From Siphonodentalium dalli (lineage: Eukaryota > Mollusca > Scaphopoda > Gadilida > Siphonodentaliidae): DNA of 64,000 nucleotides. A program made the position numbers and the translations under genes. Below the pieces are notes generated by a model. It was not told the origin of the DNA, made no database searches, and saw only the letters and a program-made list of their open reading frames with translations. Positions 1 to 64,000 of this stretch are shown here, one piece after another (position 1 is the stretch's first letter; every line of letters starts with the position of its first letter). The stretch lies in the NCBI GenBank assembly GCA_032622095.1, contig CP136061.1, positions 3,658,001-3,722,000 of the forward strand, in the 5' to 3' direction.

Positions 1-119
1 AGCAATGTGCAGGCTAAACTATATGTATACATGGTATGTCATTGGATTTTCGGTGGGTTGCCTAATTACTCAATATCAACTTTGCTTCGACCATAAATAA
101 TCTCATATATAACTTATTT

Positions 120-445
120 TCAAACACACGAAATAGGCCCATACAGGGATTAATTGAATCTGAATTAAGCTCTATATGAACCTAAATGGGACACGATCAA
201 AACAGTCGTATACATATATGCTCATATGGGCACTATTTAATCTACTTTTTTCATCGACACGGCCTACCAGTTAAACTCTCTTTATCATGTGTTTTAACTG
301 CGGCCCGCGCCATTCAACGGAATATGAGTATGAGCGGGTACAAGCCCTAAAATAGCTTATTTCAGAATTAAATAAGTTTCATATGTGAATATGTAGGTCC
401 TATATGAACCTATTTGCATGAGGATATGTTGACACATTATGGCAT
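120..445 (+). repeat. Dispersed repeat A, copy 1 (source-like sequence of the 29-bp satellite)
   Basis: Shares with 42260-42690 the ordered blocks TTGAATCTGAATTA, GCTCTATATGAAC, CGACA.GRCYTACCAG, CTGCGGCCCGC.CCATTCAAC and TATGAACCTATTTGCATGAG. Bases 385-413, reverse-complemented, match the 29-bp satellite monomer at 26 of 29 positions by my count. Confidence 0.7.
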
Positions 446-1894
446 CAACATTTAAAATTTAGCACCGACATTTGGTTGCTGGTCATTCATGTTTCGACGA
501 AACATTTTATCGCTGTGTTTGGAGTAAGGCAATTACGTTACTGACACATCCGAGGCAACCACTTATAGTCAGTGGCCTATAGTTACTCTCAGTTATTGTA
601 AGTTTATGCCGAATCTGGCTCCAATATAAACCCTATCCAATATAAATGTGTACCAATACATATCGGGATTTAAATGCATGTACACAATGAATACGTGCGA
701 CGTGTAGTCAATTAATTGGTGCATGTTCGAGAATAAGAACATAAGAACTAAGAAAATGTCAGAAATCCTTACCAAATGTCCTTGTGGCAGTGGTATCTCA
801 GCGGAGCGATGGGATATTTCGAGAATATCAGCAATAACGCCCAGAGGGTTAATGTGTACATTTGGTGGTTTATACCATAATTCTGCATGTGGATGGCCGT
901 TTTCAAGGGCAAATTAGATATGGCAAGGACTGTGAGCAGAATAGAACAGAGTCATCCATATGCAAGTATAAATGGATTTTTATCTTGTTTACGCCTAGTT
1001 TATTAATACGCCGAATCAACGATCTGTTCTGGCGAAATCAAGATTGTATTATCAAATACTTCAATCAGATATAAATTATTCATTATTCTGAAAGTGACAT
1101 ATAGAGCAGATCGCTGATATCTGATTACTCGTCAGTTTAACGCATTTTTCATAATCGTTGCAATAACTTCATAAAATATAGATGCCTGTTTGTTCCGAGA
1201 TAAGGGTCTGTTTTAGACTTTGTTTCGATTGTTGTCATGACGCCATTGTCCGACATCCATTAATATGCACTACAAGTGAAACGCTATGCAATCAAGCGTC
1301 TGAAATTCAACAATTCATAAGAATGTCTAGATGTGTTCCAGATATTTTATGATGTGCAGACGTTGATGCACAGTGTTGATGACCGGTGTGCGCCCAAGCT
1401 GACAGAACGTACCCTATACATCGCTATATTGGACTATATGGGTCCGGTGTAAAAGGTCAATACGACTTTAAATGACTAAAATATAAAATTAGTCGCACCG
1501 ATTCTGATAGACGGGTACTATATGAATTCAAATCTGTAATATTCCCATCAATTTGTCAAGCAGTTTGGGCGCCTAAACAGTCACAGCACTTTAGGTCTTG
1601 TGAGATATCGTTTGAGTTGATAGACATGCAAATAATTCACTGATTGGCTTGATGCACTGATGACAGTTATGTTCTAGCCATTAATAGTCACATTAATGTT
1701 TGAGACAGTTGCTCACTCTTTTTCCATACACACGATGATCCAGGCTTTAGTTAGATCAGTGCAAGTTTATTTATTTCAGTTATATAATTTTCGAAGCTTC
1801 TTTCCGAAGGGTGTCGGGAAATAATTTTTCCACGCCACTGTTACATATGCAACATGTCATAGCTTAATATCATCTCCGCTGAGGCCCATATGAG

Positions 1895-2000
1895 GTCTTT
1901 AACCGTTAAATAAGGTCTATCTCTTCCTGTAACACGTTTTATATTGATTCCTGGGTGTAAAATAATACATGTGAATCGAAGACCCCTGCCATTAAACGCT
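1895..2000 (+). repeat. Dispersed repeat B, copy 1 (source-like sequence of the 50-bp satellite)
   Basis: GGTCTATCTCTTCCTGTAAC, ACGTTTTATATTGATTCCTG and GGTGTAAAATAATACATGTG, then GAATCGAAGACCCCTGCCAT and AAACGCTTCTATCGATTA. The same order is seen at 39655-39775 and, reversed, at 40540-40670. Confidence 0.7.
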
Positions 2001-2519
2001 TCTATCGATTAATGTGGATTATATATGTATTTCGAGTAAGTTATTGCATAAACATGTGCGATCGTTTATTTAATGGCCAGTAGTCGTTACTTTTAACACA
2101 TACCATCAATTGTATTGTGTACGTTTGTCATAACTAAACGTTAATTAGACTCATTATCGCTATGGAATAAAAAAATAAAAAAAATAAAACTGGGACATTC
2201 GACGTTTGGAACGTAGCAATGGAAGAACACTAATAATCTGATATCGCCTGAACGGTGTATATATGTCCCACTTTATCATAGAATTAGATAAGAAAATATT
2301 CGAAATAAAAAATATGAAGTACTGACCGTGCATCTATACCCTGACAATTCTTGAAAACTCTCCTTTTATAAACCCCAACCTTGTCACTAATTTGCATTGT
2401 TAATTATTTTAATTTGCAATTAAAATGCGTTGAGCATAAATGGTGTTATGACTGAGATAAAACCATTCTACGTAACTATATGTAAGGTTCCTATTGGTCC
2501 TTATTTTAAATAAACAAGC

Positions 2520-2900
2520 TTCATTCCGCTCTCCGTCAACGGAGTCCCACAATTTAGTTTACCGCTCCAAAACTTAATTGTTTAGTTTTCTAAACATCGA
2601 AGATTCCAGCATAAAATGAACTGTCCCAACTGAACTTTATGTGTTCAATTGCAGTTGAATAAATAGGGGGTAGCCAAACAATCCTAGTTCACAATGAATT
2701 TAAGTATATAAATATAAATAATAAACGCTTGATTCAACGTGGTCATGGGATCTTGACCGCGATAGGAACGTTCATGATTTTGACCACAATAGGAACGTTC
2801 ATGAAAAATCCAGCAAACTCATTCAGGGTTCTTGCAATTTGTTGAATGTTTCTGGCAGTCAAAATCCCATGACCACAGCTAATCCGCCGCGTCTTTGTTG
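2520..2900 (+). mobile_element. Repeat D (foldback MITE-like), copy 1
   Basis: Contains AACAATCCTAGTTCACAATG, AATTTAAGTATATAAATATA, ATTCAACGTGGTCATGGGAT and, inverted, ATCCCATGACCACAGCTAAT, with AAATCCAGCAAACTC between. The same blocks occur in reverse order at 49147-49445. Confidence 0.65.
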
Positions 2901-4180
2901 TACAAAACACCAATGTTCTAATCCAATTAGCATCAATAAATTGAAAATAATAGAATATTAACATATTTCGATCACCTCGTTCAATTTTGCTGAAGAATTC
3001 AAATTTCACAAATTTTCACTAATTTTATACAGAAAATGGAACTTTTATTCAAAATTACATAAAACAAATACCAACATTGGTCTTTAAAATCAGCATGATC
3101 CTTTATTCCGAAAGTTGATGTAGTCTATAACATTCTAGGGAATGTTATAAAGGTCAATACTATTGTTGTAGTAGATTGTCGGTTTGTATCGATATACTTT
3201 TCATGAAATTTCAAGGAATTATACACACATTTATTCCGAAATATTAGAATCGTTTCCATGACAACCAAATCAACGCCCAACCATATAAACCATATAATCG
3301 GATAGGCCACATCAAGATCTTCAAAATGACATTTCACAGTCCATTTGATAGTGTGTTGTTCTCGCCAGCACTGCGATTCCACAAATCGAAATTTTCTCAC
3401 TAAAAAACACTAAAATTACCCAAAAACGGCGTTCCAACCACCATACGGACTCATATCTCAAATAGGAACATTCATCTGAGTTCACATATCGTCCTTATAC
3501 CATTAAATCAGAACTTACCTAAAATTAAAATGAATATTGAAAAATGCAGCCTTCCATTATTCGATCGATGGCATTTATTGACAATACCGTCGATATGTGC
3601 CAATACTTTTGGGAGGCCCGTTTCCATGACAACCTCACCACTTTCAGATCCGATAGTAGGTGATATCAATTAGCCCACATCCTCACCTTTCCAAAGATAC
3701 CACATTTGTCCTTAAGTACGGTGGGTATATTAAATCGAATTTTAGGGGTCTCTGCCGCTCATCTAAATGCTATTAGGGAAAAAATACTTCAGTGCTTCAG
3801 AGAAAACCGCACTTGAATCATTAATGACTCTGCGTGCTAGCAAATGTTGTCAGTTTTTATTGGCTGCGGTCATTAGTTCTGACATAAAAGTTTATCGGAA
3901 AAAATTCCAAGAGTATATTCACCCATTAAAATGGCACACAATGCTCTAGTCAAGTACAGAACTGTTCGTGCATTTCGTCTAATACACAAAAGTGTGCTAC
4001 ATGCAGTTCATGTTTAACAGTGCGATCACGAAGTTGTTGTGCTTTTTATTGTGTGACATGATATGTACTCTGACCTTCTCACCCATTTTGCCCGACGATG
4101 TGCTCCAGATACCGCACTCCACCACTCGGCACCGATATACCATAACGGGTGTGTTCATATCTTTTACTCCAGTTTGATTC

Positions 4181-4333
4181 ATGATGTTCTCCATACAGCG
4201 CCGGTATATCGTAGCTTGCACACTATTCATTGCACATATCATTAGCGACGGGAGTAAAGCTAATTTCGCCATGGTGATGTCCGATTTGTCAATGGTCAAC
4301 AACACAGGACATGCAGAGAATATATTTCCAAAC
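4181..4333 (+). CDS. SLC17-like exon 1 (start codon, TM1, glycosylated loop)
   Basis: Encodes residues 1-51. MMFSIQRRY leads into a hydrophobic TM1 (about 10-33) and then a polar loop with NNT at 40-42, as expected for the lumenal loop 1 of SLC17 proteins. The donor is AAC|gtaagt at 4334, phase 0. The ATG at 4181 is taken as start because an in-frame TGA lies just upstream (4175-4177). An acceptor-like AG lies at 4171-4172 after a pyrimidine run, so a non-coding 5' exon is possible. A second AG at 4197-4198 could instead make this exon begin at 4199, with the start codon in an unseen upstream exon. Confidence 0.8.
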
Positions 4334-7300
4334 GTAAGTTCATCTGGATCTGGAGATCAAAGTTCCTCCGTCTATGTAATGTTAGGATATCGCCTGTGTG
4401 GGATTTTGATGTGCACGTAAGACTATAGGCCACTTCACGACGAGCAGCATATTTGAGACCTATATTTTGTTTCTCTCGCGTTGGACATTCATACATGTAG
4501 CACGATCATTTCTCACTGTTTCGTGAACGATGTCAATTATTTCCAAGTATATGTGTTCGCTAACGGTATGCTATATATATATAATATGTGTGAATGGTAT
4601 GCATGTGTATCATTCGGCACTACATAACAGTCATTCAAGGTAGAATTATGTGATGAAAACGTCAAGTTAAATTGTGGGGAAAATAAGTGTACTGACCATT
4701 GTTCGTACCGCCACCAACATCACAGCGAAAACTGTTAAAATATGCAACGTATTTCTATACAAATGAACAATAAATTAATTAAATTATTTTATGAAATATT
4801 CCTGAACAAATATGCCCCACTAAAATCTGGTCTATGTAATCAATACAAGTAGCTCATCGATCTGTATTTCTTGTAGATACCCATATTTACTAATTACCTT
4901 TAGGTTATCGGCCACAATAAGTAGAACACTGCCCGCGTCATAAGTAACAAAAAGTCGGCCTATAAGTAGAAAACGCGGCCAATAGGTAACACACAGTCGG
5001 CCAATAAGTAGAAAACGCGGCCGATAAGTCAAGGTAACGTAAATGACATCATACGTAATTAGCTCCATCGGCAAAGAATATTGGGTCGACGGAAGATAGA
5101 TTGCAGTTGATTTCGGATGAATTACGGACAGTCACTGTTTTTGGGAGTAAATATACATGTACGTGGATGAACTACACGTATCCGTATCAATACCATTCCC
5201 AGTGGAAACAGACAGTACTGTGAAATCGCTGAAAGTTCTTCACAAAGTTCACAAGAATAAAAATTGCTGGAATAATGGTTAATTTAATAAAACACACATA
5301 TCTATGTTAATATATTCATCCTGAGAAACAATTATTGCCATTGTTGCTAATTAATAAAATACTTATTAATTGGTTGCTTCCACGTTGACCGAGTTATGAG
5401 GCTCCGGTCTGTCGTATTAGCCTTCGGCCTGCGGCACCAGGCCAATACGAGAGACCTCGGCCTCATAACTCGGCCAATATGGAAACAACCAATTAATAAC
5501 ATATATTATAAACTGATTCACATCTGGAGGAAAACAGAATTCAACCACATTCAATATGAAAAATACCTATAAATTACCATTCAATAAAATACCTGGTTAA
5601 GCATTTTATATTTTCTCACAATTGTTAATGTTTTGTTGGAACCGATTTTCAGCGTAAAGAAGTACACTTTTCCATATGCCTGCATTGGCAGCAGGTGTCG
5701 ACACAAACAATCAATGCAATTGAGTTCTTACTTCCTTCTCTGTTTGTACTTGAAACCAGTCGAGGTAAAAATCTGTCATATCTGCCCATGATATAGTTAG
5801 CTTCACTTCGATATTAAAAGTATAGATCCTCTGTTAAAAAAAAAACTAAATAATTCCTGGATAAAAATGAAACTAAAGACGTTGAAGTAAATTGGACATT
5901 ATTCAACTCTATGATAGTTAATGGTATATCAAAATTTATTCCTCAAAAGAAAATAAGATCTAAAAAGTCAACACCATGGATTAACGAAACGATTACAAGA
6001 TTGATCAGGAACAGGGACAAGCTTTACAGTAGGTTCAAGCGGAAAGGTGATGCTGGCACCCTAAAAACATAACACAGTAAATAAGAAACAAATACATCGG
6101 AGATTAGGTACTCCTACGGAGCTACTTATAAAACAATCTTGGAAATAGATAAAGTAAGTAACCAAAATGAAAATGAAATAATCAGTAACGGCAAGAATAA
6201 ACTCTTCAGCTTAATCAAAACATATAACCAAAGCAGTAAATGTATACCTCCATTAAAACATTCAGAAACTGGTTCTCTCTCATATTCAAATTTGGAAAAG
6301 GCAAATATGTTGAATATTCAGGTTAAGTCTGTTTTTTACTGTAAACTCTATGCAACCACTTAAGCAATTATGTGAGTTTATTGGAGCTTTGTCGATCGGT
6401 ATGCCGGAGACATCAGTTATTGAATTTGACTTTATGGGCGTTCTTTACATGTTAGCACCCACAAAACCAGTAAAGTCCTAGGCCCTGCCCAGATCTGTCC
6501 CATTATTTAAAAGGAAGTTGCTCATCAAATTTGCCCAGTTGTCATCAAATATTTTGAAACTTCTTATAAAACCAGTATTGTCCCTGAGGAGTTGTTAAAA
6601 GCAAATATTTGTCCACTCTATAAAAAGGTCCAGTAGAAGACCCCTAAAATTACAGACCGATCTCGCTAAACACCTATCAAAATTCGACATGCTCTACAAA
6701 TCCCAGCAAGGTTTAAGAGAGCGTCTGTCATGTGAAATCCATCTGATCCAACTCATTGAAGACCTATCTCAAAATCTCTAAAATTGTCATCCGACAGACC
6801 ATTAGAAAGGCTTTCGATAAAGTGATTGTCTAAAACTCCAATGTGATCAAAATAGATTAGAAATGTAGGAGAAAAATTGGGATATGGAATTTAATCCTAG
6901 CAAATTACTATGGAAATGCACTACGTGTCAACAAGAAAGATCATCTAGTCCGCTTTGATTAAATATGCTGAATCAGCAGCTAGGTATATTGGTGTTGATA
7001 TTGCCACAAACCTAGAATGTGATAGCTAAGTTGACAAGTAACTATGCCAGCAAACATAATCTTAGGATTCTTTAAGCGAAATATTAAAACCAGGCATAAG
7101 GCCATTGGGGAAATTACTTACTTCACATTTACTCGGCCCAAGTTAGAATATGCGTCAACAGTTTGATCCAGGGTTGGGTAATCATAATCAGTAATCGTAA
7201 TCTAAGTACTTGATTACAGAATTTGGAGTAATAGCCTATAATCAGTAATCATGACATGTTTTTATTACAAGTAATCGTAATCGTAATCGATTACTTTCAA

Positions 7301-10300
7301 ATGTACGTGTAATCATGATTACATCATGATTACTTTTACTAAATATTTGGACACTCTTAGTCTCATATTGTATTATTGTGCACAAATACAGACCAAAACA
7401 TATGATAGTGTTTTGTTTGTGGTGCATTGTGAACTTTGATCACTGTATGAAAGCAAACCTAACACTGAAATAGAAAAAGTACAAAGGCGTGGTTGGAGAA
7501 TAATTATTCCTATTATGCTAGTGTTTCTGGTATGCTGGTAGAACGGTGTTGGTTGACATTAGAGGACTGCAGATATAACACGAGGCTCGCAATATTCTTT
7601 CAATTAGCACATGAGAAAATCAAAGTAACAGTCCCACCCTACTTTAAAACAATGGAAAGAAAGTCACGTCACACACACTCCTTTGGTTGCCGTCAAATTC
7701 ATGATGGGCCAGTTTATGTCAGAAACACCTTTGTCCCATCTATAATTGTTTCATGGAATAAATTTCCACCACACATTGTTGAACTACAAATTACGAGTAT
7801 TGACACCTTTAGAGAATTTCTACAAAACCGATCAAAGCTAAGACTGCAGAAACGGAAATAAAGAGGTCGAAATAAGCCGCCTCGTAATCGTGGACACAAA
7901 TAGCCTCACTTCACACACAACCTGATGTATATATGTTTTAGATATGTTATAATTAGATTTCTTTGTATTCCTAAATGATGAGGCATGCAAAAAAGACCAG
8001 TGATCATTCGTATGAGCACTAAATGCAGTACATCACTAAAGCAGCGCTCATTTAGCTCAGTCCAAAACTTATATAATACCGCCATATTCACTGCATATAG
8101 CCCGGGAACTATAAATTTAAAAGGGCGACACTAATAAAATTAATTATGATTTATTAACGGCTGATGAGACCACACAAGAGCTAGATCAACATAAATAAAA
8201 CATAATAACAAAACGAAATATACAAATGATGAGCAAGCACACATTGACAGCATGCAAATAATTCAAATCAAATTAAGTCTAATTCGTGCAAAATCAAATA
8301 AATAGTCTAATTCATGCAAAATCAAATAAATGAGTAACGAATAAATAACAACTGCAGTGTAATCATGTTATTATCTTGTCGGAAATAAAGGAATAAAAAA
8401 CAGCTTCATATAATTATGATGTTAACAGGGATCCACTGTCCCACTAGAGGAAACGCTGGCTATATATGATTTACGTATTACCCATGTCACACAGTGAAGA
8501 GTGTATGAGTCACGGTGTTGAATTTTGTCCTTATCACCATTATACTGAAATGACTCGATATGGCGATATTCTTCTCATTCATTACCCCCATATTAGCAGA
8601 ATTATGGGAAATTGTGGTTTGTAGAGGTACGTCTTAATATCAGTGTCGTTTTATTGTTGCAAGGTTGACAAAATGACTTCAGATGTGCGAGAGAATAGTC
8701 AAAGAGGTGTAACTCAATATAAACTGCAAAACCTCTCAAATTGCGTTTCGATCCAATGACCACACGCGTGCCACCATATGCACCCATTTAGAAAACAAAT
8801 CCAGTAAGTGCCTAAAACCTTTAGTTCCCCGCTTTGAGGGATCTTCATCACCTTTGGTTCCCCGCTTTGAGGGATCTTCATCACCTTTGGTTCCCCGCTT
8901 TGAGGGATCTTCATCACCTTTGGTTCCCCGCTTTGAGGGATCTTCATCACCTTTGGTTCCCCGCTTTGAGGGATCTTCATCACCTTTGGTTCCCCGCTTT
9001 GAGGGATCTTCATCACCTTTGGTTCCCCGCTTTGAGGGATCTTCATCACCTTTGGTTCCCCGCTTTGAGGGATCTTCATCACCTTTGGTTCCCCGCTTTG
9101 AGGGATCTTCATCACATTTGGTTCCCCGCTTTGAGGGATCTTCATCACCTTTGGTTCCCCGCTTTGAGGGATCTTCATCACCTTTGGTTCCCCGCTTTGA
9201 GGGATCTTCATCACCTTTGGTTCCCCGCTTTGAGGGATCTTCATCACCTTTGGTTCCCCGCTTTGAGGGATCTTCATCACCTTTGGTTCCCCGCTTTGAG
9301 GGATCTTCATCACCTTTGGTTCCCCGCTTTGAGGGATCTTCATGACCTTTGGTTCCCCGCTTTGAGGGATCTTCATCACCTTTGGTTCCCCGCTTTGAGG
9401 GATCTTCATCACCTTTTGTTCCCCGCTTTGAGGGATCTTCATCGGGTTATTGGAACTGATGATGATATCGGTAGTTTTTTGTTTACTTTCTAAACATACA
9501 TATACCTTCCGGTGCACTATGCACTATTTTTTTACTTTCTAAACATACATATACCTTCCGGTGCACTATGCACTATTTTCTTACTTTCTAAACATACATA
9601 TACCTTCCGGTGCACTATGCACTATTTTCTTTCTTTCTGCAACATTTATATACACTTATCTAAATTACTAAATTAAATTCTTTGGCTATATAATGTTATT
9701 CGGCCATCCGCATGCGTTCTAAATTATTTTCTAAATTAATAGGACCCAACATCAGATTATGATCCTTTAATAATTCATTTGTTAGTGATAATGACGGTAT
9801 TCATTCGATGATTATAAACTGTTTACCTTTACAGAAGTTGGGTCCTTTTGCAAGATGCTTCACCATTGCTATCAGTTGGTCATGCACAATCTGAAATGTG
9901 AGCTTCTTAAGATGATTCACCATTGATATAAGTTGGTCATACACAATCTCAAATGTGAGCTTCTTAAGATGCCTCACCATTGATATAAGTTGGTCATGCA
10001 CAATCTCAAATGTGAGCTTCTTAAGATGCCTCACCATTGATATAAGTTGGTCATACACAATCTCAAATGTGAGCTTCTTAAGATGCCTCACCATTGATAT
10101 AAGTTGGTCATGCACAATCTCAAATGTGAGCTTCTTAAGATGATTCACCATTGATATAAGTTGGTCATACACAATCTCAAATGTGAGCTTCTTAAGATGC
10201 CTCACCATTGATATAAGTTGGTCATGCACAATCTCAAATGTGAGCTTCTTAAGATGCCTCACCATTGATATAAGTTGGTCATACACAATCTCAAATGTGA

Positions 10301-13300
10301 GCTTCTTAAGATGATTCACCATTGATATAAGTTGGTCATACACAATCTCAAATGTGAGCTTCTTAAGATGCCTCACCATTGATATAAGTTGGTCATGCAC
10401 AATCTCAAATGTGAGCTTCGTAAGATGCTTCACCATTGATATAAGTTGGTCATACACAATCTCAAATGTGAGCTTCTTAAGATGCCTCACCATTGATATA
10501 AGTTGGTCATGCACAATCTCAAATGTGAGCTTCTTAAGATGCCTCACCATTGATATAAGTTGGTCATACACAATCTCAAATGTGAGCTTCTTAAGATGCC
10601 TCACCATTGATATAAGTTGGTCATGCACAATCTCAAATGTGAGCTTCGTAAGATGCTTCACCATTGATATAAGTTGGTCATACACAATCTCAAATGTGAG
10701 CTTCTTAAGATGCCTCACCATTGATATAAGTTGGTCATGCACAATCTCAAATGTGAGCTTCTTAAGATGCCTCACCATTGATATAAGTTGGTCATACACA
10801 ATCTCAAATGTGAGCTTCTTAAGATGCCTCACCATTGATATAAGTTGGTCATGCACAATCTCAAATGTGAGCTTCTTAAGATGCCTCACCATTGATATAA
10901 GTTGGTCATACACAATCTCAAATGTGAGCTTCTTAAGATGCCTCACCATTGATATAAGTTGGTCATGCACAATCTCAAATGTGAGCTTCGTAAGATGCTT
11001 CACCATTGATATAAGTTGGTCATACACAATCTCAAATGTGAGCTTCTTAAGATGCCTCACCATTGATATAAGTTGGTCATGCACAATCTCAAATGTGAGC
11101 TTCTTAAGATACCTCACCATTGATATAAGTTGGTCATACACAATCTCAAATGTGAGCTTCTTAAGATGCCTCACCATTGATATAAGTTGGTCATGCACAA
11201 TCTCAAATGTGAGCTTCTTAAGATGCCTCACCATTGATATAAGTTGGTCATGCACAATCTCAAATGTGAGCTTCTTAAGATGCCTCACCATTGATATAAG
11301 TTGGTCATGCACAATCTCAAATGTGAGCTTCTTAAGATGATTCACCATTGATATAAGTTGGTCATGCACAATCTCAAATGTGAGCTTCTTAAGATGCCTC
11401 ACCATTGATATAAGTTGGTCATACACAATCTCAAATGTGAGCTTCTTAAGATGCCTCACCATTGATATAAGTTGGTCATGCACAATCTCAAATGTGAGCT
11501 TCTTAAGATGCCTCACCATTGATATAAGTTGGTCATGCACAATCTCAAATGTGAGCTTCTTAAGATGCCTCACCATTGATATAAGTTGGTCATGCACAAT
11601 CTCAAATGTGAGCTTCTTAAGATGATTCACCATTGATATAAGTTGGTCATGCACAATCTCAAATGTGAGCTTCTTAAGATGCCTCACCATTGATATAAGT
11701 TGGTCATACACAATCTCAAATGTGAGCTTCTTAAGATGCCTCACCATTGATATAAGTTGGTCATGCACAATCTCAAATGTGAGCTTCTTAAGATGATTCA
11801 CCATTGATATAAGTTGGTCATGCACAATCTCAAATGTGAGCTTCTTAAGATGCCTCACCATTGATATAAGTTGGTCATGCACAATCTCAAATGTGAGCTT
11901 CTTAAGATGATTCACCATTGATATAAGTTGGTCATGCACAATCTCAAATGTGAGCTTCTTAAGATGCCTCACCATTGATATAAGTTGGTCATGCACAATC
12001 TCAAATGTGAGCTTCTTAAGATGATTCACCATTGATATAAGTTGGTCATGCACAATCTCAAATGTGAGCTTCTTAAGATGCCTCACCATTGATATAAGTT
12101 GGTCATACACAATCTCAAATGTGAGCTTCTTAAGATGCCTCACCATTGATATAAGTTGGTCATGCACAATCTCAAATGTGAGCTTCTTAAGATGCCTCAC
12201 CATTGATATAAGTTGGTCATACACAATCTCAAATGTGAGCTTCTTTAGATGCTTCACCATTGCTGTTAGTTGGTCATACATAATCTGAAATGTGAGCTTC
12301 TGAATAATATTCCACCGATATGCCACCAATGTTACTGTTTATTTGGTTGACATTGTAATTGTCCATATGACATACCCCACAATGCGTAACAAGGATTATA
12401 CATCGTCTGTGGCCTATTACGAGTCCGAGGGTGAAGATGTAGTACTTTAAAATCCGGTATGTTACAATGATTGTTTGTGATTGCTTATACTGGGTAATTT
12501 ATTTTTTTTAAACAGGCCGTGGAACTATTGTTCTGGCATTTGAACGATTTGAATACGAATTATGTAATTATTCTCATATGTATGTATATATATATATATA
12601 TATATATTAATGTTTGTGACAGTGTGCTGATTCGGATGTGAGTACTCCGTATTTATTTTCTTGTTAGTAGCTGGTAAGAAGCCCAATTGTATACATCTTT
12701 AATGTGAAACTAGCCTGAAAAACAGTATTTTCACTCCAGTGCACGGTGATTGGGACAAATCGGGACAGCCATGTTGATTGGTCCGGAGCCGACATTACTC
12801 TTATATACACTGCCCACGGCGTTGGAGACACGGTCGCACAAATGCCATTCGCAATATTGTGCCTCAGATTCCCACCACGACGGTAAGTCTGTCGGAGGCG
12901 GTAAGTCTGCCAGAGTACGATAATTCTGCTGGGGGCGATAAGTCTATCGGGCGCGGTAAGTCTGCCAGTTGTCGATAAGTCTGCCAGTGGTCGACAAGTC
13001 TGCCAAAGTACGATAAGTCTGCTGGGGGCGATAAGTCTATCGGGGCGATGAGTCTGCCGGTGGTCGATAAGTCTGCCAGTGGTCGATAAGTCTGCCAGTG
13101 GTCGATAAGTTTGCTGGGAGCGATAAGTCTGCTGGGGGCGATAAGTCTATCTGGGGCGATGAGTGTGCCGATGGTCGATAAGTCTGTCAGGGGAGGATAT
13201 GTCTGCCGGAGATTATAAGTCTGTCAGGGGGAGGATATGTCTGTTGGAGACGGTAAGTCTTCAGAGCCGGTAAGTCTGTCTGGGCGGTAAGTCTGCCGGA

Positions 13301-16300
13301 GATTATAAGTATGCCGGGTACGGTAAGTCTGCCGAAGAATAGATGTATGCCGGGGACGGTAAGTCTGTAGGGGGACGGTAAGTCTGATTGGGGATGGTAA
13401 GATTACCTGAGGACGATAAGTCTGCCGGGGAAGATAAGTCTGCCGGGCGGTAAATCTGCAGGGGGCGCTAAGTCTGACGGGGAGGATAAGTCTGCCAGGC
13501 GATAGTAAGTCTTCTTGGGACGGTAAGTCTGCCTGGGGGACGGTAAGTCTGCCGGAGATTATAAGTATGCCGGGGACGGTAAGTCAGTAGGGGAACGGTA
13601 AGTCTGATTGGGGGTGGTAAGATTACCTGAGGACGATAAGTCAGCCGGGGAAGATAAGTCTGTCAGGGGAGAATAGGTCTGTTGGAGGCGGTAAGTCTTC
13701 AGAGCCCGTACGTCTGCCGGGGCGGTAAGTCCGCCGGAGATTATAAGTATGCCGGGGACGGTAAGTCAGTAGGGGAACGGTAAGTCTGATTGGGGGTGGT
13801 AAGATTACCTGAGGACGATAAGTCTGCCGGGGAAGATAAGTCTGACGGGCGGTAAATCTGCAGGGGGCCTCTAAGTCTGCCGGGTCGATAAGTCTGACGG
13901 GAAAGATAAGTCTGCCGGGCGGTAAATCTGCAGGGGGCCGCTAAGTCTGCCGGGAGAACGTAATTCTGTAAGGGGGGCAATATTTACCATGAATTTGGGT
14001 AACTTATTCGGGCCATAACATGCACATGGCAGTCTTTTTTCACAAAATAGTGGTATTTTGTATTGTGATTTATATATTTTGACCACTAATCCAATTAGGC
14101 AATCCATAGTTATGATGTCAATACAAGAGTGAATTCCTAGGGGAAATCGGGGTCCACTCATCCTTAGTATATCATTTTTTATCCCCCCCCCTTGCCAATG
14201 CATTCTCTTATATATGCGAGTCGACCATAGGTCGCCTCGCATATATAAGAGAATGCATTGGCCTAACAATTTTTTACAATTTTAATAATTTTTTCTTGTA
14301 TTCTTTAACAATTTTATGATTTCACCCATACAGAGCCCCATGAGACAAACATGAGCAGACGACACTCTTCTATATGCTTCTATATATGTGTGGGGCTCCC
14401 TGCAGGGTAATGTTTTTTATTTTATGTCCTAAAAATTGTAAGAAACATTTATTTAAAAGAAATGATAAAAAATTGTTAGGCCAATGCATTCTCTTATATA
14501 TGCGAGGCGACATATAATCGACTCGCATATATAAGAGAATGCATTGGCACAGGGTAAAAAAAACCGTAACCCTAATCTTAAACCTATTGATGTACCAAGA
14601 GCTGCTAGACTAACTGATCATTTATCATAACAATCCATTTACCAAAACGATTATTGTATTCGCTCTACATGTACGAAAGGAAGCTGTTTGTCATAATATT
14701 GTGTTTGGCTTTAATTGCCCCCATGTAATAACACGTAGAAATATAAGCAGCCACACATAGTCTAACCTAACGAAAACATGCTGATATGCAATGTCGTTCA
14801 CTGAAGCAGAGAACAGTCAACTGGAAATAAGCCACAGTGTTGAGAGATATGGTGGTTAGCTTGAATCTGGTTATGAACCAATAACCTAAAACTCAACTGA
14901 GCACAATTATTCATTTATCAACAGGCATGCATGACATGAACATTCTCAAATATTAAAATTTTATTTATGGGTAGGTGCCTTTCCAAATGAAAATAATCAT
15001 TAAAGTTCATGATTAAAGAATTTTTTTATCTAATCTCATGATCTTCGGATATGATATGTACTTTTGAAAACAACTTGTTTTTGGTTTTGGTACCTGAAAA
15101 CAGTGAAATTTGTCATGCCATGCAAGTAAATAAATTGACAATACATTTTATAATACAGTTAGCAAATCACTGCATATTTATATATGTATTTTTACCAAAT
15201 ATTTTGTTTTGGGCATGCTTTGGTTTATCTTTCTTTGGTTTTGTAATTTTCTCTTACTAATTATTTAATCCATCCATTGTTTTTAGCTTGTTTTCTCAAC
15301 GATCCCATATTTTTGGTTTTTCAATTTGGCCAAGATCAGAAAAATGGCCAACAAAATTAGGGAATGGCCAAATTGGCCAAAAGAATTTTCTGGCCAGCGT
15401 GAATCCTTCGCTATACATTTACTTTATCAAGACGTGATACTCTGAAGGCAAATTAAGCATGCATATTGGTTCCTTCTAAATGGGTTCTAGTGCAGTTTAA
15501 AGAGCCACAATCAGATGACTTCTCTGTTTGAGAATCAACATATTATATGTTATAGCACCGTAGGTCATACTGCATAATCGGTACTATTTGTGCACGATGT
15601 ATGATGCGGGGTGAGGACGAACACGAGTGAATGAATAATGAACAAAGTAGTGTGAGTTAAACATTAAATACACGGATGTCCTTGGTTGTAATTTAGAAAT
15701 AAATGTTACCAAATTATGAATTTCCTCAAGGATATACTAATAGTATAGTATAATGATAGTATGAATATGCTATTATACACAAAGCGAGTGTTTGTTTATA
15801 TACAACAATGTGAAATAAGCAAAAATGTCAACACCGTTGTGATTTGTTTTTGAGAGATTGATTCACGGTGACCCATTGAACACTGATATATTGTGTGGCG
15901 AGGATTAGCGAGCGATAATACTGTATGTTTTAAACAGCATGGTACAGTTGTAACCGAAGTTCACACAGTGGGATATATCGGGTGATGAGTGCTTTGATTA
16001 TCGCACACTCTTTGCGTACTGTGCTGTACAATAATCGTGGATTTTGTTTACCAGCACTGCGTACGATCTTGACAATAACATGCTATTAATGCGATATTTA
16101 TGATTGGTGTAAGAACATATTTGTTCTATATGTTAAGTCTTTCTATTTGTGGTGGTTTATTTTAACAGCAATACCCATCGCGACGGCCCAAAAAAGTTAT
16201 ACACTGATATAACTATACAGGGTCTATACACTAATATAACTATACAGGGTCTATACACTAATATAACTATACAGGGTCTATACACTAATATAACTATACA

Positions 16301-19300
16301 GGGTATATACACTAATATAACTATACAGGGTCTATACACTAATATAACTATACAGGGTCTATACACTAATATAACTATACAGGGTCTATACACTAATATA
16401 ACTATACAGGGTCTATACACTAATATAACTATACAGGGTCTATACACTAATATAACTATACAGGGTCTATACACTAATATAACTATACAGGGTATATACA
16501 CTAATATAACTATACAGGGTCTATACACTAATATAACTATACAGGGTATATACACTAATATAACTATACAGGGTCTATACACTAATATAACTATACAGGG
16601 TCTATACACTAATATAACTATACAGGGTCTATACACTAATATAACTATACAGGGTCTATACACTAATATAACTATACAGGGTCTATACACTAATATAACT
16701 ATACAGGGTATATACACTAATATAACTATACAGGGTCTATACACTAATATAACTATACAGGGTCTATACACTAATATAACTATACAGGGTCTATACACTA
16801 ATATAACTATACAGGGTCTATACACTAATATAACTATACAGGGTCTATACACTAATATAACTATACAGGGTCTATACACTAATATAACTATACAGGGTCT
16901 ATACACTAATATAACTATACAGGGTCTATACACTAATATAACTATACAGGGTATATACACTAATATAACTATACAGGGTCTATACACTAATATAACTATA
17001 CAGGGTCTATACACTAATATAACTATACAGGGTCTAGTTGACAATTGACATTTTGGCGTCTAAGGCGAAAAATTGGTGAACGAAAATCGTCCGAGACCTA
17101 GTCGAAAATTGATATTCTGGCATCTAAGGCGAAAAGTTGGGCAACGAAAATCGTCCGAGTCATACATATACATTGACAAGTTGGTCTCTAACGCGAAAAA
17201 GTCGGGACAAAAAAAGTCGTCTGTGCGTACATTAAGAGAGTTCCAGTTACTACCGACAGCGCTACGGGGTAGCCATATGCGTTGTCACGAGTGAGGTGAT
17301 CCGGGGGTCGGTGGTTGAGCGCTTGCACTTGACTTCGGGGTCGGTTGCGTATAAACTAATATGATGAACTATATTTCAGGATTGTTGGGCTGCTTGCCAC
17401 CCTGATTGGGGCGATGTACTGGATTTTGCCTTTCGTTATAACCAGAAGTTATGCAGCAACTGTAGCCATGCGAGTTATTCTCGGATCTCTTGAGGTGAAT
17501 GCGCTTTGTATAATAGTAAGGTGCACACAAGCAAATGATTGGATAAAAGCATAAAAATTTGTATATATATATATACTTCATGAAATGGGGATCAATATAA
17601 GAGTTAGTAGATTCAGGCTTGAAAGTGACCTAGATGACATTGAGGGCAAGGTCAATGGTACATATTTATATAAATATTCACAGCCGGTGTGAGTTATAGC
17701 CGTTTTAATACGACCCATTACTTATATATATCGACCCATTACTTATATATATCAATGTATGACCATTTCAGTAAATGTTTGTGTAGAATTAACAACGCAG
17801 TTTTTCTATCTTCCTAAACGATTGCACAAATTAAATGGCAATGTAAAATCATTATTAGAAATACAATTTCCACGTGATGCCATCAAATTATCGATTATAC
17901 ACACTGTTTTGATGCGTTCAATATATATATATAGGTGGCATATGTTCTGCGAAAATATATTAAGTTATTAACCCTTTCTATACTAAATTGATTCTCCAAT
18001 CCAGTTATAAAAGTGTGCATTTTAATGGCCTAGTATTCATATGGATAGGGTTTCCAGGAAAAACATGCATACGAAAGATTATAAAAGTACAAAATGAGCC
18101 CTGTTTATTTGAGTGAAATGTTCAGATAATAAGTTCAACAAACGACCTATGGGAAAAGTTAAGATAGTAATGGTAGTCGATTGTTGAACTTATTATCTGA
18201 ACATTTCATGGGAACTACTCGTCAATGAGTATTTAGTATAGAACGGGTTATGTAACGTTTTTGCTCACCCAACAGGTTGCAGAGTATTGCGAAATTTTAA
18301 TTCATGTAGGTATACCATGAAGTAGATAAAATTGACATGCTGACAAGGTAAATGTTTCTCTGTTCGCTATTCAATAAAAGGAAAATCAATCAAGGGCAAT
18401 GTTTATAAATATTATAATGTCGATTATGTCGAATATACGTATACAATTTGGTACCAATTATGAGAATATAATAATATAATAACCATTATGTGCACGACCA
18501 AGAGATGATATTTATTGGCCATAATAGAATATCGGTATCATGTCATTGACATCAAAATGTTGGCACATAATTTAATTATTGAATGATTTGATAGGGAAGT
18601 TTTGGATGCTTCAGACACACACAAGACAGAACAAGGGTGTGGACACCAGAGCTTGAAGCATATATATAGATTTAAGATGATCACCTAACGCTACGGTAAA
18701 CCTGTGACCGTAATATATATATATATATATATCGTACCTCATACAAACCCGCAATTGAATGACTTCCGATGTAACAGTTCCTACACAGTGATGCTGACAC
18801 TGGCTTCCATTTCAGGGTGGTATAATCCCAGCATCATTTGGTATGCTGGCCGTCTGGGTTGTGCCATCCAAGAGAACGTCTTATGTTGGTTTGGTATGTT
18901 CTGGTGAGAATTTATTATTTTAGATATTTGCATTTCTAGAATTATTATTGATTCAATTTGGCCATGTAATAGAATGAGGATATAATTACCTTCATTATAT
19001 CGACGATTAAGGATTAGTGGACCTCGCCTGGCAAAAATTGTCATGTCAATAATTTACAAATAGCAGCATACTGGTTGATCTAACAGTTATAAAACTGTCA
19101 TAAAATCATAAGCGGCAAAAGAAATGAAAAAACAAGAAATTCACATTGAAAATGAGACAGCAAAATCTCATATTTCCATATTCTCTGTAACATGTGCTCG
19201 GCTGAATTTTCAATCTAAGATATTATTTGTTTTCTTTTATCTAAAAATTATATATTTTGCAGCAAATAATTTCGAGTTGCCTATTCTCACAGTAAACATG

Positions 19301-22300
19301 TGATTTCTGGTGAGGTCAAGTGAGGTCTCCTGATCCTTAATTAGCCGTGATAAGTTATTGTCGTGAGTTGAGAGCACACAACGAAATATGAACCATCTCT
19401 GCAAGAATACCATATAGATGTCACTTCCGGGAAATGGGGCTACCAGGAAATTGACTTTGTAAACAAAAAGACTTATGTCTCCATGCTCGAGAAAACCATT
19501 GTTTAAAAGATTCGACATTCGTGATGGCGAGGCGTTTGCAAAACCATATCGAAGAATGATGGCAAATAACAAGCCGAACGGTACGCCGATATTTACGTAT
19601 TTTTGTGAGTTTCATTGCTATTATATTACAAAAATTCAGCGAAAAATAGAGTTATGAGATGACTTGCAGTGAATAACTGTACTTCAAGGCATTTTTGTAT
19701 TATTAAATTGACCGGGCATATTGCGTATATATTGGTAAATATCAGTGACAAAGACTCAGTTCTGCTAAATATCATAATTATCTTTCTGTTTGACAAATAC
19801 CACATCATTGTAACGGGTTCAGTAACGAGGAGCAACCTGCTCCTATGTATTGCAGCATAAACAATCTTTACTCCGATTGCAAAGTTAGCATATCATTCAA
19901 GGGTGGGTTTGTTGATGGCTTTTAATTCCACAACTTCATAAACATCCCATGGAATTGCATAAAGCTGTCCATCTGTGATCCAACATCAAGTTTATAGCGG
20001 GTTAACTAGCTAACATGTACGTATGTCAGAGCAGGGGCTTCGCTATTTCAAAATATGTCCGCGAATTTGGAAGAACTGCAACGTTTGTCAAGAAAACGCA
20101 AAGTGCACTATTGGTTATGTAAATAAGCAAGGCCGTCGACCATAGATATAGCTACAATAACTAAACTTATAGCAATAGATTGAAATGCAACTAGGACAGC
20201 CATGAATGTTAATTTTACTACATGCGTGCTAAATGTTATCGACAACATTTTCCCGGAAGTGGGATCTGTATGGTGAATAAACTTGGATCGTGTCTACAAG
20301 AAGTCCAATCGAACAAACATAAATCCGGGTCAAATGTAAATGTAAATCGTGTTTCTTGAGGACAATGTTTTAGGAGCGCTTACTTTTTCTAAGTTTTCTT
20401 ATAGACAGTGTATTAACGGGAGTGAACGTCAATATTCTGGTAAACACTTTTCAACAAACGGTAAGTGTGTTTTCATCAACTTTGTCTTTCTTATGAATAA
20501 TATACCCGCGAGCCCTGCACCATTCGATCAAAGTTTATTCGTAAATTGATGTTGAACGCATATTTTCGCACTTAAAACTAAACGCGCTTGCTTCCAAAGC
20601 ACCATTTCTCCCAGAAAAAATATTTTGCATATACTGTTATCCCCATGAAATGATTATTTAAATGTTTATCATTTTTCGATAAATTTACAGAAATACAGCC
20701 CGATAAAAATTAAACGGTTGCAAAACGTAGCGTCGACAGGCACAGGACGATCGGTAAAACATTTTCAACATCGGTTGAAAGGTTGATAAACACCCCTCTA
20801 CCAATATCAAATGATGATTGCCAGATCATATATATTTTGGGCACGCTAATTATGAATGTCAACATCATTGTTTCAAGAACGATGCTGTTGGCGATGACTA
20901 TTTCTTAAACATGACCGACTTACTCAATGAAATAGTCAAAAATGTTAACACACTGTGGATCTGGAGTTTTCTAAATGCCGTTCGCTTGCCGTGTTGTTAT
21001 CGCATCTGATTGTCTCCTTATTCGGTACAAAATAGAGTAATATTTTCAGGTTGTTACTTCAGCCCAGTCTTAGCTCTCCTGTTATCAGGGATAACCACAT
21101 GCTATGTGAGCTGGTCATTCAGCCTATATGTATATGGTGAGTGACGGAGCAGTCAAATGACGACATTATATGCGAGCTGGGTCATTCAGCCTCTATGTTG
21201 AGGGTGCGTGATGGAGGTCAGTCATATTACTAAAACCCCTGGTCGGTTTTGGGCACGAGATACTCAACATGTGTATTATACACATATAAGTTCTATTAAT
21301 TCGCATTATCCTCCTTTGTTAAATTGGTGTGTAATGTGAAGAGAATAACGATCTACATACTTTATATACTCTATACATAGCTCGTTATTTCACATACATC
21401 ACATCACAGAACGGACATTACATTGACGTGTAGACACACACATATATATATGCCATGCTGACCATGAAAGCAATAAAATATAAAACATAATGAAGATTAT
21501 CTTATTTTCTTAGCATATTTCGCGTATAATGGTCTTCATAATGGTATGTGATATCCTCATTGGCGATTAAGTCATATGGTAACTTTGACCCTCTGTATTT
21601 GTGATTAATAAAACGCTACAATGCATAGCCGCGGACAATTAAAATCCGTCAAACCGATCAGGACTGGGCCACTCAGTGGCTCTCTTCTGATCGAATGCTC
21701 AAGAAAAATTCAAGCTGACGCTCCTATGCAATTAACACGTATTGCACATACACCCGTGTTGGTTACTCCTCACAAGACATTGAACAGTAGTCGGATTCCT
21801 TATGTCATTTTGCATTTTTGGTTTGTTAAAAGCGATCTGAAAACGGATTATGTATGCCTAGTTGATGTGTTTTCAGGATTGACTTGTTTCCATTCTTGAA
21901 TTTTGGCGGGTCGTCCTAAATCGGGGTCAACATAATTTAGAGAGCGTTTCGTATTTACAGAAAATGATAGACGGTGCCACCTGGCGTATGGTGATCGGTG
22001 CGACCTATCCAAACTACCATATATGACCCATTTATATATTTTTGACATGCAACATAGACGTAGTTTTAAAAAGAATGGATGTGATCAGATGATTCTTGCT
22101 GGCTACAGTTGAGATCAAAATTTAACACTGAACCCACTGGAGAATTTCGTGTTATGCTCAAACGTTGATTGTGATATCACTTATTGGCAATCGTGCGCAA
22201 CTATATATGAAGATTAACACTCGTGTTTGACCCTCTATAACTATCCGTGATTTAATGGATGCAAAATATGATATAGTTATGCCTCAAGAGACAGTAATTG

Positions 22301-25300
22301 GCAAAAGTAAGCGTCGAATGGTTTTGTAATTTCGATAATATCAGTCTATTGAATCAAACGAAAATATTCCCAACAAGACTGAAGTTTCACGATGTGATTA
22401 CATATTAAGTTATTGTTTTATTTGATACTTGTCTGTCTTGTTGTCCACTGACTAGTTTTTGACGCCACATCGTTGATCATAACGGGATGTAGTGTCACAA
22501 ATACATAGGTATATATGGTAGTTGTTCATTGTCATTAACTCAATCGTTGTAATCGGAGTCTGTCCCACATACACTGGGAAATATGTGTTTTCACAGGATT
22601 TGTGCTACTGATAAATGGACATATCGGTGTAGCTGAGATCTTTACTGTAGCGGTATAGGCGTACGTTGCTTTCAGACTCCCCACGCCGGTTACATTTGGC
22701 GAACTTCAGAAAGGGACTGAAACCCAACATTCACCATCAATATTCTAACCACAATTAATCTCCACGCTTCGTGTATAGCTGTGAAAATCAAGTCAATTCG
22801 AATTTCAACTAAAGTAGATCTTAATGAGTAAATATATATCAACTATAGTTGCATTTTCCTGAAAATTCCGAGTAGGTGCTTAGTATCCGTTTCTAAGGAG
22901 CTATCGGGTGGCAAAGTATCCCGATCTTATAATGACCAGTGGCCTATGCAGAACATGGCTGCATAGTTTTAGACATACATGTGCCCAACTTTGAACAAAA
23001 CCAGCACCATGTGATTAGACACTGGCTAAATTAAGGCAATACCAATGAATGATTAGTACACCATTGTGGTATTTGATTCACTATGACGGCCAGGTATATC
23101 TCAAATTTCACATTTTGGTATTAACTTCATCAAAAACGTAAACACTGGCATTGAATTACGACCCTATATATAAGCTATAATTGCAATTTCCAGTGAGTTT
23201 CCGGTAGTCGCCTAGACTAAGTTTCCCGATCTTATGATGATCAATGGCCCATATGGCACAAACATGTACAGTTTCATATCTGTGTCACCATTTGAACATA
23301 ACCAATACCATCCGACTATAGACACTATCTAATTTACTGGGGAAATACCACGGCCCAGTGGTGATCGGTTCAAAGCCAAGTTTATTATATGGGGCAGAAC
23401 GATCCATTATGCCTAAGTCGATGGTTTGTTCACAACAGATGGAGTCATGATACATTATGAAGGATGATGGAAGGGTCCCCTCAACTATGCTCTTCGACAC
23501 ATTATTGTCACCGCACTGTGTCACTTGCGTCTTAATGTGTTGTACAATATATAAGACCTACTACATAATGCACATATATGTCTTCTTATAAATACATTTT
23601 CTTTTAGAAAGTGTCCAGAGATTTCTTGCTATTTATACTGACAATTTATGTTTATTCTTGTGGCAAAGGATTTGAGGCGTGAATTGTTATGTTGACTAAG
23701 ATGTTAATTTAGTATGTGAAACATGTATCCGGGGGATGTATCGAGTGGACGGAGAAAGTGTCTTCTTTATCATCAGATGAACATAATTTAAACTCCCAAT
23801 TTGGATAAACCCGACCAGGACTTATAGAACAACCATCTATGCCCAGCAATATTTAGCAATACATACGAAAATTTGAAACAATACCAGCCTATTCACATGC
23901 ATAGCTAAACATATCATTGGCATAGATGAGTTGTTGTAGTTGTTACATTGATGTTGGTCGGGTTTCTCCAAATTTAATACTAAAACAGAATGATCCATAA
24001 ACACCATAGCTTGGCATGAAAATATATAAAAAACCCTATACATGACCGAACAATTTTAACAATCAGTGGTTGACACTTACATAAATATGACTCACAGATG
24101 TGTTAGCACACAACTCCGTATTATGCGGTACTTCATCCTGGCAATAAACATTAATTTTGTCAATTGATGAAAAACACCATCAATCAATTTACAACGACAT
24201 CTTGAAACTTTAGTCTTGATAAACATTACATTAAAAGAATAGTGGACATTATCACCGAAGCACGTGGTTGTATATGATTGATGTGACCCAATTTTGTTAT
24301 CAACTACTGTATCTGGTTGCCTGACTGTATTGCAAGTTACTTTTGTAAAATCACATGTAGTTACAGTAGATTACATGTAAGAGCCATGCATATATGATAG
24401 CCATTAAGTTCCATCACTGTACACATTTGAGTAAATTGTCAAACTCTCTATAGGGTTGAACGTTAACTTTTGATCGCAACTGTAGTACTGTACCCGCGGG
24501 GATTTATCTGACGACACCAATATTCTCAAAAATACATTTCAGAGTCATAATTGATATATGTGCATTATTTCAACTTGCACAATTCATGATAAGACTAATC
24601 ATGTTAGTTAATGTGTGTATAATCAGGATTAATATGTGTATAATCAGGGAACGCTCTTTAAATTCTTAAAACCGTCCAAACAATTTGTTTCCACTAAAAT
24701 GTCAGACTGGAAATAAGTAAACTCTGAAAGTAGACCACCATATTTGATAACTTTGTTAATTTCAACTCGCACAGTCCACCAGAAGGTTAGTTATGAGGAT
24801 TAATATCTGCATAATAAGTAAACGCTCTTTAAATTCTTAAAACAGTCCAAAAACACTTTTTCCAATAAAATTTCAATTGGACACAGGCAAACTCTGAAAG
24901 TAGACACGCTGTTGATAAATAGACCGTTCGTATGTCGTCTTTGACATTCCGAAATTGCGCGACCGATTTTTTCGACCAAAGGAATCTTATTTGTGAAATC
25001 AGCGAGGGTGGGGGTAGGGTTAGCTTTTCTGTAATATCTTTATCAAAAATTGATGTATCAAAGTTTTGTTTGTGACATATGATCAAGATATCCTTGTAGA
25101 TTGTTCATTTTCGTCTATATGTGATGTAGCTGGTTTTAAGAATATACAATACCTTAATATTTGGGAAAGAAAATTGAAAATGCAGTCATAAATACAATTC
25201 ATCTGATGATTTTATGATGAAATTTCACATTAAGATATGTAATTATGCAATTTTTGTCAAGATCTGTCCATGTTTTTCGATTTCTGGGAACAAAGAACGC

Positions 25301-28300
25301 CACTTACCGAACTTGCTATGCGTAATAGCATGTTTTTATTACCAGGTGGACGCGAAAAAAATAGAGGGGTACACAAACAAAAGCCCCACACAAACCTGTT
25401 TCCACTAAAATATCAAGCTGGAAACAAGTAGATTATGAAAATAGACACACTGGTGGTATAGAAACCGTTCTCATATCGCTTTTAACATTCCGAAAACGCG
25501 CGACCACTTTTTTCGACATAAGGAATCCGACTACAGTAGCAGAGCTGTGTTGAGAACTCGCGATATAGCTGATTCTTCAGATATAGTGGCTGAGATAGCA
25601 CCGCAGGGAGTTACAGAAGTACGTAGATTTGCGAAGGCAGTTGAAGGTCATAACGTTGGGTATTTTATTACCTCCAGTCGGTTGGGTATATGAAGACGGA
25701 TTTAAGTACATATATTCCAAATCCATTGCGATGGTTTAAATATCAGGGGTATGGCCATGGCCATGAAGATTGTAAAAGTAAAGAAACAACCATATGTGCA
25801 CGGTGTTCTATTTCTGGTCATGAACATAAGGATTGTACGAATCTTAAGAAATGTTCAAACTCAACGTTCGCATGCTGCAATGGGTCGTTCGTGCCCCATA
25901 CGGGACTACGAATTCAAGATCCAACAATGTAAAGCTGAGAGGCATCTGTCATATATAGATGCTAAGAAAATAGTTGGTCCATGACCATCCATTCCACATG
26001 TCACATACTCAGCAATCGTGTCTCCAACGAAGTGTGTTTTGATGCCAACACTCAGACACAGAGTCAAACCAAACTCGTCAGTATATCGCTACATGTAGAA
26101 AGACAAGTTCGGGATACTGATATTATTCCTGTTCCAGAACCTGTAGCTTCAGTCGTTGAGACATTTCCTCCAAAAATAATCTATGCAACTTGATCCTATT
26201 GTTCCAAAATAAAAATCGCATGTTGCTTCGAAACAAAGATCGCCAAAGTAACGCAAACGTTTCGACTCTCAGAAAGAGAGGTGCATCTATGAGCTTTCAA
26301 AATTTGACTGCATGATTGATGAGAAACGTTTAACTCTCAAAGAAAAGAAACAGTATTTGTGGATCAAGGCTGTTTGTTGGGTCAATGGTGACATTCTGTC
26401 TCACCCACCCGACTATCAGTTTGAAGCATTGATAAAGGTTCATGCGCGATATATTATAAATACCTTATGACTGCCAAATCTGATTTTAAAAGCTACTTTA
26501 CATATTTCGATGTGGATCCTAGGTAATTTCGTGTTCTTTATTGCTATTTATTAGCTATTCTTATACTACTTGTATACGTTTAATAGTATGATTGCACACT
26601 AGTCAGTTCTAGGATTTATGTTCCTGGCTCCAAGTGGAAACATTCCTCTTGAGTGCTTTTATTTGTACATAACTCATCATTGCATTGTGTTAATCTCATC
26701 CACTGTCTGAGTTATCTACATAGTTATTTCATTACGATCCTTTTTGATACATGATTCTATTCTTGATCGTGATATGGCATAGCGTCTAAAACGACGTTAA
26801 ATCAATAAATTAAAGGCTTTGGCCTCAAATGCACATTCCTGTTATTTTGCAGTGGCATAATAGTTTGCCCAATTCAGCCTGCTCTCGTGATAATAAGCAC
26901 AAAACAGGCTTATTTTAATGAAAGAAATAATGTCATATTGGCATTATACTGAACATCAATATACGCACTATTTGGACCTAGAACGCGATTTTTAAAACAG
27001 TCCAATGTGGGACTATTTCATTACGAAATAAGCACATTTTGGCATTATTTTATTTACAGCTTTTCATCGAAACGACTTTTTTTAATTGGTATAAAAGTTA
27101 CCCTATTTTATTGAGACAAATTACGTTGGCTACTGAGAACCATCGTACATAACTACTTATTTCTTGTGAACTGCTCTTCAAAATGATATTGTTATACTCA
27201 GATGATCGAATCAATCATGCAGGTAACCCAACCTATCTTAGGTTCGTAGGTTCATATTGGATCTAGATATTCACATAGGTTCATACTGGATCTAGATATT
27301 CACATAGGTTCATACTGGATCTAGATATTCACAGGTTCATATTGGATCTAGATATTCACATAGGTTCATATTGGATCTAGATATTCACATAGGTTCATAT
27401 TGGATCTAGATATTCACATAGGTTCATATTGGATCTAGATATTCACATAGGTTCATATTGGATCTGAATATTTACAAAGGTTCATATTGGATCTGAATAT
27501 TCACATATGTTCATATTGGATCTGAATATTCACATATGTTCATATTGGATCTGAATATTCACATAGGTTCATATTGGATCTGAATATTCACATAGGTTCA
27601 TATTGGATCTGAATATTCACATAGGTTCATATTGGATCTAAATATTAACATATGTTCATATTGGATCCAAATATTCACATAGGATCATAATGGATCTAAA
27701 TATTCACATAGGTTTATATTGGATCTAAATATTCACATGGGTTCATATTGGATCTGAATATTCACATAGGTTCATATTGGATCTGAATATTCACATAGAT
27801 TCATATTGGATCTAAATATTCACATAGGTTCATATTGGATCTGAATATTCACATAGGTTTATATTGGATCTGAATATTCACATAGGTTCATATTGGATCT
27901 GAATATTAACATAGGTTCATATTGGATCTAAATATTGACATATGTTCATATTGGATCCAAATATTCACATAGGTTCATATTGGATCTAGATATTCACATA
28001 GGTTCATATTGGATCTAGATATTCACATAGGTTCATATTGGATCTAGATATTCACATAGGTTCATATTGGATCTAGATATTCACATAGGTTCATATTGGA
28101 TCTAGATATTCACATAGGTTCATATTGGATCTAGATATTCACATAGGTTCATGTTGGATCTAGATATTCACATAGGTTCATATTGGATATAGATATTCAC
28201 ATAGGTTCATGTTGGACTTATTTTATTCTGAAATAAGCCCATAGCTAACTTATTATTATAGCGATGTTTAGGCTTTATACATTTATACATTGTGAAAACA

Positions 28301-30678
28301 TTGAAGTACTTTGTGGTTGGATAATGTCTTATCAGAGCATTAAAATATTCCATTAAACCGTATTTATACTGCTGCTAAGTCATGTTGGTGTTGTTAAACT
28401 TGATGAATTGACACAATCAGTAGAGAATTTATGAACCATGTCATCTCAAAGTTTATTTATACTGGATCTAGATATTCAAATAGGTTCATATTGGATCTAG
28501 ATATTCACATAGGTTCATATTGGATCTAGATATTCACATAGGTTCATATTGGATTTAGATATTCACATAGGTTCATATTGGATCTAGATATTCACATAGG
28601 TTCATATTGGATCTGAATATTTACAAAGGTTCATATTGGATCTGAATATTCACATATGTTCATATTGGATCTGAATATTCACATATGTTAATATTCGATC
28701 TGAATATTCACATAGGTTCATATTGGATCTGAATATTCACATAGGTTCATATTGGATCTGAATATTCACATAGGTTCATATTGGATCTAAATATTCACAT
28801 AGGTTCATATTGCATCTGAATATTCACATAGGTTCAAATTGGATCTAAATATTCACATATGTTCATATTGGATCTGAATATTCACATAGGTTCATATTGG
28901 ATCTAAATATTCACATAGGTTCATATTGGATCTGAATATTCACATAGATTCATATTGGATCTAAATATTCACATAGGTTTATATTGGATCTGAATATTCA
29001 CATAGGTTCATATTGGATCTGAATATTCACATAGGTTCATATTGGATCTGAATATTCACATAGGTTCATATTGGATCTAAATATTGACATAGGTTCATAT
29101 CAGATCTAAATATTGACATAGGTTTATATTCGATCTAAATATTGACATAGGTTCATATTGGATCCAGATATTCACATAGGTTCATATTGGATCTAAATAT
29201 TCACATATTGGATCTAGATATTCACATAGGTTCATATTGGATCTGAATATTCACATAAGTTCATATTGGATCTAAATATTCACATAGGTTCATATTGGAT
29301 CTGAATATTCACATAGGTTCATATTGGATGTAAATATTCACATAAGTTCATATTGGATCTGAATATTCACATAGGTTCATATTGGATCTAAATATTGACA
29401 TAGGTTCATATTGGATCTAGATATTCACATAGGTTCATATTCGATCTAAATATTCACATATTGGATCTAGATATTCACTAGGTTCATATTGGATCTGGAT
29501 ATTCACATATGTAAATATTGGATGTGAATATTCACATATGTTCATATTGGATCTGAATATTCACATATGTCTATATTGGATCTGAATATTCACATAGGTT
29601 AACATTGGATCTGAATATTCACATAGATTCATATTGGATCTGAATATTCACATATGTTCACATTGGATCTAGATATTCACATATGTTCATTTTTGATCTG
29701 AATATTCACATAGGTTCATATTGGATCTAGATATTCACATAGTTTCATATTGGATCTAGATATTCACATAGGTTCATATTGGATCTAGATATTCACATAG
29801 GTTCATATTGGATCTAGATATTCACATAGGTTCATATTGGATCTGAATATTCACATAGGTTCATATTGGATCTAGATATTCACATAGGTTCATATTGGAT
29901 CTAGATATTCACATAGGTTCATATTGGATCTAGATATTCACATAGGTTCATATTGGATCTAGATATTCACATAGGTTCATATTGGATCTAGATATTCACA
30001 TAGGTTCATATTGGATCTAGATATTCACATAGGTTCATATTGGATCTAGATATTCACATAGGTTCATGTTGGATCTAGATATTCACATAGGTTCATGTTG
30101 GATCTAGATATTCACATAGGTTCATATTGGATATAGATATTCACATAGGTTCATGTTGGACTTATTTTATTCTGAAATAAGCCCATAGTTAACTTATTAT
30201 TATAGCGATGTTTAGGCTTTATACATTTATACATTGTGAAAACATTGAAGTACTTTATGGTTGGATAATGTCTTATCAGAGCATTAAAATATTCCATTAA
30301 ACCGTATTTATACTGCTGCTAAGTCATGTTGGTGTTGTTAAACTTGATGAATTGACACAATCAGTAGAGAATTTATGAACCATGTCATCTCAAAGTTTAT
30401 TTATTCTGAATATTTCTACCATAAGTTCCGTTACCTGCATTGGTAAAACACTATTGAGAGCGACCATGTTAATGCTAATAGTAGTTTCGTTGAAGGCCCT
30501 GCCATGATAAGTTATACGTTTTGTTTACAGGTACTTGGTTCTTTCTGTTGGGAATTTTCGTGCTGACCATGGTATATGACTCTCCGCTTACAGATTGTCA
30601 TATAGGAGAGCGAGAAGTGGCTCTGTTTAAATCAGCTATGACAATGAATCCGAGTAATATTGGCCTGGTAGGTACCCA

Positions 30679-30727
<49 letters not shown>

Positions 30728-33700
30728 CATGAAGATGGTATCACCCCCTCTTATTTGTACCCGGGATTCAGGCTGTTCAGGCGGTACGCTGGATTAATAC
30801 CTCTCTGTTGACTGGTACTCGGGATTCATATTAGTATGAATTAACCATGACTTGTATTCGCAGGATTCACCCCTCTCTGTTAACTGCTATTCATGATTCA
30901 TTGGGGGTAGGATTGACACCCTCCCTGAAGCCATTCGTATCATTATGCAGATAACATCTTAGGCTGTAACGCCAGTCATCAACAAGGTATTTAGCATATT
31001 CAAAACCAGAACTGAGTTCAATTTCAAAATTAAAAGTATCAACGTTAGACTATTGAATTGTCGCACTTCCATACTGTTGAATTAATTATTTAGTTTCGAA
31101 GAGTTCCCTTTAGATAACATGGACAAGAACATGGAGGAGTAGATAATCTTTCTTATATGCATTATTGATAGCTCTCCAATAACGAAAGTGTGTGTGCTGA
31201 AACCTTTGTTATGTACACAACACTCTTACAGAGATTTCTTAACCACATCGCTGATCGCGCATTATGTTCCACTATTTCAATCCAGATATGATTTTCAGAA
31301 TATGTTCACCACTTTGACCTTTTCCAATGTTTACCGTAACGTAACGTAACGTAATGTGATGTGAATCAGGTTTTTCGAACTGAATAACAAATTCTTATTC
31401 CAAAATAAGTTATTTTCATAATTTTGATATCCAAATTGTCAGAAAACAGCGTCAGTGTTATAGAAGGATTACACGCACTGACCAGTATTGGTGCAACCAT
31501 TGCCGTAATGTTTATGTCAAATAATGAGTACGGGATAAATTAGTAAATATTTACATTTATGCGTATTTCAGCCGTTGCGTTCTCTGAAATGGTGTAGTCG
31601 ATGAGGTTGCAATTTTTAACAATCTTAGTTCATTGCTACCTTCTTCTAATGGGGATAATGTTTGGATACTAACAGATTGGTTTTATGCAGTGAAATAAGT
31701 CCACAATTATGTCTTTAAACTAAGGTATGTACTCTGATTGGTAATGACAGCGCAAGTAATGTTTACATAACGATGATTTCAATATGTGAAATCTTATTAC
31801 TGGAGTTATTAATAATGAAACGAGAACTAAATCAATCTATTGTGACATGTCAGCCTGTTCTCCTGAAAAACAGCACACTATCTGCTTGTAATATAACTGT
31901 TTTTAGGTATATAATCTGCTTTGAATCGCCTCATTTGATGAAAGTATTTAAAAAGTCGTGTGTTATTTTATTTGTGCCATATAATCTGCTTTGAATTGCC
32001 TCATTTTTAGTTGATAATGTGATGAAAATGAGAACTTTTCAGGTGTACGCTCTTTGTTTTCATTGTGGCCGGCGCCATAAAACGAAATAACGGGTAAGAG
32101 TCCATGTTCTGCTTATTTCAGAATCAAAGTTAGTTGTTTTTAAATACTTTCATCAAATTAATGTTATTTCGCATGAACCCACATCGTAGGCATTTAATCC
32201 CTTTAAAGGTACATAATCCGATTCGATGGTCCCTGTATCATCCAGTTACAACAACAACGGAATTTCACCGAAAGCCGATTTAGTTATCCAAATTAGTGTA
32301 TTGATTGATTGATTAATACTATCACAATAATACCAATCACGATATCATATTTGCCGTAGAAGTCCTAAAATGACTGTTTTTCTTGGCCGTTTGGAGGTGT
32401 GCGAGTGTTGTTTACAACTTCCATATATGGTATTTCTTAATAAAGTAATTGCCAATAAAGTGTTATCAAGGATGTAAACACATACTATTACCACGTGTAA
32501 ACAGCATGGTGCCATATAACATATAATATTTGCATGGATAAAACATGATAACACGATTCAAAAATAAGTATAAATGCATGTATCCGCACATTAACTATCA
32601 CAGCATACCGTATTCTTGTTGATGGCGATACTTGTCATCGACTTCTATTCAGCAATTGGTCGCCACTGATGCACATAGAGCCGCGACCATGCGTGACCTC
32701 TTGTAAAGGCTTGTGTGCATGTCTGTACTATTTCTATAAGAAGTCAGCTTATTTTTACAAGGTCGCCAAATATTCCAGATGGTGAAAAATAACAGTTTTC
32801 AAAAATAGAAATATATTAACTCTTAGCTTTGATGGGTCGGTTCTTCGACTCAATTCATATGTTTGTTTACCCCCGAAGCCAACGTAATTGTAATTTAGGG
32901 ACGTTTATGCGGATTATAAATCTTTAATAACTAATCTCATCAACGCATGATATAACATGCAATAGAATAATTCATACCATTGGTGAGAAATGTTCAGATA
33001 ATAAGTTGAATAATTTGTTGAACTTATTATCTGAACACCCCTAATAAACTAATCGTCAATGTGTACTTAGTATAGAAGGGATTGATAAACATAAAATTAA
33101 TAAACGTGGGAGGAAACTGCCTTTGTGTCGATACTCAAGCTAATGGATACAAACTATAATGAAGTTTGTAGTAGCCAACGCTATACGTTGTGACATATAT
33201 TTCACCATCAGACATGTGTACCCCTGTCTTTGGTTTGATTATCAAACTACCAGCCATCTATTACCCTTTCTATACTAATGCATCCTTGATGAGTAGTGAT
33301 CCCAAAGCAAATGTTCAGATAATAGGTTCAACAAACGACTAGATATAGGTTATTTTAGCTGTATATCGTCTGCTATATATTACATGTCCATCCCTGCAAA
33401 TCAAAGGTAGACCATACTGATCTACACTTTTAAACTGAGAATCCATTTAGTGATCTTAGTTCAGCTTACTACAGGGTTCACACTGTCATATGCAAAATTG
33501 GTCAATGGCCATTTGTTTTCAAAAATGGCCAAAAAGAATTAATTTGGCCAAACTTTTGGTCAAAGTTTTTTTTTCCCCAAAATATGAAATCTAATTCAAA
33601 AACCCGAATTTACAAAATTTACTCATGGCAGTGCACCATCAAACAATGGCCACCAAATACAATAACACAGTAATGAAGTTAAACACTAACGAATCCTTTG

Positions 33701-36700
33701 TCTGTCATAATGCTGAATGGTAGATGGTGGGTAGTGGTATATTGTCAAATAACAATGGTTGGATTAAAAATGTCTAGACACGGTATTTAATTCGCCAAAG
33801 TTTTTTTTAATTTCGCCAAATAAAAATCAGAATTGGTCAATAAAGATTTTCGGCCCATATTATGAGGAAAAGCTTTTGTGTATCAGTATAAGAAAGAGAA
33901 TTGCTAATATTACATACAAAAGTTTGCCAAATGTAATGTTGACGTTTTCGTAATCATTCAGTTACAAGAACGACAACACATACACAGTAAGACATCCATG
34001 AGATGTATGATATACGTATTCATACTCATAATCATCATCATCATTTGATTGCAAATCAAATCTGATGACTTTTGATTGCAATATTAACTGATTACAAATG
34101 AATGTTCATGTATGTCACAAACATCGCTAATTATTAATCATATTCATATTTCTAGAGTTGGCAGAAGTGTCAATCATTGTTTTGAAATCGTCCAAAGATG
34201 TTGTATCCACTATCATATCGGAAATCTATTTCACGCCAATATTTCACGTTGCGTTAAAAAGTACAGTAATGCCCTTATTAATCGACTCCTTTAACCACAG
34301 CAGAATTATGGGTAACTTTTCAGGATTTAGTCGGAAATATGGCTTGTTGCCATTCATCAGAAAGCTCTCACCAAGAGCTTTCCTATGAATGCAACAAGCC
34401 ATATTTCCGACTAAATCCTGAAAAGTTACCCATAATTCTGCTGTGGTTAAAGGAGTCGATTAATTAGGGCATTACTGTATGTCCAGATGTATTCATTTAA
34501 CATGGACATTGCAGCTTCCAACTCTGCCCTTTTGTGTTGTTATGGAGAGTAACTTCTGGAATAAGGACTTTGTATTGATGTTATAATGATTCCTGAGAAT
34601 CTGAAAAGTCTCAGTTACATTTGCCCTGAATTTCTCAAGCTACGATGAACACGTTCTATTTCAACACTTTAGTACTGCTGATGAGGGTCCCACACTGTAT
34701 TGGAATATTCTAGAATAATACTATTAATTTTAAAGCTGTCGATGGTTCCATGGAAGAGTATAATGACGTCGCTTCCTGTTATTGCGGTGATGGCTGCTAC
34801 ATTCTGTAGAAACTGGATTGTCACACTGACATATACAGAGCAACCTCAATACTTCAAGGATTCCTTTGGCCAAAACTCAGCCACGGTTAGTGTAACCTCT
34901 TCTATACTGAATGGATTCGCCCATTCAACTATCCAAGGTTTAAATGGTCTATAGTTCATTTGGAGGGAGGTTACTGTAATAGAAGTTTGGGCGTACTTGT
35001 CAGATGGCGAACAACATACTTTATCATTTCGCTGTTTATAATTATCTTGATAACGCCAACGAAACTTTAGTTTCTATCTTGTTTGTATTTTGCTAAATAA
35101 AATCATTGAAAAACATTTGAGGAAATTGACAACGATCGAACGGAAGTCGGAAATAAACACTTTATATCTATTCTTTACCTATACTTGCTGGTGTGAATTT
35201 CAAACACTTAAAAGCCATTTATAACATATATTGCATCAACATACTCAGGGTCGATAGAAATTCCAACGCGGACCCCAATTTGCGGTCTTCGATGACTAAC
35301 TCCGAATGGAAAGAAATGCTACTAGTTGTCTTATTATATCTTCCAGTGATCACTGTCATGTGATACGTATGCAGCTGAAAAAGTGTTAATAAGGGGGTAG
35401 TCATGTAGCACATTCCTTTATCACCAACTAGATTATCGCATTTCACCGTTTCGCCGTTGAGTCTTATTCATTAGACTAATTTTGTTTTCGTGGTATGGTA
35501 ACTAAGGACTGCACGTTCACAATCGCCGAATTTTATGTAAAGCACTGAATATTGACATCTGTGTTGATGATATAGTGAACATCTGTCAACGAACTGTTAG
35601 TCAAAACAATGTACTAGTAACTTCCTCGCACTCAACTTCAGTGTGCCCCCCGTGACTCCACATGTTTAAACTTTCAGCACAATTGACGTGGCTCTCCCTA
35701 ATTTATCATGTCGGGAATATTTTACATTTATTTCTTTTTAACGTTTTACACTGAAGAAAATTCAGGATCACCGTTTGTTCATTTCTGGTGCAAAAACTTA
35801 CATGATGTCAATGGTATATAGTCTGTTTATATAAGTATTGATGTTTTTGATGACATGTATGTATATTGATCATGGAATGTAATACATGATGGTTTTAGAC
35901 GACATATATGTTGAAATTATTCTCATTGTTTGATTTTCCAACCATATATTAGTGGGGAATATATTCTTTTTAGACAAACATCATCATATTTTTCTACTTT
36001 GTGTCCAATGTATTTCTGAAAATTTCAACATTAGGGGTGTCTCGTCGGAAATTTCAAACTGTTGAAAAGTTTGATGTACCAGTTGGAAAGGTCCAACACA
36101 AGGAAGGGGTGTAAATGGTATTTTGCGAACAAGGGGTGTTTGGTCTGTTTCAGGGGGTGCAGGTGGAAATTCAATGTGGATGCCCCCCAACGAAGACCCT
36201 CTATCCACGTCCCTGATTATTAGTCTCTATACTTTATTGCAGATTGGGCTGTTGGGGTGTGTGCCACATTTTCTTATGGGCAGCACAGCTATGACCTCTG
36301 GGTTTATTGTCGATGCAGCGACTCAATCCAAGCGGCTTACTCTAACTGTAGCGAGAAAGATGGCAAACTCTCTTGGTAAGAAAACTTCAAATATCAGGAC
36401 TGGTTAGATTCACGCATCAGCTATATGTCATAGTACGATAGAAGAGACGAGGTGAGCACGATGAGAATCCGTCCGATTTACCATCTCCCGATATAATATC
36501 GATATGTTAACAGGACTGATCGGCGAAGTATGGAATACTATTAAGGCCAAAACATTATCATAATGGCGCTTCTAGCGAAAGCATCGAAAGCGCCAGAAGA
36601 GCCAAAACGTGCGACATTATGGTGCACATCTTGGCGCTTGTGTCGATTTCGGAGCGCGCCAACATGTACGATGTATATATTGGTTATATGTGCAATGTAG

Positions 36701-39700
36701 CTATTTTACATTGCAATCAACCATACATGTATGTGTGAACTTTCCTCCATCGATTTCATAAAACTGAAAATTTATTTTAGCTGTACATGTTTGAAATGTA
36801 CATGTAAAACCTTGGTATACGGTATTAATAACAATCTATGCCATAAAATATGATTAAAATTCTATAATTCATTACCATTTGAAACGTCTGTGTCTCAGAA
36901 GATGCCCATGGAGAAATAGAAAACAGCTGAAATAATAGAAAGATTCCCCCGTTATGGCTCCCAGAATTCAACAGAATTCAAACTAAAAATGTATTTTCAA
37001 TGGAAGGGGACTAACTCTATCTTTAAAATATAGATTTATTCGCCCTCCATTGAAAATAATTCACATTGAACTACAATCCAGATGAAACTTAAGCACAAAA
37101 CACGTCGTTAACTTAACAAAATGTTCACAGTTTATTACACCGGATAATACAATGTTTTTGAGCTTCCTCCGTCAAATGGTATATAATATAGCATATATGT
37201 TATATATGTGATATGCGGGTTCGAAAATTATATGGGCTTTTAATTTAACATTATTACATTCCTATGTGACGATAATTTCACTTTAACTAGTGCGTTATGT
37301 ATTCATACCCGCTATCGAAATGTATTGTGGCTATAAGAGCGGTATTATGCCAAAAAAAAGTGTTTTGGTTCTCGGGCAATGAGGGAGGGAGGGTTTTATT
37401 TTTATTTTTTATTTTTTTTCTGCGCATAGTAAGCATGGACAAAGATACCTTCCTCTGTCTAGTAATAACCAGAAAGGTAGAGGGAACTGTTATGCATATA
37501 AACTCATTTAGTCTTATATAAAAATGACATTGTACTACCAGTGTATGACTGTGATTACCTAACAATATATAATACCCCTGACATTAACTACTGTTATTGT
37601 TGTCTAAAAACTGATACCTCCCCATTCTAATATGTGATCCTGAATTTAGTTCTGTGCCTTTCAATTGTATAAAGTTACAATTAGTGTAAGTTGTTCACAA
37701 TGACTAATTGTAGGAAGAGCATGAGGGTCAGCTAATCATTTTCTTAATTGTAGTCATATACTTCATGTTGTAAGCCTGCAAGTCACTTTTTAACACATTA
37801 CATGTTAGAGCTCAATGCACACTAATATTCAACACATATCTGCTATGGACATGTTGATAAAATCCAAAAACAAAATACAAAAACAAAATTTCAAATTTAT
37901 TTTTTCGTAAGTGTTTTTGTCATAACATCAGGCATTGCAATATGGCGGGGCCTGAGAACCAAAACCTTTTTTTTGTGTTGGCCTTATTCGGATTTCTGGT
38001 AAATGGGATATTTATAGTAGAATATTATAAACAGAATAATCACTGAAATGAACTGGTCACGTGCAATAATTCATTCTAACTCACTCACTCATTCATTCTG
38101 CTAACAGGTAAATCAAATTCCTGCGGCGCTGTAGAGTTTTAATATTAATAAAGATATATGTAGATTCTTTGTAAGTTTTTGGAATATTGCTAGGTTTATG
38201 ACTGCGTTACACTTTGATTTTATGTAGGTTTTGTGATTGAGGCTATGGATGCAATATACTTCGATTTTATGTAGATGTTTGGTGTATTAATAACGACATA
38301 TGTAGATTCTTTGTAGGTTTTGGTAATATTTCTAGGTTTATGACTGCGTTATACATCGGTTTTCTGTAGGTTTTGGAATCGAAGCTATATTCATGATGGC
38401 GTTGTATTTTGTAGGTTTTGGAATCGAGGCTATATTCATGATGGCGCTGTATTTTGTCGAGAGTAATGAGTGGCGGTTGGCGTTCGTTTTTCTGTCGGTC
38501 GGCGTCGGATTCAGCGGTCTTATTGTGGCAGGTATTAGTTTAACACTCTCTTCTACTAAATACTCATTGATGGGTAGTTCCCTTAGGACTTGATCAGATA
38601 ATTAGTTCAACAAATTACCATAGTTGTTAAATTACTTATCTGAGCATTTCCGACCAATTAATAGCAATCCTTCTTCACTTGTATTGTGTCCGTCTGGCTA
38701 TCATCTGCTTATATTAGCTGACCACCCCTCCAAATGAATAATGTAACTTTCATAACTGAATGGGGGAATCCATTTAGTATATAATGTGTTAGTGTGACAC
38801 ATTGATGCTATGTTTTCATTCCTCCCGACCCTGTCTTTGTTGCTCAAGTATATACGTATGAGCAAATAAATATGTTCAAACCACACTCGGGTCTGGTTAG
38901 GATCCACGGGGCCGTATTTACATTTATCTATTGACGAATGTGCTATCTTGAATTTGATTGGTCGATAGCTACACAAGATAAATCCGGATTGTGTGGTCAA
39001 CATCGAACTCTCGTGATATTTCTGGGAAAAACACATAATTTTTTCCGTATTGCGTAGCTGCCTCGATTCCGGAATATTATAGTGTCGCTTACGTCACAAC
39101 GTGGAAGTAAATTACTAAATATCGTCTGTTGTTTTTTTGAGATCCTGAAACACACAGAACCGTTTTCCGTATCGTGTAGCTGCTTGGAATATTAGGTTCA
39201 AATTTCCCTATTCATTTCGATGGGGGACAGAAGGAATATGTTGATTTGAATATACTGTTAAGGTAAATATATAAAATCGTCACCCCGTATCTGTTAACGT
39301 TGTACCGGTTTTTACATACCCTCAGCCGTCGGCCTCGTGGGATACGACTAGCGTCGGGTAGGTAAACACGGGGTTACTAATAGTATGGTTTTATTTCCAG
39401 GCTACCAGAGCGACCATTTGTCCATAGCGCCCGCGTACTCGCCCATATATACACTCGCGTCACTGTAGGATCGACGGGGACCGTATACATACATGGTTTT
39501 CTTTGCAGGGTACCAGAGCGACCAGTTGACCATAGCGCCTGCATACTCGCCGATAATAGTAGCCTACACCCGTGTTGGGGCAGTCGGTGCGGTAGGATGC
39601 ACGGTGACCGTTGCAGCTATAGTTGGAGACAACCACGTAAGCCGCCCTCTAACTCTCAAATACGGTCTATCTCTCTATAACAATTTATATACAGTTTCCT

Positions 39701-42700
39701 GGTTATAAAATAATCAACATGAGTCGAAGACTCCTATCTGTAAACGCTTATATCAATTATTATTAATTAGCTACAGGTTATCGGCCGCAATAAGTAGAAC
39801 GCTGCCCGCGTCATAAGTAACAAAAGGTCGGCCAATAAGTAGAAAACGCGGCCAATAAGTAACAAAAAGTCGGCCAATAAGTAGAAAACACGGCCAATAA
39901 GTCAAGGTAACGTAAATGACGTCATACGTAACTAGTTCGATCGGCAAAGAATATTGGGTCGACGGAAGATAGATTACAGTTGCTTTCGGATGAATTACGG
40001 ACTGTCACTGCATTTTTTTTGGGAGTAAATATACGTGGATGAACTACTATCCGTATCAATACCATTCCCAGTGGAAACAGACAGTACTGTGAAATCGCTT
40101 CAAGTTATTCACTAAGTTCACAAGAATAAATATTGCAGCAATAATTGTTAATTTAATAAAGCGCACAATGGAGTATATCTATGTTAATATATTCAGCCTG
40201 TGAAATAACAATTGCCAATGTTGCTAATTAATAAAATACTTATTAATTGGTTGTTTCCATATTGACCGAGTTATGAGGCCTCGGTCTGTCGTATTAGCCT
40301 TCGGCCTGCGACGTCAGGCCAATACGACAGACCTCAGCCTCATAACTCGGCCAATATGGAAACAAGCAATTAATAACATATAATATTGATTTATTTCGAA
40401 TGTTCTGGTATAATACACATACAATCAATTTGTGGCATATTACGGCTCGCGTTTGTTCGGGGCGTATCATGTGGTATAATTCTATTTAAAATTTTAAAAA
40501 TAGTAACGAAAAGATGTCCCACTTGATTGTCGCATTATATAAGAACACGTCGATATAAAATCAATAATAATTGATAGAAGCCTTTCGGGACAGGTATCAT
40601 CGACTCATATATATTATTTTATACCCCGGAAACTATATATAATGTATTTATGAAGAGATCGACCAACTTTGTACCCATGAAACTATATAAAACGTGTTTA
40701 GAAAGAGATACACCATCTTTGTACCAAGGAAACTATATAAAACGTGTTTAAAAAGAGATAGAACATCTTTGTACCCAGGAAACTATATAAAATGTGTTTA
40801 GAAAGAGATAGACCATCTTTGTAACAAGGAAACTATATAAAACGTGTTTAGAAAGAGATAGACCATCTTTGTACCCAGGAAACTATCTAAACGTGTTTAG
40901 AAAGATATAGACCATCTTTGTACCCCGGAAACTATATAAAACGTGTTTAAGAAGAGATAGACCATCTTTATACCCCGGAAACTATATAAAACGTGTTTAC
41001 AAAGAGATAGACCATATGTGTACCCAGGAAACTATATAAAACGTGTTTAGAAAGAGATAGACCATCGATGTACCCAGGGAACTATATAAAACGTGCTTAG
41101 AAAGAGAAGACCATCTTTATACACATGAAACTATATCAAACGTGTTTAATAAGAGATAGACCATCTTTGTACCCAGGAAACTATATAAAACGTGTTTAGA
41201 AAGAGATAGACCATCTTTATACCTAGGAAACTATATAAAACGTGTTTAAGAACAGATATACCATCTTCATACCCCGGAAACTATATAAAACGTGTTTAGA
41301 AAGAGATAGACCATCTTTGTACCCAGGAAACTATATAAAACTTGTTTAGAAAGAGATAGACCATCTTTATACCCAGGAAACTATATAAAACTTGTTTAGA
41401 AAGAGATAGACCATTTTTATACCCAGGAAACTATATAAAACTTGTTAGAGCAAGCGATAGACCACCTTTGATATCACTGAATCGATTCTCCGTTGCATTC
41501 ATTTATCAAAATACACATGTATTGGAATTGTGTATTATTCCTTTCGACTCATGTTTTCATACTATACGGGTGCAGAAAACAATTGTTTCCTATATTCAGT
41601 CAACGGGAGGGAGTGTTAGCTAAAGGATTTAATTTGTTTGTTTATTGAACTATGTGACTTGGATAAGACTGTACGTTGTGTATAAAGTACGTATAAGAGT
41701 ATTTCGCGTATTAATCAACCTATTTTGATTCCCAGAAACGGGCTGGAGTGTGGCACAAGTGACAATTTCTAGGTATAATTTGGGGATCCAAACTCACATG
41801 GCACTTTAATCTGTGTGCTGAACTTATTAGATAAACATATACCTACAAATAAATGAATTGAAATCGAGTAAAATCAATCAGTGAGTGTCCAGTTATCAAA
41901 TTATGTTCTTATATATGTGAGTTATATCTTATATACATATACGTGTGCTTTCTGTTTTATTGTTCCCATTTTTCTTTGAAAAATAATTAAGAGGTGGTAA
42001 TGTTAAAGTCTTGATTGCGGTACTTACCATTTCTGTTCTAAATACTCATTTGGTGATTAGTTCCGTTGGGAACCATAAGTCGTTTGTTGACGTTTTCTTC
42101 GAACGGCTTCTTCTTCGTGTTAAATGCAGACCCCATTGGGATGAATATATCCATTGCTGTATTTTCGCACTGTTGTCCGGTTCGGTAAATTCAAGTACCG
42201 CTTGCAACGGATTTTGTCGAATTTCTAGCCTGTTCTCTTGAAACTGCGTCCATACTGAACGTATTTCAAAACCAAAGTACGCCCATATCGGCATTATTTG
42301 AATCTGAATTACGCTCTATATGAACGTAAACGGGGCAGGAAAACAATCGTATAAAAGCGTATTCATATTGCAAATACGTCCGCATTGGGCGTATGTGATG
42401 CACCCCATCCATACGAAACACTCCGATATTGGCATTATTTAATCTAAATGTATTCATCGACATGACTTACCAGATTCATGCTCTTTGTATAATGTGGTGT
42501 CACTGCGGCCCGCACCATTCAACGGAATAACAGGTATACGCACATTATGGACTTATTTCATAATCTACTGTTTCGTGCCCCATTTACGTTTATATAGAGC
42601 ATAATTCAGATTCAAATAACGCCAATATAGGCGTATTTGGGCTTTTGAAATACATTCAATATGAACCTATTTGCATGAGGATGTTGGGATTTCGGTGTCA

Positions 42701-45700
42701 GAGGGAACAAACTTGAAAGGAAGGGTTGTATCCACTAATGTTTTGCATGTCCACACCCTCCCTCTTTTTATATTTTAAACTGAAATTTCTACTTGTTCTT
42801 TTTTGCACCAATATTGCATTCAGATGTTAAAGATGTACCAGTTATTTATAAGGACACAAAAATCGTTGAATTAGTTTGCATCACAATTTATTGTGCAACC
42901 GTGAAACCATTATTGGCTTGTGGTTTCACCATTTGTTCTGTTCTATGAAACATGACTTGATCTAGACTAAGACTTCCTTCGAACATTAGTTAATATGAGG
43001 TTTGTCAATGTTTGGCGTTTCGGGGAAAAATATCATAACCATCGTCACATATGATAGTCTGTGTTGCTATTCTAAATGGGCATTTAAACATACCATGCTG
43101 ACAAGATTCCGGGGAGATAATCCGATCTGATGTTTTTTTAAAGCCCAAAAATAAGACACAATTGAATGGACGAATAACTGGGGTACCAACGAGCTGGAAC
43201 TAAAAATATTACAATCGTCATCACACTGATATGCCATGATATAACTCCCATTTGGAGCCAAGTATTTGCCCGTAGTTGGCAGATATTTATTCCGACTTGC
43301 AGTGTGCCGTGCAGAAACAAATTAGGTGAATTGCAATTTGCACGACACTGGTTCGGCAATTAGCCGTACACCAGACAATTACCTCTATTGGTAGTAATTC
43401 CCATATAAAAATGTACCTGGGTAAATCTTGGTGTTTAACTAGGTATACCCCGGTACATATAGGTTTTACCCTGGTTCCACCCAGGTCACACCCAGGTTAC
43501 ACCCCAGGTAAATCAGGGATTTATATAGATTTACCCAGGTGTTTTCTATATATGTTAGGTATAAACCCCAGTTTACCCGGGTTTTTACGGATTTACACCC
43601 AGGTATTTACACCAGGTATTTACACCCAGGTATTTACACCAGGGTTTCGCCCAGGTATTTACTACAGTGTTCACCCGGATATATACACCTGTGGTATTTT
43701 GTTAAACTGTATAATCTGCATTGAAGTCACCTTATTAACCCTTTCTATATTACAGCACCATTGGCGTGTAGTTACCTTATTAGCCATTCTATATTAAATC
43801 ATTAATTGACAGGTAGTTACCTTATTAACCCTTGCTATACTAAGTAACATTGGTGAGTAGTTACATTATTAACCCTTTCTATATTAAAGCACCATTGATG
43901 TGAAGTTACCTTATTAACCCTTTCTTTATTAAAGCATCATTGACGCGTAGTTACCTTATTAACCCTTTCTATATTAAAATATCATTGATGTGTAGTTACA
44001 ATGTTAACCCTTTCTATAGTATAGCATCATTGACGGGTAGTTGGCTCCTTAACTCTGTATATACCAAAGTATCATTGTCGTATATAGTTACCTTATTAAC
44101 CCTTTCTATACTAAGTACCGTTGGCGTGTAGTTACCTTATTAACCCTTTCTATATTAAAGCATTAATTGACAGGTAGTTACCTTATTAACCCTTTCTATA
44201 CTAAGTATCATTGGTGAGTAGTTGCATTATTAACGCTTTCTATATTAAAGCGCCATTGGCGGGTAGTTACCTTATTAACCATTCATGTATTAAAGCATCA
44301 TTGACGTGTAGTTACCTTATTATAACCCTCTCTATATTAAAGCATCATTATTGCTGGGTAGTTATATTATTAACCCGTTCTATACTAAGTATCATTGGTG
44401 AGTAGTTACAGTATTAACCCTTTCTATATTAAAGCATCATTGATGTGAAGTTACCTTATTAACCATTTCTGTATTAAAGCAGCATTGACATGTAGTTACC
44501 TTATTAGCCCTTTCTTTATTAAAATATCATTGACGTGTAGTTACCATGTTAACCCTTTCTATATTAAAGCATCGTTGACGGGTAGTTGCCTAATTAACCC
44601 TCTATATACTAAAGTATCATTGTCGTGTAGTTACCTTACCAACCCTTTCTATACTAAGTATCATTGGCGTGTAGTTACCTTATTAACCTTTTCTATATTA
44701 AAGCATTAATTGACAGGTAGTTACATTAAACAACCCTTTCTATACTAAGTATCATTGGTGAGTAGTTACATTATAAACCATTTCTATATTAAAGCGCCAT
44801 TGACGGGTAATTACCTTATTAACCATTTTTGTATCAAAGCATCATTGACGTGCAGTTACCATATTATAACACTTTCTATATTAAAGCATCATTGACTGAT
44901 AGTTACCATATTAACCCTTTCTATATTAAAGCACCATCGGCGTGTAATTACCTTATTAACCCTTTCTACGTTGAAGCAATAATTGACAGGCAGTTACCTT
45001 ATTAACCCTTTTTATAATGAGTATCATTGGTGATTAGTTACATTATTAACCCTTTCTACAATAAAGCATCATTGACATGTAGTTATCACAGTAGCCAGTT
45101 ATATATTAAAGCATCATGGACGGTAGTTACCATATTAACCCTTTCTATATTAAAGCACCATTGGCGTGTAATTACCATATTAACCCTTTCTATATTAAAA
45201 CATCATTGACGTGTAGTTACCCTATTAGCCCTTTCTATATTTAAGCATCATTGACGTGTAGAACTTTATCTTATTAACCCTTTCTTTATTAAAGCATCAT
45301 TGACATGTAGTTACCTTATTAACCATTTCTACACTAAAGCATTATTGACGGGTAGTTACCTTATTAACCCTTTCTATATTAAAGCATCATTGACAAGAAG
45401 TTAAATTATTAACCTTCTATAATAAGTATCATTGCCGTGTAGTTAGTTACCTTATAAAACATTTCTATATTAAGACGTCGATCATTGACGGGTAGTTGTT
45501 ACCTTATTAATCATTTATGTATTCAAGCATCATTGACGAGTAGTTACCTTATTACTTGAAGTTTATTATGACAGTATGACAATACACTACCCCGGACAAA
45601 TGAAGCAATATCATACTTTATCTAACAGCCTAGCTATAATTAGTGAACATTAAACTGACAAACAGACAATTTTCAGGGCCATTATTTAATATTAAAGGGA

Positions 45701-48700
45701 TACAAAATAAAGAGATTTCTAATTATCAGTAAGAATTATTCTCTAAGTGATACTTATTATTTCAAATAAATGATTGCATATACTATAGTAAACCATATAC
45801 CAACAGGAAAATATTAGTGAATACAATTATTGTGTTTCAAAATTCGTTTCGTTTCGTTTCTGCAGCCAAATTACAATCTTAACTTTTAGTTATCGTTCTT
45901 CAAAATGAAGCGCGGATAATTCCTTGTGGTATTTTGAGTTAATTTTGTCGCGAATCAACGCGGATTGACAGAAGGAAATGGTGTATTGGCTACAAACGGA
46001 TAAACTGTGGACTTATATATAAGATTCGCCGATTTCACCCCATGGATGTGCGCAAATATCGAAAAAATATTTCAATTCCCGGAACAGTAAGAATTAAGCT
46101 ACGATAACGAAACGGATCAACTATAGTATTGAACAGTACCTCAGCTACCTGGCCATAACCAGAATATTTTCTCAAAATTGAATTTGTGATACCGGTACAA
46201 TCATGATGTAGTGCCAGTGGCCTGCTCATAATGCACCTGTCCAGAAGAAGAAGAATTGAGAAGTTTGAAGATCATGGACTACGCAGACACCATCTGGGAC
46301 CCCTACCAACAAAATCACATCGACAAGCTGGAAAGAATCCAGCGTAGAGTAGCCCGTTTCATTAAAAGAGACTATAAGAGCAAAGAAGATGGATATATGA
46401 CCAAGATCCTCTACGAGCTAGATTTACCAACATTGCAGAAACGGCGGAAAATAAATCGGCTGGGATTCATGAGTAAGGTGGTGGGTGGATTGGTCCCGGC
46501 TATACCACCTAATCAATACTTTACAGCCGAAACAAGGCGTCTTAGATCGCAGAGCAAAGTTCTGACAGGCTACGTCACCAGCCAAATTCCTCGGCACCTA
46601 ATTTAAAGAAACAACAGTCAGTGCTACGAGGCTATACCATACGTGTCAGCTCAGTTCGCTAATTCCACATTTGTTCGAACTATATGCGACTGGAATCAGC
46701 TGGAGGAATCCTTAATCCTACAACAACAGCCTGTGGATTCCTTCAAGAGTGCGCTGAAGGAAAATATCTGAGACTCTCTCGCCCGCTGCGAAATTACCAT
46801 AATTGGGATCTGCAGCGTAACCATTCAGATTCAGATTGATCCACGATAGTAAGGGGTCAGTACATGTAGTAAGTACTGATAGTGATAAGCCTGCTGTACA
46901 ATAATACTACTTTTGCTGTTTTACTGGTCTTAACTGAGTACTGTGTCAATATGACATTGTTAATTCAGTTCCACTCTAATGTACATTAACTGGCAATGAT
47001 GCATCTGACGCTATTAAAGGCACCGGTAATCCCTAAATACCAGGAGGACGCGGCGTAGAAACTTGGTACAACAGTTGTTACACGACAAAGAAAATTATCA
47101 ACAAGCTTAGTGAGCGTCATCATCAAAATTGCAAATTAAAACACGGCAATGGTAAATTGGTAATCCCTACATACCAGGAGGACAAGGCATTGAAACTTGG
47201 GACAACAGTTGTTACACGGCAAAGAAATTTAAAACACACTGTGCACAGATGAATGTTTATACATGTACTGTGCAGTCGAGATCACCTGGACTACAAATAT
47301 TTAAGGATTATACTATTTGATGAGTAGATGCGTGACTGATAAAAGAATTAGAGACTCCATATTTATTCGGAAGATAACAGTATACGATGCCATACAGTTG
47401 TTCCATAACACCTCAACCTTTGGTGGATATTAACAGTAAAACTAATGAAAATGATGAAAGCCAGACTCAACATCAAGACAACATGTGCATGCATAAGTGA
47501 CGGTTCAATGATTTTGACTCCATCAGATGATATTTAAGCGACACCAATTTTTAAGTCTGGTTTACGATGTGGGGAGAAAAAAAGTAGATGCAGGAGGGAA
47601 AAAAATAAAAATAAAAAAGATTCTCCCCCCAATTTATATCAAGTAAATCGTGGAATTTTACATAAATTTTACAAAAATTGTGAAAAAATGTTTTTGAATG
47701 AAATTCTGTTCAAACCAAACAAGACATATCTTGTCATGAAATACATGAAAATATGGATCTGTAAATGATCATAAGCAGAACCGGATGCGACAGCACATGA
47801 AAATCATGTGTTTTTTTTTTCATGAAATGGAAACAAAGTTGTAGGAGGTGTTCGTAAACCAGACTTAAAAATTGGTGTTAACACAGGATCACATATTCTA
47901 AAAATAATTGTCTCCCTCAAGTTGGCCTCAACCATACTAGTATTTATATTTGATAGAACCTCAGTGAGACCATGTTGAAAATTACCATCAATGAAGTTCC
48001 AGTGTTGACGCAACGCGGTCATGTTCCTTAGGCCAAAGAAAAAAGATACTATGTTTCCGTACATCGACCAACCCTAAAAATAACCCGCCGACCCTAAACT
48101 TTTTATTGATATTTTGAGAAAAAGTCAAAATTTTCGCAATTTTAATTTCCTGAGAGTGGATCTCCTGCCTGCTTTATGTCTTGTTTGGGACTTATGGAAC
48201 ACTATCAACAGACATGGTGGGTGTGTATCTGTATATATACATGTAAAGAGGTTATCACTGCATATATTAGGGGTATACATGTACTAGTAGCTACTGTTTC
48301 CAAAAACCAGGCATGCTCGGTGGGTGTACTGGCTACCCCCAGACAATGGGATGTAATCGTCACAATACATGTACGGTATAATGGCGGTATTATTGGTAAA
48401 ATTCTTATAAAAAGTTAGTGACATCAATTTTGTACCAAGTTTATAGCCAAATTTATGAAAATGTGGTATTAGATATAATAAAAAACATACGTAAGCATGA
48501 AGTAAGTTTGATTTTTTATCAATCTTAATGTATATTTCCACTGCGTTGATCAAGTAATACTTTCCCCATGGCACGGGTTGGCATTTTATGTCACTTTGGT
48601 CGAGGTAGTTCAATATTTCTGCAGCTGGATAAAAAATATCAAAATAAAATAAAATAAAAAACATTCCCTACCTACCTACCCTAATTTTTTTTACCGGAAA

Positions 48701-51700
48701 CATACAATCTTTTTTCTTTGGCCTTTAGCATGGTAATTCGTGAAAATAAATGTCAATGCAACTTACTCTCAGGCTCCAAATAAAAGTGCAGGCCCAAATA
48801 ATAGTGCGGGGGGGGGAAATTCCATTGAAAGTTAATAAAAGTACAGACCCAAATAATAGTGCAGGGGGAACTCTGAGCAAAACATCAACTGTGGTTAACC
48901 AAATAATTTTTATAGCAGGTTCAGGTATACGAGTCAACATGTAGTACAGGTACATGTATGTATCATGTGGTGTTTTTTTGGTGTGCCACATACTTGAATA
49001 TGTACTCTTGAGTGCCTAATGTACGATTATTAAAATCGAGGTAAAATTCCCACCTGTACGATCGTTATTTGGTCCTGTACGTTTATTAAATTAACCAAAA
49101 GAAATAATTCACCAATCTTAAATTGTGTTATTCATATAAGAAATGAACGGCGGTTTCAATGCCGTCATGGGGTTTTGACCGCGAGAAAAAATCAGCAAAC
49201 TTCGGGGTTCATGCAGAGTTTGCTGATTTTTTTAACGCGGTCGAAACCCATGACCACGTTGAATCCGCCGTTTATTATTTATATTTATATACTTAAATTC
49301 ATTATGAACTAGGATTGTATGTCTTTCCCATTATTTATTCATCTATTTAAACAAACGCATGGAGTTCAGTTCAGACAGTTCGAATCCTTGTTTTTTGGAA
49401 AACCAAACATTTTGAGAATCCGTTCATGGAGAACGGAAGAAACGCAATTTCACAGTAAAGTATAAACATATGACAAAATGTCTTGTTTAGCTAGTAACTA
49501 ATGTAGACGTGTTGATCATTTTTACATCTGAATCATATAGAAATCTTGAATTTGTGCTGATTTAAATTTTCATAGCTTCAAAATATTAATAAACGTGCAG
49601 ACCCAAATAAGCACTGTGCAGGGGGGGATTTCCCAAGAAAAATAATAAACGTGGATGCAGCTGGTGCATGCATATTTATTTGGAGCCCAAAAGTAAAGAG
49701 GTGGAGGTGAATGTTACATGTAAGTTGTTATTAACGAAATGGAACGATGCCTTTAATAGGTTCCAACCGTTCCACCAGCAATAAGTCGCGACTTCTTTAT
49801 ATTGGCCTGACAGATTGGTTTTTGTTGGCGTCATGCCTGTCGACCATTATGATGGCCACATATATTGTCATATAACAGCGATTTACGATCTGTCTTGTTG
49901 GCTCATAATATAAATTAAGAAAGTGGCCTTGTGTTCGTTCCTTGCGTAAAAAAATATTTTTTAGTACAAACGTCCTCATTGATTGTGTCCCTCGACTCCT
50001 TGTGTAATTGGTCAAGTAACTTACATGTATGTACATGTACAGACCACTCACAAATTTCTTAGAAAAGCGACCACATGTTCGAATCTACTTTGCGATTTTG
50101 GAGCAACGCATTTGTAAATGCGTTCATATTTTAACACATTTTCCTTGATTTATTCACAAACAAATGTCTTGATGCAGGCCTTAAAATCCATCAGATTTTT
50201 GGCAATAATCAAAATGTTAGTGTTTCACTTTCTACAGGGAATCAAGACTTTTTACTAGAATCAAAATGAGAATCATGATTCTCAGATTCTGATTATAAAA
50301 CAATTAATGTCAACAGTGTTTATTTATGTTTATTCCATTTTGAATGGAAAACTACATCATGAATGTCCGATTCCGAACATATACATGTACACCAGGAGTG
50401 GGAAAATAACACAGAATTATTCAGATGTGAATTTAAATTAAACAAAATTATAACTAAAATTGCAAAATACACTATCGTATCGATATTTGGGTGTTCATAC
50501 TAGTATACTTTTTCGGCGCAATGATCGGTAATTTCAATGCGACTGCGATTATTCCCAATGCAGTGCATTTAATTTAAATGCTGTCATTAAGGCATTTACA
50601 AAGTGGCGTGACACAATGCACCCTCAATGCATTTTAAATGCAACAACCGCATTTCATTGATCCACGTTGTAAAGGACATTTATTTTTAGAATACATGTAT
50701 GTACGTGTATATAACCACAAGAATAAAGAACAAATCAACTGTTTTTATTACTTTGTAAACCTCTGATGTTTCCCATACAGTATACATTTGTATATTATAA
50801 ACCATGTTACAGTAATTCTAGAGCTAATTAATCGACTCCTTAACTACAGCAGAATTATGGGTAACTTTTCAGGATTTAGTCCGAAATATGGCTTGTTGCC
50901 ATTCATCGGAAAGCTCTCATAATTCTTCTGTAATTAAGGAGTCGATTAATTAGAGCATTACTGTATATCCTCTATAACTGTTTATTCAACATCACGTGCT
51001 GCAATCCATTAATGCGGTTCAGATTTCGATGTCCGGTTCAACATTATTATCATATGGTTTGATAGCAGAAATACTCAGTTTGGAATGTTATACCATACAA
51101 GTTTTACGAGTTGCTCTTGCTCAAGAATGGATAAATTTATAAACCTGATTTTTGGCGCATTAGTTAGAATTATATTTTTGCACAAGAACACACCACAAAT
51201 ATCGAACTGGACATCAAAAGCAGAACCGGATTGTATCGATTGCATAAACATAAGAAGTTGGTCACTGACCGACAATTGCTATTCTCTGGTGTGGTTTATA
51301 GGACTACCGTATGCAATGCCGACTTAAAAATAAAAATTCACATAAACAGCGCATGAAGCGGTCTATCCACAAACTCAGGTATTCGGTAATTCCAAATGTA
51401 TGAAATTTCACCATGATATCCCGGTATATCATTGTCAGGACTGTTTGTACAAAAGGTTGTTATTCTACTATGCATAATTTTGCTATATCATTGTACTCGG
51501 ACTGTATTGCAATGTAATATATCAGTACATGTACCGGTATACTGGGTGTCGGGGATTAGATACGCCCCTGTATATATCGGACGGTCAATTGTGGTAACGA
51601 CTGTGGCTGAGTGATCAACAGACAATGCCTGTGATTACGCACGCGCTATTATATGCGCGTGAGTGAACTGTGAATGTGACAATATGTGCTTGTGTTATTG

Positions 51701-54700
51701 AAGCAGATTGTGACTATGTAGTTCAGAGTAAAGGTGTGTTATATGCAGTACTTCGCTTGTCCGATTTATACGATCTTCCCGATACTTATCCGTACTTACC
51801 GACATTTGGTCCCTCGAACCGGATCCTGGACACAACATGAATTCGACAAAAGAACGCATGAGCATAACGATATGGACACATCTCTTCGATGACACGCTAG
51901 ATCTTGTCCACAAGGCCGATGTTCTCATGGATTTACTATCTCTGGAATGCGCAGAGGAACTCTTAGACATTCAATTGCTGATCAGAACTAATGTTAAAGC
52001 TCTAGGTCGATCATCCTGGGATCTAATAGAACACATAGAGAATGATGATGCTTATCTCAGAGAAGCTGACATTATAGGGGTTGCCATGCGAGGTGTGCGA
52101 GACAGGTGTTCCATGATTGGGCATCTTGATGTAAGAGACACGTGCACAACACAGCTAGTTCAATATTTACCGTCTACAGAAGCGGACCACCAGGAATTTA
52201 CTGTACCATCTTCGTTTGGTGACAGAAATTCTGCCGACGTTCCGGTGCCCAATGGTCTGAATTCAGTCAGGACAGAGCCAGTGACAGCTGATAGTGACAC
52301 TCTAATATCTATAGACGCTTCGGTTTCAGGTTCGAAAACTCCCGGCTATTCGATTCCTTGTCAGATGGATCCTCAGTCGGATGTGCTTGCTTCTGGTGCA
52401 CATACTAGTAGGTCGATATCTTCAGATGACCAACCAACTTCACCCATGTATACCCCGACGACACCAGGTATATTGATGGCAGCTGCTACATGTACCCCCC
52501 TCGTCGGAGAGAACTCGAACGATCTTGATACTCGCAATTCTTCTGAACCACCCGAGAATGATGCGTGTGAATATGTGATTGATGTGCTACACGGTTCACA
52601 TACACTGGACAGTCTTCTGTCTCCTGTACATTCGAACTCGAAAGCTGATTCGCGTGACGTATTTGCGTATGTTGCTTTAGGTCTCCCAGACGTATGTTCT
52701 GTAATTGAGTGCGAATTACATGTACCGTGCGTTCCTGGTCTCAGATCCTTGGCAATCCCGACAAAGTTATCTTTTGGACCTACTCTCAAAAGGTCTACAG
52801 CGTGTCTAACTTTGAATGGACATTTCAACGCAAAACTTACCTCTTCTCTGTTTCCGAATTTGGACTTCTGTTCGGTGCCCCCGGAGGATGTCGGGGATTA
52901 GATACGCCCCTGTATATATCGGACGGTCAATTGTGGTAACGACTGTGGCTGAGTGATCAACAGACAATGCCTGTGATTACGCACGCGCTATTATATGCGC
53001 GTGAGTGAACTGTGAATGTGACAATATGTGCTTGTGTTATTGAAGCAGATTGTGACTATGTAGTTCAGAGTAAAGGTGTGTTATATGCAGTACTTCGCTT
53101 GTCCGATTTATACGATCTTCCCGATACTTATCCGTACTTACCGACACTGTGTGCACATTATATACATGTAGGCCTACTTTCACTTTAGTACATGTATGTG
53201 TCATAAAAGACTCATGTTGTTAAATTGAAAAAAAACATGTGTGAAAACAGAGAGAATACATGTACATGTGCCGGTACTATATACCTCTTTGTGTGCTGTA
53301 CTACCGGTACTATTCATGTACATGTACTACACTACAATAAGAGAAATTTTAATTGATTCTGCTGCCCTTGTGCCACAGGCCTCAAACACGCCAAACAAGT
53401 ATCTGTAGCCAGGCCCACCAGTACCAGGCTACTAGTAAATGAAGTACTGAAAGTGTCACATCATTAATCGAGCCCAATCTTAGTTATACTAGTCTCTTGT
53501 GTAGTTTGGGTTACTATTAATAAGATATTTAATGAATGTTTGGAATGTATGGTAGCATTCTTACCTGGATCAACATATGCCATGCACAACGCTGGTCATC
53601 ATATCATCACCGCTGTTGGCAGTAAACCGCTCATCGGGCTATAACAGTTAGAGTTTTCCATACCAGGGCTAATCTAATCAGTTAAAATTAGTCATTTTAG
53701 AGGGAATACCAACCAGTGGAAGACGTACAAAAAGTCATGTATATTCAGATATCAGTTTTCGAGAAAAAACCCATCTTAGTCGAGCGGACTTAGAATATCG
53801 GGGTAAACTTAAATTTCATTCAGCAACACTTTCACAGCAGAATATAAAAATAGTACATTAAAATCACTTACAGTACATGTACATGTAGCCCAAGTGCTGT
53901 GCTAGCCTATATTATATACTACCAAAACTTTTGGTCAGTTTCTCGATGACTGACACTTGTAAACGCTTGAACGGGTATGTAGTACATGTACATGTACATG
54001 TGTACCGTATGTGAATTAAAGATCTTATTAGTGACACAACAGGAGGCTAGACATACATTTGTAACTACAGTAATGCTCTAATTAATCGACTCCTTAACCA
54101 CAGCAGAATTACGGGTATTAAACTCGGGGAGAGCTTTCCGATGAATGGCAACAAGCCATATATCCGACTAAATCCTGAAAGCTACACATAATTCTGCTGT
54201 GGTTAAGGGGTCGATTTCTTAGGGCACTACTGTATCTGTTTTAGTGCACATCAAATGTATTTGTTGTCTTTCCTCTTGTAATTTGTCTTTGGTTGTGTTC
54301 GCCATTTCGATGGACAACTACATGTACATGTACTGACATCAAATGACTGAAATGAGTCAAAATTTAGCAGTGCAGCCAATTATATAGATAAACAGAATTA
54401 AATAGCATCCAAATTCCAAATGAGCATAAATGATAAAACAAACTTTATTGAGCACTAACATCATACTGACATCAAATGACTGAAATGAGTCAAAATTTAG
54501 CAGGGCAGCCAATTATATAGATAAACAGAATTAAATAGCATCCAAATTCCAAATGAGCATAAATGATAAAACAAACTTTATTGAGCACTCTTTTAATACT
54601 AGTAATTACAGCTACAATGAAAGCACCTAATAAAAATTCTAAGTTTGGTAAAACTGTCTGTATACAAAGTTTATCTGGCCGTGATGAATAAAACCTATAA

Positions 54701-57700
54701 ATGGGATCATATACATGTATGTTAGATATCATTACATGATTATTTGAAAACACATATCCGTATGGAAAACAAACTATTTTACCACTGGCCAAGTGGTCCT
54801 GCTAATATGCTATGATGCTGGTGGTCCTGCTGAATTGCTATGATGCGGGTAGTGCAATTCATAGCAATTAAGCAGGACCCAACCGCATCATAGCACATTA
54901 GCAGGAACACTTGAACAGGGTATATTTACAGTGTCAAATCGAATGGGCATCTTTTAACAATATTTTTGAACAATTTCCTAGAAGTGTTCGAAAATTGAGA
55001 ACTGAATTTATATTTTTTTTTATGAGGTTTCGATTGAAAAATTTCTAACTTAGCTCATCAGGATTAACATTGTCGCACAGCTATATTCTCTTTCCCAACA
55101 AAGTCTATAGAACATACATGTAAAATTACAGCTATGCTTTAATTAATCAACTCGCCTTATATTACTCGGGTATTACTGCAGTATTCAGGCGTGTTCATGC
55201 GATCAACCGCAGTCAGTTATACCGCCGCAGAATGTGGTCCACCTCACATTTGCAGTTAGGCTGTATTTTTCATGCGATGTTTATATGAATTTTGTTTTAA
55301 AGTTGACATTGTAATCACACCAGAATTTTTTGTTATTGTTTCAAAATGTCTAGATAGAATTCAGAATTTTTGTGGTAAAAACAATTAACTTGGTTATCAC
55401 AGTTAACACATATTACTGTGGTAAGATTACCAGCGGATACCGCATGTCAACAGGGACTGCATGCTCTAATTAATTATCAGGTTTAACATGTTTATACTGG
55501 ATACAGTTCATTTTAAAGGTACTCAATCCGGTTCGATGATACCCATATAATCAGATTCCAACATCATACATTTGTATTTAGAAAGGCTGCTTCAGTTACG
55601 TTATCAGAATTGATTAATTGCTCTAAAATAATGCTAACCACTGTCAACTAAAGTATACAATTGCCTGACATATGTTATTTATCAACATGTTGTTCTACAA
55701 AATTTGGCCTTATTATCAACAGAAAGCCTCTTGATTTTAGAGTTATCCATCTTCATCTGAAATTTGGTCCGAGACCGTGGGCCACTATTAATTCTTGATC
55801 GTGAAAAATAGTATATTTCAAAAATTGATATCTAATAACTCTGAGCTTTGATAGGTGGTGGGTTCCTCGACTCGTACCAAATATCTTTTACCCCCCAAGT
55901 CCAAATAAAGAGTAATGTGCGAGCATTAATTCAGGGGGCCCTTAATCAGATTATGCATCTTTAAATTCAAATACAGTTTAAAGATGCATAATCCGATTAA
56001 GTGCCCCTCATTTGCTATTTACATATACATGTATATGGAATCGGGGGGGGTAAAAATATTTTAATCAAGTCGAGGGACCCACCTACATGTATCAAAGCTC
56101 AGAGTTATTAGATATCAATTTTTGAAATTTTAATATTTATCACCATCGATACTTAATAGTGGCCCAGAAAAATTTGACGAGCCAACGGTCTCAGACCAAA
56201 TTGCGGATGAAGATGGATAACTCTAAAATGAAGAGGCTTTGTGTTGATAATAAGGTCAAACTTCGTCGAACAGCATGTTGATAAATATAACGTATCAGGC
56301 GATTTTATACTATACATGTAGTTGACAGTGGTTAGCATTATTTTTGGGCAATTAATCGATTCTGATATTACTGAAGCAGCATTTCTAAAAAAAATGTTGT
56401 TGGAATCTAATTATATGGGGACCATCGAATCTGATTGAGCACCTTTAATAGTTAGCTATATGAGTTATATACACATAAGGCGACACCAATTTTTAAGTCC
56501 GGTTTACGAACACCTCCTACAACTTTTTTTCCATTTCATGAATTTTTTTTTTACTTTTTTGTCCCAATTTTTTTTACACGCGTACTGATTTTCATGTGCT
56601 GTCGCATCCGGTTCTGCTTATGATCATTTGCAGATCCATATTTTCATGTATTTCATGACAAGAAATGTCTTGTTTGGTTCAGAATTTCATTCGAAAAGTT
56701 TTTTTTCACAATTTTTGTAAAATTTATGTAAAATTTCAAGATTCACTTGATATAAATTGGGGGGGGGGACAATTTTTTTTTTTTTTTCCCCTCCTGCATC
56801 TACTTTTTTTCTCCCCACATCAGCCCACATGTTCGTAAACCAGACTTAAAAATTGGTGTCGCCTAATAGACATTTAAACTTTCGGATGATAACTTCAGTT
56901 TGTGTGATCATATCTGAACCAAATGTGGTATGTAAGTTTATCAGACCAAAATACAGGTCAAGTTCGAATATAGGTGTGCTCCGCTCATTTTTGCGAGAGT
57001 TATGGCCCTTTTTCGACTTAGAATCGTGTTAATTTCTGGTTTCCGCATCATAATTTTAGTTTGTGTGATCAAATCTGAATCAAATTTGGTATGATAGTTT
57101 ATTATCCACCATTTCATGGGACACTGGTTGGATTGTTCTGAAATGTAGTATCGGATTTAGGGGACCTTGATATATTTTTCAGACAAGCTGATGCCCCAAA
57201 GAAGCCACTTTTTCTCACATTTGCTGAAATAGTATCCAAAACATCAACATATCAAGAGCCATTAGACTGAATTAGATAAAAATATATCACTTGGGTCTGT
57301 TTAAGCTGGAAAATACTCAAAATTTGTATAATTTTCTGCTATTATATCTGCATACTAGCCTTTTTGCTGAATCGTGAATGCCGGTTATATTGCCGTGTGA
57401 AATCATAGTACCAGATAAGATTGGGTATGTACATGTATATAGCATACCACCTGAAAATGGCTTGAACATCACATACCAAAGCGGGGTGGGGGTGTGTGTG
57501 ACACCCTCCTTGATCATAGTCTGTATTCTACAGGGTATGTTAACTGTTTCGAGTTGGTGCAATTAATGTGATTGTTTAATCTCTACCATCTGAAATCTAT
57601 TTATAGCATATTTTGCTATCTGATCAATATTGCTACTTAGTACTGATATAAAACAGGATAAAGATGGTGTGTCTCTTTCCCGAATGTTCTGTTTACATGT

Positions 57701-60700
57701 ACATTTGGGGGTTTATGAGTCAAATAATATCAGACAACATGTCCTTCTAACACTAAGAAATAATATGTTCTTATGAACCAGGACAAAATATGACTATTTC
57801 TGGAGCATTACAGCACATTATTACAAATCTATATTTGTAAGCAGTAAGATAATGACAGGAAACATGTCCTCAGACTAAGAAATAATTTGTTGGTGTGTAT
57901 TTCACACCACAGCTCATGTGTATACTCACATTAGTTTATGTCATTCAAAGGGAGAAACCCATTTAGAAAGTTTAAATGAGACAAAACTACCTCACTGTAG
58001 ATGTAGTTGCAAGGTACAACATGTACATGTATTCTGGTAAATGACATTGGAACTAAAATAATGATTTTTGTGTCCACCGGTATGTCATGTACCGGTATAC
58101 ATTGCAACTACATGTACATGTAACTTGCCTAACATACCATATACATGTATGAAGAGGGACTTTGCAAGTGTTTTTTAATCAAAATTTTAACCCAACTCTT
58201 GTTGTCAGTAAGTTTTAACCCATGCAGTTTAATGAGTTTATATATTTATATATTACATGTGTTTCTATACATGTATTTTATCTTTAGTTAGTTTGTTGTC
58301 CTTGAATAAACTTGTATTGCTGCACAATCAGTTTCCTTAATGTTCTATTATACTAAAACAACTCCATTGATAACAATACCCCTGCATCCCATCAAAATCT
58401 ACTTCATTGCCATCCTCATCATTTCACTTTGGTATCCCCACCCAGGTGTACCTTGGTGTTATTCACCCAGGTGTTCCTTGGTGTTTCCTACCCATGTGTA
58501 CCTTGGTGTTTTCTTACCCAGGTGTACCTTGGTGTTTTCTTACCCAGGTGTACCTTGGTGTTTTCTTACCCAGGTGCACCTTGGTGTTTTCCTGCCCAGG
58601 TGTACCTTGGTGTTTCCTTACCTGGGTGTACCTTGGGGTTTTCTAACCCAGGTGCATCTCAATGGGAAATCCACCTGGGTAAGAAAACACCAAGGTACAC
58701 CGGCGTAAAAAAAACACCAAGGTATACCTGGGTTGGAAACATCAAGGTACACCTGGGTGGGGAACACCCAGGTAGGAAACACCAGGGTACACCTGGGTGA
58801 ATAACACCAAGGTACACCTGGGTGGGAAACACCCAGGTAGGAAACACCAGGGTACACCTGGGTGAATAACACCAAGGTACACCTGGGTGGGAAACACCCA
58901 GGTAGGAAACACCAGGGTACACCTGAGTGAATAACACCATGGTACACCTGGGTGGGGAAACACCCAGGTAGGAAACACCAGGGTAGACCTGGGTGGGAAA
59001 CACCCAGGTAGGGTACACCTGGGTGTGGTCACCTGGGTAATTACACCCAGGTTTACCCATACCAGGGTTTTTATCCAGTTTCAGGTGGGTAAATCATGGT
59101 AAAACCCAGGTTTCGCGGGGTCTTAATGGTTGGTGGATGTCTTGGTAGATAGATGTTTACCTGGATTTCGGCCCAAAAAACCTGGGTGGATTTACCCAAG
59201 TACATTTTTATATGGGTTTACCAAACAGCGGGAAAAAATCATGTTTGTCGCTATGTAAACCATTACGAACATTTCTTGCGTTATGTGTATGTCAATATTC
59301 AGACCAAGTTGCAGACGATCCGTGGAATTTCACAAAATAATCGCGCATTATCATGACTTACTTCACCTCCATGATTTATGGATAATATATTTTAGAAGTA
59401 AAGTATACTCAGCAATTATTCCGACTGATTTGATATCCCAAGACGTCCTACTATTTAAAGATCATCAGTATTATGTGAACAATAATGAAATTTAATGTAA
59501 ACAAATGCAAAATTCATGCGCAATTTCGGGTGCCGGATATACACGTTAACTAGTCCAGGTTTCCTACAATTTGTATCTCACAAACCTTAGCTATAAGACA
59601 TGGTTACTGACACAATGAAGATGAGCAACTATGACAACATATTCCTTGAAAATGGAAATGTTGCTTATTTTGAGAGTAATTTCCTTTTTCTCGTCTTAGA
59701 AACTTTTGAGATTTATCCTGATTTCGGAACATTAGCTGTGTATTCCATAGATATGAAGCTATGAGGCATTGCTTGTATCCGTTATATTGAATTGTTGGAT
59801 TAATCTGTCTCTGAGCCATCACAAAGATACCTGGTCCTATTTAACACTGCTAAATTGCTATTGCTTCGGCTTCGGTGTGAAATACATTTTTATGAGTCGA
59901 GAAACACACCCTTCAAATCTCAAAGCTATTAAATTTATATTTTTGAAATCCATATATTTTGTACACCTCGAAAATATGGCGATGCCTGGTTCGAACTGGG
60001 ATTCCCAAGCACGTGGCATCATAAATGTAAAAAACATCATCTTTCAATTATCATCGGCATGGTATTGGTATTAGAACCTCTCTATTTTCATCAATAACAC
60101 ATGATTACCGAATCGGGAATAAGTATCCGCATGCCAACTGGCACAAAATAGTGTCAATTTTGTCTTTCATGGTAATTGTCGTCGTCTTCTATAGGATAAT
60201 TTCACCAATTCGAGGTGTATAAAATAAATAGATTTAAGTAATAGCTCTGAGTTTTTGAGGGTGGTTCCTTCGACTCAAATACAATATTGTTCACACCGAG
60301 GCCGAAGAAATAGTAATGGGGGTGTTACGTCGAACAGGGTATAATTAAAACGATTCTTGCTCGCTAATTTAAAATAAGTCTCTCCAGTGAAAAGTACTTT
60401 TTGACTAACCATACTCCTCGTTCAACTACGGAGATATCTTTACCATGATTGAAAAGGTAAACTTTCTGACATACACTGAACACTCAAAACTAAAAACTCT
60501 TTTGATGTGGCCCGCAGAATATAGAAGATCGAAAGAAAGTTTTTCTGGTGACTGTTATCATTAGTTTGTTTGTTTATGTGAGTCACTCTGATTTTTTTTC
60601 TTCAGGATATAGAAGATTGGCAGACAGTTTTTCTGGTGACTTCTATCACTAGTTTGGTTGGTGTAGTATTCTATGACATTTTTTCATCAAGCCACGTGCA

Positions 60701-60770
60701 GTCGTGGGCTGACACGGATGAAACACGTGCAATCGTTGACAGAAGGGAACTAATCTCCAGATACGACTGA
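4181..60770 (+). CDS. SLC17-family (sialin/VGLUT-like) MFS transporter, complete gene in 11 coding exons
   Basis: Joining 4181-4333, 12740-12882, 17380-17494, 18816-18903, 21050-21136, 30531-30667, 34736-34885, 36243-36375, 38415-38531, 39509-39636 and 60606-60770 gives 1416 nt, 471 codons plus TGA, with every junction in phase and every intron GT-AG. The order of landmarks is that of SLC17 anion transporters: TM1 with a following N-glycosylation sequon (N40), an RV..G..EGG..PA stretch in TM4 (R130, E137), a VYDSP turn, VPWKSIMTSLP before TM7, an SKR..T..RK loop, GFSG, a Y..DQLTIAPAYS segment, and a C-terminal EDWQ.VF...FY block. Members move organic anions, often coupled to H+ or Na+, across lysosomal, vesicular or plasma membranes. 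Substrate cannot be read here. Oddities: the TM1 arginine aligns with K26, the TM4 histidine of sialin with F145, and the PGG loop after TM2 is degenerate. Length is close to the usual 470-500. Family assignment is by eye from remembered consensus. Confidence 0.9.
4905..5512 (+). mobile_element. Repeat C with GC-rich hairpin, copy 1
   Basis: About 600 bp closely matching 39777-40381. It begins with short direct repeats (CGGCCAATAAGTAGAAAACG) and ends in an inverted repeat whose arms include TTGACCGAGTTATGAGGC and GCCTCATAACTCGGCCAATA around a loop rich in CGGCCTGCGG. Probably a non-autonomous DNA element. Intron 1. Confidence 0.7.
5930..7900 (+). pseudogene. Decayed jockey/CR1-like LINE (ORF2 reverse transcriptase remnant)
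   Basis: Frames are broken, but read in pieces they give STPWINETITRLIRNRDKLY (near 5970), a KVSNQNENEIIS...FSLIKTYN linker with IPPLKHSETGSLSYSN (6139-6360), GPAQICP (6480), ICPLYKK (6610), NYRPISL (6650), KAFDKV (6808), WDMEFNPSK (6885), YIGVDIATNLEC (6990) and LEYAST (7145), then after an insertion a C-terminal NTEIEKVQRRG...SWNKFPPHIVELQITSIDTF tail ending at 7861. These are the successive landmarks of an RT and its C-terminal domain in non-LTR elements. Dead copy in intron 1. Confidence 0.85.
7169..7434. mobile_element. hAT-like insertion inside the LINE remnant
   Basis: Starts CAGGGTTGGGTAATC, typical of hAT termini, and is rich in AGTAATCGTAATC. Flanked by GTTTGATC (7161-7168) and CTTTGATC (7434-7441), an 8-bp duplication with one mismatch, overlapping the right end by one base. 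No matching right TIR is visible, so the end may be lost. It splits the RT remnant between its LEYAST and NTEIEKVQRR motifs. Confidence 0.5.
8826..9442. repeat. 33-bp satellite, about 19 units
   Basis: The unit CCCCGCTTTGAGGGATCTTC plus 13 more bases repeats with almost no variation; single changes are seen near 9115, 9344 and 9417. Because 33 is divisible by 3, frames stay open on both strands (11-residue repeats such as MKIPQSGEPKV on the minus strand). No splice or family evidence supports coding. It lies in intron 1. Confidence 0.92.
9482..9630. repeat. 49-bp tandem repeat, 3 units
   Basis: TTACTTTCTAAACATACATA followed by TACCTTCCGGTGCACTATGC repeats at 49-bp spacing, directly after the 33-bp satellite. 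The third unit degenerates into TTCTTTCTGC. Confidence 0.88.
9840..12305. repeat. 57-bp satellite, about 43 units, open on the minus strand for 842 codons
   Basis: The unit CTCACCATTGATATAAGTTG and 37 further bases repeats for 2.46 kb. On the minus strand it gives a 19-residue period (KKLTFEIVHDQLISMVRHL) bounded by diverged edge units (QIMYDQLTAMVKHL; QIVHDQLIAMVKHLAKGPNF). Variants fall into a few classes: H/Y from TGCAC/TACAC, R/N/K from GCCTC/GATTC/GCTTC, and K/T from CTTCTTA/CTTCGTA. H and Y units often alternate, implying a 114-bp dimer. It lies wholly in intron 1 on the strand opposite the gene. I see no promoter, splice or domain evidence for an antisense gene, so I call it a satellite. 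Confidence 0.88.
12578..12607. repeat. (TA)n microsatellite
   Basis: Run of TATATA about 30 bp, 130 bp upstream of exon 2. Confidence 0.9.
12740..12882 (+). CDS. SLC17-like exon 2 (TM2 and TM2-3 loop)
   Basis: The acceptor is ttttcactccag|TG and the donor is ACG|gtaagt. Phase in is 0 and phase out is 2. Residues 52-98 include DWSGADITLIYTAHGVGD, which sits where SLC17 proteins have the acidic W-x(4-6)-G...GY..TQ.PGG region, and end in LRFPPR. Proline is kept in QMPFA but the usual double glycine is lost. The donor is also the first unit of a 1.1-kb tandem array. The next in-frame codon past the donor is TAA (12884-12886), so use of any downstream decoy donor would truncate the protein. Confidence 0.88.
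12883..13975 (+). repeat. Degenerate 17-20 bp minisatellite seeded on the exon 2 splice donor
   Basis: About 60 units of the type GGTAAGTCTGCCGGGGAC or GATAAGTCTGCCGGGG. The first unit is the exon 2 donor itself (12881 CGGTAAGTCTG). Twenty or so units keep GGTAAG; many others read GATAAGT or TATAAGT. A block of about six units (AGATTATAAGTATGCCGGG through ATTACCTGAGGACG) recurs near 13300, 13551 and 13734, showing higher-order duplication. The array is GC-rich compared with its surroundings and ends in unique sequence near 13980. Confidence 0.9.
14194..14548. mobile_element. Double-hairpin foldback element
   Basis: Two 69-bp hairpins, 14194-14262 and 14480-14548, each with 27-bp perfect arms (GCCAATGCATTCTCTTATAT, then ATGCGAG). 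They flank about 215 bp, and the pair is itself inverted (AAAATTGTTAGGCC against GGCCTAACAATTTT). So each end is a palindrome within a longer inverted repeat. Intron 2. Confidence 0.85.
14549..16192. other. Intron 2, unremarkable stretch
   Basis: AT-rich sequence with one GGCCAA-rich scrap (15318-15410). No coding exon with good splice sites seen. Confidence 0.5.
15318..15410. repeat. Repeat G-like fragment (GGCCAA-rich)
   Basis: TTGGCCAAGATCAGAAAAAT, GGCCAAATTGGCCAAAAGAA and CTGGCCAGCGTGAA resemble the interior and right end of repeat G. A similar scrap is at 63425-63495. Confidence 0.4.
16193..17036. repeat. 27-bp satellite, about 31 units
   Basis: The unit CTATACACTAATATAACTAT plus ACAGGGT repeats without indels. 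The only recurrent variant is GGTCTATAC versus GGTATATAC. The 27-bp period leaves frames open on both strands (LYTNITIQG and RPCIVILVY), which is a length effect and not evidence of a gene. Intron 2. Confidence 0.93.
17037..17230. repeat. Diverged tandem repeat, about 60 bp x 3
   Basis: ATTTTGGCGTCTAAGGCGAA and GAACGAAAATCGTCCGAG recur as TTCTGGCATCTAAGGCGAA...AACGAAAATCGTCCGAG and then more weakly (TTGGTCTCTAACGCGAAAA). It abuts the 27-bp satellite, shortly before exon 3. Confidence 0.6.
17380..17494 (+). CDS. SLC17-like exon 3 (TM3-TM4)
   Basis: The acceptor is actatatttcag|G and the donor is GAG|gtgaat. Phase in is 2 and phase out is 0. It encodes residues 99 (split) to 137. The hydrophobic segment from IVGLLATLIGAM through PFVITR is followed by AMRVILGSLE, which aligns with the RVL.GLGEG motif of TM4. 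R130 and E137, charged residues conserved in the family, are present. Confidence 0.9.
17967..18252. mobile_element. MITE with TTAACCCTTTCTATACTAA termini (family E), copy 1
   Basis: The left end TTAACCCTTTCTATACTAA is matched inverted at the right end (TTAGTATAGAACGGGTTA). Internal inverted arms are 18114-18140 and 18182-18208 (GTTCAGATAATAAGTTCAAC). Intron 3. Its end sequence is the monomer core of the 45-bp satellite. Confidence 0.8.
18816..18903 (+). CDS. SLC17-like exon 4 (TM4 end, P.ER-like loop)
   Basis: The acceptor is cttccatttcag|GG and the donor is CTG|gtgaga. Phase in is 0 and phase out is 1. It encodes GGIIPASFGMLAVWVVPSKR and on to VGLVCSG (residues 138-167), matching the order EG...PA....W.P..ER......SG of SLC17 proteins. 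The position that is histidine in sialin is F145 in my alignment. Confidence 0.9.
19418..20263. mobile_element. Possible TIR element (CACTTCCGGGAA ends)
   Basis: CACTTCCGGGAAATGG at 19418 is inverted as CATTTTCCCGGAAGTGG near 20248-20264, about 845 bp apart. No clear target duplication and no transposase found. Intron 4. Confidence 0.4.
21050..21136 (+). CDS. SLC17-like exon 5 (TM5)
   Basis: The acceptor is gtaatattttcag|G and the donor is ATG|gtgagt. Phase in is 1 and phase out is 1. Residues 168-195 plus split codons read as a glycine- and leucine-rich helix followed by SWSFSLYVYG, the family's W...FY.FG turn. The 3' end of this exon with its donor is present again in decayed form about 60 bp downstream (21165-21221). 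Confidence 0.88.
21165..21221 (+). pseudogene. Decayed copy of the 3' end of exon 5 and its donor
   Basis: TATGCGAGCTGGGTCATTCA then GCCTCTATGTTGAGGGTGCG matches exon 5 TATGTGAGCTGGTCATTCAG then CCTATATGTATATGgtgagt, followed by similar intron (GATGGAGGTCAGTCA versus GACGGAGCAGTCA). One indel breaks the frame. Confidence 0.7.
21621..21787 (+). pseudogene. LINE ORF1 remnant, N-terminal part
   Basis: Reads RGQLKSVKPIRTG, SLLIECSRKIQADAPMQL and TPVLVTPHKTLNS, the pattern of jockey-clade ORF1 proteins upstream of their zinc knuckles. The frame breaks exactly where a TIR element begins (21788) and resumes at 25537. Confidence 0.75.
22835..23350. repeat. Direct repeat pair inside the TIR element
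   Basis: Both copies carry CTATARTTGCAWTTTCC, CCCGATCTTATRATGA, ATGGCC or GTGGCC, then TTTGAACAWAACCARYACCA and AGACACT. Confidence 0.65.
24595..25000. repeat. Two copies of the element's right-end region
   Basis: AACGCTCTTTAAATTCTTAA, AACNGTCCAAA and AAACTCTGAAAGTAGAC recur at 24650-24735 and 24822-24905. The second continues into CGCGACCGATTTTTTCGACC and AAAGGAATC, like the true right end at 25500-25530. Confidence 0.65.
25537..26810 (+). pseudogene. LINE ORF1 remnant with zinc knuckles, and LINE 3' tail
   Basis: From 25537 the reading resumes as SRAVLRTRDIADSSD and GVTEVRRFAKAVEGHN, breaks, then gives YIPNPLRWF (25711) with knuckle-like CARCSISGHEHKDC (25797) and CNGSF. Retroposon ORF1 proteins carry such CCHC knuckles after an IPNPLRCF motif. 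The tail AAACGACGTTAAATCAATAA at about 26788-26807 resembles molluscan LINE/SINE ends. Many stops; dead. Confidence 0.75.
27243..28213. repeat. 29-bp satellite, block 1
   Basis: The monomer ATAGGTTCATATTGGATCTA followed by GATATTCAC repeats about 33 times, with CTAGATATT, CTGAATATT and CTAAATATT subtypes in runs. Intron 5. Followed by a unique spacer and a second block. Confidence 0.93.
28214..28460. repeat. Satellite spacer, copy 1
   Basis: About 245 bp (GGACTTATTTTATTCTGAAA ... GTCATCTCAAAGTTTATTTA) that is nearly identical to 30156-30403. It shows that an array-plus-spacer unit was duplicated. Confidence 0.9.
28461..30155. repeat. 29-bp satellite, block 2
   Basis: Same monomer as block 1, about 58 units, more heterogeneous in the middle (irregular units near 29205, 29459 and 29500) and homogeneous at its 3' end. 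The 3' end shares GTTGGATCTAG and GGATATAGATATT variants with the end of block 1. Confidence 0.93.
30156..30403. repeat. Satellite spacer, copy 2
   Basis: Near-identical copy of 28214-28460 (for example TTGTGGTTGG versus TTATGGTTGG). It ends about 125 bp before exon 6. Confidence 0.9.
30531..30667 (+). CDS. SLC17-like exon 6 (TM6 and central loop)
   Basis: The acceptor is cgttttgtttacag|GT and the donor is CTG|gtaggt. Phase in is 1 and phase out is 0. Residues 197-241 include TWFFLLGIFVLTMVYDSPLT, then DCHIGERE, closely matching the family's WFLLW..LVYDSP..H..I...E block at the end of TM6 and start of the cytoplasmic loop. Confidence 0.9.
30683..30725. repeat. (TA)n microsatellite
   Basis: Run of about 20 AT dinucleotides starting 15 bp after the exon 6 donor. 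Confidence 0.92.
30745..30925. repeat. Degenerate tandem repeat
   Basis: Three rough copies of CTCTCTGTTRACTGNTAYTC followed by GGATTCA... and GATTMAYMCCTC. Intron 6. Confidence 0.5.
32205..32925. mobile_element. Repeat F (AAAGGTACATAATCCG ends), copy 1
   Basis: The start AAAGGTACATAATCCGATTC is echoed inverted at the end (GGATTATAAATCTTT). Internal TTAGCTTTGATGGGTCGGTT then CTTCGACTC and ACCCCCGAAGCCAA blocks are shared with 55515-56446 and 60180-60345. Intron 6. Confidence 0.65.
32985..33080. mobile_element. Family E MITE, right-end fragment
   Basis: AAATGTTCAGATAATAAGTT, its inverse TTGTTGAACTTATTATCTGA, then AATCGTCAATGTGTACTTAG and TATAGAAGGG. Confidence 0.75.
33260..33350. mobile_element. 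Family E MITE, left-end fragment
   Basis: ATTACCCTTTCTATACTAAT, TTGATGAGTAGT, then AAATGTTCAGATAATAGGTT and CAACAAACGAC. Confidence 0.7.
33474..33868. mobile_element. Repeat G (GTTCACACTG termini), copy 1
   Basis: Starts GTTCACACTGTCAT and carries CATGGCAGTGCACCATCAA, GAATCCTTTGTCTGTCATAA, TGCTGAATGGTAGAT and AAAGATTTTCGGCCCA in the same order as 60958-61935. Intron 6. Confidence 0.7.
34262..34479. mobile_element. Mariner/pogo-like foldback MITE (family H), copy 1
   Basis: TACAGTAATGCCC...GGGCATTACTGTA with about 100-bp arms that are almost perfectly complementary (34262-34370 against 34375-34479). The ends CAGTAATGC are flanked by TA, the target of Tc1/mariner-type elements. Intron 6, 256 bp before exon 7. 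Confidence 0.85.
34736..34885 (+). CDS. SLC17-like exon 7 (TM7)
   Basis: The acceptor is attaattttaaag|CT and the donor is ACG|gttagt. Phase in and out are 0, 50 codons (242-291). VPWKSIMTSLPVIAVMAATF followed by CRNW and TEQPQYFKDSFG is the most diagnostic SLC17 block in the gene (IPWKSI.TS.PV.A...A.FC..W......QP.YF...FG). Confidence 0.95.
36243..36375 (+). CDS. SLC17-like exon 8 (TM8 and TM8-9 loop)
   Basis: The acceptor is actttattgcag|AT and the donor is TTG|gtaaga. Phase in is 0 and phase out is 1. IGLLGCVPHFLM, then GFIVDAATQSKRLT and ARKMANSLG, match GLLSALPHL.M...., the D...RSK..ST...RK loop (second MFS motif A region) and the glycine that ends it. Confidence 0.93.
36992..37058. repeat. 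Short hairpin in intron 8
   Basis: TATTTTCAATGGAAGGG pairs with CCCTCCATTGAAAATA across about 33 bp. Confidence 0.65.
37347..37982. mobile_element. TIR element in intron 8
   Basis: CCAAAAAAAAGTGTTTTGGT, TCTCGGGC at the left pairs with GCCTGAGAACCAAAACC, TTTTTTTTGTGTTGG at the right, about 635 bp apart. No coding sequence seen. Confidence 0.6.
38156..38414 (+). pseudogene. Partial tandem copies of the exon 9 start and its upstream intron
   Basis: A unit of about 140 bp (ATATGTAGATTCTTTGTA ... GGTTTATGACTGCGTTA ... TATGTAG|GTTTTG) occurs twice, near 38156-38294 and 38296-38414, each ending in exon 9-like sequence. The older copy (38227-38273) reads GTTTTGTGATTGAGGCTATG with losses. The nearer one (38370-38414) is intact, in frame and 42/45 identical to the real exon start. 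Confidence 0.75.
38415..38531 (+). CDS. SLC17-like exon 9 (TM9-TM10), with an alternative upstream acceptor at 38370
   Basis: The acceptor is gttgtattttgtag|GT and the donor is GCAG|gtatta. Phase in is 1 and phase out is 1. GFGIEAIFMMALYFVESN and the later GVGFSGLIVAG match the GFG.EA......LA.GFSG..ISG block. Bases 38370-38414 are a 45-bp in-frame tandem copy of the exon's first 45 bases, preceded by its own good acceptor (ggttttctgtag). Use of that acceptor would lengthen the exon to 162 nt and repeat 15 residues. The short form is preferred because its length fits the family. Confidence 0.9.
38546..38660. mobile_element. Family E MITE fragment just after exon 9
   Basis: CTCTTCTACTAAATACTCAT, TGATGGGTAGTTCCC, CAGATAATTAGTTCAACAAA and the partial inverse GTTAAATTACTTATCTGAGC. 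It starts 14 bp after the exon 9 donor. Confidence 0.65.
39401..39482 (+). pseudogene. Decayed duplicate of exon 10
   Basis: After its own acceptor (ggttttatttccag) it reads YQSDHLSIAPAYSP in the exon 10 frame, then a deletion and an in-frame TAG. The end GTAGGATCGACGGGGACCGT still matches exon 10 GTAGGATGCACGGTGACCGT. Separated from the real exon by 26 bp. Confidence 0.85.
39509..39636 (+). CDS. SLC17-like exon 10 (TM10-TM11, APAYS motif)
   Basis: The acceptor is gttttctttgcag|GG and the donor is CAC|gtaagc. Phase in is 1 and phase out is 0. YQSDQLTIAPAYSPIIVAYT matches the N..DIAP.YA...MG segment of SLC17 proteins, followed by a small-residue-rich helix ending VGDNH. A decayed copy of this exon lies immediately upstream at 39401-39482. 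Confidence 0.92.
39655..39775 (+). repeat. Dispersed repeat B, copy 2
   Basis: CGGTCTATCTCTCTATAACA, ACAGTTTCCTGGTTATAAAA and GAGTCGAAGACTCCTATCTG, beginning 19 bp after the exon 10 donor and running into the GC-hairpin repeat at 39777. Confidence 0.65.
39777..40381 (+). mobile_element. Repeat C with GC-rich hairpin, copy 2
   Basis: Second copy of the 4905-5512 element in the same orientation, in intron 10. The terminal inverted repeat (ATATTGACCGAGTTATGAGG versus CCTCATAACTCGGCCAATAT) is better preserved here. Confidence 0.72.
40540..40670 (-). repeat. Dispersed repeat B, copy 3, giving rise to the 50-bp satellite
   Basis: Reversed order of blocks: TTGATAGAAGCCTTTCGGGA, ATCGACTCATATATATTATT, ATACCCCGGAAACTATATAT, then GAGATCGACC. 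The satellite continues from its GGAAACTATATA segment. Confidence 0.7.
40625..41465. repeat. 50-bp satellite, about 16 units
   Basis: The unit GGAAACTATATAAAACGTGT followed by TTAGAAAGAGATAGACCATC and TTTGTACCCA repeats through intron 10. Read on the minus strand, the monomer matches part of the dispersed repeat seen at 1895-2000 and 39655-39775. The array starts inside a minus-strand copy of that repeat (40540-40670). Confidence 0.9.
42260..42690 (+). repeat. Dispersed repeat A, copy 2
   Basis: Same block order as 120-445, with an extra segment near 42540-42640. A weaker fragment (GTACGCTCTTTGTTTTCATT ... GGCCGGCGCCATAAAACGAA) lies at 32040-32110. Confidence 0.65.
43399..43695. repeat. ACCCAGGT-rich degenerate repeat
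   Basis: Irregular repetition of TACCCAGGT/TTTACACCCAGGTA. Its left edge CCCATATAAAAATGTAC is the inverse of the right edge of the 58.4-59.2 kb array (TACATTTTTATATGGG near 59198-59215), so both belong to one family. Confidence 0.65.
43727..45560. repeat. 45-bp satellite, about 40 degenerate units
   Basis: The unit GTAGTTACCTTATTAACCCT plus TTCTATATTAAAGCATCATT and GACGT recurs with 5-20% variation. The core TTAACCCTTTCTATA is the terminal sequence of the dispersed element at 17967-18252, and the GACGGGTAGTT part matches its subterminal GATGGGTAGTT. Intron 10. Confidence 0.9.
45561..46245. other. Intron 10, unremarkable stretch
   Basis: AT-rich, no repeat or coding signal recognised between the 45-bp satellite and the LINE 3' end. 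Confidence 0.45.
46246..46780 (+). pseudogene. LINE 3' end: C-terminal domain of reverse transcriptase ORF
   Basis: One frame reads MDYADTIWDPYQQNHIDKLE, RIQRRVARFI, then after a stop at 46604-46606 continues PYVSAQFANSTF...TICDWNQLEESL and VDSFKSAL to a stop near 46770. This is the C-terminal region after the RT in jockey/CR1 elements (compare 7440-7861). 5'-truncated, one stop, intron 10. Fresher than the intron 1 LINE. Confidence 0.85.
47027..47230. repeat. Direct repeat, about 131-bp spacing
   Basis: GGTAATCCCTAAATACCAGG, AGGACGCGGCGTAGAAACTT, ACAACAGTTGTTACACGACA recurs as GGTAATCCCTACATACCAGG, AGGACAAGGCATTGAAACTT, ACAACAGTTGTTACACGGCA. Confidence 0.8.
47538..47878 (+). mobile_element. 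Repeat I MITE (GCGACACCAATTTTTAAGTC ends), copy 1
   Basis: About 30-bp terminal inverted repeats (GACACCAATTTTTAAGTCTG at the left; CAGACTTAAAAATTGGTGT at the right) around GC- and A-rich tracts and CAGAACCGGATGCGACAGCA. Intron 10. Confidence 0.85.
48031..48723. mobile_element. TIR element (GGCCAAAGAAAAAAGAT ends)
   Basis: GGCCAAAGAAAAAAGATACT, ATGTTTCCG at 48031 is inverted as CGGAAACATACAATCTTTTT, TCTTTGGCC ending at 48723. About 690 bp, with TACATGTA-rich interior and no coding sequence. Confidence 0.75.
48772..49688. mobile_element. TIR element (GGCTCCAAATAAA ends) hosting repeat D copy 2
   Basis: GGCTCCAAATAAAAGTGCAG at the left and CATATTTATTTGGAGCCC at the right. Subterminal AGACCCAAATAATAGTGCAG, GGGG and AGACCCAAATAAGCACTGTG, CAGGGGGGG occur on both sides. 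The 49147-49445 foldback sits inside. Confidence 0.7.
49147..49445 (-). mobile_element. Repeat D, copy 2, nested in a larger TIR element
   Basis: Near-perfect hairpin: arms about 49148-49200 and 49217-49271 (CATGGGGTTTTGACCGCG against CGCGGTCGAAACCCATG; ATCAGCAAACT against AGTTTGCTGAT). Followed by AATATAAATATAC-type and CATTATGAACTAGGATTGT blocks shared with copy 1. It lies inside the element at 48772-49688. Confidence 0.7.
49689..50807. other. Intron 10, unremarkable stretch
   Basis: AT-rich with scattered TACATGTA. Nothing else recognised. Confidence 0.45.
50808..50965. mobile_element. Family H MITE, copy 2
   Basis: TACAGTAATTCTAGAGCTAA, TTAATCGACTCCTTAACTAC at the left and TTAAGGAGTCGATTAATTAG, AGCATTACTGTA at the right. 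Right arm internally deleted. Confidence 0.8.
51547..51804 (+). repeat. 5' LTR
   Basis: 258 bp, TGTCGGGGATTAG to TTACCGACA. Contains TGTATATATCGG (TATA-like) and an ACGCGC...GCGCGT palindrome near 51640-51660. Confidence 0.9.
51807..51825 (+). promoter_or_regulatory. Putative primer-binding site
   Basis: TGGTCCCTCGAACCGGATC, starting with the TGG expected to pair with a tRNA CCA end, 2 bases after the LTR. Which tRNA it fits I cannot say. Confidence 0.55.
51837..52901 (+). CDS. 354-aa ORF of the miniature LTR element, function unknown
   Basis: Starts at the first ATG after the primer-binding-like site and runs uninterrupted across the whole interior. Its stop TAG lies 13 bases into the 3' LTR. 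Residues 1-95 look helical and acidic (LFDDTLDLVHKADVLMDLLS, then ECAEELLDIQLLI). Residues 100-255 are rich in S, T, P and D and probably disordered. The C-terminal third has several cysteines (LPDVCSVIECELHVPCVPG). No zinc knuckle, DTG, YxDD or DDE motif is visible. It may be a gag-like protein that lost the pol region, or a foreign insert. Not recognised. An intact ORF between identical LTRs argues for a recent insertion. Confidence 0.7.
   Translation: MNSTKERMSITIWTHLFDDTLDLVHKADVLMDLLSLECAEELLDIQLLIRTNVKALGRSSWDLIEHIENDDAYLREADIIGVAMRGVRDRCSMIGHLDVRDTCTTQLVQYLPSTEADHQEFTVPSSFGDRNSADVPVPNGLNSVRTEPVTADSDTLISIDASVSGSKTPGYSIPCQMDPQSDVLASGAHTSRSISSDDQPTSPMYTPTTPGILMAAATCTPLVGENSNDLDTRNSSEPPENDACEYVIDVLHGSHTLDSLLSPVHSNSKADSRDVFAYVALGLPDVCSVIECELHVPCVPGLRSLAIPTKLSFGPTLKRSTACLTLNGHFNAKLTSSLFPNLDFCSVPPEDVGD
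52889..53146 (+). repeat. 3' LTR
   Basis: Identical to the 5' LTR by eye over 258 bp. Preceded by a short purine run (GGAGGA) that could serve as polypurine tract. Confidence 0.9.
53147..54065. other. Intron 10, TACATGTACATG-rich stretch
   Basis: Several TACATGTACATGTAC runs (53260-53330, 53875-53890, 53980-54005). No gene seen. Confidence 0.5.
54066..54234. mobile_element. Family H MITE, copy 3
   Basis: TACAGTAATGCTCTAATTAA ... GGGCACTACTGTA, with CCACAGCAGAATTACGGGTA inverted as TAATTCTGCTGTGGTTAAGG. Left arm internally deleted. A 5' scrap of the family is at 55129-55175. Confidence 0.8.
54331..54590. repeat. 133-bp tandem duplication
   Basis: TACTGACATCAAATGACTGA ... AACTTTATTGAGCACT occurs at 54331 and 54464 with one visible difference (GCAGTGCAGCC versus GCAGGGCAGCC). 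Recent. Confidence 0.92.
54796..54911. repeat. Nested hairpin
   Basis: AAGTGGTCCTGCTAATATGC, TATGATGC and TGGTCCTGCTGAATTGCTAT at the left pair with ATAGCAATTAAGCAGGACC and GCATCATAGCACATTAGCAG, GAACACTT at the right. Confidence 0.8.
55515..56446. mobile_element. Repeat F head-to-head pair: inverted repeat with arms of about 460 bp
   Basis: AAAGGTACTCAATCCGGTTC at the left is inverted as GAATCTGATTGAGCACCTTT at the right. Between them the arms match block for block: ACCACTGTCAACTA against TAGTTGACAGTGGT, GTTATCCATCTTCATC against GATGAAGATGGATAAC, AGCTTTGATAGGTGG against CCACCTACATGTATCAAAGCT. The axis is near 55978 (TGCATCTTTAAA against TTTAAAGATGCA). Intron 10. Confidence 0.88.
56479..56863 (-). 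mobile_element. Repeat I MITE, copy 2
   Basis: Same element reversed: GGCGACACCAATTTTTAAGT ... ACTTAAAAATTGGTGTCGCC with TGCTGTCGCATCCGGTTCTG inside. Adjacent to the right end of the repeat F palindrome. Confidence 0.87.
56883..57110. repeat. Diverged direct repeat
   Basis: AACTTCAGTTTGTGTGATCA, TATCTGAACCAAATGTGGTA recurs as AATTTTAGTTTGTGTGATCA, AATCTGAATCAAATTTGGTA at about 160-bp spacing. Confidence 0.6.
57111..58436. other. Intron 10, unremarkable stretch
   Basis: AT-rich with TACATGTA runs near 58018, 58110 and 58142. No exon recognised. Confidence 0.45.
58437..59130. repeat. Palindromic minisatellite: two opposed arrays of TACCCAGGTGTACCTTGGTG
   Basis: From 58437 to about 58655 the unit TACCCAGGTGTACCTTGGTG (+ TTTTCT) runs forward, about 8 copies. 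From 58661 the same sequence runs in reverse (AAGAAAACACCAAGGTACAC, CTGGGTGGGAAACACC) to about 59130. The axis is near 58655-58665, so the arms could fold on each other. Overlapping frames give PGVPWC-type repeats on both strands, which I do not take as coding. Confidence 0.85.
60178..60350. mobile_element. Repeat F fragment
   Basis: TAATAGCTCTGAGTTTTTGA, GGGTGGTTCCTTCGACTCAA, CACCGAGGCCGAAGAAATAG and a GTCGAACAGGGTATAATTA end resemble the arms at 55515-56446. Confidence 0.55.
60518..60580 (+). pseudogene. Decayed duplicate of the first part of exon 11
   Basis: AATATAGAAGATCGAAAGAA then AGTTTTTCTGGTGACTGTTA matches exon 11 GATATAGAAGATTGGCAGAC then AGTTTTTCTGGTGACTTCTA, again preceded by an AG (ccgcag). 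The conserved tryptophan is lost. Ends before the TM12 motif is complete. Confidence 0.8.
60606..60770 (+). CDS. SLC17-like exon 11 (TM12, C-terminus, stop)
   Basis: The acceptor is attttttttcttcag|GA and the phase is 0. DIEDWQTVFLVTSITSLVGV leads into VFYDIFSS and QSWAD, the family's EW..VF......GG..FY..F.S...Q.WA terminus. After it come 22 hydrophilic residues ending SRYD and TGA at 60768-60770. It is separated from exon 10 by a 21-kb intron. A degraded copy of its first half lies just upstream at 60518-60580. Confidence 0.93.
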   Translation, partial: DIEDWQTVFLVTSITSLVGVVFYDIFSSSHVQSWADTDETRAIVDRRELISRYD

Positions 60771-60848
60771 AGAAGGCTGACATTAACAGATAATTCTATA
60801 AAATGACATAATTCCAGAAACGTCCACGTGTGAAGGAAATGAAACATC

Positions 60849-60941
60849 AATAAATGAAATAATTCAAGGCAATGTATCCAGTCTTCCATTTCCTGAGACA
60901 AAAGTGATGTATCTTTTGCAACCATATTCTTCACAATAAAT
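60849..60941 (+). terminator. Candidate poly(A) signals of the SLC17-like gene
   Basis: AATAAA occurs at 60849-60854 and 60936-60941, 79 and 166 bases after the stop codon. Either could end a short 3' UTR before the dispersed repeat that starts near 60958. Sequence motif only. Confidence 0.45.
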
Positions 60942-61388
60942 AGACAATATGGTGTGAAGGGTTCACGCTGTCATTTTGTTTTATCCCAATCAGAAATCTA
61001 ATTGAAAAACCCAAATTGATTTTGTAACAGGAGCGACTCGAGAATAAGATTTATAGTATCACCTTCTGCTAATTGATTAGGTGAAACAGCTTAATGAATA
61101 AAAAGCAACTCATGGCAGTGCACTATCAACGCAATAAAATAAAACAGTAATGAGGCTTAGCACTAATGAATCCTATGTCTGTCATAATGCTGAATGGTAG
61201 ATCGTCGGTAGTTGTATATTGTCAAGTAACAATGGTGGGATTAAAGAAATCTTATACACGGCATTTGAAGGTATGGACATAATTATATAGAATGTTAGAT
61301 GTTAAATAAAATAAATTTATTATCTATTCCTTAACTAACACAATTTCTGATTGGGCGAAAGCCGTCACATGATAATCCGGGAAAAAGT

Positions 61389-61422
61389 CATATTGAACTC
61401 CAGAGTGTTCAATATGACTTTA
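61389..61422. repeat. Short hairpin
   Basis: AGTCATATTGAACTC and its inverse GTTCAATATGACT with a short loop, followed by GTGACGTCACGGC. Confidence 0.7.
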
Positions 61423-61717
61423 TTATCGGGACTTCGTGACGTCACGGCGTAACTCTATTGCCAAATGAATCAATCGGTGAAGTTGTGATGCGCGCGCAAT
61501 AATCTGGTGTATTTAGCAGACGTTTCACTTCCGCGTTGAGTTTGTTTTTTACTGCCGTGTTTACTGTTCCAAATCATGCTTTCTAATGATCAAATACACG
61601 CTTTTACAGATAATCAGGTGGCAACAAATACCAAGAATAACCACAAAAGTTTTACTACCAAAATTTGGATAAACATACAGATGGATATTAAAAATGTCAT
61701 TATACAATGTTGCACGT

Positions 61718-61851
61718 ACAGTGTGTGTTTTCCTTGTACTCGTCCAGGTTATGGTGAAAAGTCACATTAGACTCGACATCGTGTCTCGCCTATATGACTC
61801 TTCACCATAACCTGAACTCGTACAAGAAAACACATACTGTACACAACAGTG
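61718..61851. repeat. Hairpin with about 48-bp arms
   Basis: ACAGTGTGTGTTTTCCTTGT, ACTCGTCCAGGTTATGGTGA at the left pair with TCACCATAACCTGAACTCGT, ACAAGAAAACACATACTGT at the right. Confidence 0.8.
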
Positions 61852-61935
61852 TATAATAACTTTATAATATTCATTAATTGTGAGACCAGAAAATGAGGAT
61901 TTAATTTGCCAAAAGATTTTCGGCCCAGTGTGAAC

Positions 61936-64000
61936 AGTTTTCAACTAAGAAACGCCACGCCCCCTTTTGGATTATTATCTTATTCTCACATTCAGTTGTT
62001 TTAATTTGACCAACCCCGGGGCCTCAAGAGAGCAGGGTGTGCCCTACCTCTTGCCAAACAAAATTCATTTGGCAACCATTTTGACAGGTGTGTTTTTAAT
62101 TTTCAATTTAATTTTAAACGGACATGGCTCATTCGGACTAAAGAAGCTTTTTACGTAGTTTGGAAGGATATATAAGATAGGTCGAAAAATACGCTCTTTT
62201 CTGTTCCATGCCGAGCGCATGGCTGGTGTTTGTTTGTAAACATGTTTGGGGCCCAAACACAGTGTTCAAAGATGTGTTTTTGATTACTTTGAACAATGCC
62301 TAATTATGTAACATATAATACTCGTAGAGAGGTAGTTTAAGTATTGATCGACCTATTTCGATACTGGGAAGGAAAAATTCATAGGCGAATATTATTATTT
62401 GTGTTTTGGAGCGCAAACCGCCATGTGGATTTAAACGCATTCGAAAACATTCAAAGATGTGTGAATAGTTAATCGGCTGTTATAAAAAATGGTGTTCTGT
62501 AAAGTTTGTAATTGTAACAATGAATATTGATTTCGACATTGTATTCCACGAACATGTACATTTGTATATGTGATGGTCTGTGTTTGATCGTCAGTGATTA
62601 TAAAACAATAGGTTAATCAGTCGAATGTTAATGGCGACGGATAATAATAGTGGCTCTAAATAATATGAATAATTCACGTTGGTCACTCGGGTTAAACTAA
62701 CACAATTGATACCACAGTAACCTTATAACACGGGCCCCGTTCTTCATTTATCCCGTCAATCTTTTAGTCGGATATGATGATTTGCTATATGTAAGATAAC
62801 ACATCTGCCCCGGTCAACGAAAATCACACCTAGCCCTCCGGAATGACAATAACAAGTCAGAATGGAGCACTGGCTGACCGACCTTGCGGCCTTTTCGTTT
62901 GTCAACATAAGTAGGGTGAAAGAAATAATGGCTTACAACCTATCCGTCATATAATTTCCCCACATAATGAAGGTGGTGCATAAATGTATGGATGTCAAAA
63001 GAAAGGGGAGGTTGTCTGCTAGGCGTATTAAAGAAGATTCTAGGCTAAATATGATGATGACCAAGGTCCCAAATTTCTCGAAGACAAATTGCTCCTCGTT
63101 CTGATGACATGAATTTTGAGGTGGAAGCTGGATCCTGGAGCGGTTTATTGAAATTTTGAAAATAGTTTTAGAACGTATATGATGATTCGCTATATTTAAG
63201 ATAACATAAAAACAACAAATGGTGCGGTGAAGGAGAACAACACTCGAAATTTCGACCACCCCTGGCGCTACGCGGCCAACTACTCTCTGTATATGAATTA
63301 TTTGGTGACAGAGACTTGTGATTTGTAACATTATTACTTTGATATATATTTATACTACTAACTTGTCGAAAGAATTCATTTTTATGTCAAATGAGAATTA
63401 TTCCTATAATAGACCCTCAATAAAATATGGCAAGTACTTATGGAATTTGGCTAAAAACGATTTAATTTGGCCAAACATTTGGCAAGAGAACATTTTACAA
63501 TGAAGCAATACCCGATCAGTCTGTTGGTGCGTTCATGTCTGAATAGAATATAATAGAATATAATTTATTGAGCCTCACTACACATACGAGATTGTTTGCT
63601 CATACATGCAGCATAATGTAAGTGAAAATAACATACATATAAGACCTGAATTAGTGAAATATTGTAATATAGTGAGGTATGAAGTTGAGATGTGACAGAG
63701 TGAGTGAGTGAGTGGGTATTTTGGTGTAAATATACAGATCCAGGGGGTTGGGAACACCGCAGAATACAGGGGTAAACCTGTCTTCCGTAATATGGACAAA
63801 GGAGTATACAACATTTAGGTACACATCCCGAAGCGCCACGTGGACAATTTAGAAGTCAGATAAATAAATGACAGGAGCATATCAGAAGTATAGGTGTTTT
63901 TGAAATTTAGAAAATATGAGAATACTATATGACAAGTGTATGCGTACCAGTATCGTAGAATCATGCACCATCATAATGAAAATACATGTACGTATAAGAA
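61936..64000. other. 3' flank
   Basis: AT-rich. ATATGATGATTYGCTATATN and TAAGATAACA occur at 62775 and 63178, suggesting a diverged repeat. No exon or second gene recognised. Confidence 0.45.

What the first reader, a model, noticed from the sequence alone, without database searches (positions are those of the whole stretch)
12881..13975. A splice donor amplified into about 60 tandem copies
The exon 2 donor (CGGTAAGTCTG) is the first unit of a 1.1-kb minisatellite whose monomer keeps the donor core; some 20 units still read GGTAAG and many others GATAAGT. The intron therefore opens with a run of potential U1-binding sites. In frame, the codon right after the true junction is TAA, so splicing at any downstream unit would truncate the protein. 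The array could act as a U1 sink, a splicing or premature-polyadenylation regulator, or be neutral. Minisatellites starting exactly at a 5' splice site are, to my knowledge, rarely described.
Basis: partly seen in the sequence, partly recalled or inferred. Interest (0 to 1): 0.85.

Follow-up and report, generated by a model that had tools for sequence, protein, structure and literature searches.

The report
Splice-donor minisatellite in a transporter gene
A short DNA unit containing the end of an exon and the start of the next intron has been copied about 59 times in a row inside an animal transporter gene, which looks like a harmless by-product of a repeat-rich genome and belongs to a rare but already described kind of repeat.

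Summary
The window's + strand carries a solute-carrier gene (MFS superfamily, SLC17-like). Coding exon 2 is 12740-12882; its donor ACG|GTAAGTCT is unit 1 of an 18-bp minisatellite at 12879-13954: 59 units, 20 GGTAAG, 19 GATAAGT. The in-frame codon after the exon is TAA at 12884. The unit consensus begins GACG, the exon's last bases, shared with the two nearest C3 paralogues, which lack this array: the array grew out of the junction.

It recurs. A C3 paralogue has about 8 units of acceptor plus exon start ahead of exon 2. Exon 5's donor sits in about 5 units in an inverted copy of the locus. A late exon's acceptor has 2 units here, 5 in the copy. The exon-2 array has 59 versus 70 units.

A planned test showed no significant enrichment: 6 of 48 junctions touch an array, against 9.3% of 11,322 random non-exon positions.

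This is a "mirage" minisatellite, described in lancelets, with a human donor precedent (IFI6). Most likely it is a tolerated passenger. One oddity: 35 of 59 units lost the essential G+1 while +2 to +6 stay 92-97% intact, including 15 consecutive units near the exon. A U1-decoy role is not excluded, but nothing shows it.

The parts
4181..4333 (+). coding exon 1 of the SLC17-like gene (donor AAC|GTAAGT; true 5' end of the exon not determined)
   Evidence: tblastn to C3 paralogue L021 E=5.6e-15; sequence
12740..12882 (+). coding exon 2, 143 bp, ctccag|TGC ... ACG|GTAAGT
   Evidence: protein search of own genome at E up to 10 lists 8 places: the window, the inverted copy and six on C3, two of these weak (E 0.26 and 1.4); junctions of the six C3 places read; identical in the inverted copy D
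12883..12888 (+). true donor GTAAGT, shared with repeat unit 1
12879..13954 (+). 18-bp donor minisatellite, 59 units, consensus GACG(A/G)TAAGTCTGCCGGG, in intron 2; degenerate end to 13975
12884..12886 (+). TAA, first in-frame codon after exon 2
12971..13248 (+). 15 consecutive units lacking G at +1
17380..17494 (+). coding exon 3 (completes the split codon CG|G)
18816..18903 (+). coding exon 4
21050..21136 (+). coding exon 5, with a decayed remnant unit downstream (about 21150-21225, by eye); about 5 tandem 106-bp exon+donor units in copy D
34736..34885 (+). later coding exon ('exon 7')
38365..38457 (+). 45-bp x 2.1 tandem repeat: acceptor TGTAG plus the first 40 bases of a probable late exon ('exon 8', about 38415-38531); 5 copies in D
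   Evidence: exon assignment by resemblance only (no Pfam hit)

Best explanation
It is a 'mirage'-type minisatellite: a tandem duplication that spanned the exon 2/intron 2 junction (GACG|GTAAGTCTG plus a few intronic bases) and was then amplified and reshuffled by slippage or unequal exchange to 59 units (70 in the inverted copy). Unit 1 stays the working donor because its four exonic bases are coding. The other units lie in the intron and are removed with it. Stray use of a later unit would give an immediate TAA and probably nonsense-mediated decay, so such transcripts would be silent losses. The cause is the high tandem-duplication load of this genome, which does not spare splice junctions; no junction-targeted machinery or regulatory role is needed. 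Shown here: anatomy, origin from the junction, copy-number change, recurrence at other junctions, no significant enrichment over background. Inferred: that unit 1 is the donor used, that later units are little used, and neutrality.
For: Array and donor. Real exon of an MFS/SLC17-like gene, under moderate constraint: summing over exons 2, 3, 5 and 7 against the nearest C3 paralogue (198.39-198.43 Mb) gives 27.5 synonymous differences in 119.6 sites and 35.5 non-synonymous in 372.4. GACG|GT ends exon 2 in 2 of 6 C3 paralogues, the two nearest, neither of which has this array, so the junction preceded it. Same process elsewhere in the family: 40-bp x 8.5 array with acceptor plus exon start (C3:198.351 Mb), exon-5 donor units in D and at C3:198.412 Mb, a 31-bp x 2.2 donor duplication at C7:88.36 Mb, a 45-bp acceptor unit in 2 versus 5 copies. 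Copy number of the focal array 59 versus 70. Arrays at junctions do not differ significantly from background: 6 of 48 versus 9.3%, binomial 0.29. In lancelet genes comparable arrays are reported not to disturb splicing (passages read).
Against: G+1 loss is uneven: lost in 35 of 59 units against 2-5 of 59 at +2 to +6, with 15 units in a row near the exon (shuffle P 0.003; near/far Fisher p 0.010-0.025 at three cut-offs). This could be a trace of selection against competing donors, although units are not independent. Exon 2 and its flanks are 100% identical between the two copies over 301 bp against 5.0% mismatch overall, so conversion or constraint may act there. Restricted to junctions not inspected before the rule was written, 5 of 28 are hit (binomial 0.11), so a modest enrichment is not excluded. 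No RNA evidence. In IFI6 downstream units are reported to be used.
Confidence: 0.76

Rival explanations
1. Regulatory array: the units bind U1 (as competing donors or as decoys) and tune exon-2 splicing, transcript decay through TAA, or protection from early polyadenylation.
For: 16 further sites equal the true donor in U1 pairing. +2 to +6 stay 92-97% intact while G+1 is lost, which would turn donors into non-cleavable U1 sites, most of all near the exon. U1 binding just downstream of a donor can promote that donor in human PAH exon 11 (abstract of PMC5933811). Strong G-skew +0.37.
Against: No column-specific constraint between the copies: 20 substitutions in 1003 sites, 2 of 55 at +1, 3 of 277 over +2 to +6. 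Duplicated sites are not disarmed elsewhere: all 5 exon-5 donors (the true one and 4 extra) are intact in D and 6 of 8 extra acceptors keep AG at C3:198.351. Array length drifts, 59 versus 70 units.
Confidence: 0.12
2. Junction-targeted amplification: some process linked to splicing or transcription preferentially duplicates exon-intron boundaries in this genome.
For: Several junction arrays in one gene family, on both donor and acceptor sides. Post hoc count in hand before the test: 4 of about 36 junctions.
Against: Planned test: 6 of 48 junctions (4 arrays) versus 9.3% of 11,322 random non-exon positions, binomial 0.29; 5 of 28 (3 arrays) among junctions not inspected before the rule, binomial 0.11, and junctions of one exon are not independent.
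Confidence: 0.07
3. The array arose first inside the intron and the exon acquired its donor from the array edge.
For: The donor is identical to many units.
Against: Donor position is conserved in paralogues, and the bases GACG before it in the two nearest, none with this array.
Confidence: 0.02
4. Assembly artefact.
For: Long arrays can be misassembled, and the window has a nearby inverted near-copy.
Against: Two places, 5.0% different over aligned blocks, carry the same array with largely the same unit order and clean junctions.
Confidence: 0.03

Closest known systems
'Mirage' minisatellites of lancelet (Branchiostoma) genes: Adh3, globins BflGb6/BflGb9, TnC, PGBD5
   Same: Tandem repeats whose unit spans an exon-intron boundary, at donors or acceptors; units 10-160 bp; copy number differs between haplotypes; many extra units carry AG/GT signals (passages of PMC3087553 and PMC3902484).
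   Different: Here the genome is about 2.2 Gb in 9 contigs, unlike lancelet assemblies (about 0.5 Gb, recalled), and gave no GFP-family hit (not proof of absence), so probably not a lancelet; 59-70 units; only 4 exonic bases per unit; most units have lost G+1. Splicing could not be tested.
Human IFI6 (6-16) minisatellite with multiple splice donors (Turri, Cuin and Porter 1995)
   Same: By its title, and a passage in PMC4526556, a minisatellite whose repeat units serve as splice donors; its place at exon 2, 12-bp unit and about 26 copies are recalled, not read.
   Different: In IFI6 downstream units are used and give protein isoforms; here the first in-frame codon after the exon is TAA, so downstream use truncates.
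Minisatellite-type internal tandem repeats that modify human genes in segmental duplications
   Same: Variable minisatellites in recently duplicated genes that lengthen exons or introns and can activate cryptic splice sites (passages of PMC2812944).
   Different: The passages seen do not describe units seeded by, and contiguous with, a genuine splice junction.
Intron gain by tandem duplication of AG/GT-containing sequence
   Same: Duplicated splice signals that could become new exons or introns (discussed in PMC3087553).
   Different: No new intron is shown here.

Membership tests
Mirage minisatellite | Repeat unit contains both exonic and intronic sequence of one boundary | tested here: met
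   Unit consensus GACG|GTAAGTCTG... (G or A at +1); GACG is also the exon end in the two nearest of six C3 paralogues
Mirage minisatellite | Array contiguous with the genuine boundary | tested here: met
   Unit 1 is the exon-2 donor in both C1 copies of the locus
Mirage minisatellite | Copy-number instability between haplotypes or copies | tested here: met
   59 versus 70 units; exon-8 acceptor 2 versus 5; exon-5 donor remnant versus about 5; whether the second copy is an allele or a paralogue is unresolved
Mirage minisatellite | Both 5' and 3' boundaries affected in the genome | tested here: met
   Acceptor array at C3:198.351 Mb and acceptor repeat at 38365-38457
Mirage minisatellite | Regular splicing not disturbed | not testable with these tools
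   No RNA data
IFI6-type donor minisatellite | Minisatellite units supply alternative donors that are used in mRNA | not testable with these tools
   16 further sites tie with the true donor in U1 pairing; use unknown
IFI6-type donor minisatellite | Downstream use leaves the frame open (isoforms) | tested here: not met
   TAA at 12884 directly after the exon
SLC17-like MFS transporter gene (host gene) | MFS_1 profile over the first exons | tested here: met
   59.2 bits for exons 2-5 and 35.4 bits for exons 1-3, cut-off 33.4
SLC17-like MFS transporter gene (host gene) | Closest to SLC17 among MFS | tested here: inconclusive
   All 4 PDB hits at E up to 0.1 are VGLUT2 or VGLUT3; TIGR00894 E=3e-18 is the best NCBIfam match but far below its cut-off

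The most novel reading that the evidence does not exclude
The array is a bank of 'disarmed' donors: units keep the U1-pairing bases +2 to +6 but most, above all those nearest the exon, have lost the one base (G+1) needed for cleavage. U1 would still be recruited along the start of the intron without splicing there, reinforcing the true donor or shielding the intron, with array length as an evolvable dial.
Probability: 0.08. Interest if true: 0.75.

Novelty: new member of a known kind. Interest (0 to 1): 0.42.

Why it matters
It gives a genome, apparently not a lancelet, in which junction-spanning minisatellites occur repeatedly in one gene family, with a near-identical second copy that shows how much they change. 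That makes an old question testable by RNA-seq alone: how does the spliceosome choose one of many equal neighbouring donors or acceptors, and do such arrays seed new introns or exons? It also suggests a null model: in the loci sampled, junctions are hit about as often as other non-exon positions.

Tried and rejected
Early idea that the flank was a minus-strand retrotransposon LTR (the C3 homologue lies near what look, by eye, like retroelement remnants): dropped, because the shared 143 bp is a coding exon with conserved AG/GT, frame and family.

Idea that arrays are attracted to junctions: tested with a rule written down before fetching (note). 24 loci, 48 junctions, of which 20 had been looked at before the rule (12 of the exon-2 loci; 8 of the window's and L021's exons 5 and 7). 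6 of 48 hit, 4 distinct arrays, binomial 0.29 against 9.3% of 11,322 random non-exon positions; 5 of the 28 not inspected before, 3 arrays, binomial 0.11. In two of the arrays (exon 5) the acceptor counts as hit only because the array starts 4 bases inside the exon. No significant enrichment, a modest one not excluded. An earlier count said '5 arrays'; 4 is right. The focal exon-2 donor and the exon-8 acceptor are not in that set; the count in hand before the test, post hoc, was 4 of about 36. The unrelated-family part of the test failed: of 20 Sushi loci fetched, 17 lie in one 2,818-residue open frame; I examined 4 of the 20, of which 3 have introns at the match edges, and 0 of their 6 edges carry an array. 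Too few to count.

Selection on the donor core: columns +2 to +6 show 3 of 277 substitutions between the copies against 17 of 726 elsewhere in the array; too few to claim constraint. Column conservation within the array and the G+1 pattern are weakened by non-independence of units.

Taxonomy: searches with PF14830, PF01353 and PF00379 rang nowhere, the control genomes included; PF00264 gave 6 matches. Rfam (gathering threshold) and tRNA scans of the window gave nothing. The promoter scan is for bacterial promoters and not informative.

Full report
WHAT IS THERE. The window is C1:3658001-3722000 of a 2.2-Gb genome in 9 contigs. Its + strand carries a multi-exon MFS transporter gene. Coding exon 2 is 12740-12882, between ctccag and GTAAGT. 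An own-genome search with the C3 version of the exon-2 peptide, at E up to 10, lists 8 places: the window, an inverted copy on C1 and six on C3, two of them weak (E 0.26 and 1.4). In all six C3 places the exon is flanked by AG and GT; four are 143 bp, the others 140 and 134 bp. Exons 2-5, conceptually spliced, hit MFS_1 at 59.2 bits, cut-off 33.4; exons 1-3 hit MFS_1 at 35.4 bits and VGLUT2 of the PDB at E=9e-4; TIGR00894 is the best NCBIfam match (E=3e-18, far below its cut-off).

THE ARRAY. TRF gives 12879-13954, period 18, 59 copies. There are 20 GGTAAG, 19 GATAAGT and 18 GTAAGT. 21 GT sites pair with U1 at -8 kcal/mol or better, against a mean of 6.7 and a maximum of 14 in 100 shuffles; 17 sites, the true donor included, tie at -9.3. 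The codon after the exon is TAA at 12884, so splicing at any later unit would truncate the protein. The unit consensus begins GACG, the last four exon bases; single units vary there (the four columns are 88, 53, 71 and 86% conserved). GACG also ends exon 2 in the two nearest of the six C3 paralogues (198.390 and 198.351), which lack this array; the four more distant ones end differently. So the array came from the junction and not the reverse.

THE SECOND COPY. Much of the window, though not about 43.4-59.3 kb, is matched by an inverted copy within the fetched stretch C1:1.69-1.74 Mb. Mismatch is 5.0% over 22.9 kb of aligned blocks, some of which include repeat arrays, but 0 of 301 bp over 12590-12890. 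Whether it is an allele placed apart or a segmental duplication is open. Its array also starts at the donor, has 1,289 bp and 70 units, and differs from the window's by several blocks of units and 20 substitutions in 1003 aligned bases.

RECURRENCE. In the C3:198.351-Mb paralogue eight extra units of acceptor region plus exon-2 start (TGTACCGTGGGTGGTACCAGCC-like) lie directly ahead of exon 2; 6 of the 8 keep AG. TRF gives 40 bp x 8.5. In copy D exon 5 is followed by about four further 106-bp units of exon plus donor, with 5 of 5 donors intact counting the true one; the window keeps one decayed remnant; C3:198.412 has 2.2 units. The SLC17-like exon at C7:88.36 Mb has a 31-bp x 2.2 duplication spanning its donor. 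A probable late exon at about 38415 has a 45-bp acceptor unit, 2 copies in the window and 5 in D. At C3:198.390 a decayed second acceptor plus exon start lies 131 bp upstream of exon 2, a 31-bp array starts 37 bp after its donor, and a 45-bp x 5.2 array starts 6 bases after the end of exon 3; the last two do not include the donor.

IS IT SPECIAL TO JUNCTIONS? A test planned before the fetch counted arrays touching or spanning junctions: 6 of 48 (12.5%, 4 arrays) against 9.3% of 11,322 random non-exon positions in the same 24 loci, where arrays cover 8.3% of bases outside the sampled exon; binomial 0.29. 20 of the 48 had been looked at before the rule; among the other 28 there are 5 hits (3 arrays), binomial 0.11. 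No significant enrichment; a modest one is not excluded. The unrelated-family sample was uninformative.

IS IT CONSTRAINED? Within the array, +2 to +6 are 92-97% conserved, yet +1 is G in only 24 of 59 units (31 A, 3 C, 1 gap). Fifteen consecutive units from 12971 lack it (shuffle P 0.003; Fisher near versus far p 0.010-0.025 at three cut-offs). That is what purging of competing donors would look like, but amplification of one G-to-A founder gives the same picture. Between the copies, +1 changed in 2 of 55 sites, once in each direction, and extra splice sites at two other junction arrays are mostly intact. I do not claim selection.

HOW IT MOST LIKELY WORKS. A duplication across the junction leaves one intact exon-intron boundary; extra units fall into the intron and are removed. 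Growth and loss then proceed as in other minisatellites. Leaks to downstream units would be destroyed or truncated because of TAA. This part is inference; no RNA was available. A U1-binding role remains possible: U1 bound just downstream of a donor can promote it in human PAH exon 11 (abstract of PMC5933811).

WHAT IS KNOWN. [quoted passage not shown] A passage of PMC3902484 adds PGBD5 and TnC. Passages of PMC2812944 describe variable minisatellites that change exon and intron lengths of human genes in segmental duplications. For human IFI6 I saw only the title of Turri et al. 1995 and a citing passage in PMC4526556; the paper itself is not held, nor is the lancelet Adh3 paper. The searches listed no other report of arrays seeded at splice junctions; I judged most listed papers by title and abstract start only, and this speaks for the held library alone. 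The finding is a new member of a known kind, with an unusual length and G+1 pattern.

Noticed in passing
window 1-64000 (not about 43.4-59.3 kb) and C1:1691001-1741000 (L008-L012): Much of the window is matched by an inverted copy about 2 Mb away (5.0% mismatch in aligned blocks, many insertions and deletions): a segmental duplication or a misplaced haplotype.
   Followed up: partly
9852-12301 and 8817-9443: A 57-bp array has 43 copies here but about 3 in the inverted copy, and the 33-bp array has about one unit there, interrupted by an insertion (by eye): large copy-number change beside about 95%-identical sequence.
   Followed up: partly
about 14189-14554; also L002 about 640-990 and 3600-3820: Paired palindromic elements (CCAATGCATTCTCTTATATATGCGAG...), repeated in several loci; look like small mobile elements.
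   Followed up: no
L022 3560-3787: A 45-bp x 5.2 array starts 6 bases after the end of exon 3 of the C3 paralogue without including the donor.
   Followed up: partly
L022 5271-8147 and inverted copy about C1:1.706-1.708 Mb: Open frames that look, by eye, like retroelement polymerase and integrase; seen as alignment rows.
   Followed up: no
46232-46606: Open frame resembling the C-terminal part of a LINE reverse transcriptase by eye; no Pfam hit.
   Followed up: no
C3:206394530-206402929: A single open frame of 2,818 residues holding dozens of Sushi domains; TRF finds 348-bp units in part of it.
   Followed up: no
58440-59024, 40618-41470: Other arrays whose units contain acceptor-like TTTTCTTACCCAG|G or ACCCAG|G by eye; not tied to any known exon.
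   Followed up: no
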